Origin: Chrysophaeum taylorii
Taxonomy: Eukaryota; Sar; Pelagophyceae; Pelagomonadales; Pelagomonadaceae
Direction: 5' to 3'
DNA: 64,000 nucleotides
Assembly (NCBI GenBank): GCA_029834535.1
Contig: JAQMWT010000212.1
Location: 1-64,000, forward strand
The position numbers were made by a program, and so were the translations under genes. Under the pieces are notes generated by a model. The model did not search any database and was not told the DNA's origin. It worked only from the letters and a program-made list of their open reading frames with translations. The first letter of the stretch is position 1, and every line of letters starts with the position of its first letter. Below are positions 1 to 64,000 of this stretch, piece after piece.

Positions 1-227
1 GACGGCATCGGGGTTCATATTTATGAAATTCGTTAGGTTCCAAATGCAGATAACAAACAGAACCAAAAGGTTTGAGGTAGTCTTGTTGGGGAACATTACA
101 TTGGTCTAACAAAACTTGTTGGGGGCTTAGGACTTTATTATAAATACGTTCGAGGAAACGTTAGGGAGGAGATTATACGATTGGATAGCATGTATAACAG
201 CCCAAGGGTAGTGTGGTGCCGGATCTG

Positions 228-1080
228 TTAGGGGTGACCTTTATAGGATACATTAAGCATATGCCGGAGTCTTGTACACGCGGCAGTGGCTACGTGACCA
301 ACAGCGGCTTCGACTTCATGATTAAAGACATGTAAGTAAGGGGAACGCGGACATTTTAATACCATGTTCCACACGGAAGGGGGCTGTAACATGCTGGGAT
401 AAATGGGTTTAAAGGAATCACAATAAATTTGTTTTAGTTGTACATGAACATAAGTAGAGCAAAAATTGCGGACAAACTCAAGGGCGTTACAAAATTCGCT
501 GGAGTTAGTGCTACGACAAAAGTACACTAACAGAAATTTAGAAATGAGACACTTGAAGACAATGATATGTCGAAAGGATCCCCATTCCGAGAGCACAGAG
601 ACGTAACCACCGTCACATGCCCAAGCTTCACCAGGTTGAAAATTTTTCGAATGATGGTTGCTTGATAAGGTGGTGTGGATGAGGAAAGCGTTTTTTATGA
701 ATCGTACAATCCACACAGAACTTACGGTAGGGTACGTCAGATGGGTGGTGTCCAGGACTGGCAATAACCTGAACAGCTTTTATGGCTTGAGAATCACTGG
801 AATGGTGAATGTTGTGAAAATTGGTAGCTCGTTGTTGCGCATCTCGAAATGCGAGGGTGCCCCTGGCATGGACTTTCTTATCGAAGGGTGCATGCTTCTC
901 ATGGAGCTGTCTTGGCGTTATAAGGGGTATTTGTTTTTCTTTAGTAGGAGATGATATATCTGCGGATAAGATGTTAGAGAGGAAAGCATGAGCTACTGAA
1001 CCAGTATGAAAAGAAGTAAGTTCGTTGTTTGAAGTGATAGTATCACAACATAAGAGTTTTTTATTAGAAATGTAGAACAT
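228..1080 (-). pseudogene. integrase region of A1
   Basis: Integrase of a copia polyprotein, which joins cDNA to host DNA. The frames show a zinc-binding segment with CVDC after a histidine-rich stretch, then WACDGGY carrying the first catalytic aspartate of the D,D-E core, and YCDSFKP carrying the second. The region matches A2 (6663-7936) and A3 (19660-22341). The glutamate segment (VEAAVGH) lies near 300. It is a fossil, broken at a few points, and holds a 33-bp retroposon insertion just downstream of its start. Confidence 0.85.
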
Positions 1081-1086
1081 AGTAAT

Positions 1087-1119
1087 GCTTGGGAGAGGTC
1101 TGAAGTTAGTTAGTTAGTT
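1087..1119 (+). mobile_element. 33-bp 5'-truncated copy of the GTTA-tailed retroposon
   Basis: Only the 3' tip of the SINE-like repeat is present, ending in three GTTA-type units. It is flanked by perfect 17-bp direct repeats (1070-1086 and 1120-1136), which are target-site duplications. The combination of extreme 5' truncation, intact tail and long duplication is typical of target-primed reverse transcription. Confidence 0.88.
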
Positions 1120-3353
1120 ATGTAGAACATAGTAATATAACTCTGGTGTAATGTTAAAGATGTATCTGTTGGGAATATATTTGTGAAGAAGGTTGACCTA
1201 TAGTTTTTGGTTAGAGGAGCGTGATCAGGGTCAAACGATGGTGATAGCGTTAATGTACGCAAGTCGTAAACAAGCTGACATAAGTGTTTATAAATAGTAT
1301 GATATGTTCCAGCTGGAATAGCATTTGCGATGATATCACAACATAGGTCAGGGGACAAAGACAAAAGAAAATTGATTTGGTACGCTGTGAAATTATTGGC
1401 GCGTGCCAATTCGCGAGTTGAGTAGTGTCGGATGCGATCGAGTCGTGGATCGTACACGAGCATATTAGCAAATCCACGAATGGTAGGAGTGGGAGTATAT
1501 ATAGAGTGAACTTTGGCACCCATCTTCCTATCGCTTGATGTTATAAAGCCCAAATATCTGCTTTGGGACAAATGCATGTCACTTAAAGCAAATATTTTGT
1601 CGATAAATTCGAGACGATTTTCCTGAGGGTAGAAGACAAAAGAATCGTGAAATACAGGAGAAGTATATGAAACCAGTGCTTGTACTAGACGACGCGTGTC
1701 TTGATTTTCATTATGATGGTATGCTTGGCAAAGCCAAAGAAAACCGGTAACAGGTTCGAGAGAAGCAGTTTTATCGATTCCGGCATCGTGTGTTAAAAAG
1801 GAGTAGGTTTCGCCAAAAGTATTTATGTGTGCCTGGTATTTAGAAGAGGTTAGAAACTGTTATGTCTCCGCCTGTATGTCTTCCACCGTGATGTAAATGA
1901 TGGATGAAGTAGAGGATTTATTTAGGAATAACCTGTGAGATGGTTGGTTAGATTCGATAGTTGTAATACGAAAGGACACAGGTAATGTGATGGATTTAGG
2001 AATAATCGTCCCATAATATTATAGAGGACCACAAAAGCTTTGAGTTCAATAGGGATCTCATGCAAGCAAGTGGTTTTCTTGAATTAGTCAAGAATCCCAG
2101 GCGAAAGTTAGAAATGCCTTCCATTTCATCTTGACTGGGATGTTCGACTGTTTTATTAGAGTGCAGACGAAGGAACAGCATAGTTAAGGTTTCAAGCTCA
2201 GTCACAGTTAAGCGCACGGATCCTGTACGACTAAAATGTTATAGGTTTTAGGTGTGGACACGAATGGTATGTCAGGAAAGACCTGCGTCCAAGGTTCGTC
2301 GACTATTAACTTGCGACTGATGGAATTAGCGTGGTCTGCAATATCCAGAAAGGAAGTGACTCGTTTATTAGGCCATGAAAGCAGATCAAGAGGGCCGGTG
2401 TTATATTTGCGTGCGACGAGGATCCATCTTTCTCTGGCTTGATAATCTCCACATAAATAGCATGGAAATCGGTCACATATGTCCACCGTATAGTGCATCG
2501 TTGAGAAGATGAGATTAGCAACTCGTATATGATCTTCATACGATGCGGAGTGTGGTGGAGTCATTTCCATGAAGAGAACAAGCGGCTTTAAAAGCTCAAG
2601 TACACTTAGAGCACTTGGGAACAAAGAATCATCCATATCGCGCTCGAAGGTGGAAATGGATCTCCCATTGATTATGTTGCGATTTGTGCATGGTGATGTC
2701 AATTCCACTATGTCAGTGTAATATCGTGCACGTTCAACGTCCGATGCTCGATGGAGATATGTCAAAAACTTAGGTAGGGATGGGAAAACTTCGATGGAAT
2801 TACCAAAACGTCTTCGTAGCATGTGCGTGATATTGTCGTCGCTCTCAACAAGAACTTTAACGTTGATGTTGATTTGCAAGTCATTAGAAGCGCAAGCCAA
2901 GAATGCAGGAGTGGACATCCCAGAGCAAAGTAAAGTTACTGTAGGTATTCGTGGGCTAGGAGATGAAGTTACTGTGTGGAGCAAACGTGCGGTAACCTTG
3001 CGTCATACAGGAGGTGGGAAATGCTTGCGTATGTAAGGCAGCTGCGAATGCATTGACTCCAAGATGGTTTTAAGCCATGGGACGTAAATTACTCGTTCCA
3101 TGAGGGTGGAATATAGTTTGAGCATTTCGCGTTGTTCATTAAAAGCACATAGTCTGAACTGTAGTGAGCGAAGTTCCATTTTACGCGCTTTTGCTTGTTG
3201 TAGCGAGTAAATTGGTAGAGTTGGCAACAGGTTACTGAGTCTAAACAAAGTAATCTTGACATTATCATCAATTTTACTCTGGATAGATGATTGTCCTTTA
3301 AATTCAACTCCATAAAGATGTATACCAAGTTTATCTTCTCCCCATTGAGTCAT
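1110..3353 (-). pseudogene. cytosine-C5 DNA methyltransferase-like domain of A1
   Basis: This lies between protease and integrase. From right to left the frames show, in order, the landmarks of C5-cytosine methyltransferases: LLCSGMSTPAF (motif I-like, SAM binding), VLVESDD (motif II), SPCTNRN (motif IV position, with the cysteine), EMTPPH (motif VI position), CGDYQARERW (motif VIII, QxRxR), a long variable stretch in the target-recognition position, then RELARANN and ANAIPAGTY (motifs IX and X) near 1320-1420. The motif order and spacing are strong. Motifs IV and VI are diverged from the cellular PCQ and ENV forms, so activity is uncertain. It is broken at several points. Confidence 0.72.
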
Positions 3354-5125
3354 ACTGATGATGTGCAGATCGGGATCGTTATGGTCGTTTTGCTTGGGTA
3401 GAAAAGCGCAACGTCTAGCTTTACATATCCCACATTTGGATGCTTTGGGAGAGCGGGAATGACGGTCCTTATAATCATAGCATGTGTGATTCTCTGCGTA
3501 TCCGTAGCAGTCTGGATAGCAGGTGATAAGGACTCGGGTAGCTTTACGATGTGGATAGGATCAGCATAACGTTTAAAGTTAATTACATGTTGAGAAGCAC
3601 ATGTGTCAGCATATCCTGGCGTAGTCATTAGCGGCAAATTGTACTCGTTGTACAGTTTAAGCATTGTTGCATAACAGGCATGTGTTGAGCTTTGACCAAA
3701 CACGTACTGTGTCATGAAACTTTGCGTTTGTTCGGAAGGCACAACGACGAGTGTAAAACCATTGTTTAATTTCGGTAGCAACACAGGGGGATCTGTACCA
3801 TCTTCATTATCTTCGTTGGGTTGAGTATTGGGGAGCTCGGAGTGCGAGGAAGTTTCCCGAGCTTGACGACGAACGATAGCATTCTGAGCTTTAGCATTTA
3901 TGTGCTGCAATAGCGGCTGAGGGATGTTATCGATTTCATCATCTTTAATGGACAGAAAAGTGTGGAACATTTTCTCTGTATCAGCAGTCCCCCTCTGCTC
4001 CGCATCACTGGGGGACGCTTCAGGAGCAGATGTTTCAGTTTGATACTTTTCTTCTGAAACAAGAGATTCCTTATCGGCTTCTAAGAGGTTCGATATGGTA
4101 TTGGACATAGTATCAACTCGAGATAAGTAGAGATGAACTTGGGTGGCTTCGTCAGGATCTAAGGACTGTGTCGAAGCTTGAGAAGCGGTTGTCCAGAGGG
4201 TACTCAGTAAGCTTTTCATTTCCTCCTGTACCATTTTAGAGTCGGTAGCAGGGTTGGGATTCGCTTCCTGTAATTTACCAAACAGGTGGCGAAGACGATC
4301 AACTTGATAAGTAGCCCGGTCCATAAGAGACATATTAGAGCGTGCATTGCGGTTAGAGGAAGATGAGTAGACAGGACGATCGAAGCTGGTACCTTTGACG
4401 TTATAATTTGAAGGTGGACGATAGTACGACGTGTCACGAGGTGAAATTGTCGATGCTTTATCTTTTGCGTTACGAAGCTTACGAGCGTTGAAGCCAGACT
4501 GTCCAGCTACAGTAGCTAACAACGAGTAAGCGTTGTTTAGAGAGTCGTGGGATTGATGAATAGTATCCATCAATAATACCTTAGGTGGCTTGGTAGCGGT
4601 AGTACCAGGGATGTAAGGGATCCAGGAAGCGGGTTTATCCAAGCGTCGGTTAGAGGAAAACTTTGTTTCATTGTATATCTTTAACAAGAATTCCAATAAC
4701 GGACGAACGTCGTTAGGATCAACTAGCTTTAACAATTCGGGATCGTGACTCGAGTTGTTACCAGAGCGTGTCTCGTAGAGTTTACACCATTCCAATAAAG
4801 ATTGAGAATAGCGCTCGTGATCCGAGGGATTAGCATATAGACGGTAGATCTCCTCGTGAGCTTTAAGAGTGATTATGGAGTTATTAAATTGGATTGATGC
4901 TTCATCATTATTTAATTGCTTTGCCTGAGATTGAAAGGCAAGGAGTTGTTCGACAAATACATGGGCATACCAATTAACATTTAGAGACATTCGATTAAAC
5001 TGAGATTTAAGCTCAGTTACATCTGTACAAGACACTGTCTCATAGTAATGATAGGCTAAAAGCATTACAGCACGTAATTTATTGGGATGTGCAGTAATTG
5101 CATAAATTTCTTTAGTTGAGGCCAC
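3350..5125 (-). CDS. Gag C-terminal part and aspartic protease of A1 (591 residues)
   Basis: A long open frame covering the second half of Gag and the protease. The first half holds helical Gag sequence (PNKLRAVMLLAYHYYE onward), an arginine/serine-rich patch (RPPSNYNVKGTSFDRP), and an acidic linker with PSDAEQRG. The protease is marked by YADTCAS, where retroviral-type proteases have the active aspartate, and by a downstream GYVKLDVALF strand. The frame overlaps the upstream Gag frame by about 60 bases. The same D-T-C-A form is seen in A3 and A4, and D-S-C-A in family D, so it is a family trait. Confidence 0.8.
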   Translation of the reverse strand: MASTKEIYAITAHPNKLRAVMLLAYHYYETVSCTDVTELKSQFNRMSLNVNWYAHVFVEQLLAFQSQAKQLNNDEASIQFNNSIITLKAHEEIYRLYANPSDHERYSQSLLEWCKLYETRSGNNSSHDPELLKLVDPNDVRPLLEFLLKIYNETKFSSNRRLDKPASWIPYIPGTTATKPPKVLLMDTIHQSHDSLNNAYSLLATVAGQSGFNARKLRNAKDKASTISPRDTSYYRPPSNYNVKGTSFDRPVYSSSSNRNARSNMSLMDRATYQVDRLRHLFGKLQEANPNPATDSKMVQEEMKSLLSTLWTTASQASTQSLDPDEATQVHLYLSRVDTMSNTISNLLEADKESLVSEEKYQTETSAPEASPSDAEQRGTADTEKMFHTFLSIKDDEIDNIPQPLLQHINAKAQNAIVRRQARETSSHSELPNTQPNEDNEDGTDPPVLLPKLNNGFTLVVVPSEQTQSFMTQYVFGQSSTHACYATMLKLYNEYNLPLMTTPGYADTCASQHVINFKRYADPIHIVKLPESLSPAIQTATDTQRITHAMIIRTVIPALPKHPNVGYVKLDVALFYPSKTTITIPICTSSV

Positions 5126-5742
5126 ATAGCGAGAGCGGGCTTTTCCTGGGACTCCAGGTTAAAGAATGTGTACAAGAAACCAGCATAAGTTTCGCAGTGT
5201 TTGATCCAATCGGCATTAGAGAGACCTGTAAAGGATATGTTAGTTAAAGATGAATCATACACAATTGATTTAGGGAATCGGGTATCTAATAAAGTGAGGA
5301 CACGTTTGACATCCTTATTTAATTCAGGACGAACAAGGTTATACGACTCTTGGTAGTAAAGTCGTTCAAGATTATTACGGACATCAACTGTTAGTTGATG
5401 GGAAGAGTTGACGTGCCAAGTCTTTAAATGTTCGGGCAGGGCATCTTCATCAGGTAAGTTTAAATCGTTAACTTGTTCAGCTTTCCATTGAGCGAAGATG
5501 ATATCAACTTCTTGTTCAAGAATTTGATTATATTCCGGAGCATTCCGGGTGTAAGCTTCATATGAATCGAAGCAGAATAACGCGTCCACATATGGACTTG
5601 TCATATGCCTGCGAAGCGCCTCAATTTGCAAGCTCACCTTGGTTGAGTTATCTTGGAAACGCAATCCTGCGTTAATTTTATCAACGAGGATTTGTTCTTG
5701 TTTGTAGATATCCGTGGTGGATATTGTTTTTTGTTTTGACAT
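5065..5742 (-). CDS. Gag N-terminal part of A1 (225 residues)
   Basis: The start codon (MSKQKTISTTDIYKQEQ) follows the leader. The protein is mostly helical and charged, with the conserved block FDSYEAYTRNAPEY and, near the end, NLESQEKPALAMWPQ. Both blocks recur in the Gag of family D (33722 onward), which supports a structural capsid role. No CCHC zinc knuckle is visible. Assigned as Gag by position between the leader and the protease. Confidence 0.75.
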   Translation of the reverse strand: MSKQKTISTTDIYKQEQILVDKINAGLRFQDNSTKVSLQIEALRRHMTSPYVDALFCFDSYEAYTRNAPEYNQILEQEVDIIFAQWKAEQVNDLNLPDEDALPEHLKTWHVNSSHQLTVDVRNNLERLYYQESYNLVRPELNKDVKRVLTLLDTRFPKSIVYDSSLTNISFTGLSNADWIKHCETYAGFLYTFFNLESQEKPALAMWPQLKKFMQLLHIPINYVL

Positions 5743-6207
5743 GATTGTGACCTATTAAGAGATAGGTTAGAGGATTGATAGACAGATTCGACACATAAGA
5801 ATGAAGGGTTTCTCAAGTGCGGGTTCTATGTACAGTACGCTATTTTAAACGTGGGCTTATTGACAAGACCAAACAAATCAACATGCTATTTAAAACAGGG
5901 TGACTTGAGACTGAAGAATGGATTAGTTCTCGAGCAGTCAGTCTTTTGTTGGGGAATGGAAGGAAAAACCCGTACAAGTTTCCGCGGCTTGTATAGGGAA
6001 AATTTTAATTTTATTGGTTATGCGAGTGCATGTGACCAGTGACCGACCCAACTCGGTCACAAACCAAATTAACTGGTGGGCACATACCGTCACACAACAA
6101 ATATGTACAGTAGACCACCGCCAAACACATCGTCGCGTTGTACTCGTGATCAGGCGCAAATTGATCATTCGATTTAGACGTACAACACAGTTGGGCTGAC
6201 ACACCTA
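5743..6207 (-). other. A1 leader between primer-binding site and Gag
   Basis: About 465 bases of untranslated leader, conserved with A3 (13840-14304) and A4 (28787-29241). It probably carries packaging and dimerisation signals, but none can be shown here. Short reading frames in it have no support. Confidence 0.6.
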
Positions 6208-6226
6208 CGCATCTGGGCCCATAACC
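6208..6226 (-). promoter_or_regulatory. primer-binding site of A1 (initiator tRNA-Met anticodon arm)
   Basis: Immediately after the LTR the element reads GGTTATGGGCCCAG followed by ATGCG. The reverse complement CTGGGCCCATAACC is the anticodon arm of eukaryotic initiator tRNA-Met. This points to priming by a tRNA half, as known for Drosophila copia. Confidence 0.8.
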
Positions 6227-6626
6227 TGGAGAGATTTGACCCTCTCCGGGTACATGGTAGAGACTGCGTGCAGTCTTAGGCGTGTACAGACCATTCCGCT
6301 TGTCACATGCTACTACACAAGGTAGGGATTTAGGCCCTAACTCCTTAAGGACATTAGGTCCCATAGAAGCGTTTACACTGACAACGGGGAACGAAGTCTC
6401 TGTTAATCAAACAGAAAACCCCGTACCCGACGGTACGCACCTGGAGGCCTACTCCATGTTGGAAAAGAGCTTCAGACTGGGTTCTTCATAGTCGTGAGAG
6501 AAAGGGGGCGGAAGGGTAAGGAAAAGGAAGAAAGAGGAAAAGCCGTATTACGGAGAGAAAACCCTCGTGTAGAGATAGGTGTGAAAATGTTCCAGTGTCG
6601 CACACATAATAGTGTAGCTCTCTGGA
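6227..6626 (-). repeat. 5' LTR of A1 (about 400 bp)
   Basis: Bounded on the inner side by the primer-binding site and on the outer side by unrelated-orientation A2 sequence at 6627. It begins TCCAGAG and ends CTCTCCA in element orientation, and aligns with the LTRs at 13419-13820 and 29261-29672. LTRs carry promoter and polyadenylation signals. Confidence 0.85.
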
Positions 6627-6662
6627 ATTCCGGCTGGAATATATCATGTAATTTATAAACAT

Positions 6663-7936
6663 TTGTGTCAGATTGTCTATGACTTGCGTAAATTAACGTT
6701 ATCACCATCCTTTGACCCTGATCATGCTTCACTAACCAAAAATTACAGGTCAACCTTTTTCACCCATATATTTCCTACAGACACATCCTTAATTTTACAC
6801 CAGAGTTCCATTACAATGTTATATATTTCTAATAAAATCTTTTCATGTTGTGACAATCTTACCCCTAATCCCAAACATCTACCTTTTCATCTCGATTCAG
6901 TAGCTCACGTCTTCCTCTCTAACACTGCTCCCGCAGATACATCATCTCCTACTAAAGTGAGAAACATTCCTCTCATAACTCCAAGACAGCTCCATGAGAA
7001 GCATGCACCCTTTGATAGAAAAGTTCATGCCAGGGGCACCCTCGCATTTCGAGATGCGCAACAACGTGCTACCAATTTTTACAACATCCATCATTCTAGC
7101 GATTCTCAAGCTATAAAAGCTGTTCAGGTTATTGCCAGTCCGGGACATCATCCTTCTGATGTACCCTACCGTAAGTTATGTGTGGACTGTACGACCCATA
7201 AAAAACGCTTTCCTCATCCACATCATCTTACCAAGCAACCATCATTCGAAAAAAATTTCCAACCTTGGGAAGCCTGGGCATGTAACGGTGGTTGCGTCTC
7301 TGTCCTCTCGGAATGGGGGTCCTTTCGCCATATCATTGTCTTTAAGTGTCTCATTTCTAAAATTTTGTTAGTGTGCTTTTGTCGTAGCACTAATTCTAGC
7401 GAATTTTGAAGCGCCCTCGAGTTTGTCCGCAACTTTTGTTCTACTTATGTTCATGTACAACTAACACAAATTTATTGTGATTCATTTAAACCTCACTTAT
7501 CCCAACATGTTACCACTCCCTTTCGTGTTGAATACGGCATTAATATGTCTGCCCCCCCCCCTTACTTACATGTTTTTGATCATGAAGAAGCCGCTGTTGG
7601 TCATATCGCAACTGCCGCGTCTATACGACTCCGGCATATGCTTAATGTATCCTATAAAGGTCACCCCCTAACAGATCCGGCACCACATTACCCGTGGGCT
7701 GTTATACATGCTGTCCAATCATATAATCTCCTTCCTAACGTTTCTCTCGAACGTATTTGTAATAAAGTCCTAAGCCCCCAACAAGTTTTGTTGGATCAAT
7801 GTAATGTTCCCCAACAGGACTACCTCAAACCATTTGGTTCTGTTTGTTATTTGCATTTAGAACCTAACGAATTTCATAAACATGAGCCTCGATGTCGTCC
7901 TTACATCTACTTATGTGGTGCTAATGCCATAAACCC
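6663..7936 (+). pseudogene. integrase region of A2
   Basis: It contains the end of the methyltransferase-like domain and then integrase. The zinc-binding part shows CVDCTTHKK after a histidine-rich run. The first catalytic region is represented by EAWACNGG, the second by IYCDSFKP, and the glutamate region by DHEEAAVGHIATAA. It ends at the SINE-like insertion. Fossil; compare A3 at 19660-22341. Confidence 0.82.
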
Positions 7937-8218
7937 GGCGTAGGTTGGCACCTATTCGCCCCCCGGGCGGGCCGGTTGGCAGCCGGAACGTTCGCAATGG
8001 GACGGGGTATGGCCGGGGGGCGAAGACGGAAGGTTATCGACGAGTTGGTTGTCAGTCATATCGCGGTCTCCTCGTCGCATGGCGACAAGCTTGATGGTCA
8101 CTCTCCGCCGACCGACCTTTCGGCGCTCCTCGTCTACAGGCCCGTGATTCCGGACTGGCTCCTGTCGGTCCGGCCTGGCTCCCATGCTCGGGAGAGGTCT
8201 GAAGTTAGTTAGTTAAGT
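7937..8218 (+). mobile_element. GTTA-tailed SINE-like retroposon, 5'-truncated (282 bp)
   Basis: It is flanked by 15-bp target duplications (7922-7936 and 8219-8233) with one mismatch. It starts at GGCGTAGGTTGGC, about 85 bases later than the longest copies. The 3' end has the conserved CTCCC-loop-GGGAG hairpin followed by GAAGTTAGTTAGTTA. Reading frames inside it are short and not conserved as a protein. Confidence 0.9.
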
Positions 8219-8247
8219 TAATGTCATAAACCCATTAATAACACCCC

Positions 8248-8921
8248 ATGTTGATCATTTTGCCGATGTTGCCCTTAATCCTGAAAACGGCCAAGTCCGT
8301 GTCTCCTCTAAACTTACCTTTCCTCATCTCATTTCTAAAACTCCTCCTGATTATGAACGACATTCACCTCCCGCACCTGCACCTGACATTCCCTTCTCTG
8401 TTCACAGCACCCCCAATGATGTGGCGCAGAGGGGGGATGCTACGTCCACCGAGACTGAACACGAGAGGGGGACTCCTTCTTCTCCTACCCATGCTCCCTC
8501 TCCCGTTCCCGCATGTGCTCCGGCTGCTTCTGCACCCGCTGCTTCCGCACCCGCTGCTTCCGCCACCACACCCCCATCTGAAGTGTCCTCCAACACTTTA
8601 CCCCTTCTACCATCTTATCGGTCTCTCTATTCCCAGGATGTCCTCCGTCTCACCCGTGGTCCTCATCACCCTCAACCTCGTCGCAAAACTCATCTCAAGG
8701 ACGTTCTTACTCGTATTGCTTCGCCAACTGTTGCCGCTTATAAACAAGCTGGTGGTACGCTTGCCGACTTCAAGTATGACCTCTCCAAGCAGTATATAAC
8801 TTTCTGCGACCCCACCCTCTACTCCCTTCATGTTGCTCATGGCATCCACTGGACGGCTATACCTCCAGAGGGGAAATTTACACGCTCCCTTCATCATCAC
8901 GTTCACCAAGCGCTTTCTTGA
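8248..8921 (+). pseudogene. integrase C-terminal region and linker of A2
   Basis: This continues the polyprotein after the SINE insertion. It includes the conserved stretch read in A3 as HLTDVVLNPENGQVRVSS, then a low-complexity linker expanded in A2 to several APAAS units (8515-8570; A3 has fewer), then SYRSLYSQDVLRL and KQAGGTLADFKYDLSKQ. The linker precedes RT. Fossil. Confidence 0.65.
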
Positions 8922-8933
8922 TCTTCTTCCGCT

Positions 8934-9903
8934 ATGTGTCATGGGAGCCTTAGCCATCCATTGCCGGATGTCACTCCTGTTCATCTCGTTCATCTCTACG
9001 ACGACTTCAGCCTTGCAGACTTTCACCTTCCTCGTGCTCTCGTTCATCTCATTTCCGAACATGCTCACGCTTTTCAAGTTCCTCCCGCTCAATATGCTTA
9101 TGCTTTGCTCACACCCCATTCCATTTTGGATCATAATGACGCTTCTTATGGTGCCTCCGAGCCTCACCTCTCCGCCATCGAAGACTACATCACCGTGCAA
9201 TCTCATTACATTGAGGCCCACTTTGGCGATGCTCCTCTACTAGTTGTTCAACTTGTCGAAGACCCCGATTATGCTCATACTACTGATCAGGTCGCTTCTT
9301 ACGCAATTACCCATCTTACGACGGCTCACGACCCCAGCACTGTTGGTCCGGACGAATATAAAATTCAAGCCAAAGATATCAAAATTGATGAATATGAGTT
9401 GAACTGCCTCAAAGGTCTCTCAGACGCTGATCGTAAAGCTTATATCTCCGCTATCTCCAAAGAGATTTTGATATTGTCAAGTTTGGCTGCTTTAAACTCG
9501 CGTTGCCAATGGTCAACTCAAAGCCTATTGACACCCGCCTCGTCCTACGTATAAAAACCAATGCTGCCGGTCAATATCTCAAGCATAAAGCACGCCTGGT
9601 CCTACGAGGATTCTTAGCTTCTCTGGGCACCAATTTTTCAACACATTCAGCCCTATGGCACAGCTTACTGGCATCCGTTGTGTTCTGGCGCTAGCAGCCC
9701 ATCTGCGACTTCCAGTCTACCACGTCGATGTACCTAACGCTTTTGTTCAAGCTCCCATAGATTCTCATGTCTATGTTAAACTGCCACAAGGTATTTACCT
9801 TCTCGATCCTGAAGATACCAAATATCAAGGCCGTCGTCTCCCAAAACTACTTAAATCTCTTTATGGATTACGACAAGTCCTGCCCTTTGGAATCAAACTA
9901 TAA
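8934..9903 (+). pseudogene. reverse transcriptase, N-terminal part, A2
   Basis: Copia RT fingers and palm. Visible blocks are VGPDEYKIQAKDIKIDEYELNC, then KHKARLVLRGFLASLG, YHVDVPNAFVQAPID (the first catalytic aspartate block) and LPKLLKSLYGLRQ. All match A3 at 22900-23500. It is part of a fossil polyprotein with a few breaks. Confidence 0.88.
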
Positions 9904-10004
9904 ATAGCTTCTTTGATTCTTTAGGCTATACACGCTTCCGAACAGATACGTGCATTTACGCTAAAGTCCAAGCTGACGCTACATTTTTAATTTGCACGCT
10001 CTCA

Positions 10005-11252
10005 GTGGATGATGTCGTTATCACTTGCACTTCGGAAACTCTACGTCGTGAATTCCAGCAAGCCCTGAAAAAGGAATACTCAGTCGACACCTTTGAAGAA
10101 GCTCATACTCTCTTAGGCATGCGCATCACGCGTACTACTGACGGTTCCATATCACTGGACTGTCAAGCTAAACTTGATGCATTGTTCGAAGAGTACCCCA
10201 TTTTAATGCAGTTACGTCCCACTTCTACACCGATGTCACCATCAACCACTTATAAAACTGGAGAGCCATCTTCTGATATGGACAAGTTTATTCTTCATAC
10301 CTTCTCCACCTTACTCGGCAAGCTCACTTTTGTACAATTGGCCTGTCGCCCTGATCTATCCCAAAGCCTCAGTCGTTGTTCCCGAGGAATGCATAATCCA
10401 GCATTTCTACACGTTCAAGTACTAACAGGAACTCTCCGCTATTTGCGCAAGCCCGAAAATCGCAATCTTCGACTCTGGTACTATTCTGGCTCTTCCGCAC
10501 TAATGGACCATCTTAGACTTCTCATCGGCAATCGCACTGATATGGCAACCATGTTGGATTACACTAAAGAACAAGTCAATTCAGGTAACTTTGATCCATT
10601 GGTCGCGTTCGTTGATGCCGATAACGCACCCTCTTATGAACAAGACCGCAAGTCTACAACCGGTTACGCCATCTTTTTGTTCGGTTCTCTCATCACTTGG
10701 AAGTCTAAACTACAGCCTATCACAGCTACTTCTACGCATGAGAGTGAACTCATCGCCCTTAATATGTGTGCCGATGATGTGGTCTGGTTACGCAAATTGT
10801 TAACGGAAATGGCATTCGCTATAAACCCACAATACTATCTTCGTCAACCTCCAGGGAAAGATTTGTTACTAGATTATGATGCTCATGACAACCCTCTCCC
10901 ATCGGACACGTCGTTCATACGTAACAGTCCTATACTTGGGGATTCTGCTTCTGCTATCCATCTATCAAATAATCCCGACAGTGCGACTAAGGCCAAAGCT
11001 ATCAGCACACGCTGGTTCCGTATTCGCGACTACGTACAGTTAAAACGTATACGTATACATCATGCTTCCGGTACTCAAAACCTCGCTGACGGATTTACTA
11101 AACCCTTCGGTGCTCCGCTCTTCAGCAGATTCCGCACGTTTACTTGGCTTACAACAACCCATAGCTCAACAAGATGGTTGACCCTTACCCTTCACTATGT
11201 CCGAAATGACGTTAAACTAACCCTCATATACAACGGAACCGTGGCTCGCTAA
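10005..11252 (+). CDS. RT C-terminal part and RNase H of A2 (415 residues)
   Basis: It opens with the RT catalytic box (SVDD lies across the chosen start, near 10000-10012), then LLGMRITRTTDGSISL and the connection block LACRPDLSQSLSRCSRGMHNP. RNase H is marked by VAFVDADNAPSYEQDRKSTTGYAIFLFGSLITWKSK, ATSTHESELIALNMCADDVVW and ILGDSASAIHLSNNP, which hold the acidic residues and the copia-type SKLQ/STHESE signature. It ends shortly before the 3' gene at 11297. Confidence 0.9.
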   Translation: MDDVVITCTSETLRREFQQALKKEYSVDTFEEAHTLLGMRITRTTDGSISLDCQAKLDALFEEYPILMQLRPTSTPMSPSTTYKTGEPSSDMDKFILHTFSTLLGKLTFVQLACRPDLSQSLSRCSRGMHNPAFLHVQVLTGTLRYLRKPENRNLRLWYYSGSSALMDHLRLLIGNRTDMATMLDYTKEQVNSGNFDPLVAFVDADNAPSYEQDRKSTTGYAIFLFGSLITWKSKLQPITATSTHESELIALNMCADDVVWLRKLLTEMAFAINPQYYLRQPPGKDLLLDYDAHDNPLPSDTSFIRNSPILGDSASAIHLSNNPDSATKAKAISTRWFRIRDYVQLKRIRIHHASGTQNLADGFTKPFGAPLFSRFRTFTWLTTTHSSTRWLTLTLHYVRNDVKLTLIYNGTVAR

Positions 11253-11296
11253 AATGTGAAATGAAATGAAATACGCAATGCGGGGATCTTTCTAAG

Positions 11297-13186
11297 ATGA
11301 ACCCAACAAAGAACAAGGATGCTGCGAGCCGACGTTATTCTGTACTGAACCGTGGCCGCGGTGGCGTGTCATCATTATCTCCCCCTTTTAATGCCTTAAA
11401 TCCAGGCGTTGCTCCAACCAGTTCTCCTAATCGGAGACATCAGACATACCTTTCGGTTGCTCAAGGAAATCAGTCCACGCCCGTGACTCCTAAGTCAACT
11501 GTCCAACAACAAACTAAACCGCAAGCAGCAAAGTCCGAGTACTTCCTGCTCAAGCACTGTAAATTTGATGCAATGGCGATGATGTCAGGGAATGTCCTTT
11601 CACTTGGCACCCAGCCACCGAACTTTCTACTACCACCACCTAAAGATCCTCAATGTTGGCATCAGTCCATTCAACAGCTGCTTACGGAAGCACAACAAAC
11701 ACATTGTGTGGACAATATCCAGTTCTTGAGTTCATTGCTATGTTTAAAGGCAAAGCGCATCCGGAACGCCCCTAATATACCGCCCAATGAAGGTATTCGC
11801 TTTCATCGATACCCACCCATTAAAGGGGTTGTCAAAGTACATGTGGCGTGTACCAGGTGCTATAATAAAACCAATACGCCGGGTACACCCCTTGTACTCG
11901 CTATATGCACTGAAGATGAGCTTAAAACGGACAAAATTATTAAAATCATCGAGGACCATCTCGCGTCAGACCAACACGCTTCGCATTGTTTTGACGTACC
12001 GCGTCCTTTCTTTCTGTTGATTTGTGTCATGTGTAATTTGTCACTGCATGGGACAGCGTTAATTCGCAATAATCAACAATCTTTTCATCTTTCATGTTAT
12101 AATGATCCAGCTGCACACATGAGAGCTATCATTCTCCGCCTTGGAAAGTCTATTGCTATTAACAAGTTGCTCAAAGAGGCGCTCATGAAATGTATGGCGA
12201 GTCATAACGTTGATGCTTCTAAAATTCTCATCAACCCTGACGACAATGCTCCTCTCTTGTTACAGCTGCCTTATATCTCGAATGTAAATCTCGAGATTCT
12301 TGTAGCGGCTTGGTCATTATTACAGTCTGTTGAAGATAAAATATGTGTGGTGACTAATCCTGATGAGCTACTTAATGTGCTCATTGAAAGCTTCGTTAAT
12401 GATGTCTCTCACCAACTTAATGCGACTTCTTCCGAGACGGTACCGCCAATGCTCAATTACTTTCGTCAACTTTCACCTGAGCATCAATCTTCTTTTAAAA
12501 ACGTGCTAGTCCAGGTTGGCTATCCCTCTGCTATAATTGATGCCTTTTCAGATAATACATTATCTGAAGGTGTAACACCAGCACCAGTCGAAACTCCATC
12601 CGCTGAGTCCACGCCAGACATATCTAATGACAATGTGGTTGAATCTTTACGCCAGTTAAAAGAAGAGATTCAATCCTTATCCTCACGTCTCACTAACAGT
12701 GAGCAGCAATTGATGGCACGAGATCAACAGCTATCGGTTGCGCTAAAGAACTTAACCCAGGTACAAGAAGCTTACGACACGCTAAACGCTCAAGTAACCG
12801 AGAATATTAAGCACGTCGCGCTCTTGGATAACATACTATCAAGCCTCCAGATGCATCAAGATAATTTAATACCTACCTTAGCTGTCTTTGTCCACATAAT
12901 CTCACGATCGCTCATTTCGTCTATTGGACAGTTTCCTCCAAACACATATGATGAGGCACAGCAAGCTCTAATCGACGATGCAGCTCATAACTTACATGCC
13001 GCTATGTCTGATGCACAGGATCATGTTATCCCAGCATTGGACCTGCATACTTTAACACCGGATGCAGCTATGTCCTTCCTCTCGTCTGTTATGGCACCTC
13101 TGGTCACCTTGAGTGATGCTATTACTACAACAACACTGCTAACGACCAATCCTCCGAAGATCATGATTCTTCCTCTCCAGAGTTAA
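11297..13186 (+). CDS. accessory 3' gene of family A, CxxC + coiled-coil protein (629 residues)
   Basis: A long open frame after RNase H and before the polypurine tract, so it belongs to the element. The N-terminus is basic and serine/proline-rich (NRGRGGVSSL). Around residues 185-275 there are paired cysteines (ACTRC, ICVMC, LSCYND) that could bind zinc. Around 450-510 lies a heptad-rich coiled coil (SLRQLKEEIQSLSSRL, NSEQQLMARDQQLSVAL). No signal peptide or membrane segment is seen, so it does not look like an envelope. The same architecture occurs in family D (47373-49364). Function is unknown. A nucleic-acid-binding, structural or anti-silencing role is possible. Confidence 0.8.
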   Translation: MNPTKNKDAASRRYSVLNRGRGGVSSLSPPFNALNPGVAPTSSPNRRHQTYLSVAQGNQSTPVTPKSTVQQQTKPQAAKSEYFLLKHCKFDAMAMMSGNVLSLGTQPPNFLLPPPKDPQCWHQSIQQLLTEAQQTHCVDNIQFLSSLLCLKAKRIRNAPNIPPNEGIRFHRYPPIKGVVKVHVACTRCYNKTNTPGTPLVLAICTEDELKTDKIIKIIEDHLASDQHASHCFDVPRPFFLLICVMCNLSLHGTALIRNNQQSFHLSCYNDPAAHMRAIILRLGKSIAINKLLKEALMKCMASHNVDASKILINPDDNAPLLLQLPYISNVNLEILVAAWSLLQSVEDKICVVTNPDELLNVLIESFVNDVSHQLNATSSETVPPMLNYFRQLSPEHQSSFKNVLVQVGYPSAIIDAFSDNTLSEGVTPAPVETPSAESTPDISNDNVVESLRQLKEEIQSLSSRLTNSEQQLMARDQQLSVALKNLTQVQEAYDTLNAQVTENIKHVALLDNILSSLQMHQDNLIPTLAVFVHIISRSLISSIGQFPPNTYDEAQQALIDDAAHNLHAAMSDAQDHVIPALDLHTLTPDAAMSFLSSVMAPLVTLSDAITTTTLLTTNPPKIMILPLQS

Positions 13187-13418
13187 AGGAACTGGAAGAT
13201 AATAGCGAGGATGAGCTGGACCACACATCTGATATTGTGGATACCGCTTCTTTACGCAATATCACAACGCGCCCGACCTCATAAATTAATTTGTCATGTT
13301 ATCTTCCCATGTCTTGTTGTTGTTTGTTCAACTGTTCGCTGCTCTCATGTACAGTACACAAGTTCCGCCCTCAAGAACGTCTGAAATGCATACACCATTC
13401 TTTCACACGTTGAGGGGG
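13187..13418 (+). other. A2 3' untranslated region with polypurine tract
   Basis: There is no supported gene. The tract TTGAGGGGG ends at 13418, directly before the LTR, as expected for the plus-strand primer. The equivalent CGAGGGGG precedes D's 3' LTR. Confidence 0.75.
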
Positions 13419-13820
13419 TCCAGAGAGCTACACTATTATGTGTACGACACTGGAACATCTCACTCCTTTCACACCTATCTCCACAAGAGGGTTTTCTCTC
13501 CGTAATACGGCTTTCCCTCTTTCCTTCCTTACCCCTTCCGCCATTATATCTCAGATTATGAAGAATTAGATCTGCAGTTCACTTCCAACAAGGAGTAGAC
13601 CTCCAGGTGCGTACCGTCAGGTACGGGGTTTTCTGTTTAATTAATGGAGGCTTCGTTCCTCATTGTCAGTGTGAACGCTTCTATGGGACCTAATGTCCTT
13701 AAGGAGTTAGGGCCTAAATCCCTACCTTGTGTAGTAGCATGTGACAAGCGGAATGGTCTGTACACGCCTAAGACTGCACGCAGTCTCTACCATGTACCCG
13801 GAGAGGGTCAAATCTCTCCA
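13419..13820 (+). repeat. LTR shared by A2 (3') and A3 (5')
   Basis: A 402-bp LTR with A2's polypurine tract on its left and A3's primer-binding site on its right. It begins TCCAGAG and ends CTCTCCA, and aligns with the LTRs of A1 and A4. One LTR serving two tandem elements suggests recombination between LTRs of adjacent copies. Confidence 0.85.
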
Positions 13821-13839
13821 GGTTATGGGCCCAGATGCG
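13821..13839 (+). promoter_or_regulatory. primer-binding site of A3 (initiator tRNA-Met anticodon arm)
   Basis: GGTTATGGGCCCAG starts right after the LTR and is complementary to the anticodon arm of initiator tRNA-Met, as in A1, A4 and D. Confidence 0.8.
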
Positions 13840-14304
13840 TAGGTGTGTCAGCCCAACTGTGTTGTACGTATAAATGGAGTGATCAATTTACGCCTGATCA
13901 CGAGTACAATGCGACAATGTGTTTGGCGGTGGTCTACTGTACATATTTGTTATGTGACGGTATATGCCCACCAGTTAATTTGGTTTGTGACCGAGTTGGG
14001 TTGGTCACTGGTCATATGCACTCGCATAGCTAATAAAATTAAAATTTTCCCTATACAAGCCGCGGAAACTTGTACGGGCTTTTCCTTCTATTCCCCAACA
14101 AAAGACTGACTGCTCGAGATTTAATCCATTCTTCAGTCTCAAGTCACCCTGTTTTAAATAGCATGTTGATTTGTTTGGTCTTGTCAATAAGCCCACGTTT
14201 AAAATAGCGTACTGTACATAGAACCCGCACTTGAGAAACCCTTCAATCTTATGTGTCGAATCTGTCTATCAGTCCTCTAACCTATCTCTTAATAGGCCAC
14301 AAGC
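13840..14304 (+). other. A3 leader
   Basis: Untranslated leader conserved with A1 and A4. No gene is supported in it. Confidence 0.6.
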
Positions 14305-15038
14305 ATGTCAAAACAAAAACTAATATCCACCATGGATATCTACAAACAAGAACAAATCCTCGTCGATAAAATTAACGCAGGATTGCGTTTCCAAGCTAAC
14401 TCAATCAAGGTGAGCTTGCAAATTGAGGCGCTTCGCAGGCATATGACAAGTCCATATGTGGACGCGTTATTCTGCTTCGATTCATATGAAGCTTACACTC
14501 GGAATGCTCCGGAGTATAATCAACTTCTTGAACAAGAAGTTGATATCATCTTCGCTCAATGGGAAGCTGAACAAGTTAATGACTTAAACTTACCTGCTGA
14601 AGATGCCCCGCCCGAACATTTAAAGACTTGGCACGTCAACTCTTCCCATCAACTAACAGTTGATGCCCATAATAATCTTGAACGACTTTACTACCAAGAG
14701 TCGTATAATCTTGTTCGTCCTGAATGAAATAAGGATGTCAAACGTGTCCTCACTTTATTAGATACCCGATTCCCTAAATCAATTGTGTATGATTCATCTT
14801 TAACTAACATATCATTTACAGGTCTCTCTAATGCCGATTGGATCAAACACTGCGAAACTTATGCTGGTTTCTTGTACACATTCTTTAATTTGGAGTCACA
14901 GGAAAAGCCCGCTCTCGCTATGTGGCCTCAACTAAAGAAAATTTGTGCAATTACTGCCCATCCCAATAAATTACGTGCTGTAATGCTTTTAGCCTATCAT
15001 TACTATGAGACAGTGTCTTATACAATTGTAACTGAGCT

Positions 15039-15413
15039 AATTCATTAGGTTCCCTTACCCTTATCGCCGACTGCGGTTGCGATGGAGGACGGTGCCTCAT
15101 GAATCCTGAGCCTTGCGAGGGCATCCGCCCTCCCGGCGTAGGTTGGCACCTATTCGCCTCCCGGGCGGGCCGGTTGGCAGCCGGAACGTTCGCAGTGGGA
15201 CGGGGTATGGCCGGGGGGCGAAGACGGAAGGTTATCGACGAGTTGGTTGTCAGTCACAACGCGGTCTCCTCGTCGCATGGCGACAAGCTTATGGTCACTC
15301 TCCGCCGACCGACCTTTCGGCGCTCCTCGTCTACAGGCCCGTGATTCCGGACTGGCTCCTGTCGGTCCGGCCTGGCTCCATGCTCGGGAGAGGTCTGAAG
15401 TTAGTTAGTCAGT
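15039..15413 (+). mobile_element. GTTA-tailed SINE-like retroposon (375 bp)
   Basis: Among the longest copies in the window. It is flanked by 10-bp duplications TAACTGAGCT (15029-15038 and 15414-15423) and inserted in A3 Gag. The 5' region contains TCGCCGACTGCGGTTGCG, the 3' end the hairpin and a GTTA-type tail. Confidence 0.9.
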
Positions 15414-15548
15414 TAACTGAGCTTAAATCTCAGTTTAATCGAATGTCTCTAAATGTTAATTGGTATGCCCATGTATTTGTCGAACAACTCCTTGCCTTTC
15501 AATCTCAGGCAAAGCAATTAAATAATGATGAAGCATCAATCCAATTTA

Positions 15549-15587
15549 CTAACTAACTAACTTCAGACCTCTCCCGAGCATGGGAGC
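15549..15587 (-). mobile_element. about 39-bp inverted 3' tip of the same retroposon
   Basis: The segment is the reverse complement of the tail and hairpin (CTAACTAACTAACTTCAGAC onward). It interrupts Gag where A1 is continuous. A clean target duplication is not visible, and a few target bases appear to be lost. Confidence 0.75.
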
Positions 15588-16679
15588 CATAATCACTCTT
15601 AAAGGTCACGAGGAGATCTACCGTCTATATGCTAATCCCTCGGATCACGAGCGCTATTCTCAATCTTTATTGGGATGGTGTAAACTCTACGAGACACGCT
15701 CTGGTAACAACTCGAGTCACGATCCCGAATTGTTAAAGCCAGTTCATCCTAACTACATTCGTCCACTATTGGAATTTTTGTTAAAGATATACAATGAGAC
15801 AAAGTTTTCTTCTAACCGACGCTTGGATAAACCCGCTTCCTGGATCCCTTACATCCCTGGTACTACCGCTACCAAGCCACCTAAGGTATTATTGATGGAT
15901 ACTATTCATCAATCCCACGACTCTCTAAACAACGCTTACTCGTTGTTAGCCACTGTAGCTGGACAGTCTGGCTTCAACGCTCGTAGGCTTCGTAATGCAA
16001 AAGGCAAAGCATCGACAATTTCACCCCGTGACACGTCGTACTATCGTCCACCCTCAAATTATAACGTCAAAGGTACCAGCTTCGATCGTCCTGTCTACTC
16101 ATCTTCCTCGAACCGTAATGCACGCTCTAATATGTCTCTTATGGACCGGGCTACTTATTAAGTTGATCGTCTTCGCCTCCTGTTTGGCAAATTACAGGAA
16201 GCGAATCCCAATCCTTCCACCGACTCTAAAATGGTACAGGAGGAAATGAAAATCTTATTGAGTACCCTCTGGACAACCGCTTCTCAAGCTTCGACACAGT
16301 CCTTAGATCCTGACGAAGCCACCCAAGTTCATCTCTACTTATCTCGAGTTGATACTATGTCCAATACCATATCGAACCTCTTAGAAGCCGATAAGGAATC
16401 TCTTGTTTCAGAAGAAAAGTATCAAACTGAAACATCTGCTCCTGAAGCGTCCCCCAGTGATGCGGAGCAGAGGGGGGCTGCTGATACAGAGAAAATGTTC
16501 CACACTTTCCTGTCCATTAAAGATGATGAAATCGATAACATCCCTCAGCCGCTATTGCAGCACATAAATGCTAAAGCTCAGAATGCTATCGTTCGTCGTC
16601 AAGCTCGGGAAACTTCCTCGCACTCTGAGCTCCCCAGTAATTTAACCAATGAAGATAATGAAGATGGTACAGATCCCCT

Positions 16680-17462
16680 GTGTTGCTACCAAAATTAAAT
16701 ACTGGTTTTACACTCGTCGTTGTGCCTTCCGAACAAACGCAAAGTTTCATGACACAGTACGTGTTTGGTCAAAGCTCAACACATGCCTGTTATGCAACAA
16801 TGCTTAAACTGTACAACGAGTACAATTTGCCGCTAATGACTACGCCAGGATATGCTGACACATGTGCTTCTCAACATGTAATTAACTTTAAACGTTATGC
16901 TGATCCTATCCACATCGTAAAGCTACCCGAGTCCTTATCACCTGCTATCCAGACTGCTACGGATACGCAGAGAATCACACATGCTATGATTATAAGGACC
17001 GTCATTCCCGCTCTCCCAAAGCATCCAAATGTGGGATATGTAAAGCTAGACGTTGCGCTTTTTCTACCCAAGCAAAACGACCATAACGATCCCGATCTGC
17101 ACATCATCAGTATGACTCAATGGGGAGAAGATAAACTTGGTATACATCTTTATGGAGTTGAATTTAAAGGACAATCATCTATCCAGAGTAAAATTGATGA
17201 TAATGTCAAGATTACTTTGTTTAGACTCAGTAACCTGTTGCCAACTCTACCAATTTACTCGCTACAACAAGCAAAAGCGCGTAAAATGGAACTTCGCTCA
17301 CTACAGTTCAGACTATGTGCTTTTAATGAACAACGCGAAATGCTTAAACTATATTCCACCCTCATGGAACGCGTAATTTACGTCCCATGGCTTAAAACCA
17401 TCCTGGAGTCAATGCATTCGCAGCTGCCTTACATACGCAAGCATTTCCCACCTCCCGTATGA
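16680..17462 (+). CDS. aspartic protease region of A3 (260 residues)
   Basis: Protease of the copia polyprotein, which matures Gag and Pol. It shows GYADTCASQHV at the active-site position, AIQTATDTQRITHAMIIRTVIPALP (flap-side region) and VGYVKLDVALF, followed by a conserved region ending SQLPYIRKHFPPPV just before the methyltransferase domain. It parallels A1 (3003-3740). Confidence 0.78.
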   Translation: MLLPKLNTGFTLVVVPSEQTQSFMTQYVFGQSSTHACYATMLKLYNEYNLPLMTTPGYADTCASQHVINFKRYADPIHIVKLPESLSPAIQTATDTQRITHAMIIRTVIPALPKHPNVGYVKLDVALFLPKQNDHNDPDLHIISMTQWGEDKLGIHLYGVEFKGQSSIQSKIDDNVKITLFRLSNLLPTLPIYSLQQAKARKMELRSLQFRLCAFNEQREMLKLYSTLMERVIYVPWLKTILESMHSQLPYIRKHFPPPV

Positions 17463-17480
17463 CGCAAGGTTACCACACGT

Positions 17481-19650
17481 TTGCTTCATACAGTAACTTC
17501 ATCTCCTAGCCCACGAACACCTACAGTAACTCTACTTTGCTCTGGGATGTCCACTCCTGCATTCTTGGCTTGCGCTTCTAATGACTTGCAAATCAACATC
17601 AACGTTAAAGTTCTTGTTGAGAGCGACGACAATATCACGCACATGCTACGAAGACGTTTTGGTAATTCCATCGAAGTTTTCCCATCCCTACCTAAGTTTC
17701 TGACATATCTCCATCGAGCATCGGACGCTGAACGTGCACGATATTACACCGATATCGTGGAATTGACATCACCATGCACAAATCGCAACATAATCAATGG
17801 GAGATCCATTTCCACCTTCGAGCGTGATATGGATGATTCCTTGTTCCCAAGTGCTCTAAGTGTACTTGAGCTTTTAAAGCCGCTTGCTCTCTTCATGGAA
17901 ATGACTCCACCACACTCCGCATCGTATGAAGATCATATACCCTGATCGCCGACTGCGGTTGCGATGGAGGACGGTGCCTCATGAATCCTGAGCCTTGCGA
18001 GGGCATCCGCCCTCCCGGCGTAGGTTGGCACCTATTCGCCTCCCGGGCGGGCCGGTTGGCAGCCGGAACGTTCGCAGTGGGACGGGGTATGGCCGGGGGG
18101 CGAAGACGGAAGGTTATCGGCGAGTTGGTTGTCAGTCACATCGCGGTCTCCTCGTCTCATGGCGTCAAGCTTGATGGTCACTCTCCGCCGACCGACCTTT
18201 CGGCGCTCCTCGTCTACAGGCCCGTGATTCCGGACTGGCTCCTGTCGGTCCGGCCTGGCTCCCATGCTCGGGAGAGGTCTGAAGTTAGTTAGTTAGTTAT
18301 ACGAGTTGCTAATCTCATCTTCTCAACGATGCACTATACGGTGGACATATGTGACCGATTTCCATGTTATTTATGTGGAGATTATCAAGCCAGAGGAAGA
18401 TGGATCCTCGTCGCACGCAAATATAACACCGGCCCTCTTGATCTGCTTTCATGGCCTAATAAACGAGTCACTTCCTTTCTGGGTATTGCAGACCACGCTA
18501 ATTCCATCAGTCGCAAGTTAATAGTCGACGAACCTTGGACGCAGGTCTTTCCTGACATACCATTTGTCTCCACACCTAAAACCTACAATATTTTCAGTCG
18601 TACAGGATCCGTGCGCTTAACTGTGACCGAGCTTGAAACCTTAACTATGCTGTTCCTTCGTCTGCACTCTAATAAAACAGTCGAACATCCCAGTCAAGAT
18701 GAAATGGAGGGCATTTCTAACTTTCGCCTGGGATTCTTGACTAATTCAAGAAAACCACTTGCTTGCATGAGATCCCCTATTGAACTCAAAGCTTTTGTGC
18801 TCCTCTATAATATTATGGGACAATTATTCCCTAAATCCATCACATTACCTGTGTCCTTTCGTATTACAACTATCGAATCTAACCAACCATCTCACAGGTT
18901 ATTCTTAAATAAATCCTCTACTTCATCCATCATTTACATCACTGGTGGAAGACATACAGGCGGAGACATAACAGTTTATAACTCTTCTTCTAAATATAAG
19001 GCACACATAAATGCTTTTGGCGAAACCTACGCCCTTTTAACACACGATGCCGGAATCGATAAGACTACTTCTCTCGAACCAGTTACCGGCTTTCTTTGGC
19101 TTTGCCAAGCATACCATCATAATAATGAAAATCAAGACACGCGTCGTCTAGTACAAGCACTGGTTTCCTATACCTCTCCTGTATTTCACGATTCTTTTGT
19201 CTTCTACCCTCAGGAAAATCGTCTTAAGTTTATCGACAAAAAATATTTGCTTTAAGTGACATGCATTTGTCCCAAAGCAGATATTTGGGCTTTATAACAT
19301 CAAGCGACAGGAAGATGGGTGCCAAAGTTCACTCTATATACACTCCCACTCCTACCATTCGTGGATTTGTTAATATGCTGGTGTACGATCCACGACTCGA
19401 TCGCATTCGACACTACTCAACTCGCGAATTGGCACGCGCCAATAACTTCACAGCGTACCAAATCAATTTTCTTTTGTCTTTGTCCCCTGACCTATGCTGT
19501 GATATCATCGCAAATGCTATTCCAGCTGGAACATATCATACAATTTATAAACATTTGTGTCAGCTTGTCTATGACTTGCGTATATTAACACTATCACCAT
19601 CGTTTGACCCTGATCACGCTCCTCTAACCAAAAACTATAGGTCAACCTTC
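17481..19650 (+). pseudogene. cytosine-C5 DNA methyltransferase-like domain of A3
   Basis: It shows LLCSGMSTPAF, VLVESDD and SPCTNRN before the SINE insertion. After it come CGDYQARGRW and the long variable region (LTVTELETLTMLFLRLHS), then the next frame holds RELARANN and ANAIPAGTYHTIYKHL. This is the motif I, II, IV, VIII, IX, X order of C5 methyltransferases. The domain sits between protease and integrase exactly as in A1, A4, D and C. It is broken by the insertion and other changes. Confidence 0.72.
17941..18297 (+). mobile_element. GTTA-tailed SINE-like retroposon (357 bp)
   Basis: Inserted in the methyltransferase domain of A3, with a short TATAC duplication (17936-17940 and 18298-18302). 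Almost identical to the copies at 15039 and 41654, so insertion was fairly recent. Confidence 0.9.
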
Positions 19651-19659
19651 TTCACAAAT

Positions 19660-20242
19660 ATATTCCCAACAGATACATCCTTAACATTACACCAGATTTC
19701 CATTACTAAGTTCTACATCTCCAATAAAAAACTTTTATGTTGTGATACTATCACTTCTAACCACGAACTTCCTTCTTTTCATATTGATTCAGTAGCTCAT
19801 GCTTTCCTCTTTAACATCTCATCCGCAGATATATCATCTCCTACTAAAGAAAAACAAATACCCCTTATAGCGCCAAGACAGCTCCATGAGAAGCATGCAC
19901 CCTTCGATAAGAAAGTCCATGCCAGGGGCACCCTTGCATTTCGAGATGCGCAACATCGAGCTACCAACTTTCACAACACTCACCATTCCAGTGATTCTCA
20001 AGCCATAAAAGCTGTTCAGGTTATTGCCAGTCCTGGACACCACCCATCTGACGTACCCTACCGTAAGTTCTGTGTGGATTGTACGATTCATAAAAAACGC
20101 TTTCCTCATCCACACCACCTTATCAAGCAACCATCATTCGAAAAAATCTTTCAACCTGGTGAAGCCTGGGCATGTGACGGTGGTTACGCATCTGTGCTCT
20201 CGGAATGGGGATCCTTTCGACATATCATTGTTTTCAAGTGTC
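19660..20242 (+). pseudogene. integrase N-terminal part of A3
   Basis: It contains the zinc-binding region (CVDCTIHKK) and the first aspartate block (WACDGGY), then HIIVFK, where the Helitron-derived insertion starts. The rest of the domain resumes at 21256. Confidence 0.85.
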
Positions 20243-21257
20243 CTTACTACTAATCGACAGATGTTTGTCTGTCTGTCTGTCTGTTTGTCTGTTTGTTTGT
20301 CCCTCGATTTAGGGTAAGGATCAGGTAGGCGCGAGAGTAAGGATCAGGTAGGCGCGAGAGCCAGACAGTAATCCTCCAAGCCGTATACGGCGACCTCGCA
20401 GACTATTTCCACGACCCGCGGCGGCTCTTTCAGCGCGCCATTCTCACGCCCCGTCGAAACGATGTTGTCGATGCTGACAACGCGCGTATGACCGCGGCCT
20501 TTTTTTTCCGGAGACGAGGCGTCGGAGTTCTTTTCGGCTGACTTGGCTGGGTCGGAAGACGACGCCTCGCTCTTTACAGTAGAGTTTTCAACTCCCTGAC
20601 AACCAACGGGATGCTGACTTTGAGCGGGAGCTTAACGTCTTCGAAACCTCGACCCGTCGCACGGCCACTGCAACGGTACCAGATACATGATCGATCGTGT
20701 CGTTGTCACCGAGGCTCCTCCAACCTGTATCCCTTAAGGCCCGCCTACGCCAAACGATCAACAAGAGCCAGGGCCAGACGCCCCGCGAGGTCGGCGTCCT
20801 CTTTCCCAAGCCCGTCTTCTGCCACGTCCAGCTCTACGTGGCTCTCTGTCGATCGGCATCCCCGAGGATATACTCATCTGGGTCGACGACTCCACCCTAC
20901 CCCACACGTGCTGCGCAATACCGATAAGCCCCCTCCCGGCGTCTACACGCGCACTATAGGTGAACTTACTGGGGTTTGAGATTGGGACTAGGTGAACTGT
21001 GTGACCAGGTGAAACTGGGACCAGGTGAACATACTGGGGTTTTTAGAGTAAAGGGTTTTTAGAGTAAACTCAAAGGTTGGCGGCGCGTGCGGATCAAAGC
21101 AGCTTAGATTGGCGGAGGCGAGAGCGACGAGCTCAAAGGAGTTGATGTGAGCTAGGTGAACTTACTGACCAAGTGAACTTATATGAAACTTACTGGGACC
21201 AGGTGAACTTACTGGGGTTAGAGATTGGGACTAGGTGAACTTACTGGCCTGCACTTG
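20243..21257 (+). mobile_element. Helitron-helicase-derived insertion with tandem repeats
   Basis: About 1 kb inserted in A3 integrase; the host site TGTC is repeated at both edges. It starts CTTACTACTAATCGACAG, followed by a (GTCT)n/(GTTT)n microsatellite (20265-20302). The plus strand encodes pieces of a Pif1/Helitron helicase C-terminus: RRLFQRAILTPR near 20416, then QTINKSQGQTPREVGVLF and FCHVQLYVALCR (20750-20860), matching the TINKxQGQT...QLYVALSR signature. The right part (20955-21250) is an array of GGTGAACTTACTGG-type units. A second copy with the same ends lies at 57643-58702. No classical CTRR end is visible. Confidence 0.75.
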
Positions 21258-22341
21258 TCTCATTTCTAAATTTCTGTTAGTGTACTTTTGTCGTAGCACT
21301 AACTCCAGCGAATTTTGTAACGCCGTTGAGTTTGTCCGTAATTTTTGTTCTACTTATGTTCATGTACAACTAAAACAAATCTATTGTGATTCCTTTAAAC
21401 CCTATTTATCTCAGCATGCTATAACCCTCTTCCGTGTGGGACATGGTATTAATATGTCCGCGTTCCCCCCTTACTTACATGTCTTTAATCGTGAAGTCGA
21501 AGCCGCTGTTGGTCACATAGCCACTGCCGCGTCTATACGACTCAGGCATATGCTTAATGTATCCTATAAAGGTCACCCCCTAACAGATCCGGCACCACAC
21601 TACCCGTGGGCTGTTATACATGCTATCCAATCATATAATCTCCTCCCTAACGTTTCCCTCGAGCGTATTTACAATAAAGTCATAAGCCCCCAACAAGTTT
21701 TGTTAGACCAATGTAATGTTCCCCAACAAGACTACCTCAAACCGTTTGGTTCTGTTTGTTATTTGCATTTGGAACCTAACGAATTTCATAAATATGAACC
21801 CCGATGTCGTCCCTACATCTACTTATGCGGTGCTAACGTTATAAACCCTTTAATAACACCCCATGTTAATCATTTAACCGATGTTGTCCTTAATCCTGAA
21901 AACGGTCAAGTCCGTGTTTCCTCTAAACGGACTTTTCCTCATCTTACTTCTAAATCTCCTCCTGATTATGAACAACATCCACCTCCCGCACCTTCACCCG
22001 ACATTCACTTCTCTGTTCGCAGCACCCCCAATGATGCGGCCCACAGGGGGAATGCTATGCCTACCGACACTGACAATGAGAGGGGGACTCCTTCTTCTCA
22101 TCTCCATGCTCCCTCTCCCGCTCCCGCATTTGCTCCAGCTGCTCCTGCACCCGCTACTTCCGCCACCACACCTACATCTGAAGTGTCTCCCGGCACTCTG
22201 CCACTTTTACCATCTTATCGGTCTCTATTCCCAGGATGTCCTCCGTCTCACCCGTGGTCCTCATCACCCTCAGCCTCGTCGCAAAACCAATCTCAAGGAT
22301 GTTCTTACTCGTATTGCTTCGCCTACTGTTGCCGCTTATAA
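21256..22341 (+). pseudogene. integrase C-terminal part and linker of A3
   Basis: It resumes with LISKFLLVYFCRSTN, then IYCDSFKP (second aspartate) and FNREVEAAVGHIATAAS (glutamate block), then LERIYNKVISPQQ and HLTDVVLNPENGQVRVSS, and a proline/alanine-rich linker. It corresponds to A2 7330-8630. Confidence 0.85.
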
Positions 22342-22498
22342 ACAAGCCGGTGGTACGCTTGCCGACTTCAAGTATGACCTCTCCAAGCAGTAAATAACAT
22401 TCTGCGACCCCACCCTCCACTCCCTTCATATCGCTCCTGGCATCCACTGGACGGCTATACCGCCAGAGGGGGAATTTACACCATCCCTTCATCACCAT

Positions 22499-24170
22499 GT
22501 GCACCAAGCGATTTCACAGTCCTATTCAGTTATGTGTCATAGGAGCCATAGCCACCCATCGCCTGCTGCTCCCCGTGTTCACTTCTACGACGACGTCAAC
22601 CTTGCAGACTTTCACCTTCCTCAAGCTCTCGTTCATTTAATTTCTGAACATGCTCACGCCTTTCAAGTTCTTCCCGCTCAATATGCTTATGCTTTGTTCA
22701 CGCCCCACTCCATTTTGGATCATAATGACGCTTCTTATGGTGCTTCCGAGCCTCATCTCTCCGCCATCGAAGACTATATCACCGTGCAATCGCATTACAT
22801 TGAAGTTCACATTGGTGATGCTCCTCTACTAGTCGTTCAACTCGTCGAAGATCCCGATCACGCTCATCTGCCCGATAATGTCGCTTCTTACGCAATTACT
22901 CATCTGACGACGACTCATGACCCCAGCACGGTTGGTTCGGACGAATACAAGATTCAAGCCAAAGATATCAAAATTGATGAATATGAGTTGAACTGCCTCA
23001 AAGGTCTCTCAGACGCTGATCGCAAAGCTTATGTTGCTGCCATCTCCAAAGAGATTTTTGACATTGTTAAGTTTGGCTGCTTTAAACTAGCGCTGCCAAT
23101 GGTCAACTCAAAGCCTATTGACACCCGTCTCGTCCTACGTATAAAAAACAACGCTGCTGGTCAGTACATTAAACATAAAGCACGCCTGGTCCTACGAGGA
23201 TTCTTAGCCTCTCTGGGCACCGATTTCTTCAACACATTCAGCCCTATGGCACAGCTTACCGGCATCCGTTGTGTTTTGGCGCTAGCAGCTCATCTGCGAC
23301 TTCCCGTCTATCATGTCGACGTCCCTAACGCTTTTGTTCAAGCTCCCATCGATTCTCATGTCTATGTCAAACTGCCACAAGGCATTTGCCTTCTCGATCC
23401 CGAAGATACTAAATACCAAGGTCGCCGTCTCCCAAAGCTACTTAAATCTCTCTATGGATTGCGTCAGAGCCCTGCCCTTTGGATTCAAACCATAAACGGC
23501 TTCTTTGATTCATTAGGCTACACACGATTTCGAACAGACACATGCATTTACGCTAAAGTCCAAGCTGGCGCTACATTTCTAATTTGCACGCTCTCAGTAG
23601 ACGACGTCGTCATTACTTGTACTTCGGAAACTCTACGTCGTGAGTTCCAGCAAGCCCTGAAAAAGGAATACTCAGTCGACACCTTCGAGGAAGTCCATAC
23701 TCTCCTAGGCATGCGCATAACGCGTCCAACTGATGGCTCTATATCACTGCACTGTCAGGCTAAACTTGACGCATTGTTCGACGAGTACCCCATTTTAATG
23801 CAGTTACGTCCCACTTCCACACCGATGTCACCATCAACCACGTATAAAACTGGAGAGCCATCTTCTGATATGGACAAGTTTGTTCTTCATACCTTCTCCA
23901 CCTTACTCGGCAAGCTCGCGTTTGTCCAATTGGCCTGTCGCCCCGATCTATCCCAAAGTCTTAGTCGTTGCTCTCGAGGAATGCATAATCCAGCATTTAT
24001 ACATGTTCAAGTACTAACAGGGACGCTCCGCTACTTGCGCAAGCCCGAAAATCGTAATCTTCGCCTCTGGTACTACTCTGGTTCTTCCGCTCTAGTGGAC
24101 CATCTTCGACTTCTTATCGGTAATCGTACTGACATGGCCACCATGTTGGACTACACTAAAGAACAAGTTA
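22499..24170 (+). CDS. reverse transcriptase and start of RNase H of A3
   Basis: A long open frame. Conserved blocks are EYELNCLKGLSDADRKAY, KHKARLVLRGFLASLGTDFF, VYHVDVPNAFVQAPID, LPKLLKSLYGLRQSPALW, the catalytic SVDD at about 23594-23605, and LACRPDLSQSLSRCSRGMHNP. These are typical of Ty1/copia RT. The element sequence stops at DYTKEQVN, where A4 begins on the other strand. A few residues after that point belong to A4 sequence. Confidence 0.92.
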
Positions 24171-25528
24171 ATAAAAGAATCCTGAAGCACAGGTGAAGTG
24201 AAGGAGACAAGTGTTTGCACGAGGCGACGGGTGTCTTGGGTTTCATTATTGTGGTGGTAAGCTTGACACAACCAAAGAAGGCCGGTCACAGGATAGAGAG
24301 TAGCGGTCTTATCGATTCCTGATTCGTGCGTTTGGAAGGTATAAGTTTCACCAAATGAATTAATGTGTGCCTGGTATTTAGAGGAAGGATTGGTAACTGT
24401 GATGTCTCCACCTGTATGTCTTCCGCCTGTGATGTAGATAATGGAGGAGCTAGAGGATCTATTTAAAAATAACCTGTGAGATGGTTGGTTATATTCGATA
24501 GTTGTAATACGAAAAGACACGGGCAAGGTGGTAGAGTTTGGGAACAAACGTCCCATAAAATTATAGAGGATGACAAAGGCCTTGAGTTCAATGGGCGAAG
24601 TCATACACGTAAGGGGTTTCCTTGAATTCGTTAAGAATCCCAAGTGAAAGTTAGAAATGCCCTCCATTTCGTCTTGGGATGAGTGTTCGGTTGTTTTATA
24701 TGAATGTAACCGGAGAAACAACATAGTTAGCGTTTCTAACTCGGTAACAGTTAGGCGAACGGACCCCATGCGACTGAAGGTGCTGTAAGTTTTAGGTATG
24801 GAAACAAATGGTACGTCATAGAAGACTTGTGTCCATGGTTCATCGACAAGTAGCTTTCGACTTATAGTATTAGCGTGATCCGCAATGTCCAGGAATGAAG
24901 TAACTCTCTTATCAGGCCAAGACAGCAAGTCCAGCGGGCCGATGTTATACTTGCAGGCAACGAGGATACATCTTTCCCGTGCTTGGTAGTCTCCACACGA
25001 GTAACCGGGAAAGCGACCGCATATATCCACTGTGTAATGCATTGTAGAGAAGATCAGGTTGGCAACTCGTATATGATATTCATAGGATGCAGAGTGTGGT
25101 GGTGTCATCCCCATAAAAAGAACAAGGGGTTTTTGAAGCTCGGGTGCACTTAGAGCGCTTGGGAACAAGGAATCATCCATATCTCGCTCGAAGGTTGTTG
25201 TAGGTCCACCGTTGATTATGTTGCGATTAGTACATGGGGAAGTCAACTCCACAATATCAGAGTAGTATCGAGTGCGTTCTGCGTATGATGCGCGATGCAG
25301 ATAGGTTAAAAACCTTGGAAGGGACGGAAACACTTCAATAGAATTGCCAAACCGTCTTCGAAGCATATGCGTAAGGTTTTCATCGCTCTCAACAAGAACT
25401 TTAACGTTAATGTTGATTCGCAAGTCATTGGAGGCGCAAGCCAAGAATGCAGGAGTAGACAACCCGGAGCAAAGTAGTGTTACAGTGGGTACGCGTGAAC
25501 AAGAGTTGGATGTTATGGTATGAAGCAA
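24171..25528 (-). pseudogene. cytosine-C5 DNA methyltransferase-like domain of A4
   Basis: One long frame shows LLCSGLSTPAF (motif I-like), VLVESDE (motif II), SPCTNRN (motif IV position), MTPPH (motif VI position), CGDYQARERC (motif VIII region) and the long variable part. It ends at the inversion junction before motifs IX and X. Its frame stays open through the domain, which suggests that the domain was maintained while the element was active. Confidence 0.72.
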
Positions 25529-25546
25529 ACTTGGGTTAAACTTGCG

Positions 25547-26767
25547 TCATATAGGGGGTGAGAAATGTTTGCGAACATAAGGCAACTGTGAATGCATGGA
25601 CTCCAGAATGGTTTTAAGCAACGGGATGTAGATAACACGTTCTAGTAATTTGGAGTGGAGTATTGGCATCTCACGTTGTTCATTGAAAGCACTTAATTTT
25701 AACTGTAAGGAGCGAAGTTCCATCTTTCGTGCTTTATCTTGCTGTAGCGAATAGATCGGGAGCATAGGTAAGTGGCTGTTTAACCTGAACAGAGTAATCT
25801 TGACGTTGTCGTCAATCTTGCTCTGGATAGTTGACTGTCCTTTGAATTCAACCACCACATAAAGATGTATACCAAGTTTATCTTCTCCCCACTGAGTCAT
25901 GCTGATGATGTGCAAATCAGGATCATTATGCGGATGTTGCTTAGGTAGGAAAAGAGCAACATCTAGCTTGACGTACCCAACGTTAGGATGCTTTGGGAGA
26001 GCGGGAATAACTGTTATTGTTATCATTGCGTGCGTGGTGCTTTGAGTGTCCGTAGCCGTCTGGATGGCGGGCGACAAGGATTCGGGCAATTTAACGATGT
26101 GTATAGGACCGGCATAGCGCTTAAAGTTAAGGACATGATGTGATGCACATGTGTCTGCATACCCAGGTGTAGTCATTAATGGCAAGTTGTACTCATCATA
26201 CAACTTCAACATGGTTGCATAACATGCATGTGTAGAGCTGTGACCAAAAACATACTGCGTCATAAAACTTTGAGCTTGTTCGGAAGGTACAACAACGAGT
26301 GTAAAACCATTATCTAATTTCGGAAGCAACCTAGGGGGCTCTGTGCCATCCAAGTTCTCTCCGTTATGTTGGTTATTGGAAAGTTCAGAGTTATGAGGAG
26401 CTTCCCGAGCTTGACGGCGAACGATAGCACTCTGTGCTTTGGCGTTTAAGTGCTGCAGTAATGGTTGAGGAATGTTGCCGATTTCTTCGTTTTTTACAGA
26501 GAGAAAAGTATAAAACATCTTTCCCGTTTCAGCAGTCCCCCTCTGCTCCGCATCGCTGGGGGGCGCTATAGGAGCAGATGTATCAACTTGATCCTTTTCT
26601 TCTACGATGTAAGACTCTTTATCTGTTTCTAGTAAATTCGAGATGGTATTAGACATTGTATCAACGCGTGATAGGTATAGGTGAACTTGAGTTGCTTCCT
26701 CAGGATCAAGAGTCTGCGTAGAAGCTTGAGAAGCAGTGGTCCAGAGGGTACTTCGTAGGCTCTTCAT
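25547..26767 (-). CDS. Gag linker and protease of A4 (406 residues)
   Basis: It begins in the helical Gag tail (RVDTMSNTISNLLE) and acidic linker, then the protease with GYADTCASHHV and VGYVKLDVALF. It ends QLPYVRKHFSPPI, next to the methyltransferase frame 18 bases away. Matches A1 and A3 throughout. Confidence 0.78.
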   Translation of the reverse strand: MKSLRSTLWTTASQASTQTLDPEEATQVHLYLSRVDTMSNTISNLLETDKESYIVEEKDQVDTSAPIAPPSDAEQRGTAETGKMFYTFLSVKNEEIGNIPQPLLQHLNAKAQSAIVRRQAREAPHNSELSNNQHNGENLDGTEPPRLLPKLDNGFTLVVVPSEQAQSFMTQYVFGHSSTHACYATMLKLYDEYNLPLMTTPGYADTCASHHVLNFKRYAGPIHIVKLPESLSPAIQTATDTQSTTHAMITITVIPALPKHPNVGYVKLDVALFLPKQHPHNDPDLHIISMTQWGEDKLGIHLYVVVEFKGQSTIQSKIDDNVKITLFRLNSHLPMLPIYSLQQDKARKMELRSLQLKLSAFNEQREMPILHSKLLERVIYIPLLKTILESMHSQLPYVRKHFSPPI

Positions 26768-26792
26768 TTCTTATTGTACCACTTTAGAGTCG

Positions 26793-27179
26793 ATCGCTAA
26801 CCGTCTTGTTGCGATGGAGGACGGCGCCTAACGCGCTTGCTCCTTGCGGCGGCCTCGGCCGTCCCGGAGTGAGACGGTGCCTGCTCGCCTCCCGGGCTGG
26901 CCGGTTAGCACCCGGAAAGTCCGCGCTGGGATGGGGTTCGCGCGGTTGAGCAGAACGCGACGGACAGGTCGATTGTTTGTGGACCAACACGTTCGCGGCC
27001 GGCGACGTCTTTGCACGACCTCGCACAAGACCGTGTGCAATGGCGGTCCGCCATCAACACTCCTCGCCCCTCGTCTCTGCCCCAACTGCGCGATTTCGCT
27101 CTGAGATCCCGCACCGGCTCCTGCCGGTCCGGCCTGGCTCCCATGCTCGGGAGAGGTCTGAAGTCAGTTAGTTAGTTAA
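26793..27179 (+). mobile_element. diverged subfamily copy of the GTTA-tailed retroposon (387 bp)
   Basis: It has flanking 10-bp duplications TTTAGAGTCG/TTTAGGGTCG (26783-26792, 27180-27189). The 5' third (GCGATGGAGGACGGCGCC) and the 3' hairpin plus tail match the other copies, but the middle is quite different and more GC-rich. It represents an older or separate subfamily. Confidence 0.85.
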
Positions 27180-28831
27180 TTTAGGGTCGGCAGAAGGATG
27201 GGGATTCGCTTCCTGTAATTTACCAAACAGATGGCGAAGACGGTCGACTTGACAAGTAGCCCGATCCATTAATGACATACTGGAGCGTGAGTTGCGGTTA
27301 GTGGACTGTGAATAGACAGGACGGTCGAAACTAGTGCCTTTAACACTATAATAACCAACGTTTATAATAACCAACGGGCACGGCGGCTGGGCACACCCAC
27401 GACAAGGGCTACGCGAAGTGGGACAGATTTGACGTCGCGCCGATTTGAAGGTGGACGATAGTGAGACGTGTCTCGAGGTGAGATTGTAGACGCTTTCTCT
27501 TTAGCGTTGCGCAGTTTGCGAGTGTTAAAACCAGATTGTCTAGCGACTGTTGCAAACAATGAGTAGGCATTGTTTAACGAGTCATGGGACTGGTGAATGG
27601 TATCCATTAGCAGTACTTTAGGTGGTTTGGTAGCGGTAGTACCATAGATGTGAGGAATCCAAGAAGCTGGTTTATCCAAGCGTCGGTTAGTTGAAAACTT
27701 CGTCTCATTATATACCTTCAATAAGAACTCCAGTAACGGGCGAACATCAGTAGGATCCACTAATTTCAAAACATCAGGATCACGAGTAGAGGTGTTGCTT
27801 GAACGTGATTCATATAGTTTACACCAGTCTAATAGAGATTGTGCATAGCGTTCATGATCGGTGGGGTTGGCATACAAACGACAAGTCTCCTCGTGAGCCT
27901 CGAGGGCTATTATTGAGTCGTTAAACTGAATTGAAGCTTCTTCTTTATTAAGTTGTTTGGCCTGAGTTTGAAAAGCAAGAAGTTGTTCAACAAATACATG
28001 AGCGTACCAATTAACATTTAAGGACATTCGATTGAATTGTGATTTAAGTTCAGTAACATCCGTACAAGATACAGTCTCGTAGTAATAATAGGACAATAAC
28101 ATTATTGCTCTGGTTTTGTTTGGGTGCGCAGTTAGCGCATAACTTTCTTTGAGTTGTGCCCACATAGCGAGGGCGGGGCGATCTTGAGATTCTGATTGAA
28201 AAACGTGCACAAGAACCCCGTGTATGTCTCGGAATATTTATACCAATCGGCATTAGACAGACCTGAGAAGGATATATTGGTCAGAGATGGATCATATACA
28301 ATTGATTTAGGGAATTGGGCGTTTAAATTCTCAAGTACAAGTTTAACATCGTCGTTTAATTCGGGACGAACAAGATTAAAAGACTCTTGAAAGAAGAGTC
28401 GTTCAAGATCATTACGCTCATCGACAGATAGTCGATGGGTGTGATTTATATGCCACGTCTTGAGGTGGTCAGGGAGTGCATCTTCATCTGGAAGATGAAG
28501 TTCGTTGACTTTCTCTAATTTCCATCGGGAAAAAAATGATATTAGCTTCGTGGTCGATCAGTTGGTTGTACTCCGGGGCATTCCGCGTGTAAGCTTCATA
28601 TGAATCGATGCAAAACAACGCGTCCGCATATGGGCCTGTCATGTGCCTACGAAGCATTTCGAGTTGCAGACTGACCTTAGTTGAATTGTATTGGAAACGA
28701 AGCCCTTCGTTTAACTTATCAACTAGAGGCTGTTCCTGCTTACAAATATCCGTGGTGGATATCGGTTTGAGTCTTGACATTGTTATGACGTACTCGAGGT
28801 ACGTTAGAGGATTGATAGACAGATTCGACAC
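27168..28831 (-). pseudogene. Gag of A4
   Basis: It shows SRLKPISTTDICKQEQ at the start, FDSYEAYTRNAPEY-like sequence (IDSYEAYTRNAPEYN), SQDRPALAMWAQLKE, NWYAHVFVEQLLAFQTQAKQ and LDKPASWIPHIYGTTATKPPK. Broken into several frames by small changes, the retroposon and the filler segment. Confidence 0.8.
27357..27452. other. filler DNA in A4 Gag
   Basis: About 95 bases absent from A1 and A3 at the same point. It begins with a short direct repeat (ATAATAACCAACG twice). On the plus strand it can read HTHDKGYAKWDRFDV, which resembles a short motif found in RPAP3/SPAG1-type proteins. It may be captured at a break-repair event. Confidence 0.5.
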
Positions 28832-29241
28832 ATAGGAAGAAGGGGTTTATAATGTGCGGGTGCGTATGTACATTACGATATATTTAATCGTGGGTTTATG
28901 TACAAGACCAAACAAAGCAACATGCCATTTAAACATGATGATTTGAGACTGAAGAATGGATTAATTCTCTAGCAGTCAGTCTTTTGTTGGGGAATGCAAG
29001 GAAAAAACCAGCAATTCCCGCGGCTTGTGTAGGGGAAATTTAGTTTTATTAGTTATGCGAGTGCACGTGACCAGTGACCGACCCAACTCGGTCATGAACC
29101 AACTTAACTGGTGGACACGCACCGTCACACAACAAATATGTACAGTAGACCACCGCCAAACACATTGTCGCGTTGTACTCGTGATCAGGCGCAAACTGAT
29201 CACTCCATTATACGCACAACACAGTTGGGCTGACACACCTA
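28787..29241 (-). other. A4 leader
   Basis: Untranslated leader conserved with A1 and A3. No supported gene. Confidence 0.55.
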
Positions 29242-29260
29242 CGCATCTGGGCCCATAACC
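29242..29260 (-). promoter_or_regulatory. primer-binding site of A4
   Basis: GGTTATGGGCCCAG followed by ATGCG, directly after the LTR, complementary to the initiator tRNA-Met anticodon arm. Confidence 0.8.
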
Positions 29261-29672
29261 TGGGGAGATTTGACCCTCTCCGGGTACATTGTAGAGACCG
29301 CGTGCGGTCTTAGGCGTGTACCGACCGTTCCGCTTGTCACATGCTACTACACAAGGTAGGGATTTAGGCCCTAACTCCTAAAGGACATTAGGTCCCATAG
29401 AAGCGTTTACACTGACAACGAGGAACGAAGCCTCTGTTAATTAAACAGAAAACCCCGCACCTAACGGTACGCACCTGGAGGACTTCTCCTTGTTGGAAGA
29501 GGACTTCAGACTCATTTCTCCACAGTCATGAAATATATAATTGCGGAAGGGTAGGGAAGAAGGAAGGTATGAGGGAAAGCCGTATTACGGATAGAAAACC
29601 CTCATGTAGAAGGAGTAAGAAAAGTGGTGCGAAGAACTCCAGTGTCGTACACAAATAGTGCAGCGCTCTGGA
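29261..29672 (-). repeat. 5' LTR of A4 (412 bp)
   Basis: Aligns with the other two family A LTRs, with visible divergence. The outer edge abuts gypsy sequence at 29673. Confidence 0.83.
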
Positions 29673-30948
29673 ATGTTGTCAGGGATCTTGTCGATGAATT
29701 CCTTTTGTAGTCCGACGTCGGTCCGCAACGGTGGCTTGCGTGCGCGTAGGGCCACTTTCTTTGCGTTGTTGCGTGGCGTGCGACGCGGCGTATCCCATCG
29801 GATCGTCTGGAGGGTCTTCGAGGTCTTCGGGGATCTCGGTCTGCATCAAGTTGAGGATGACGTGACACCCGGCTTCGCCTTTGGGGAGAGGCAGCTTTTG
29901 CACGACCAGGTACGCGTGATTGAGCGGCTCTCCGGACTCGTCGGTCTCGATGACGTGGTCGTTCGGATTCCTCGAGGGGCAGTCGGGGATACTCATTCCC
30001 GGGGACTTGCCAGGCTTATAACCGAGTTCGGGGTCGAAATTGGCCAGTCGCACATCGGGCGAGCTGCCCGGTGGAGTGGGTCGTGTTACGGAGGAACGTC
30101 AGATTCCGATGGTTGGTTTCGAGAACGGTTCGGTGGCCTTCGATGAACGGGCGGAAGTGTCCGAGAGACAGGGTCACTCCCAGGAGTCTATACGGCGCGG
30201 CTCGTAATTGCGCATCTCTTTGGGCGCCGCTCGGCTCCAGTAGTCGATCACCCGTTCTTCGCGACACGTGTGACCATTGTCGTCCTGGACTTCGGCGATT
30301 TGGAAGAGATACTCTCCGAGACCGTCTTTGGAGGCATCGGTCCTGGTGTGGAATGGAAGGTCGTAATCCGGATGATACACTCCGCGGGAATCCGCCAGCG
30401 CTTCGATGATGGTGTCTCACGCTTCCTGGCACTCCGGTGTCCATTTGAACGGCACTTCTTCGAGCGTCAGTCGTCGCAAGGGATCCGCAATCTTATAGTA
30501 GTCCTTGATGTATCTCCGGCAGTAGTTGCTCATCCCGATGAAAGAGCGGATCTCCGCTTCGGGGAGGTTTTCGGCAGCGTCCCGGGAATCGGCATCTTCC
30601 GCAGCGCATCCAACGTTATGGAATTTGGCTTCAACCCGTCGGGGGTCGAGATATGACCAAGGAACTCGATGTCGTCTTGGAGCGAGTCGAATTTGGCTGT
30701 CCGGCCGCTGTATCCTTTGGAGGCCAGGTGAGAGAGGACTTCGACCAGGCACTGCAAATAATCGTGGATGTTGTCCGTTCCCATGCTGATGTCGTCGATG
30801 AAGCTGACCAGATCTCGGTACATCCATTTAACGAGGCCGGCTGTCATCTGTTTGCAGAAGAGGGCGCCCGCGGTCTTCACTCCCATGGGCAGTCGGAGAA
30901 AGCTGTGGGCTCCGAGCGGACTGACCATCGTTGCGGCGTCCTGTGCCT
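29673..30948 (-). mobile_element. Ty3/gypsy pol fragment (RT, RNase H, start of integrase)
   Basis: Read right to left, GC-rich. RT blocks: SFLRLPMGVKTAGALFCKQM, LVSFIDDISMG (catalytic F-x-DD form), FLGHISTPDGLKP. RNase H: FHTRTDASKDGLGEYL and RVIDYWSRA. Then LGYKPGKSPGMSIPDCPSR, the hinge that precedes gypsy integrase. Truncated on both sides by A4 (left) and C' (right), and broken into several frames. No LTR is seen. Confidence 0.85.
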
Positions 30949-31264
30949 GACTACTCACTACCAGATCGCTGATCATTTTTCAAAACTTATTCCCGCAACT
31001 TGTTCCACAAGTTCTAGAGCGCCTACGGTGTTCATTCCACCTCTTCTTCACCACCATCTCATCAAGTTTATCTTTCCGCTACTATTCCACTGTACAATTC
31101 CGCCCAGAACACTCTCCACATCCTTGTCGATGGAAAGTCGATTCCTGCTTAGTTTGATCCAGATTTCGCTCACCGAGTTCAATCTGTGAGGGCGTAGAGA
31201 TAGAAAATTTGATTTAGGGTTAGTACCCCCCTACCCTAGGGCTAGCTCTCTTACTTCTAGCACA
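30949..31264 (+). mobile_element. 3' end of a C-type copia element (C'), first part
   Basis: The plus strand matches the end of RNase H of element C in mirror image (YQIADHFSKL here, YQVADHFPKL in C), then the polypurine-like TGTGAGGGCG and the start of an LTR (31195-31264, TAGAGATAGAAAATTTG). The LTR resumes at 58713-58839, so C has inserted into it. Only the 3' end of C' survives. Confidence 0.78.
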
Positions 31265-31269
31265 TGTCA

Positions 31270-31464
31270 TAGATAACAGTAATCACAACTGTGTTACCCT
31301 TCAGCAGAGCGCGAGAACAGTGGTAGTCTGTCCTCGAATCTGTCTCTTAATCGAGGACAGCCGGTGTGAATAACACAGCGTTTTCTTAAATCAAAGGTGG
31401 CAAAGTTAAGTGAACTAACCCTAGAATAGGGGGTACTAACCCTAGTTCGGATTTTCTATCTCTA
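31270..31464 (-). repeat. 3' LTR of C (195 bp)
   Basis: It starts TAGAGATAG in element orientation and ends in a TCTA-type terminus, so the ends are TA...TA rather than TG...CA. It aligns with 57457-57642 plus 58703-58712, and more distantly with the C2 LTR at 61494. Confidence 0.8.
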
Positions 31465-31506
31465 CGCCCTCACAGATTGAACGCGGGGAGCGAAATCTGG
31501 ATCAAA

Positions 31507-32886
31507 CTAAGCGGGAAGCGCCTTACCGTCGACAAGAATGTAGAGAGTGTTCTGGACAGAGTCGTACGGTGGAAGAGTAGCCGAAAGAGCAACTTGATGT
31601 GATGGTGGGGAGGATGAAGTGGAGTGAACGCCGTAGGCGTTCTTGAACTTGTGAAACAAGTTGCGTTGAAGGAGCTTCGGAAAATGATCAGCGACCTGGT
31701 AGAGAGTAGGACACCAGAGAGGTCTAATGATCGAATTAGCTTGGTAGTCACGAATGCGAAATTCCCGTAAGTTGATATGACGAGAAGGAGCACTGACTTT
31801 AGGATGATTAGCGACATGTAGTGCGCTAGCGTTGTCAATAAGCAATGGGATAGCGTGAGCTTGATCACACGAAAACAGATAGGGGTGGGACGAGAAGAGC
31901 TTGTAGAACCAGTGACATTCATCAGCGGCTGCGCTGGCGGCGATGAGTTCAGCTTCCATGGTGCTCTTGGCAGTGAGAGTCTGGCGTTTGCTAGACCAAA
32001 ATACGAGACTGCCAAAGACGAATATACATGCACCAGAGTTGGATCGTAAGCGAGGGTCAGAACGATCAGCAAAGCTTGCATCAGTAAAACAGATAATAGG
32101 TGAACGAAGATGATGCAGTTCAGGATAGTGAGCGATCAGATGCTGAATAAAGGGGGTGATAGGCGGGCTGTTGGATGAACAGTCAAGGGAGTCATTCGGA
32201 GTGCCCTTTAAATAGCGAAGTAAAACATATAAGTGCAGAAGGTGTGTTTGGTCGGGGTTGTGCATCCCTTTGCAGCATTTGTTGCACAAGGTGGTGATGT
32301 CCGGCCGACATGTGACAGACAAATAAATGCTGGTGCCACAATAGAAAGGGAAGTTTTGGCGTAATACATATAAGGTAGTAGCCAAGTCTGAGAGAAGTTT
32401 AGTAGAAGGTTTTTGGACGAGGATGTCCGAATAGGGGACGTCTAGGCTATGTAGGTTGAGCTTATGCTCAGCAAGCATCTTGTTGATCTTCGCTGCTACA
32501 TTCATAGTGAGATGACCAGCGGAGACATTATAGTGGAAATCGATGCCAAGAAAGGATCTGATGTTGTCATGCCATGTACCCTTGCCATATTCGGTCTCCA
32601 GAGCGGTGCGAAGAGACGCAATTTTAGCAGTGTTGTTACCAGTGATCAATAGGTCATCGACTGAAACGGATAGTAATACCCATTGGTTGATATATCGATC
32701 CCAATTAATATAGAGACAAGAATCGACTTGTGAGCGTTCGAACTCATGGTGTCGAAGAAACGAGTCGAGCTTAATATTCCACAACAAAGCTGACTGTTTG
32801 AAGCCATAGAGAGCCTTGACGAGTCGGAGAGCGAGCTGCGACTCTGGATGGTTCTTCTGTATCTGCTGGATATGATTTGGCGAGAC
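31507..32886 (-). CDS. RT C-terminal part and RNase H of C (426 residues)
   Basis: It shows LVKALYGFKQSALLW, SQVDSCLYI, the catalytic SVDDLLITG (about 32653-32661), IRSFLGIDFHYN, and VTCRPDITTLCNKCCKGMHNP. RNase H follows with CFTDASFADRSDPRLRSNSGACIF, WSSKRQTLTAKSTMEAELIAASAAADEC and LLIDNASALHVANHP. These are classic Ty1/copia signatures, and the frame is open to the end of RNase H (VADHFPKLL). The right edge is D's insertion site. Confidence 0.92.
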   Translation of the reverse strand, partial: VSPNHIQQIQKNHPESQLALRLVKALYGFKQSALLWNIKLDSFLRHHEFERSQVDSCLYINWDRYINQWVLLSVSVDDLLITGNNTAKIASLRTALETEYGKGTWHDNIRSFLGIDFHYNVSAGHLTMNVAAKINKMLAEHKLNLHSLDVPYSDILVQKPSTKLLSDLATTLYVLRQNFPFYCGTSIYLSVTCRPDITTLCNKCCKGMHNPDQTHLLHLYVLLRYLKGTPNDSLDCSSNSPPITPFIQHLIAHYPELHHLRSPIICFTDASFADRSDPRLRSNSGACIFVFGSLVFWSSKRQTLTAKSTMEAELIAASAAADECHWFYKLFSSHPYLFSCDQAHAIPLLIDNASALHVANHPKVSAPSRHINLREFRIRDYQANSIIRPLWCPTLYQVADHFPKLLQRNLFHKFKNAYGVHSTSSSPPSHQVALSATLPPYDSVQNTLYILVDGKALPA

Positions 32887-33201
32887 TGCAGAGAAATCTG
32901 CTGCCTCTTACCCTTATCCATCCGTTGAGAACGTGATCTCTTCCTTACCCACCTTCTTCCTTTATACACAATCGAATAGTCCTCTGATTTGTGCCTACGC
33001 TCATCATCCTGGTCTAGCGCGCCCCGAGGTATGTAGCACTATACACTTTACCTTTCTCGTGCAGTTCTAGATGCCGCCTGTCGTGTTCTGGGGATATAGG
33101 GAACATACCTTTTCATTCCCCGAATTAAATACTTCCAGACGTTCATGATGAGACGGGATGGTTTCCCAGGTGACTTACCACTGCTTGCAAAATGCTCTGC
33201 A
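32887..33201 (+). repeat. 5' LTR of D (315 bp)
   Basis: TG...CA termini with 7-bp inverted ends. The first 15 bases (TGCAGA-GAAA-TCTGC) can fold into a GAAA-capped hairpin. About 95.6% identical to the 3' LTR by hand count. Confidence 0.93.
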
Positions 33202-33220
33202 GGTTATGGGCCCAGGCGTG
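33202..33220 (+). promoter_or_regulatory. primer-binding site of D (initiator tRNA-Met anticodon arm)
   Basis: GGTTATGGGCCCAG begins at the base after the LTR, followed by GCGTG. Its complement CTGGGCCCATAACC matches the anticodon arm of eukaryotic initiator tRNA-Met. Confidence 0.82.
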
Positions 33221-33721
33221 TCCCTGAGAAACCATGTGTTAAAACGTGCACGTAACCTATGGGTATTGGGCCGTTACCGCGCCGGCTCAGCCTCGACACG
33301 TAAACACACTTGTGAATACAACGCCATTACCATTGGGCTGTATATAATACTTTTTTGCACACGTGATCGTGTAACCTTGTGTGCACCTGTTCATAGTATC
33401 GTATTGTCATGTCAATGTTGATGTGTGTGTAGTTGGCTAACCTGTACTCTTGCACACATGTTGTGGAATATTTTGGGTACGTCCACTCGTAAATTCCATG
33501 GCAATGCACTTAACAAGCTCCTTGAGAGCACCAAAACTAACCAGCTGCCTGAGTGACTGCGCTTAGCGACACTACTCTGGACTCACAGCTTGCACAGTCG
33601 TCAAATATACATCTTTCCATCGAAAACGATGAGTGTACATTGACACCGATAGACAGACCCCCTTAGAATGTCTAGACAGTGTCAACTGCGTGACTGAACC
33701 CACAGGCTCCCGTCAACTGCT
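33221..33721 (+). other. D leader
   Basis: About 500 bases without a supported gene, between primer-binding site and Gag. It contains a TATATAATA stretch at 33341-33349, downstream of the LTR, which might be an internal promoter element or chance. Confidence 0.5.
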
Positions 33722-35152
33722 ATGGCAGAACACGCAGCACGAGCCGCACCCAAGGCGATCACAGGTGCGGATATATTGAAGCTCGAAGCTCCTGTAGTTG
33801 AGTTTCTTAACGATGGAAATCGATTTCAGCTTCAGACTCGCAAGGTATCCTTGCAAATCAAGCACATTAAGCAATTGTTACGGTCCAGTCATGCCGATGC
33901 CTTCCTCGAGTACGACTCGTACGAAGCATATACTCGGTCATGCAAGGACTACGAGATCCTCCGGAATCAAATTCTCGATCGCGTTTTCCTGGAATGGAAG
34001 ACCGATAGGGCTGCTGATCTCCGTTTCGCTGTTGATGAATTGCCCCCTGAGTATCAGGAATGGCATTTCACCAACGAAGCTTTCCCCCACTTACCTGATG
34101 CAGAAGTAGCTCAGCTAGCTACTGTCTGTTACGACTATGAAGTCAAGGCATTACGTCCTGAAAGCAATGCCCGTTTCTTAGAAGAGGAACGAATATTAAA
34201 TCGCGCGCACCCGAAGGCATTAGCTTTCGACACCCGTGTTCGTGCCCCTGTTACTATGTTTTCGTTAACTGCTGCTGACTGGCACACTTATCAGAACACG
34301 TATGCTACATTCTTGCATACTTACTTCAATCTTGAAAGTGTTGGAAAACCAGCACTTGCGGCCTGGCCCGCCATCAATGAGGTATATAACAAAAGTTATT
34401 TACCCAACAAGGCTCGAGCCATTATGCTCATCGCCTTTAGTCACTACGAGTCTGTTACGACTACTGATGTGTCCTATTTGAAACAGCAATTTAACTCTGT
34501 TGTTTATAATCCTAACTGGTATGTCCATGTATTTATCGAAGCTGTCCTGGCATTTAGGCAAATCTCTTACCAACTTAACCAGGAAGAGACTGACCTTCAA
34601 TTCGACTTTGGCACTCTTTGTAGAAAAAATATATGAAGAGATACATCGGCATTATGCCGATAATACCAGCAACAATCGTTACGATCGTGGTTGGGTAGAT
34701 TGGTGTTATATGTATGAAACCCGATCTTCATCTCGGCCTGTGCCAGAAGCTGAACGATTGTGTCACCCTACCAACCCTAGCTACATTTTAGAATACGCAT
34801 TAGACCTGTACAATGTAGTATCAAATGGGTCGAACAAAAGACGCTTAGAACGCCCCGTTTCTTGGCAACCCTATGTCGAAGGTTTATCATCTCAACCAAA
34901 GCCAAAGTTACTACTTACAAACATTCTGGATCTAGCAGACAAAAGTCTGACTCAAACTGCTAACACACTCGCCTTCATCACTTCGTCTCAACCTGGTACA
35001 TCTTCCACGTTCAATGCTAGACGCTTGCGTAACTCTAATGATGCTCGCCAGCCTTTCTCTCGCAGCGATTTATCGTATTATCGTTCTGGTGATTCTTACG
35101 TCACCAAGAAAACTGCTGGACAGTCCCATGACCGTCCAATTTAACCCCGCAC
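33722..35152 (+). pseudogene. Gag of D
   Basis: It starts MAEHAARAAPKAITGADILK. It shares with family A the blocks YDSYEAYTRS, NLESVGKPALAAWPAINE, PNKARAIMLIAFSHYES and NWYVHVFIEAVLAFRQ, then LERPVSWQPYVEGL and FNARRLRNSNDARQPFSRSDLSYYR. This establishes A and D as sister families. Structural capsid role by position. No CCHC knuckle seen. The frame is broken at a couple of points. Confidence 0.78.
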
Positions 35153-35248
35153 TTTTGACAGGTCCTCTCGGTCTAACATGAAATATTAGAACGAACAAAT
35201 CACACCTTAAACACCCTGCGAGAACAGTGTAGTGAACTTACAAAGCAT

Positions 35249-36496
35249 GTGACAGATAATGATACCACGGCTCAGCTACAACAGAATATCAACAAGTTAT
35301 TTGAGACTCTATTACAATCAGCTGACATTCTGTCAACGACATCTACTGAGGACAACAGTAGTTTACTTCGTCTAAACGAACAGCTCATGTTTGCAGAAGA
35401 CATCATTTGTGATGTAGACGTTCATCTATCCTCGACCGAAAAGTCGTTAAACTACGTGGAGCCACAACACCATACTGTTGTTACTGCTCCCACCCCAAAG
35501 GCAACTCCTCCTACTACAAACACACAGGGTTATCCTTCCAATACCGTGCCTAACCTCTTTGCCGCTTCCGCCATCTCGGCTTTACTACCAGCGTTATTGT
35601 CCTCGCTATCTTCACAGGTCCAATCTGCCCTCAACCTACCATCACAAGCCGAAACCAAAAGGGAAGCCGATCATACTTCGCTATCGTCATTTGATGAAAA
35701 GCACGGCATGGCTGATGAGGCTGACGAACCATCACCACCTGTTCAACCGATTATTATTCCAACGAATCTACTATTGCTGGAGAACTTCTTCACAGCCAGT
35801 CTCTCCACCACGTGCACACATTCAGAAAACGCCTTCCTCGCCAACTACATGAAGGTAAACAGTGTCCCTCCACATTGTTCTTTTCTATATTTTGACTCTT
35901 GTGCTACCATCTCATTGATGTCCACTTACGATTTTGCAATACCCAATCACATTATTCCACTGGACTCCAAATATGCGCCGATTGTTATTCAAACGGCCAC
36001 AGGACAGCAACGTGCCTCACAAATGATGTTAGCACGTAACATTGTTGTTCCCCTACCAGATCATCCACAAGTTGGCTATGTTAAGATCGACTTCGCTTTA
36101 TGTCTTCAGCCAGTGCATGACCGACATCTCGCTATCCTGAGCATGCTCGAGTGGAACCAGACGAACCTGACCACTGTGTTCAATGATCGAGCTGAGCCAA
36201 AGCTCAGCGCTGTCGCGAGCCGCATAGACAAAGATGTACGTACACCCATACATTATGTAGCAGCTAATTTACCCGCTCTCCCTTGTCTCACTTACAACAT
36301 CGCGCGCGACAAGCGGCTGGAACTTCGCTCTCTCGCATTTCCCCTCAAGCGATACCATGAAAACAGGGATCTACTGGCATACTACAACTACCTACTCCAA
36401 AGAGTTTTACCAGATCGCCCGTGGATTCGCCCTTTGGTTCTCAATCTTCGGAAACAGAACAAGTTTGTTCAGCAAAACACGCAGCCATTAACCTGA
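35249..36496 (+). CDS. Gag tail and aspartic protease of D (415 residues)
   Basis: The first 130 residues are an acidic, helical and then proline/threonine-rich linker (LLRLNEQLMFAEDII...). The protease follows with LYFDSCATISL at the active site, IQTATGQQRASQMMLARNIVVPLPDHPQVGYVKIDFAL, and a conserved tail ending VLNLRKQNKFVQQ. The D-S-C-A form parallels D-T-C-A in family A. It is followed closely by the methyltransferase frame. Confidence 0.78.
   Translation: MTDNDTTAQLQQNINKLFETLLQSADILSTTSTEDNSSLLRLNEQLMFAEDIICDVDVHLSSTEKSLNYVEPQHHTVVTAPTPKATPPTTNTQGYPSNTVPNLFAASAISALLPALLSSLSSQVQSALNLPSQAETKREADHTSLSSFDEKHGMADEADEPSPPVQPIIIPTNLLLLENFFTASLSTTCTHSENAFLANYMKVNSVPPHCSFLYFDSCATISLMSTYDFAIPNHIIPLDSKYAPIVIQTATGQQRASQMMLARNIVVPLPDHPQVGYVKIDFALCLQPVHDRHLAILSMLEWNQTNLTTVFNDRAEPKLSAVASRIDKDVRTPIHYVAANLPALPCLTYNIARDKRLELRSLAFPLKRYHENRDLLAYYNYLLQRVLPDRPWIRPLVLNLRKQNKFVQQNTQPLT
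35434..35454 (+). repeat. 21-bp inter-domain motif, copy 1 of 5 in D
   Basis: The motif GACCGAAACGTCGTTAAACT plus a final A occurs, with at most three mismatches, at 35434-35454, 38413-38433, 40578-40598, 42861-42881 and 48602-48622, always on the plus strand and always between domains of D. In four places it is read in the same frame, as T(E/A)xSLNY. The 42861 copy lies after the RNase H stop. Not noticed in families A or C. Confidence 0.75.
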
Positions 36497-36511
36497 CTAC
36501 TCTCACGCCCA

Positions 36512-38300
36512 GTGTTTCTCTCACAAGAGTCCAATCTCCGCAAACCCTCTGTCATGTTACTTTGTTCTGGTTTGTCAACTCCGGCGTTCCTGTCTCAAGC
36601 CACTAATGACTTAGGCTTAAATATCAATGTAAAAGTTGTTGTTGAGTCTGATGATACGCTTGTTCGTATGTTACGCCACCGTTTCCCTACTGTATTATTA
36701 TTTGAATCTCTCCCCGCCTTTATTAACCATCTTCACCTAATCTCACCAGAGGAAAGGCGCACATTCTATTGTGATATAATTGAGATCACTCCCCCCTGCA
36801 CGAACAGGAATTTACTAAAACAGCATAAGACAGAAGACTTACACAGCCTGCTGGACGATTCTCTTTTCGACAGCATGTTGTCTGTCATCAAGTTACTCCA
36901 GCCCTTGGTACTACTGGCTGAGATGACGCCTCCACATAAGTACTGTCATCAAGACCACATCACAGTGGCCAATCTTATCCATGCAACACTTGATTACTGT
37001 GTCGATGTTGTTGATAGGTTCCCGACCTACCTCTGTGGCGACTACCAATCTAGAGAAAGATGGATATGCATCGCACGCAGGTATTCTACTGGACCAATTA
37101 AAATATTGTCGTGGCCTATCCTCCATCCACGCCCCTTCCTAAAGATCGTGGATGATCTACAAGCTATTCCCAAGCGCCTTTGGCTACCTAAACACGTATC
37201 CAAAGACTGGATCCGGGTGTTCCCCGATCCTCCATATATCCCCGTTCCTAAAACGTTTGCACCTTATTCTCGCACAGGTTCTGTTCAGCTTACTATGGCT
37301 GACCTTGAATCCCTCAATATGTTACTGCTTCGCCTTCACTCACAACAGGCTCACGAGCAACGTACTCACTCTGTTCAATCCGAGTGTACTTATCATCAGC
37401 TGTGCTTTAAACGCTCCTCTATGGAGCCGCTACCCAATGCAACCTACCCTATACACGTCCAGGCTTTTACAATACTCTATAACTTGTTTGCCAGCTTGCA
37501 CACTAACTCACCCACTCCTGTGTCTTATTACATAACCGTTTTCGAAACTAACCAACCGTCACACAGGTTACTACTTACAACCTCATCAACATCATACAAC
37601 CCCCACTTCTTAACTGGTGGCCACCACTCTGACGGCAACCTCACCATAGAGAACGCCACCACCAAATATCATGCTTCTATTGACGCGCTTGGAAGCACGT
37701 ATACGTTCACTGCTTCCGACATTCCCCGCGACCGCGACAGGTCCATATATTTGGAGTTTGTGGGTTACTTGTGGATAGTCCAAGCCCTTCCCCAAGTTGG
37801 CTCCGCTGCCACCTATGGCACCGCCATACAAAAGCTCTTGTCCATGTGCTCTCTTGTGATGCCTGGCTGCCTTACCTACAAGGCCACCGACAACTCTTTC
37901 GACTACAAGGATTCTCATTTTGCTCTGGAAGATCACCACTTATCTCATAGTCGCTATATAGGGTACCTTCGTGGAAGTGACCGCAAACTCGGCTCTAAAA
38001 TCCACTCCATGCATGCTCCATTGCCCACCGTCCGAGGGTACGCCAATATTATTTTACTTGACCCCCGCAACGGGAAATTACGCTACCCCACTCGACCGGA
38101 GTTGATTCGTGCTAACAACCACACCAAACAACAGGAATCTTTCCTCTTGTCTCTACGCCATGGCCTTTGCTGTGGCATGCTCAGCAATGCTCTGCCTGCC
38201 GGTACGTACAGTACTCTGTACAATCACCTCTCGCTCCTCGTTGCCGATATTAAATCCCTTATGTTGGACCCTACCTTCCAACATACTGCTGCCGTGACGA
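36512..38300 (+). CDS. cytosine-C5 DNA methyltransferase-like domain of D
   Basis: First part of a 790-residue open frame (36512-38884). Motif order: LLCSGLSTPAF at residues 16-26 (motif I-like), VVVESDD at 42-48 (II), TPPCTNRN at 93-100 with Cys96 (IV), AEMTPPH at 136-142 (VI position), CGDYQSRERW at 175-184 (VIII, QxRxR). A long variable region follows, then RYPTRPELIRANN near 526 (IX) and SNALPAGTYSTLYNHL near 558 (X). C5 methyltransferases have this arrangement, with the target-recognition domain between VIII and IX. The long uninterrupted frame argues for selection while the element was active. Likely captured long ago, since IV and VI are diverged. Catalysis is unproven. Confidence 0.75.
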
Positions 38301-38670
38301 AGAAATCCTATGTATCCAATTTCATGACCGTTGATCAAGCTTCCACCACGTGCAGCACAGATACCTTGTCTTTGGCACAAGCTTTTATGATGTCTATTTC
38401 CAGCAACTGCTTGACCGAAATGTCGTTAAACTATATATCTTCGTCCTACGAAGATACTCTCGTTACTCGTGATGATGAGGATGCACCTCCAAGTGACCCT
38501 GCTGCGCACCAGGATGACGACGCACCGCCTTCCCCTGCCTTAGACACCGAACTCAAGTTCGATGTTCGGCGCAAACGGCATATTCCCGCTCATCCCATTC
38601 CTCGTAAGTCCTCGCACACGGATCCACCGAATATCTCAATGCCAAAGAACGTGCCAATCGCTTCCACCGG

Positions 38671-41653
38671 GTGCATCACTGCCCCGACAACGTCGCTGCC
38701 AAGGCCCCCAACGTACTTGCTCGCCCTGGATTCTCTGCTTCTGACATACCATATCGCGACTTATGCACCGACTGCATCGCACACAACAAGCGCCACCCGC
38801 ACAAGCATTTCAATGCGACCAAGCCTTCTTTTGAGCAAACTCACAAAGCCGGCGAAGTCTGGGCGTGCGACGGCGGCTATGTGACCATCCCATCCGAATG
38901 GGGAGGCTTCACACATATCATCGTCTTCAAGGAACTCATTTCGAAATTTCTCTTGGTGTACTTTACACGCACCACCAACGCCACGGAGTTCACTCAAGCT
39001 CTGGATTTTGTGTATGACTTCTGTCGTACACAACTCAACGTGCACATGCGCACCCTCTACTCCGATGCCTTCAAGCCCTACTTTAGCCAGCACATTACCT
39101 CCCCGTACCGCGTCGATAAGGGCATTCAACTCATCGCCTTCCCGCCGTACATGCACCACTTTAACTTTGAAGTTGAGTCCGCCATCGGTTTCATCGCCTC
39201 CGCCTCCTCAACTCGCCTTCGTTCTCTCCTTGATCCTCACTATCGTGGCGCCAAGATCGTGGAACCAGCCATCATGTTTCCGTGGGCGGTGATACACACC
39301 GTTCAAAGCAACAACCTTCTCCCGAACGCCACGCTCGAGCGCATTCATTATGCTATCCTGAGTCCGCAACAGCTACTCTACAACCAACTCAACACTCCCC
39401 AACATGATATGCTCAAGATTTTTGGCGCTGAATGTTACCTTCTATTGGAGCCCCATGAACACCATAAGTGGGGACCGTGCCGCCGCAAATATTTATATCT
39501 CTGTTGCGCCAACGCGCAAAACCCGCTCGTCTCCCCACGCGTCGACCATCTCGCTGACGTCGTCCTCAACCCTGAAAACGGACAAATTCGTGTTTCGTCC
39601 AAGCTGCAATTCCTCTACATGTTGCAGCATCCTACTCCTGATCTTGAACTAGCTCCTCCGCCACACGCTCCTTCCGCGCCTTTCTCGCTCACACCCCACA
39701 CCACTATGCAAGATCATGTCATTCAGAGGGGGACAAGGACTTCTCATCCTCAGAGGGGGCACTCCCCACCTCCTTCAGCTCCTCCTTCTTCGTCCCCTAC
39801 TCCGGCCTCTTCTCCATCTTCTAACGCTACCGCCGACGAATCTGGCTCTATGTCACCGCCACCCTTGCTTCCTTCTTACAAAGACCTTTTTGCACAAGAT
39901 GACCTCATTCTTGTCCCGGGTTCTAAACAGCCCAACACCCACAAGGCCACTTATATGAAATCTATTCAAGCCCGGTTGCAAGCGTCTACTATTGGTGCTT
40001 ACAAAGCCGCTGGTGGCAAACTCGCCGATTTCCGCTGGGATCTTCGCCACCACTTTCTTGCGTTCGAGTCTCCCGCCCTCTCCGCCCTTCATCTCAGTGG
40101 CGGTATCCTCTGGTCTGCTATCTGCTCAGAGGGGGAACATGCGTTGTTAGCTCGTCTTCTTCTCCCGTTGCGCACTGACTTACTTGCCCGCTACCCGCAC
40201 GTCGATGGTTACTTCGCCCACGCCAAGTGCGCATCCAGCATCCCAGCTGCAACCTTTTTAACTGCTGATGGTTCACCTGCGTGCCCCATTCCTCAGCCCC
40301 TTTTATCTGCGTTCACTGAACACGCTGCTGCCTTTGGCACTTCTTCCTTACAATATGCACTTACGTACCTGGCGCCGACCAGCTTTATTGATCACAACTC
40401 CGAGTTCGGCGCTACTTCTGCATCTCTGGCTGACTTGGAGGAATACCTTCTGGTCTCTACAGAGTTTATCACCCAGGTCTTACACACCGACCCTACTATC
40501 CATATTCAACTGGAATCTGCTTCTCCTACTCCTACTGACGCTGTTTCCGCTTATCCCGAAGTTGCGCACACTGCCTCGACCGCAACGTCGCTAAACTATA
40601 ATTCACCAGCCATTGTTGGTCCTGACGAATATAAGGTCCAAGAAGCTGACGTTTCCATTGACGAATATAAACTTAAGTGCCTCCACGGTTTGTCGCCCGA
40701 AAACGGGCACGCCTACCTCAAGGCCATCGCCAAGGAACTCCACGACATTATCCGCTTTGGCTGCTTCAAACTTTCCTTACCCGACGGTGTCTCTCGTCCT
40801 ATTGACAGCAAGATGGTGCTGAAGATTAAAACAGACTCTGCAGGCAAATACGTTAAGCACAAGGCTCGCCTCGTACTACGTGGCTTCCTAGCATCTCTTG
40901 GCGCCGATTTCTTTGGTACCTTCAGCCCCATGGCCACCATGACCGCAATCCGGGTACTACTAGCTATTGCAGCATACAAGCAATTGCCTGTCTACCATGC
41001 CGACGTCCCGAACGCCTTCGTTCAGTCTGACATTGATGCCAACGTCTATGTTCAGTTACCAGACGGCATCAAGCTTATCGACCCCGATGACGCTAAGTAC
41101 AAGGGCCGACGTCTACCGAAAGTGCTGAAGTCACTTTATGGACTTAGGCAATCACCATCCCTTTGGAACAAAGAGATAGACGGCTTCTTCCGTAGCCTTG
41201 GTTACAAACGCCTGCATTCGGACTCTTGCCTATATGCTCGAGTATCCGCACATGCTAAGTTCGTCGTATGCAGTCTGTCTGTAGACGACATTGTTATTGT
41301 GTCCAACGACGACCCTCTTCGTACTGAATTACAGGATGCCCTCCACAAACGGTATGCTGTAGAGCAGTTTGAACCTGTCCATACCCTCCTATGCATGCGT
41401 GTGTGTCGCACATCTGACGGTTCCATTTCACTGGATGTGCAAGCCAAGCTGGATGAACTCTTCGCTGACCACCCAGTCATGCAGCAACTGACCCCGCTCA
41501 AATATCCTAGGTCATCGTCCTTCAAGTATAAAGATGGCACTCCCAGCACTGAAACAGAGTTGTACGTCATTTCGCACTTTGCCACCCTCCTTGGCAAGCT
41601 GGTGTTCATGCAAGTTGCCTGCAGACCTGACTTCTCGCAAGCCTTGGGCAGAT
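38671..41653 (+). CDS. integrase and reverse transcriptase of D (up to 1004 residues open)
   Basis: Integrase: CTDC at residues 32-35 (zinc-binding), WACDGGY with Asp67, YSDAF with Asp132, FNFEVESAIGF with the catalytic glutamate at 167 or 169. Then LADVVLNPENGQIRVSSK and a proline/serine-rich linker. RT: KHKARLVLRGFLASLGADFF, VYHADVPNAFVQSDID, LPKVLKSLYGLRQSPSLW, catalytic SVDDIVIV (codons at about 41278-41295), and VACRPDFSQALGR, where the SINE-like repeat interrupts. Upstream, the preceding frame holds the histidines of the integrase zinc region. A complete copia pol core. Confidence 0.93.
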
Positions 41654-42018
41654 ACCCTTACCCTGATCGCCGACTGCGGTTGTGATGGAGGACGGTGCCT
41701 CATGAATCCTGAGCCTTGCGAGGGCATCCGCCCTCGCGGCGTAGGTTGGCACCTATTCGCCTCCCGGGTGGGCCGGTTGGCAGCCGGAACGTTCGCAGTG
41801 GGACGGGGTATGGCCGGGGGGCGAAGACGGAAGGTTATCGACGAGTTGGTTGTCAGTCACAACGCGGTCTCCTCGTCGCATGGCGACAAGCTTGATGGTC
41901 ACTCTCCGCCGACCGAGCTTTCGGCGCTCCTCGTCTACAGGCCCGTGATTCCGGACTGGCTCCTGTCGGTCCGGCCTGGCTCCCATGCTCGGGAGAGGTC
42001 TGAAGTTAGTTAGTTAGT
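41654..42018 (+). mobile_element. GTTA-tailed SINE-like retroposon (365 bp)
   Basis: Perfect 10-bp duplications TTGGGCAGAT (41644-41653, 42019-42028). It starts ACCCTTACCCTGATCGCC and ends with the hairpin and GTTAGTTAGT. It sits at the RT/RNase H border of D, so it is younger than D. Confidence 0.93.
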
Positions 42019-42843
42019 TTGGGCAGATGTTCGCGTGGTATGCATACACCCACGTATGTTCACGTCCAAATGCTAGAGTATTTGCTTCGCTACCTCAAGA
42101 AGCCGGAAAACCGCTCACTTCGCCTCTGGTTCCATCCTAAAGGTAATGCCATTGAAGCTCACCTTCGCACTGTTTCCGCTAATCGAATTGATCTATCCAC
42201 TGTGGTCGACTACCAACCGCAGGATGTATCTACTGGACAGTTTGATCCCTTAGTTGCCATGGTTGACGCTGACAACGCCCCTTCCTTAGCACAGGAAGAT
42301 AGGAAATCTACCACCGGGTTTGTCTTCTATCTTTTCAACTGCCTTATTGGTTGGAAAAGCAAACTTCAACCGATTGTCTCCTGCTCAACTCACGAAGCTG
42401 AGTTGATTGCCCTCAGTATTTGTGCTGATGAAGCTGTTTGGCTACGCAAGCTGCTGTTGGAACTCTCCTTTGTCGTCAACCCCACCTTCTACGTCAACAA
42501 TACTATTGGTGAGAACACCGCTGATCCTGTCGACTTCGATGACAATGACAACCCAATAGCTGAAGATGTGCGCTTCATCAGAAGCCTACCTCACTTGTCT
42601 GACAATGCTGCCGCTGTTCGCACCTCTAATAACCCAGATGGGCCCTCTCGATCCAAGGCACTGTCGACTAGATGGTTTAAGATTCGTAAGTACATATCGC
42701 TTCATAAAATACGAGTCCATCATGTTCCCGGCAAGCTGAACGTGGCGGATGGTTTTACAAAGCCACTTGCTGCTGAGTTCACCACCTTTCGCTCTCTACT
42801 CGGTATGCATCATGCCTCTGACGACAGTCCTTTACAGGATTGA
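42019..42843 (+). CDS. RNase H of D
   Basis: It continues the polyprotein after the SINE-like insertion: GRCSRGMHTPTYVHVQMLEYLLRYLKKPENRSLRLWF, then VAMVDADNAPSLAQEDRKSTTGFVFYLFNCLIGWKSK, SCSTHEAELIALSICADEAVW, HLSDNAAAVRTSNNP and HVPGKLNVADGFTKPL. These hold the acidic RNase H residues. It stops at 42841-42843, 82 bases before the MULE. Confidence 0.92.
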   Translation: MGRCSRGMHTPTYVHVQMLEYLLRYLKKPENRSLRLWFHPKGNAIEAHLRTVSANRIDLSTVVDYQPQDVSTGQFDPLVAMVDADNAPSLAQEDRKSTTGFVFYLFNCLIGWKSKLQPIVSCSTHEAELIALSICADEAVWLRKLLLELSFVVNPTFYVNNTIGENTADPVDFDDNDNPIAEDVRFIRSLPHLSDNAAAVRTSNNPDGPSRSKALSTRWFKIRKYISLHKIRVHHVPGKLNVADGFTKPLAAEFTTFRSLLGMHHASDDSPLQD

Positions 42844-43032
42844 AGATGCCTAACCCTAGTGACCGCAACGTCGTTAAACTACCAAACTAGCCCTGGCCCT
42901 ACCTTCTTTTACCACAATATTATTTGGATCCGTCAAGTTTGGTCAAAAAGTTTGGTGAATTTCTTTCATGTTTGCTCGATTTTGATGTATGATTAAGGAA
43001 AAACTCACATGTGTGGTCACTTTCCATAGAAG

Positions 43033-43823
43033 TTATCGTCCGCCATTCTTCGGCAAGAGGCAGACGCCAAAAGACAAAGGTAAATGGTCGGGGTGACACG
43101 GATCACCCCATTCTGGATCCCAAAATCCGAGAGGGAGAGCGTCTTTGCGAATCGATTCAGGGTCGAGAGCGCGCATCAGAGGTTCTAAGGAGGGTGCCTC
43201 TTGATAGTGTTGTGGAGGTTGTCGTTGGCGGTCTTGTCGAGGCAACCACACGGCTATGTCGAAGTGCCCCCCGGGCGTTAATGAACCATGGATTTGAAGT
43301 CGACGCGGGAGCTTTGAAATAAACAAGTCATCTGTGAGCCTTGTTGAACGAGCGGAGAACATGGCGCACTGGGTCCTTTTCTTGGAGCGAGGCTTTCCGG
43401 CCGGTGGAGCACGCGTAGGCCGTCCTGATTGATTGGATTTCTGCACGAAGCCTGTTGTTTCCGTGTCGAGTGCGTTGGGTGTACATGCCCGATAGGACCG
43501 TGGGGTCACACGAACTCGCTGCTACAAACATTCTTGGACACTCCCATAAAAACACACATCATTGAACTCGGCTTCAAATATCGCACCGAATCGTTCTCGA
43601 AAGGTAAGAAGTACCCCATACTCAGCTCGGCAAGGATTCCCTTGTCTTCGTCGTTCGCATCATATCGCTCCGTATCGTCCCCGTTGTCGTACGTGACGGC
43701 GAACTTGTTTCTGGCGTAGGTGACTGTTCCAGGAACGTAGTGTTTAGGCTGCGCAGCGGGATATGGGACATCCGAAGCCATCACCCGGACTGATTTGACA
43801 CTCCTTCCGCGCGCCGTAAGCAT
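43033..43823 (-). pseudogene. C-terminal region of the MULE protein
   Basis: Two minus-strand frames (43506-43823 and 43033-43509). The first contains ARNKFAVTYDNGDDTERYDANDEDKG, which resembles a Tudor/Agenet-like fold (Y-x-V-x-Y-D-x-G-D). The second is proline-rich and not recognised. They follow the PEST-like repeat of the SWIM frame and may be its continuation after an intron or a frame change. The function in the transposase is unknown. Confidence 0.45.
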
Positions 43824-44749
43824 ATTGAGGGTGGTGGTGAGCTCGGCGCGCGCACGGTCCCACGCTTCTTTGTCTGTTGGCCACCAGGGAGGAAACGAGC
43901 TTGTAGACGACTCTTTCTGCTGCTTGTTTGGGGGCTCGGTCGACGCGGGAGGCTCGGCTCGGTAGACGCGGGAGGCTCGGTAGACGCGGGAGGCTCGGTA
44001 TACGCGGGAGACGCGGGAGGCTCGGTATACGCGGGAGACGCGGGAGGCTCGGTAGGCTCGGTAGACGCGGGAGGCTCGGTAGACGCGGGAGGCTCGGTAG
44101 GCTCGGGAGGCTCGGTTGCTTTGCGGCCTCCTTTCCTCCGCTTTTTACTGGCGACCCGGGCTGCAGTTCCTTCTGGGTCCAACCCGGCGAACGTCTTGGC
44201 CATTTCTTTTCGTGCTCGCTTCCGGTCCTTCTTTGACCCCGACCCCGTATTCTTCCGCAGCGAGGATTCTTGGCGTTGGTCGGTCTTTGGCCTGCCTGTC
44301 CGTCGGGGCCCGATCGCGGATGGCAGCCAAGGCTCAAACTCCTCACCAGCTTCTTTCCATTCGGCTTCAATTTCTCCTTGCGCCGATTCAATTTCCGTTG
44401 CGTTGAGAATCGGAAACACCCCCCCGACCAGATATTGATTTTCCCAACACTGCGTCGTGGTCCAAAGTGGATAGAGATCCTCAGCATGCTCACCGCGAGC
44501 TATCTGAGCTCCAATCATGCAAACGCACGGCAAGCGAGAGAACGCGTAGTTGCCACAGCTACAGGAAAGTACGTCGAGTTGCTCCGAATCTTCAAAATTC
44601 ACGTATCCCTTCTGCCCGATAACAACGACGGACGTAAGTTGCTGATTGTTGTCACCTTTGACATACACCAAGAACGTCCCCTTATTGGCCCCAGCGCCGC
44701 CGCCGTAAGGCTGAACTCTTGTTATCCGGGTCTTGCTTTTGGGCATCAT
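43781..44749 (-). CDS. MULE transposase C-terminal part with SWIM zinc finger (322 residues)
   Basis: It contains FEDSEQLDVLSCSCGNYAFSRLPCVCMIGAQ, a SWIM-type zinc finger (CxC...CxC/H) of MuDR/FAR1 transposases, followed by YPLWTTTQCWENQY, the usual tail. Then come a basic nuclear-localisation-like stretch (KKDRKRARKE, KKRRKGGRK) and a long PPASTEP-type repeat. The last finger position is cysteine where histidine is usual. Confidence 0.75.
   Translation of the reverse strand: MMPKSKTRITRVQPYGGGAGANKGTFLVYVKGDNNQQLTSVVVIGQKGYVNFEDSEQLDVLSCSCGNYAFSRLPCVCMIGAQIARGEHAEDLYPLWTTTQCWENQYLVGGVFPILNATEIESAQGEIEAEWKEAGEEFEPWLPSAIGPRRTGRPKTDQRQESSLRKNTGSGSKKDRKRARKEMAKTFAGLDPEGTAARVASKKRRKGGRKATEPPEPTEPPASTEPPASTEPTEPPASPAYTEPPASPAYTEPPASTEPPASTEPSLPRRPSPQTSSRKSRLQARFLPGGQQTKKRGTVRAPSSPPPSICLRRAEGVSNQSG
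43930..44120. repeat. minisatellite in MULE coding region
   Basis: Repeated units of GGAGGCTCGGTAGACGCG with variants (TATACGCG, short GGAGGCTCGGTA). On the minus strand they encode PPASTEP/PPASPAYTE repeats. It probably varies in length between copies. Confidence 0.85.
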
Positions 44750-44972
44750 TATTGTAGTTGGGCCTACGGTTCACGCTTAGATATCACATAGAACAACCCG
44801 ACAAGTGTGAACATAACAACGGGAGTTTGATCTGAAAAGACAAAGGCCCGTAGGCCCGTAAGTATTTGAGATGGTTGAGACCCTTGAGATTATTGGCCGA
44901 AAACACGCCATTCTGATCGAAGACAAGACGAAACTAATGACGCAACAATTTGCATCCGAACACGAGGAACAC

Positions 44973-45416
44973 TCACGTGAGCCTCTCGCCAGTTTTTGCG
45001 CACCGGATGGCCGCTGCGCTCGTATCCGCGTAGGTCGTTGCCTGCTCAGCGAACAAGGTCTGGAGGGACTTGGGTCCGTTGCATAACCTCGCGTTGATGT
45101 GCTTCTTGTTGAAAGCCTCCGCCGGGTTGTTCGTACTCGTGCCAAAGAGTGCCCTGGGCCCGTCTAACACTGTGACGGTGTCTGCTTCCTGATCGTTCAG
45201 ATGCTTTCGCGCATATTCGCGCCGACTGGCAACCTGTAGTGCCAGAAACCTCAATGCCACGAGGAGATTATGACTCACCCAACGCTGGGCCTTGGGAGAA
45301 AGTTCGGCATGAAAAGCGTCGCTGGCCGCCTTCGTAGGCGCCTCAACAAAGCGACGAAAGATAGCGGCGTCCCCGGATTCCGCGATCTTTGCGATGTTCT
45401 CGCTGCCGTGGTTCAC
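44973..45416 (-). CDS. MULE transposase, third catalytic segment
   Basis: It shows FGTSTNNPAEAFNKKHINARL, the block with the catalytic glutamate in MULE transposases (usually SNxxEs-N). Upstream is a helical region (AQRWVSHNLLVALRFLALQ). The frame is separated from the core segment by about 110 bases that could be an intron: GTGAGT lies at 45552-45547 on the minus strand and TATTCACAG just before this segment. Confidence 0.72.
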   Translation of the reverse strand: MNHGSENIAKIAESGDAAIFRRFVEAPTKAASDAFHAELSPKAQRWVSHNLLVALRFLALQVASRREYARKHLNDQEADTVTVLDGPRALFGTSTNNPAEAFNKKHINARLCNGPKSLQTLFAEQATTYADTSAAAIRCAKTGERLT

Positions 45417-45525
45417 TGTGAATAGGACGTATTCACGAAGAGTAAACAGTTCATCAAAGACTTACTGCACGAGAAGGCGTCGGCCTCGGGCGTATGCTGC
45501 GCAGGAATCGGAATTAGACGAGGAA

Positions 45526-46083
45526 TCAAATGGTGCTAGCGAGGTCACTCACGGTGACGTGCGCTATGAGGCCTCCCTTTTGGAAGTCCTGTACTATGAC
45601 GAATCCCTGACAGTTTCTGTGCGGGATGTTCTCGACGGTCAGTTTAATGACCTTGCCGATCGATTCCGCAGACTCGGTCATGTTCCACCGCGAAGTGGAT
45701 ATCATCACAAGGTGGTTGTTGGCATCACGGCCGGTCACAGAAATCATCACCTGGTTGTCGAGGCAGTGAGCGCCGTCAATAAACGCCTGCCGGCGCAGGA
45801 GGCCCGCATTCATCATGCGTATGGCGGGTTTCAACACGACGACATAACCTAAGAAGAACTTCCTATCAGCCAAGGCAGGTGACTGCAGCGTTTCAGGGAT
45901 CTTGTAGTCGTTGAGGTCTAAGCTCTTGTACCGGCTCCTGTCGGAGCCATGCCTGAACTCTTGTTCCGACTTGTGCTCAGACTTGAGCCTCTTCATGAAT
46001 ACCTTCAGGAGATCTCCTTGTTTCGCGCCATACAACTTAACCGCATGACCGTGGGCTCGCAACGCGCGCTGGCAAGTGTGCAA
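45526..46083 (-). CDS. MULE transposase catalytic core (185 residues)
   Basis: It contains RQAFIDGAHCLDNQVMISVTGRDANNHLVMIS, the first-aspartate block of MULE transposases, and FVIVQDFQKGGLIAHV, matching the second-aspartate block. The ahead region (KFFLGYVVVLKPAIRMMNAGLL) also fits. This is the strongest evidence for a MULE. Confidence 0.88.
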   Translation of the reverse strand: MHTCQRALRAHGHAVKLYGAKQGDLLKVFMKRLKSEHKSEQEFRHGSDRSRYKSLDLNDYKIPETLQSPALADRKFFLGYVVVLKPAIRMMNAGLLRRQAFIDGAHCLDNQVMISVTGRDANNHLVMISTSRWNMTESAESIGKVIKLTVENIPHRNCQGFVIVQDFQKGGLIAHVTVSDLASTI

Positions 46084-46146
46084 CTCCGCCTAAGAGAATG
46101 ACAAGTGTGACTTTGATGCACACACGTGAATGTCGATGTGGCGAAG

Positions 46147-46380
46147 TATACTAACACACTAAGCTACGATTTTCGAGTGTGGTCACGAAACCAAAAGAGT
46201 TTGATCAGAAAGCTACAAGTTTAATCACAAAGTTTGATCACACGGACATAAGTTTGATCATAAAGTTACAAGTTTGGTCACCAAGTCAAAAGTTTGGTCA
46301 TAAAGTCACACGTTTGGTCATACAGTCACAAGTTTTGTCACAAAGTTTGGTCAGAACATTACAAGTTTGATCACACACAT
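46147..46380 (+). repeat. array of AGTTTGRTCA motifs inside the MULE
   Basis: More than ten copies of AGTTTGGTCA or AGTTTGATCA at roughly 15-20-bp spacing, between the N-terminal zinc-finger segment and the catalytic core. The same motif is found at both ends of the element (TTTGGTCA at 42940, TGACCAAA at 47267 and 47297), so it may be a transposase-binding array, or a nested terminal copy. Confidence 0.8.
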
Positions 46381-46562
46381 GCACCTCGCAGGACAACAGC
46401 CACAAACAAGACCTGCGCAAGACACCGCTGATACCGCGTTTCTCTCCTCGTTTCCAAAGAGCGCTAGGATGGACTTGAGCTAGATGTTCTCGACGGATGA
46501 GAGTGTATGCTCACGGTTCGTCATTTCATTGAGCCTTTCCTTGATGACGTTGTTGTGGACAT

Positions 46563-47157
46563 CTACCAGACGCCTTTCCGAGTAGTGCCTCCTGACTTGC
46601 TCTCCATAGAGCCCTTCTTGATGATGGTCGTCACGGCCTCTAAGAAGTGCTCTGCGCGGTAGTTCGACTTGGGCTGGGTTTTCGTCGGTGTAATAACTCC
46701 TGTGTGAGGTTCATCATGCGTGACGACGAAGTCTATAAGCCCATCACGACGAGCAGCGCGCTTAAAGAAGCCGCAGCCCTCTACTTTACACTTGAACGAC
46801 AACGCCGTCGCGGTATTGATCATGTTATGCACGCTGTTGCTTGCCCCCCGTGTCGACCATCTTCTGCTGCAACTCGGCCTCTTCCCGAACGCACATACTA
46901 AATTCGGATTTCGTCGGGTAGCGTGAAAGCAGCGAAACGTGGTGCTTGAACATTCTGAGCTGCGACAGCGTACGCGGCGATCTGTCACAGTCGTTAACCT
47001 TCGTCAGGCCACGCTTGCCGTTCTTGGTGTCGTCGTCGCCCGACGTCAGCGTGATACCAGCACGGTCCCGCTCGACCTGAGCGAAGCCCTCGTCGATATC
47101 GACCTCCTCGTCATCCGTGTCGAAGTCGAAGGACGCTCCGGAGTCACGACGCGACAT
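46563..47157 (-). pseudogene. MULE transposase N-terminal region
   Basis: Two overlapping minus-strand frames. The upstream one starts MSRRDSGASFDFDTDDEEVD (acidic). The next contains ALSFKCKVEGCGFFKRAARRDGLIDFVVTHDEPHTG, a C-C-H-H segment similar to the MuDR/WRKY-GCM1-type DNA-binding domain. Frame change or an intron separates them. Catalytic parts follow leftwards. Confidence 0.65.
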
Positions 47158-47372
47158 GCAGAACCTCCAAATGCTTGATCACAGTGGGCCTTGTTTTGTC
47201 AGCGAGCCCTATCCTTGCTTTCCTCAAGCATAAGTTTAGTCAGCCAAGATACGGATTGACTAAACTTAAGTGACCAAACTTGTTGGGGATTTATGGTGAC
47301 CAAACATACATGTTGGTTGGAAACTTGACTTTTCCCTATTATTTATTTTTTTTTTTTGTACGTGTCGTGTGA

Positions 47373-48236
47373 GTGTCGCTCATGTCTTTTTCTTGGCACT
47401 CCCGTGGCCGTGGCCGTGGCATCTCTCCAGTCGTTCGAAGGACAATCCCACGCTCGCTTTCCACGCCTGAGCCTTCTCCCAAGTTGTCGCAAAAGCGACA
47501 ACCCATGACCACTGTTGCTCCTGCTACCTCCCAGGCTGCTGCCGTCTCACAGACACCAGCTGAACATATCTTACATCAACCCCTAACACTCCAGGATGGC
47601 CTCAACATGGATTTTCCCCTGTTTGAACGAGGAATCTCTATCTCTGAGAACTTCCGTAGCCCTGCCACTCCCCTTCTCTCTTCTTTTATGCGAGCGGAAA
47701 TCTCTACGGTACTCAACTCGATCTATCAGTCTACTGACTTTTTACTGTTTGTGGAACTAACAACAGTCATATCCATGCGCCTACCCATTACTACATTTTG
47801 GGAAGCTGCTCCTGCTTTTGCTTCTATTGGCTGCTACAGAGGCCCCGAACGCGAACGTTTCATTCTGTCATCCTCCTGTACGCAATGCCTCAAAAATTTG
47901 GGACAACCGTCCTTCCTTGCCTCTACCACATATAATTCGAAGTGACAAGCACCTCGTGAACTCCCCACTGAAGTGCTGAGTCACCTCAACACGGACGACC
48001 ATAAGAAGAATGGTCACATCCCCATCTCGACTATCACTATGAATATTTGCTGCGCTTGTCACAACACCGATCAGGTGCCTATGCAACGTATCGTATGTGC
48101 CCGCAATGCTACTTCCTTCCAATCCTCCTGTGATGGGTGCTCAGCTGGTCATATACGCGCAACCATCATACGCGCCTATCATTGGCCAAGGGAGCTACAT
48201 ACACTTTTGACTAGCACTCTAACGCAACATCCGTAA
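47373..48236 (+). pseudogene. accessory 3' gene of D, N-terminal and CxxC part
   Basis: It starts MSLMSFSWHSRGRGRGISP, recalling the RGRGG start of the family A gene. It includes SSSCTQCLKN, then a frame with NICCACHNTD, IVCARNATSF and SSCDGCSAGHIRATIIR. The last aligns with ICVMCNLSLHG...LSCYNDPAAHMRAIILRL of family A. The shared cysteine pairs suggest a zinc-binding module. Position after RNase H is the same. Fossil with a break or two. Confidence 0.7.
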
Positions 48237-48326
48237 CTTGCTCATTTAGTCCTATCGGTACCCGATGCAGCCACAGACTCCACCACTCAACTGCCATTCG
48301 CACTGGATCTTCGGCTTATTACTCCG

Positions 48327-49364
48327 ATGCACCTTGAGCATCTTAACTTTCTTGTAACTCTTGTTCGAACACAGGCTCGTAAAGCCCAGGCTATGTTCAA
48401 GCCCTCCAAATACCACCGTGTGATTAATACTGTTGCCCAATCGTGGGCACAACATCTTGACGACTACGTATCATCCTCAGATGATACAAAGCCGCCATCA
48501 CTCCTGGATGTGATCTTCGGCCACATTTATACTCCGGCAGAATATCAAGACTTTCTGCACTTTCCAAACGCGAAATACCCCCTACTTGCACAACATGTGT
48601 TGACCGAAACGTCGTTAAACTACTCACTCTCCACATCAGAACCTACTCTGGAAATATCTTCGCCATCGACACACCCTGCTCCTTCTGCCTCGCCTGATGA
48701 TGTCGATGCCTTGCGTCAACAAGTCGAGCAACTCCAGGAAACTCTTCGCCTACATACTCGCAAGGTCAACACCCTCAGCGCTGAGAATCTATCTCTGCGC
48801 ACAGATCTGCAGGCTGCCATTGCTTCAATTACCTCCCTGGAGAACCGGCTCTTTCCTCCTACAGCCAATGCACACGTGTTGCTCCTAACTCTGTACAAGA
48901 TCACAGAGGTGCTGTATCGCTTAACTCTTACAGCTCATGACCAATATGCCGCCAACCATTCCTCCCCGGACGATCACCTCCATCATGTGCGTGATAAGTT
49001 GCTCTCGTGTATTCAAAGCATTCCCTTCACATGTGAATCAGAAGACCCTTCTATCTTCTCGGATCCGTTCGATGAGTCCAACTTCTTGGAAAACCATCTG
49101 GACACCCTACAACTTGACTCGCTAGTGCCATCCATACTGAATGCTTTACTTGCACTCACGTTTCGTATGGTACCACACCATTCTGCTATTGGTGTTCACC
49201 ACCTGACAGCAGAAGCTGACGAAGACGATACCGATACTCTCGAACCAGTAACGATGCCCACCACCTCAGATAGCCTTAACACACTGTCTGTCGTACCTGT
49301 GTTTCGTAATGCTCTGTTCGAAAGCGTCAAGTCGACTCTCAGCACCACCAAGTCCAAGTCCTAA
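48327..49364 (+). CDS. accessory 3' gene of D, coiled-coil part (345 residues)
   Basis: It corresponds to the second half of the family A 3' gene: LEHLNFLVTLVRTQARKAQ (A: LEILVAAWSLLQSVEDK), IYTPAEYQDFLHFPNAKYP, then a coiled coil DDVDALRQQVEQLQETLRL...SAENLSLRTDLQAAIASI. No membrane segment is predicted by eye. Function is unknown. Conservation of architecture between diverged families suggests the protein mattered for the elements. Confidence 0.75.
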   Translation: MHLEHLNFLVTLVRTQARKAQAMFKPSKYHRVINTVAQSWAQHLDDYVSSSDDTKPPSLLDVIFGHIYTPAEYQDFLHFPNAKYPLLAQHVLTETSLNYSLSTSEPTLEISSPSTHPAPSASPDDVDALRQQVEQLQETLRLHTRKVNTLSAENLSLRTDLQAAIASITSLENRLFPPTANAHVLLLTLYKITEVLYRLTLTAHDQYAANHSSPDDHLHHVRDKLLSCIQSIPFTCESEDPSIFSDPFDESNFLENHLDTLQLDSLVPSILNALLALTFRMVPHHSAIGVHHLTAEADEDDTDTLEPVTMPTTSDSLNTLSVVPVFRNALFESVKSTLSTTKSKS

Positions 49365-49517
49365 GCCTTAAGACACCCTGCTATACTCTTGTTGCTTTTT
49401 ATGTGACCTCTGCGACCATCAAGGCTGTATGCTCCTTTCTTTCCTTCTTTTTTTATCATCATCTTTCTCAAGAGATGCTCTATAGTCGCACCTTGCGCTT
49501 AAGACATCTCGAGGGGG
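49365..49517 (+). other. D 3' untranslated region and polypurine tract
   Basis: No gene. CGAGGGGG (49510-49517) directly precedes the 3' LTR and is the expected plus-strand primer. Confidence 0.75.
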
Positions 49518-49832
49518 TGCAGAGAAATCTGCTGCCTCTTACCCTTATCCGTCCGTTGAGAGCGTGATCTCTTCCTTACCCTTCTTCTTCCTTTCTACAC
49601 AATCAAATAGTCCTCTGATTTGTGCCTACGCTCATCATCATGGTCTAGCGCGTCCCGAGGTATGTAGCACTGTACACTTTACCTTTCTCGTGTAGTTCTA
49701 GATGCCGCCTGTCGTGTTCTGAGTATATAGGGAACATACCTTTTCATTCCCCGAATTAAATACTTCCAGACGTTCATGATGAGACGGGATGGTTTCCCAG
49801 GTGACTTACCACTGCCTGCAAAGTGCTCTGCA
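49518..49832 (+). repeat. 3' LTR of D (315 bp)
   Basis: Same length as the 5' LTR. Followed by GAGAC, the target duplication, and then element C on the minus strand. Confidence 0.93.
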
Positions 49833-50622
49833 GAGACACGTATTCCTCGAGGAAGTCGATCCATACGGGGCGATCGAGTGCCGATCGGATTAGTGCATGA
49901 GGAATGTCCGCGTGCGCGACCGGGACCTTGTGCTTCACAGCGATGGCGAGCAGTAGCCGGTTGGTAGCGAGCATTGCGGTTGGTGAGGATGTGGCATAAA
50001 AGTCAATGCCTGCACGTGCCAAGAAACCTCGGGCGACTAGACGAGCTTCGTAGCGGTCTGGAGTGCCGTCAGCAAAATACTTGATCTTCAGTACGAGTTT
50101 CGTCGAGATGACGAACGGTCTGGTGGTAAAGGATCAAGCTTGAAGACACCATTGGAGCACAATCCTTCAATTTCCTTGCGAATCGAGGCTGTGCTTTAAC
50201 TTGTCTTCTTCGCTGAGTCCTTTGAGTTCGACAATCTTTTCAGGCTCATAGACAATATCTTCAGCGGTCACAAGTTGTATTTCAGGCTCATAGACAATAT
50301 TTTCAGCGGTCACAAGTTGTAAAACGACATGATCGATGTGCTGCAAATCATAGTCCATGACTTCTTGTATAATGTCTTGATTCGGACCACTTTGACTTAG
50401 GAAGAGGTGTCCGAGTTCGCCAGAATCATGCATGAAGGCATGCCTGTGACGAGAAGCTAGATGGTAGTGTTGATGTGCGGAGATGTCCCACAAAAGAGAG
50501 GAACCCATACAACAGAATTCTTGATTCCATTCACGCGCATAGTACTCTGTCGGTGACATTTCGTCATGGCACATGTAGTTCTCGATAACAGAACTGTCGT
50601 TATCAAGGTGGTCAACCAACAC
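49833..50622 (-). pseudogene. RT N-terminal part of C
   Basis: It includes ARAGIDFYATSSPTAMLATNRLLLAIAVKHK, VPVAHADIPHALIRSALDRPVWIDF (first catalytic aspartate block) and, upstream, IVELKGLSEEDKLKHS. It is the same gene as 31507-32886, split by D. A tandem duplication of a short stretch encoding QLVTAEDIVYEPE is visible near 50240-50320. Confidence 0.85.
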
Positions 50623-50631
50623 AGACGAGTG

Positions 50632-52250
50632 TTATGGCTTCCTGGGAAAGTCAACGTACAAGAGTTCCGCGTCGGTTTCTCTCTGCAAATCCAGTGCGGT
50701 GCCGCCCATGATACCATAGTCTTGTGTGGTACGTGCTAGGAGACATCCTTTCGGGACATCATTAGGCGGCTTAGCATCTCTTCGAATGTTGAGAGCAGAG
50801 GCGATGCTGGCGGCGTGGCCCTGGTGCAGAGCGCTGACACTGATGAGGAACATCAATGTGCTGGACATGTCGGCTGTGGCGTGAGCCGTGGATTGCTCCT
50901 GCTGGTATTTCCAGTTGCGACCATACTCTGAGGCGATAGTGCGTCTGGTGAAGAGTTTTCCATCGTCAACACGTTTCACGATGTAGAGTTGATCCTTAGG
51001 GATGCGGAATCCACGTTCGTCATTGAGATCTGCTTTGAGCTTATCGCTCTGGTTACGATGCTCGAGAACTGGAGTAAGACCTGAATCAACGAGAACAACC
51101 TCTAGGCGATCTTTTCGTTTGGGCATCGGAATGCTACCATTCGGCGGAGGTGGCCGGTTGAGGAACGAAAAATCCTGTTCAGGTGTCGCGTCGCTGACGG
51201 GACTTGAATCAGTAGCGGGAGTTGGATCCTGTTCTTTGTGTTCGTCGTCATCGCTAGGTTTATCATCGTGCTCGTCTTCGTGAGTCTCGCCCTCATTTTT
51301 TGATTCCTGTCTAATTTCCGGCATTTGCTGTTCGCTTATAGCTGGTAGCGGGTCCTCTTGTATCCGTTCGATCTCCTTGTTTCGGTTGGCTGGCATGTCC
51401 GCGTCGACATGAAAGTCGTTTGAGGTGACGATTTTCCCATGTCGCCCTTGATGTACAAGCAGGATAGAGCTGTGAACATCACGGATAAATCGGTCCGTTC
51501 CGGGGAGGTTCGGGGGATAGTTGTTACTATGAAAGTAAGAGGCAGAGACGCTGGAGGGTTCCAGTTTGTGACTTTGAGGGTAGACAAAAGTGACAGGTTC
51601 GCCAAAGGGGAGAAGCTTCAAGAGCGGTGCCGTGGGTGACATGATACGCCGGGGAACGGTGCATGGCATGTGCGTGCGCGAGGGCAGGCCATGAGAGCGC
51701 GGGTTGTCGGCTTGGATCTTATGCAGGAGAGCAAATGGGTGATAATACTCAGCGGCAATAGACTTTCCTTCGATGCGTACACTGCGAAGGTCGAGGAGAC
51801 GAACCACGGTGCCTCGGGTGTTTTCTTTGATAATGTTTTCAGCAAAGTTCCGCTGGTGGAGGTGGCGACCAAGGATTTGGAATTGGAGACCAAGCTGCAC
51901 CTTGAGAGGGTGGAAGGCTTCAGAGCGAAAAGTCGAGAATGCGTCAGAGGATATAATCTTGACATGGACATCGAATTCGACTTTGATCACGTTGACCACA
52001 TAGAGGATGCCGGCCAGAACATCTTGTGCGTCTAATTTCCGTAGGAAATAAACCCATTTGTGTGCTGAGATGGTACACACGAAGTGCATGATATAGCGAA
52101 ATCCGCCGTAGCACTTGCGGATGCTCGGGTATGACACATCCATGTGGAGGTGTTGGCCAGGAGCATAGGCCAGTTCATCCTGTGACCAGGAAGTGTTTTT
52201 GTGACTGAAGCTTACATGCGATTGGCACCGCTTGCATTCACTGCAGTCTA
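50632..52250 (-). CDS. integrase and linker of C (503 residues open)
   Basis: Just ahead of the open frame is DCSECKRCQSH (zinc-binding cysteines). The core has MDVSYPSIRKCYGGFRYIMHF (first Asp), KIISSDAFSTFRS (second Asp) and LHQRNFAENIIKENTRG (glutamate block). A long acidic linker follows (EHDDKPSDDDEHKEQ), then VVLVDSGLTPVLEHR and IPKDQLYIVKRVDDGKLF. Typical copia integrase with an extended C-terminal region before RT. Confidence 0.88.
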
Positions 52251-52676
52251 GTAGATACCGATCATCACCCGGGCGGAGGTTCGTTACATAGCGGCAATCG
52301 TTCGGCGAAGAATCTCTGGTTGCTGGTGGTGTATGCGGTGCCAGCGAGTGACCAAAAGCACTCTTTTGGCGTGCTGAGTGGTGCCGGGCTGGTGCAAGGG
52401 AGGCAGAGCGGCAGTCGAAGCGCTGGGGGGGCTGGGTCGCTTGTCGACTCGGATTTTAGCAACGGCTGCCTCGGCAAGAAGCGTCTCGAGGTTTGTCGAT
52501 TTGCTTGGTTTGCGGATCGCATCATGGTGAGCATCTGCAACGGCATTGCAGAGGGAGGTGAGGTTCAGGTCTTCCTCTGCTAAGAGACGGCTGGAGATGG
52601 CTGAGGAGAATTCTGCAACCTGGTGGAGGTCTCCGGGGCTGGGGATGCCATATTGTAGCCCATTCGACGTGAAGGT

Positions 52677-54290
52677 TCACGTGTGGTGGTGCGATTCGTG
52701 GGATGCGAGGACAGCGCTGTACTTTGCCTGCATCATGTGGTGCGGGACGGCGTTGGCCAGTGCCTTCAACGCGAAGTACGGCGGGTGCTGTTTGAAGAGT
52801 CGGATCAGTTCCGGGTCCGAGTGGTGTTCAAACTTTGCGATTTCGTTGAGGGTCGCATAGCGGATGTGGTCTGGAGATATCAGCAGCAAGGCATTGGAGT
52901 AGCTCGTGTTGGTGGGGTACGAGCCAGTGACCGAGTAGCACTTGGTGCTCTTTTGAAGCGTGTCTCCGATGTGGCCGACATAGTCCGCGTAAGTGGGACG
53001 TGCTTTGGACATTACGAGTCCCTTGGGGTCATCGAGAGCAATTCGCCCTTGTGAGTCGATCGCGGCAAAGCCAGGATGCGAACGATTCACATAGTGGACC
53101 CAAGTGGACGGGCGCGAACAGTGAGCGGCGGCCAAGGAGGTGGTGTAAGCGACGACCAGAAAGGCGATGCCCTTGGGAACATCCAGGGAAAACGAGTGCG
53201 TTGGGGAGAAGACTGCGGGTCGATGGGAACAGTCCAAAGTGTTAGGGGGCCTGGGATGGAGGGTGAGCGAGGCGCGCGGGAAGTAGCCACAGGCGACGGC
53301 AGTAGCGGCGGTGCTGGTGATGGCTCCATCCCAATGGTAAGCACATTTGGACTCTGAGGCATGAAAACAGCGGATGGTGTTCCAAGCGGCGAGAGTGGGG
53401 TGTTGCGACAAATGGTGGTGCAGGAGCGTGAAAACCAGTAGGTTGGAAATGGACGCCATTGTGGCGTAGGGGGTGCCGTCGCCATCGAGACCGAGGTCCG
53501 TGACGGGCTTGGTGAGACGTGCGAGCATTTGGCAGATGCGGGCATTATCGGAAATCGAGAGTTTCGAGGCGTTGGCAGGCTTGTAGGAATAGGTGGCCTT
53601 GTGCTGGTAGTAGTCCAATGTGGAACGGGGCACTGTACCACGAAGGGCGGGTTTGGCGATCCAGAGATCGTCAGGGATGGTGTGACTGGGATCCAGGAGA
53701 GGAACCATGCTCGGAGGCGAGGTTAACCAAGTAGAGGCGGTTTTCTCGAGGTTGTAGCCGGTGAGCGGGTGCCGGGCATACACAGCGAGATAGCGTGTCT
53801 TGCTGATGACATCACCAAAAGCAGAGGCATTGTAGACGCCGGAGTGGCGGAAGTAGCCTAAGCGCTGATAACCTTTGGCGAGTTGAGTATACTCATGGTG
53901 AGTTCGGGGGTTGGGAGGTACGTTCTCGACAATGGCATAGGTCGGGAGCGTGCAACGAACGAAGCGGAGTTGTTCTTTGACGAAAAGGTCGGCGGTGACC
54001 GGAGTGGCATGACCGTCGTATTCTTTCATTACACTCAGATGCTGGCAGGGCAATGTAAAAACTGCCAGGTAGAATGTAGGGAGTCGTATTTTGCCGGTTT
54101 GGAGTGCGGCATTGAGTTTTCTGAGGTCCGCATAGTGCTTGGCATGCGGAAAGAGGTGTTGCGCACGGGTGCGCAGGATATCGTTGATTTCACAGGTGAC
54201 TACGACAGTTAGGCGTTTGTCGAATCGTTTGCGAAAAGTGTCGAAACCTTCCTGGTGGAGTCCACCTGCAATAATGGCGGTTCTGAGCAG
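52677..54290 (-). CDS. cytosine-C5 DNA methyltransferase of C
   Basis: An open frame whose assigned start is at 54053 and which remains readable upstream. Upstream sequence shows IIAGGLHQEGFDTF (motif I-like) and VVTCEIND (II). In the 458-residue frame: PCQHLS at residues 2-7 (IV, catalytic cysteine), YAIVENVPPN with Glu43 (VI), AFGDVISKTRYLAVYAR (VIII), a target-recognition stretch of about 280 residues, RYATLNEIAKFEHH (IX) and ANAVPHHMM (X). These are canonical C5-methyltransferase signatures. The domain lies between protease and integrase, and would act on element cDNA or host chromatin. The frame is unusually intact for a decayed element. Confidence 0.88.
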   Translation of the reverse strand: MLRTAIIAGGLHQEGFDTFRKRFDKRLTVVVTCEINDILRTRAQHLFPHAKHYADLRKLNAALQTGKIRLPTFYLAVFTLPCQHLSVMKEYDGHATPVTADLFVKEQLRFVRCTLPTYAIVENVPPNPRTHHEYTQLAKGYQRLGYFRHSGVYNASAFGDVISKTRYLAVYARHPLTGYNLEKTASTWLTSPPSMVPLLDPSHTIPDDLWIAKPALRGTVPRSTLDYYQHKATYSYKPANASKLSISDNARICQMLARLTKPVTDLGLDGDGTPYATMASISNLLVFTLLHHHLSQHPTLAAWNTIRCFHASESKCAYHWDGAITSTAATAVACGYFPRASLTLHPRPPNTLDCSHRPAVFSPTHSFSLDVPKGIAFLVVAYTTSLAAAHCSRPSTWVHYVNRSHPGFAAIDSQGRIALDDPKGLVMSKARPTYADYVGHIGDTLQKSTKCYSVTGSYPTNTSYSNALLLISPDHIRYATLNEIAKFEHHSDPELIRLFKQHPPYFALKALANAVPHHMMQAKYSAVLASHESHHHT

Positions 54291-55153
54291 AGGGGGGGGG
54301 GCTGCGCAGAGAGGTCTGCTGAGCCATTGAAGGTGTAGTGGACGACAGAAGATTGGATGTTGAGCAGTTCGGTAAGATACATGGAATGATTTTGTAGCTT
54401 CGCGAAGTCAAGCGTGTGCGATTTTGAGCGTGTCTTTGCGACATGCTTTGTGATGTGTGCAATCTCATCTTGGAGTGACATTCGTTTTCTTGTGTGAAAG
54501 CTGACCACAGTGGCGAATGTTTGCTTGGGGTGGGATGGCAGGGACAACAGGGCGTTAGGCTTGCGAGTGGCAAGTACGACGGCGGTCTTTCCTAGAAGTG
54601 TTGCATAATTGTGGGGGTCTGAGGTTGAGGAATGTAGGAGCTCATAAAGGTAGGGCTCGTGGGTCGGTGGCGGGTCTGTTGCTTGTACATGCAGAGCTTT
54701 GAGCTGAGATGTTGCTATAACTTGAAGACCTGGTCTGAATTGCGGGACTACCATAAATACGAGATATAAAGCGCAACCGGTTTTGTCTTTTGTATCCTTG
54801 GAAGAGAGACCAGCAGCCTGCAGATACAACGGATTAACACCGATGAAGTGACTGGTAAGAGTGCCTCTTCCCATATGAATGGTGTGTTCGGGAATTCGGC
54901 GGATGGTCTCGGGAACAACATTTTGAATTGTGCGCGTAAAGCAAAAAGATGCGCCACCGTCTATCAATGAGGTGCCATTGCATCCGTGCAGCGAACTAGT
55001 CTTCTTTGAGGTCTTTTCGGGGGTGTAAGCTGCACAAAGAAAATCTGCGGCTCTTGTGGAAATAGTTGATGAGGTCGGGAAATGCGTCATCTGGAGGTTT
55101 GGTGCCTGATGAAGTAAGGTGTGGTTGGCGGCACAGGCGTCGTCGGCAACCAT
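54209..55153 (-). CDS. aspartic protease region of C (314 residues)
   Basis: It shows TSLIDGGASFCFTRTI, the active-site block (D-G-G-A-S form), IRRIPEHTIHMGRGTLTSHFIGVNPLYLQ, and CALYLVFMVVPQFRPGLQVIATSQLKAL. Then a region with LHSSTSDPHNYATLLGKTAVVLATRKPNALLSLPSHP leads to the methyltransferase. Function: polyprotein maturation. Confidence 0.75.
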   Translation of the reverse strand: MVADDACAANHTLLHQAPNLQMTHFPTSSTISTRAADFLCAAYTPEKTSKKTSSLHGCNGTSLIDGGASFCFTRTIQNVVPETIRRIPEHTIHMGRGTLTSHFIGVNPLYLQAAGLSSKDTKDKTGCALYLVFMVVPQFRPGLQVIATSQLKALHVQATDPPPTHEPYLYELLHSSTSDPHNYATLLGKTAVVLATRKPNALLSLPSHPKQTFATVVSFHTRKRMSLQDEIAHITKHVAKTRSKSHTLDFAKLQNHSMYLTELLNIQSSVVHYTFNGSADLSAQPPPLCSEPPLLQVDSTRKVSTLFANDSTNA

Positions 55154-56253
55154 CAGCGAAAAAGCCGACTCTTGTGGAGAGCACGCATGTAGTCACTGTG
55201 ACGTTTAGCGTAGTCTTCGGCGGAGTCATCTTCATCACTGGTTTCGGGAATGGCGTCGTCGTAGAGGTCTAGCTGACCTATGTCGTCATAGAAGCCGAGA
55301 TGTCCTTTGTCGTCTTGTTCATCGGTTTCGGCTTCGCCCTCATCATATTGAGCGTCTTGGGGATCGGACGTTAACATCTGGAGGAATTCGGCGGCGTCAT
55401 TTTCGGCTTCGGAAAGAAGTATATCGTCGGAAATGGTGGTGATGGGGTTGATTAGCTTGTTCATATGCTCGGAGCTGGACGTATGTTGGCGACCGGCTTG
55501 GCTAAGATTCCGTATGGTTTGGAGCTTGCGACGGACTTCACGAAGGGGGACCTTGAAGCCCTGGTCTGGAGTAGACGGTTTTGGGGGATGAGGTTGTGTG
55601 GGGAAGGTGACCTTGCGAAGATGCGGGTGCTCTCGTTTGTCGGGGGTGACAGGAGGAGCGCGGGGACGGTGCTTGTTCTTCGGTGGGGTGACAGGGGTGG
55701 CCTTGGGCTTAGGACTGTCATTAACGTCGTAGTAAGACGGGGAGCGAGGATTTGGAGGCTTTTTGCCTGGAGGGGGCTTTTTGACGTGCCGCGAGATTTG
55801 CTTCTTGCGGTAGGCGCGTAGTTGGTGAATGAGGTCATTGTCTTCCTCTTGATGAAGATTGGCCTCCGTGAGAAAAACGGCGACGGGGTCGGTGTCTTCA
55901 ATGGGGTCCGGTGGGGTGTCGTCTTCAGAGGGAGAGGTGTCATCATCGTCTTCGGTGAGGTGGAGACCATGACGGCGGGAGCGAAAGCGGGGGTTGTCTT
56001 TGTCTTTTGTGGGCAGACGACCAAAGTCCGCAACGAAGCGCAAGGGCTTGAAATTAAGAGTGGGGTGAGGCTTGAGGTGAGCCCAAAAGTTGCGCTCGAA
56101 CGTCGAGATGACGGTGATGCGAGCGATGAGCTTAGGAAGGTGGTGGATGGCGTCCTTGTCTTCGTCGAGTAACAGCGAATCGTCGGGTGTGCGCAGACAG
56201 TTGGCAAGACGTGCAAAGCCCTTTATGTGTGTTTGGGCGCGGGAGTCAAGCAA
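55153..56253 (-). CDS. Gag C-terminal part of C (366 residues)
   Basis: It contains THIKGFARLANCLRTPDDSLLLDEDKDAIHHLP, FERNFWAHLKPHPTLNFKPLRFVADFGRLPTKDKDNPRFRSRRHG, a charged proline-rich basic stretch and an acidic tail. The same blocks are in C2 (62840-63990). Assigned as Gag by position and by the basic region. No zinc knuckle is seen. Confidence 0.75.
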   Translation of the reverse strand: MLDSRAQTHIKGFARLANCLRTPDDSLLLDEDKDAIHHLPKLIARITVISTFERNFWAHLKPHPTLNFKPLRFVADFGRLPTKDKDNPRFRSRRHGLHLTEDDDDTSPSEDDTPPDPIEDTDPVAVFLTEANLHQEEDNDLIHQLRAYRKKQISRHVKKPPPGKKPPNPRSPSYYDVNDSPKPKATPVTPPKNKHRPRAPPVTPDKREHPHLRKVTFPTQPHPPKPSTPDQGFKVPLREVRRKLQTIRNLSQAGRQHTSSSEHMNKLINPITTISDDILLSEAENDAAEFLQMLTSDPQDAQYDEGEAETDEQDDKGHLGFYDDIGQLDLYDDAIPETSDEDDSAEDYAKRHSDYMRALHKSRLFR

Positions 56254-56288
56254 GCTTAGGGGTACTTGAATCGGAGAATTTGGTGAAT

Positions 56289-57050
56289 TTATTCGAGGAT
56301 CTTGTGGTCAGGAAGTTGGAGAGAAGTGTCCGTGGTTATCTGGCGGAGTTGCTGCTGGACATGACGCATGTAGTCGATGTAGTGAGCTGGCTCATGGATT
56401 TCAGGGTTGAACGGCGTGTCCAGAAAGGCAATGTAAACATAATGCGCATGGTGGATGTGGTTCTGGCCCGTATGCTTATCGAGTGCGAGGCGAACTTGAA
56501 GCACGAATTCGAGTCCTATCGGGTAGGAGGATCCGAGTGCATCGATTTCGTCGTATGCGGGGTGCTTGACGGAGTCGCTACCGGCATGTAGGAAACGACG
56601 AAAGAGGGGGTGTACAGTCTCGCGGAGATCTACGATCAAGTCGGCTTCTTTTCCTTGGTGATGTGGTTGAGTAGTTGGATATAACTTGCCTTTTGTCATG
56701 TCGGTTGGGTCCTTGTATTGATCTTTTAGTTCTTGAGGTTTTGGCTCGTATACGTTGTCCAGGAAGTGCTTGCCGAACTTGCGGTATACACCCTTGTAGT
56801 AGACGTAACGGCCTTGGAAATCTTGCGTGTTCCCGGCGGTAGAGTGGCTGTCGGGGTCCTTGTCGTATTCGTCGATACAGTGGCTTAGGAGAGCGTCAGC
56901 GAGATCGTTAGATCCGCGCAGGACGGATTCCCACGTGTAGAAGCCCGGTAGGAAGTACTGAGTTATGCCTGTTTCCGGCATCCCATGTTCGACGAACAAT
57001 TGCATGACGCGAAACGAAAGCACTTGGGGTGTGACTTGCGCCGAGGCCAT
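56289..57050 (-). CDS. Gag middle part of C (253 residues)
   Basis: It shows VLSFRVMQLFVEHGMPETGITQYFLPGFYTWESVLRGSNDLADALLSHC, GRYVYYKGVYRKFGKHFLDNVYEPK, and ALGSSYPIGLEFVLQVRLALDKH. A largely helical capsid-like protein, conserved with C2 at 62035 onward. Confidence 0.75.
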   Translation of the reverse strand: MASAQVTPQVLSFRVMQLFVEHGMPETGITQYFLPGFYTWESVLRGSNDLADALLSHCIDEYDKDPDSHSTAGNTQDFQGRYVYYKGVYRKFGKHFLDNVYEPKPQELKDQYKDPTDMTKGKLYPTTQPHHQGKEADLIVDLRETVHPLFRRFLHAGSDSVKHPAYDEIDALGSSYPIGLEFVLQVRLALDKHTGQNHIHHAHYVYIAFLDTPFNPEIHEPAHYIDYMRHVQQQLRQITTDTSLQLPDHKILE

Positions 57051-57107
57051 GGACTTGAGAACGGCACTTGGTGGGTCACTAAAGGTCTTGATCTTAGACT
57101 TGGGATC

Positions 57108-57371
57108 TTATTGAGCCGGAGTGGGAGGCGGAGCCGCAGCAGCGACGGCAGGTGGTGGTGCTTGCGTTGCTTGCATTTGGGTGGACAAAGCGCGTATTTG
57201 AGTCATCAAGCGAGTTTCTTGGTCTTGCATCTCTTGTTTATGCCGAGCTTCGTACGCTCGAGCTTGTTGTTGCATGTCTCTTTGGTACTTGGCTTCTATA
57301 CGAGCTTCTTGTTCTCTTAAACGAGCTTCTTGTTCTCTTATCTCCTTCTGGACTTCTTGGTTCGTCGGCAT
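57108..57371 (-). CDS. Gag N-terminal coiled coil of C
   Basis: The natural start is MPTNQEVQKEIREQEARLR at 57371, supported by MPTKQELQQE at the matching place in C2. A glutamine/glutamate/arginine-rich coiled coil, then an alanine/proline-rich tail. It lies about 85 bases after the LTR. Confidence 0.7.
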   Translation of the reverse strand: MPTNQEVQKEIREQEARLREQEARIEAKYQRDMQQQARAYEARHKQEMQDQETRLMTQIRALSTQMQATQAPPPAVAAAAPPPTPAQ

Positions 57372-57456
57372 TTTGCTTGGGTTCAGGAATGTCAGTGAGC
57401 TTGACTTGTCTGGAAATCCTGGGCCTCTGCTGATACCGGGACTGGCGCCCAATACC

Positions 57457-57642
57457 TAGAGAACAGTAATCACAACCGTGTTACCCTTCAGCAGAGCGTG
57501 AGAACAGTGGTAGTCTGTCCTCGAATCTGTTTCTAAATCGAGGACAGCCGGTGTGAATAACACAGCGTTTTCTTACATCAAAGGTGGCAAAGTTAAGTGA
57601 ACTAACCATAGAATCGAGGGTACTAACCCTAGTTCAGATTTC
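57457..57642 (-). repeat. 5' LTR of C, main part
   Basis: In element orientation it ends ...ACTGTTCTCTA, followed by GGTATTGGGCGCCAGTCCCG, conserved at the same place in C2. The first 10 bases of the LTR (58703-58712) lie beyond the Helitron-derived insertion. The primer used by this family is not clear. Confidence 0.8.
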
Positions 57643-58702
57643 CTAACTACTAATCGACAGATGTTTGTCTGTCTGTTTGTTTGTCTGTTTGTTTGTTTGT
57701 CCCTCGATTTAGGGTAAGGATCAGGTAGGCGCGAGAGTAAGGATCAGGTAAAAGCGAGAGCCAGACAGTGATCCTCCAAGCCGTCTACGGCGACCTCGCA
57801 GACTATTTCCACGACCCGCGGCGGCTCTTTCAGCGCGCCATTCTCACGCCCCGTCGAAACGATGTTGTCGATGCTGACAACGCGCGCATGACCGCGGCCT
57901 TTTTTTCCCGGAGACGAGGCGTCGGAGTTCTTTTCGGCTGACTAGGCTGGGTCGGAAGACGACGCCTCGCTCTTTACAGTAGAGTTTTGAACTCCCTGAC
58001 AACCAACGGCATGCTGACTTTGATCGCGAGCTTAAAGTCTTCGCAACCTCGACCCGTCGCACGGCCACTGCAACGGTACCAGATACATGGTCGATCGTGT
58101 CGTTGTCACCGAGGCTCCTCCAACCTGTATCCCGTAAGGCCCGCCGACGCCAAACGATCAACAAGAGCCAGGGCCAGACGCCCCGCGAGGTCGGCGTCCT
58201 CTTGCCCAAGCCCGTCTTCTGCCACGTCCAGCTCTACGTGGCTCTCTGTCGATCGGCAACCCCGAGGATATCGTCTTCTGAGTCGACGACTCCACCCTAC
58301 CCCACACGTGCTGCGCAATACCGATAAGCCCCCTCCCGGCGTCTACACGCGCACGGTAGGTGAACTTACTGGGACCAGGTGAACTTACTGGGGTTTGAGA
58401 TTGGGACTAGGTGAACTTAGTGACCAGGTGAACTTACTGGGACCAAGTGAACTTACTGGGGTTTTTAGAGTGAACGCAAAGGCCAGCGGCGTGTACGGAT
58501 CAAAGCAGCTTAGATTGGCGGAGGTGAGAGCGACGAGCTCGAAGGAGAGTGGGGTGAGTGGATGTGAGCACGAGTGGGCTTACGCCGAACTTACTGGGGT
58601 TAGAGATTGGGACTAGGTGAACTTACTGGGACCAGGTGAACTTACTGGGGTTAGAGATTGGGACCAGGTGAACTTACTGGCGAACTTACTGGCCTGCACT
58701 TG
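57643..58702 (+). mobile_element. second Helitron-helicase-derived insertion
   Basis: Same start (CTACTAATCGACAG), microsatellite (57660-57702), helicase pieces (QTINKSQGQTPREVGVLL, QLYVALCR at 58150-58250) and end (GGCCTGCACTTG) as 20243-21257. The internal array of GGTGAACTTACTGG-type units (58355-58695) is longer. It is inserted near the outer end of C's 5' LTR. Equal ends in two sites show that the whole unit moved. Confidence 0.78.
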
Positions 58703-58712
58703 TCTATCTCTA

Positions 58713-58839
58713 TTTTAATTCAGAAATACGCTGTGTTATTCGCACCGTGCCGTCCTCGTTGTTATAGTACAGAACGAGGGCAGACTACCACTGCTCTCAC
58801 TCTGCTGAAGGGCAACACAGTTCAAATTACTGTTCTCTA
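58713..58839 (+). repeat. second part of the C' 3' LTR
   Basis: TTTTAATTCAGAAATACGC onward aligns with the C2 LTR from 61568 to its end (TGTTCTCTA/TGTTCTCTG). Together with 31195-31264 it forms one LTR split by element C. Confidence 0.75.
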
Positions 58840-59244
58840 CCACTGGCCCGACTCGCTCCGGACAGCTCCGAGGGGCGGGGCGTGCGTGCGGGGATGCGCG
58901 CAAATACAAGGCGGGGCGGCGGCGCGCGCGGGCGGGTCAAGGGACGTACTGGCCTGCACTTGTTTGATCGCAGCTCCTCCAACTTTCACAGAATTTGCAG
59001 AGAAATCTGCAGACTCCTGCTCTTATTCCGTTGTGGCTGTGGCGGCAACTCCTGCTCGCTGAGGCTTACCCCACTCCTCGAGGCTTATGCGCGCTCAACG
59101 GGGCGCCTTTTCTTACTTCCCTTCTTATGTGATGGGATTTCATCCTATTGACGTCACACTGTTCTCTCGAGAAGAAAGTATCTTGCTATCCTAAATCAAC
59201 TAGCCAGCCTCAAGTTGAGAGGCTTGGTGAGCGTGAGCAAGTGT
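58840..59244. other. GC-rich sequence, possible LTR
   Basis: No gene. It repeats the Helitron-unit end (ACTGGCCTGCACTTG at 58949-58963). At 58996-59011 it has TGCAGAGAAATCTGCA, a perfect GAAA-capped palindrome that matches the start of D's LTR; the next 20 bases are also similar. It could be the start of another LTR leading into 59245-61493. Confidence 0.35.
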
Positions 59245-61493
59245 TGTGGCGAGCGTATCCGACCCCGAGTCCGTATTGACCTCGAGTAGAGAGGTCACCG
59301 GCGTGTTGACGAGTTACCCCAGCGTCCGCGGGTCGATAAGGTTTTTTAGTACGCCACAAGTGGTGGAGTCTACGAGATCGTGCGACTATACCGGTCGCCG
59401 ACGAACGAGTGCCCGCGTTGGACTACTATCTATTACGCGGTCCGAATCCACGTGCACGCCCTGATCAAGCGTGCCGATTCCTGATGGCCGAATTGCGTTG
59501 GAAAGTCCAACGCGAAATTTGTTTCGTTCGTGCGTCCCGAGAGACGACGAACACGCGCGAGTCGGAAATCGCAGCGCGGACATCTGAATTTTTTCTTGCT
59601 GAACGGCGGAAGCTGTTAGCGAGTGGTAGCTACCCACACGGCATAAATCGAATTGCCGAGCGGATAAGAGTTCCGCGACCGTTCTCCCAGATTTGGATTG
59701 GGCAGCGAAGGATCACGTCAATATAGAGGACGTGTGCTACGACGAGTGAGCGAATCCTAATTGACTTAGAGATCCATCATCGACATGGAGGAGAGAGCTG
59801 ACGAGCATGAAGAAGAACAGCCTCCATTGCCTCCCGCAGCCGCTGAAGTAAGCCGCGGAGAAGGCGAAATTCGCGACGACGAAAACGTCGACGCTATGGA
59901 AGTACCTGCCGTACCTGCTTTTTTTTCGCCGTTGAGCACGGAAGCCCCCGACCGCGGCGAGCGCGCTACGATCGAGCAGGAGACGGAAAGCAGAAGACGG
60001 ATTCGACAAGACCTCGAGCGGTTCCGGCGCGAGAACGAACGACGAACGCTTCACCCGTGAAAGGGCAGAAGCAGAAGAACGATAACGCAATCAAGAGCTC
60101 CTCGAGTCAAGGACCACGCAGTACGGAGCGAGAGGATCGATCTCCCGCGAGGCGGACCGAACCGGAAAGGAACACGGAATCCCGTGATGAACCCCGTTCG
60201 AGAACCGAAACGGGGTCCGATGATAAGGCGGAACCCGAAGACGATGGGGCGAATTTTTTAAGGGGACTATCGGAAACTTTTACGAACGCTTTCGAGAAGG
60301 CTATTCGGAACCGACCCCGCCGCCCTAATTCTGGCTTGAAGGCCGACAACTTTAAACTAGTGATTGATGGTCGTGATCAGCGACAGCTCAATTTGGATTC
60401 AGCCGCCGTGATGAACACGTTGGTGGACGACCATTATTCGGTCGAAAATTGCGATATTTGTTGGCCGTGCATTTACGCGACACGATTGCCCCGATTTTTG
60501 AGGAAATTTTGAAGAAATACGAGGAACTATGCGACGAGTTGACGCACGCTCCGTCCTTTTATCTCAAGTTTGATGCGGACGACAAGGAGCACGGAGTCGC
60601 GGTTCGTCGACTCCGCCGCCTGAATAGACAAACAGTATTGTGACCGCGTTCTATATTACTTCAGATCGACCTGCCGGCCGCCGAGTACGCAGCAGGAGCT
60701 GCTCGACAAGCTCAGGAAGGTCACCCAAGCTTCGGTCCCCAAGAAGAGCGGGGAACGGCATGTGCAAACGTATTGCACGAAGTTCCAAACTGAAGCATTT
60801 GCATTTTGCACCGAGACCGGACGCACGATGGACGACGTCGATATTGTCGACCATCTCATCAGCGGGTTGGCATCTTAAGACCTACGAACCCGGGTGCGGA
60901 CTATACGGAGCGGCCATCCAGATAGCTATCTGGCGTTTACGTCGACGGTGGCGCTCATTGCGAGACTAGAAAACGACTTTCGGAAGTGAATGGAAGAGGA
61001 AAAGGACCAAGGGACACGGCCAACCTCGAACCCGAAATCCAATAAACCGCCTCGAGGGCGGGGAGCTCGAGCTATGGCCTCGGATCAACAGTACAAAGAT
61101 GATACGGACAAACCGTCAGGGAACGCAGCTGTACGAACCGAGCGCGATACCGCTGGGTGGTGCCAGATAACATGTGAACATTGCGGATTCCTCTGGTCTA
61201 CACACGACGACGATGAGCATGGGAGTCGCGTGATTTGCAACCGCGACCCGGATCCATATTATTGTGCTATGTGGACGCGCATCAAGAAGGAGAAGAAACA
61301 ACCGACCCCCCGCACCGCCTGGGAGAAGCAAGAATGCGCATCGAATGCGCATGCTACGCGCGGATCGGAATCCAATCCGGAAATTCAAACTGCCCCCTCC
61401 GAGCTCAGAACCACGATGGCGACGATGATGAATGAAGTCAGAAGTATAAAAGACGGCAAGTCGTCGTCTACAACATCGGGAGACGGTCGGTCG
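59245..61493 (+). other. unrecognised GC-rich region with plus-strand reading frames
   Basis: Open frames at 59409-59726, 59785-60060, 60057-60512 and 60990-61496, all plus-strand. The second is acidic then basic (EERADEHEEEQPP; RRRIRQDLERFRRENERR). The third ends in a possible helical domain. The last has WCQITCEHCGFLWSTHDDDEH followed by VICNRD, a cysteine/histidine cluster that may bind metal. The order could be a decayed Gag of a gypsy-type element, but no family signature is convincing. A degraded host gene is the alternative. Confidence 0.35.
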
Positions 61494-61692
61494 TAGATAT
61501 GCAAAATTTGATTTAGGGTTAGTTCCCCCCCCTATCCTAGGATTAGCTCTCTTACTTCTAGCACCTATTAATTTCAGAAAAACGCTGTGTTGTTCACAAG
61601 GTGCTGTCCTCGTTGTAGGAAACAGGACTAGGGCAGACTACCACTGCTCTCACTCTGCTGAAGGGTAACATAGTTAAAATTACTGTTCTCTG
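61494..61692 (+). repeat. 5' LTR of C2 (about 199 bp)
   Basis: It starts TAGATATGCAAAATTTGATT and ends ACTGTTCTCTG. It aligns with the C' LTR, and more loosely with C's LTRs, so C2 and C' form a subfamily. Confidence 0.8.
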
Positions 61693-61781
61693 GGTATTGG
61701 GCACCAGTCCCGGCATCAGCAGAGTACCAGTATTTCCAGTCGAGTTTCGCTCTCTGACGTTCCTGACCAACCAAAACCAAG

Positions 61782-63990
61782 ATGCCAACCAAGCAAGAAC
61801 TTCAACAAGAATGGCCACTCAGAAGACCCAACATTAACAGCCATGAAAGACCAAGAAGATCGCTTAATGGCATAATTCAATGCTCAATTCACCGCGTTCG
61901 CAGCCCAGATACAGCAACACCAAAACATTCCACCACCTGCCGTCGCCGCTGCGACTGCTCCTCCCACGGCTCAACAAGACCCCATAAACAAGCCTAACAC
62001 CTTTAGTGACCCACCAAGCTCTGTCATCAAGTCCATGGACGGCGCTCAAGTCACCCCCCACGTGCTCTTGTTTCGCGTTATGCAGTTGTTCGTTGAACAT
62101 CTCATGCCCGAAACCGGCATTACACAATACTTCCTACAGGGCTTCTACACGTGGGAATCCGTCTTACGCGGATCTAACGATCTAGCAGACGCTCTCCTAA
62201 ACCACTGCATCAAGGAATATGACAAGGACCCCGACGACCATGCCACAGCCGGCAATACTCAAGATTTCCAAGGCCGCTTCGTCTACTGCAAGGGCGTCTA
62301 CCGCAAGTTCGGCAAACACTTCCTTGAGAACGTCTATGAGCCAAAACTCCAAGAACTTAAAGACCAAGACAAAGATACGACCGATACGACGAAAGGAAAG
62401 TTAGATCCGACCACGCAACCCCATCTCCAAGAAAAGAAGCCGACTTCGTCGTGTACCTCCGCGAGACCGTGCACCCCCAATTTCGCCGTTTCCTACATGC
62501 CGGTAGCAACTCCGTCAAGTACCCAGCATACGACGAGATTGATGCACTCGGATCCTCCTATCCGATAGGACTCGAATTCGCACTACAAGTCCGTTTCGCA
62601 CTTGACAAGCACGCGGCCAGAACCACGTCCATCATGCGCATTATGTCTTCAATGCCTTCCTGGACACGCCGTTCAACCCAGAGGTCCATGAACGAGCGCA
62701 CTATATAGATTATATGCGCCACGTTCAACAACAGCTCCGTCAAATCACCGGCGACCCTTCTCTTCAACTTACCGACAACACGATACAACAAAAAATCCAC
62801 AAGATACTCCGTTTTAAATATCCCCCAAGCTTGCTTGACTCCCGCGTCCCGACCCACATCAAAGGCTTCGCACGTCTTGCCAACTGCCTTCGCACCCCCA
62901 ACGACTCGCTCTCACTCGACGAAGACAAAGAAGCGATAAGCCATCTGCCCAAGCTGGTCGCCCGCATCAGGCTATCTCCACCTTCGAGCGCAACTTTTGG
63001 GCTCACCTCAAGCCTCACCCCACCCTGAATTTCAAGCCGTTGCGATTCGTCACTGACTTCGGTCGTCTGCCGACCAAAGATAAAGACAATCCACGTTCTC
63101 ACCCCACCCTGAATTTCAAGCCGTTGCGATTCGTCACTGACTTCGGTCGTCTGCCGACCAAAGATAAAGACAATCCACGTTTTCGCTCCCGCCGTCATGG
63201 CCTCCACCTCACCGAAGATGATGACGACACCTCACCCTCTGAAGATGATATTCCCCCAGATCCTGATGAAGCATCCCCAGAAACAACGACCCCGTTGCCG
63301 TTTTTCTCACGGAAGCCAACCTCGATCCAGATGACGACACCGATCTCATCCAACATCTCCACGCTTACCGCAAGAAACAACTATCCCGCCATCAGAAGAA
63401 AACCCCACCGAAAAAGCCTCCCAATCCTCGCTCACCGTCGTACAATGACATCAATGACAGCCCTAAGCCCAAGGCCACCCCTGTCACCCCAACAAAGAAC
63501 AAACACAACCCCCGTGCTTCTCCTGTCACCCCAGACAAACGCGAGCACCCGCACCTCCGCAAGGTCACTTTTCCCACTCAAACGCACCCCCCAAAGCCAT
63601 CCACTCCTGACCAACGGTTTAAGGTCCCCCTCCGTGATGTTCGTCGCAAGCTCCAGACCATCCGGAATCTTAGTCAAGCCGGCCGCCAACACACCTCAAA
63701 CTCAGAGCGCATGACCAAGCTCATCAACCTCATTACCACTATCTCCGACGAGATACTCCTCTCCGAGGCTGATTCCGACGCCGCCGAGTTTCTTCCGGTG
63801 CTATCATCCGATCCCCAGGATGATCCACCAGACGAGGGCGCAGCCGACGACGCCGATGACCAAGGCCACCTCGGTTTTTATGATGATCACGGACAGCTAT
63901 GCCTATACGACGATCACATCCCCGAAATGGAAGATGAAGACGACTCCGCCGAAGACAACGCACAACGCCAGAGCGACTATATGCGTGCTC
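61782..63990 (+). pseudogene. Gag of C2
   Basis: It begins MPTKQELQQE, then has VLLFRVMQLFVEHLMPETGITQYF, GRFVYCKGVYRKFGKHFLENVYEPK, ALGSSYPIGLEFALQVRFALDKH, THIKGFARLANCLRTPND and FRSRRHGLHLTEDDDDTSPSEDD. The parts correspond to 57371-55153 of element C. Broken into several frames. It includes an in-frame 84-bp tandem duplication (63014-63181). Confidence 0.8.
63014..63181 (+). repeat. 84-bp tandem duplication in C2 Gag
   Basis: Two adjacent copies (63014-63097, 63098-63181) that look nearly identical and encode the same 28 residues (HPTLNFKPLRFVTDFGRLP onward). Element C has one copy. A recent slippage or unequal exchange. Confidence 0.9.
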
Positions 63991-64000
63991 TACACAAGAG

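Follow-up and report, generated by a model that had tools for sequence, protein, structure and literature searches.

Among the copia elements of this genome is a group whose Pol begins with a relative of the C5 cytosine methyltransferases. In the element we call D, this domain lies between protease and integrase, as the initial annotation had proposed; it is almost certainly a divergent homologue of these enzymes, because a chain of sequence matches, profile searches and the predicted fold agree. That it has a selected function of some kind is about as secure. Our overall explanation is that the group carries a C5 cytosine methyltransferase as first Pol domain and that the enzyme methylates the element's cDNA, to which we give a probability of about 0.5. 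Hosts commonly turn cytosine methylation against transposons, which makes a transposon with a methyltransferase of its own a paradox. Jumping genes with a selected C5 methyltransferase relative of their own suggest that nucleic acids are marked during copying, and a small genome (70.8 Mb) with dozens of copies offers a setting for testing what such an enzyme is for.

Element D and its surroundings

The window is the whole stretch of 64,000 nucleotides that was analysed, from a eukaryotic assembly that comprises 697 contigs and totals 70.8 Mb, and it is rich in copia-element ORFs over much of its length. Coordinates are collected in Table 1. D belongs to Ty1/copia by its TG...CA LTR ends, its short target duplication and an RVT_2 reverse transcriptase after the integrase, and its order is Gag, protease, methyltransferase-like domain, integrase, RVT_2 reverse transcriptase and RNase H-like region. 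Pfam matches RVT_2 at E = 2.7 × 10−40 (residues 703-921, downstream of the integrase) and, upstream of it, SH3_retrovirus (6.8 × 10−4) and rve (0.0035), both under cut-off; a Pfam search of the protease region gave no protease match. The two LTRs are 95.6% identical. The probable primer-binding site, which we take to resemble the complement of the initiator-tRNA anticodon arm, has 4 occurrences in the window, where 0.37 would be expected for the search pattern. The 3 further exact occurrences, at 6215-6226 (−), 13821-13832 (+) and 29249-29260 (−), presumably serve other copia elements of the window as primer sites. An Rfam search of the window gave 0 matches.

The initial annotation had called D structurally whole, which holds for the ends of the element and fails for its coding part. 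The pol of the window copy holds a 365-bp SINE-like repeat at 41655-42019, flanked by TGGGCAGAT, and the frame is broken at about 38.6 kb, between methyltransferase-like domain and integrase, where copies L018, L021 and L025 read on. Across 38560-38720, 5 of 20 D copies, the window's included, are alike in length, 11 have another length and 4 are otherwise; the window's frame is kept to the end in 13 of 62 D rows. The two common frame states at this junction may reflect shared decay or a programmed event. The SINE-like repeat, about 365 bp with a TTAG-unit end, is also found at 15052-15415, 17938-18299 and 7934-8220, with a fragment at 27105-27178; the four window copies are 97-98% alike and all sit within copia elements.

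Several other features lie in and around D. A minus-strand ORF at 43784-44770 matches the SWIM zinc finger weakly, at 15.2 bits with the cut-off at 19.6, and 9-bp repeats form a tract at 43933-44151; this region before the 3' LTR is probably part of a MULE-like insertion. Between the RNase H region and the 3' LTR, there is an extra ORF (48237-49361, +) with weak coiled-coil matches; a larger ORF (11270-13183, +) has a like position in a family C copy, and the alignment between the two is weak (E = 0.065). Minus-strand reverse-transcriptase-like ORFs flank D (50133-49777 and 32907-31510) and match successive parts of the D reverse transcriptase, so the simplest reading is that D landed inside the reverse transcriptase of a family E element. 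The element apparently split in this way covers 31510-32907 and 49777-57107 (−), one methyltransferase carrier nested in another, and possible pieces of its LTRs (31270-31461 and 57457-57648) are 93.75% identical.

Table 1. Features of element D and of the family C and E copies in the window
Feature	Position	Strand	Remarks
D 5' LTR	32887..33201	+	TGCAGAG...CTCTGCA ends
D 3' LTR	49518..49832	+	GAGGGGG directly before
D target duplication GAGAC	32882-32886 and 49833-49837		
D probable primer-binding site GGTTATGGGCCC	33202..33213	+	adjoins 5' LTR
D Gag and protease region	33722..36493	+	ORFs 33722-34636, 35249-36496
D candidate protease motif DSCAT	35894-35908	+	read by eye
In-frame UGA, D protease/methyltransferase border	36494..36496	+	
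D C5 methyltransferase-like domain	36497..38300	+	first in Pol; about 590 residues in the protease/integrase gap
D motif IV Cys codon	36797-36799	+	
D motif VI Glu codon	36920-36922	+	
D integrase, RVT_2 reverse transcriptase, RNase H-like region	38608..42843	+	interrupted at 41655-42019
Family C copy, methyltransferase-like domain	24095..25546	-	follows in-frame UGA 25549-25547
Family C copy, methyltransferase-like domain	17463..20250	+	follows in-frame UGA 17460-17462; runs into integrase-like sequence
Family C copy, methyltransferase-like domain in pieces	1113..3002	-	follows in-frame UGA 3005-3003
Family E copy, methyltransferase domain	52692..54284	-	TLPCQHLS, IVENVPP, ALANAVPHHM; PF00145 26.8 bits

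Identity and conservation of the domain

The initial annotation had pointed to a PF00145 profile search and structure prediction as the check on its proposal. On its own, the D domain finds no match in Pfam or NCBIfam and barely registers against PHROG_116, a methyltransferase (E = 0.025), and protein searches with D alone or E alone gave no matches. The support comes by way of relatives and by fold. A marine-eukaryote transcript 41-42% identical to D matches a PHROG methyltransferase at 3 × 10−8. Against the PF00145 cut-off of 22 bits, family E (26.8) and the outside relative P0002 (23.0) pass, and P0001 (20.2) falls below. Foldseek with the D structure model, of low confidence at a mean pLDDT of 40.9 (28.9 for the two-row model), gave 50 C5 methyltransferase entries among the 50 matches listed. 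DNMT2-type entries are the best row and 5 of the first 7, and the structure matches do not separate the DNMT types. The hhalign alignment of D to E is weak, with a probability of 2.7% and E = 0.017, and keeps the register from motif I to VIII. Sequence searches of PDB returned 0 rows for E alone, 2 unrelated rows for the D profile, 2 unrelated rows for the combined profile (best E = 0.083), and a single row for the E profile, namely a cytosine methyltransferase with a non-significant E = 0.85; hmmsearch with five profiles against host DNMTs scored no better than shuffles.

The motifs are unevenly kept. Motif I is usually FxGxG in C5 methyltransferases and motif VI is ENV. Motif I here reads CSGLS in D and AGGLH in E, related to the FxGxG cofactor loop but altered, and motif VI is AEM in D, MGM in one family C copy and ENV in the window's E copy. 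The PC of motif IV is present in families C and E and in the outside relatives P0001-P0003. Among the 20 D copies fetched and examined, all keep the Cys that had been assigned to motif IV, one of them with SC for PC (PSC in L017), and all keep the motif VI Glu; 19 keep the Gly of motif I (lost in L023). The QxRxR assigned to motif VIII is likewise in 19 of 20, with a stop in the remaining one, and reads ISKxRY in E. Stops fall inside motifs in two copies (motif I in L019, motif VIII in L016).

These 20 come from 62 rows in the genome that match D, so the domain is present in other copies of the family as had been expected. The initial annotation had named two grounds for giving up its proposal, a lack of likeness to C5 methylases by profile or structure and absence of the domain from other D copies; neither applies, because the chain, the profiles and the predicted fold support homology and the other copies have the domain. 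Two of the D copies, at C10:195254-197350 and C297:195918-198014 of the assembly (G000), are equal in score, frame length and stop pattern and are possibly duplicated or unmerged haplotype sequence.

Using omega from a simple count of changes among the 20 copies, those common to at least 2 copies comprise 176 synonymous and 79 non-synonymous (omega 0.137), which bears out the predicted synonymous excess, and those seen once comprise 98 and 191 (omega 0.594). The difference has a Fisher p of 1.9 × 10−16, which is a rough guide only, since the count is simple and the copies are related by descent. Shared-change omega within the domain is 0.082 over motifs I-VIII and 0.203 in the later region. 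The corresponding shared and single values are 0.100 and 0.995 for integrase and 0.257 and 0.854 for the protease ORF. In the 7 family E copies, omega lies at 0.09-0.16 for 19 of 21 pairs and is higher, at 0.29 and 0.33, for the two youngest. The low shared-change omega points to selection on the domain while D transposed; on these counts, the domain is held about as tightly as integrase during multiplication of the element, and decay comes afterwards. Hence the claim that an active lineage carried the domain draws its support from purifying selection and not from the window copy, whose coding region is broken.

Against this stands the idea that the domain has no function, being either a relic or a likeness that arose by chance. 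D alone matches nothing in Pfam and nothing relevant among PDB sequences, and some D copies have stops within the domain, with stop-free copies elsewhere in the genome. The sequence chain, the fold search and the purifying selection contradict it, and we regard it as scarcely credible.

Families C and E and the in-frame UGA

In families C and E, the domain occupies the same position in Pol as it does in D. Identity to D in the methyltransferase domain is 42-55% for C and 20-25% for E, and in the reverse transcriptase 49-70% over stretches for C and 30-46% for E. Because the two domains diverge in parallel and the place is the same, a single acquisition that predates the split of D, C and E is probable, as far as sequence comparison can tell. 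The family C copy at 17463..20250 is interrupted within the domain by a 361-bp repeat (17938-18298). PF00145 matches 55 rows in the genome besides two host-like genes, and the 7 rows that were read (six loci and the window copy) are all family E. The host-like ORFs are at L001 1498-2577 (read as DNMT2-like, E = 3.8 × 10−17) and L002 1006-3537 (read as DNMT5-like, E = 2.8 × 10−15), with GC of 0.61-0.63 compared with 0.48 for the window.

A UGA ends the D protease ORF, and the methyltransferase frame continues in phase. This UGA is in 19 of 20 D copies (a gap removes it in L012) and, in family C, at the corresponding point of all 3 copies; it lies 18 codons before motif I in D and 21 in C. The following base in D is C in 14 of 19 copies and A in 5; the context is UGA CUA in 12 of 19 and UGA AUG in 3, and in family C it is UGA CGC. 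The family E copy L006 has protease and methyltransferase in one frame with no stop between them. The arrangement in D and C suggests expression of Gag-protease followed, by UGA readthrough, by methyltransferase, integrase, reverse transcriptase and RNase H, and conservation of the UGA suggests that the dose of methyltransferase may matter.

Alternatively, the UGA is not read through, and translation of the methyltransferase-Pol frame begins afresh, by re-initiation or at an internal site. Re-initiation is possible in the 3 of 19 D copies that have AUG directly after the UGA, and the window copy has an in-frame AUG within motif I. UGA CUA is a context that favours readthrough, and its presence in 12 of 19 D copies weighs against re-initiation, as do the stretch from UGA to motif I in family C, which has no in-frame AUG in any of the 3 copies, and the preservation of phase in both families. 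We consider a fresh start of translation a minority prospect and keep readthrough as the preferred reading.

Possible targets and known retrotransposon methyltransferases

In the mechanism we favour, most ribosomes on D and C would make Gag-protease and a minority would pass the UGA to give the full Gag-protease-methyltransferase-integrase-reverse transcriptase-RNase H product. The methyltransferase would be packaged with reverse transcriptase and integrase and then freed by the protease. It would then methylate cytosines of the new cDNA or of the RNA:DNA hybrid within the particle or pre-integration complex, and the methylated incoming DNA might be shielded from, or pre-marked for, host handling of unmethylated or foreign DNA. 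The position of the domain beside integrase and reverse transcriptase would put the enzyme in the particle, which is why cDNA is the preferred target, at even odds. The initial annotation had put forward the element's cDNA or target chromatin as candidate substrates, and both are still inferred.

Singleton transitions per site among D copies, with the test restricted to 36512-38300, are 0.062 at CG, 0.062 at CHG, 0.099 at CHH and 0.098 at A/T; an earlier test, on a wider and less well aligned stretch, had transitions no commoner than transversions and no CG excess. Neither decay test thus saw excess CG transitions in integrated D copies. CpG observed/expected is 0.93 in the D body, 0.79 in the domain and 0.98 in the window, and TpG is 1.28, 1.36 and 1.09, a mixed composition that codon usage may explain. 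Decay and composition speak against lasting CG methylation of D copies, and both are compatible with transient marking of cDNA, with another context or with an RNA target.

The last of these would have the enzyme methylate the tRNA primer or genomic RNA that has been packaged, with effects on stability, priming or packaging. DNMT2 and EhMeth are tRNA-methylating types, and DNMT2-type entries lead the Foldseek matches listed; the probable primer site of D is taken to be tRNA-like; and the integrated copies are without CG decay. RNA methylation is also raised for LINE enzymes by de Mendoza et al. (PMC5890265). On balance, we find an RNA target unlikely, and a non-enzymatic role rather more so, in which the domain would be a nucleic-acid- or chromatin-binding module that, for example, aims integration or holds the intasome. 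A binding module would suit the adjoining integrase and the way motifs I and VI have diverged in both D and C; an enzyme is favoured by the Cys of motif IV and the Glu of motif VI, which all 20 D copies retain, by the strongest constraint falling on motifs I-VIII, and by the motif IV PC in family E and P0001-P0003. Taking the copia group of this genome with its relatives in other eukaryotic sequence sets, we offer a broader reading tentatively, thinking it likelier to be wrong than right: the group took up an orphan C5 methyltransferase once, has retained it at the head of Pol, doses it by readthrough of the conserved UGA, and modifies its own cDNA, genomic RNA or tRNA primer inside the particle, a modification without which transposition would not proceed.

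D shares with ordinary Ty1/copia elements its LTRs, a 5-bp target duplication, the protease-integrase-reverse transcriptase-RNase H order and RVT_2; it differs in an additional stretch of about 590 residues that separates protease from integrase and, together with C, in the conserved in-frame UGA before the methyltransferase domain. LINE, DIRS and Gypsy carriers of methyltransferases have been described (de Mendoza et al. 2018, PMC5890265), and that paper gives Symbiodinium Copia elements as having no DNMT domain. A later paper (PMC12344493) mentions DNMT3 in "LTR Copia and DIRS" elements in one sentence citing the 2018 paper; the element described there is Gypsy, and the section covered of PMC12344493 details no methyltransferase-bearing copia. 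In the literature covered, no title or abstract describes a methyltransferase-carrying copia, which is weak evidence of absence with most subscription papers and preprints outside the coverage.

The closest comparisons come from the 2018 paper (PMC5890265). KnitGypsy-Dnmt3 of Klebsormidium nitens is, like D, an LTR element whose Pol includes a C5 methyltransferase that is under purifying selection; it is a Gypsy element of DNMT3 type, whereas D is a copia element not assigned to the DNMT3 type, with its domain between protease and integrase, and the host lineages, so far as one can judge, are unrelated. SymbioDIRS-Dnmt3 and SymbioLINE-Dnmt of Symbiodinium are likewise many-copy, selected, retrotransposon-borne C5 methyltransferases, but their carriers are DIRS (with tyrosine recombinase) and LINE elements. 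SymbioDIRS enzymes methylate CG in yeast, and the authors make for SymbioDIRS the same particle and cDNA type of argument as we do here. With LINE, DIRS and Gypsy carriers already known, the methyltransferase-bearing copia families are new: the domain has one and the same position in all three families, it was selected in both that were measured (D and E), and copia thus joins the other carriers as one more superfamily.
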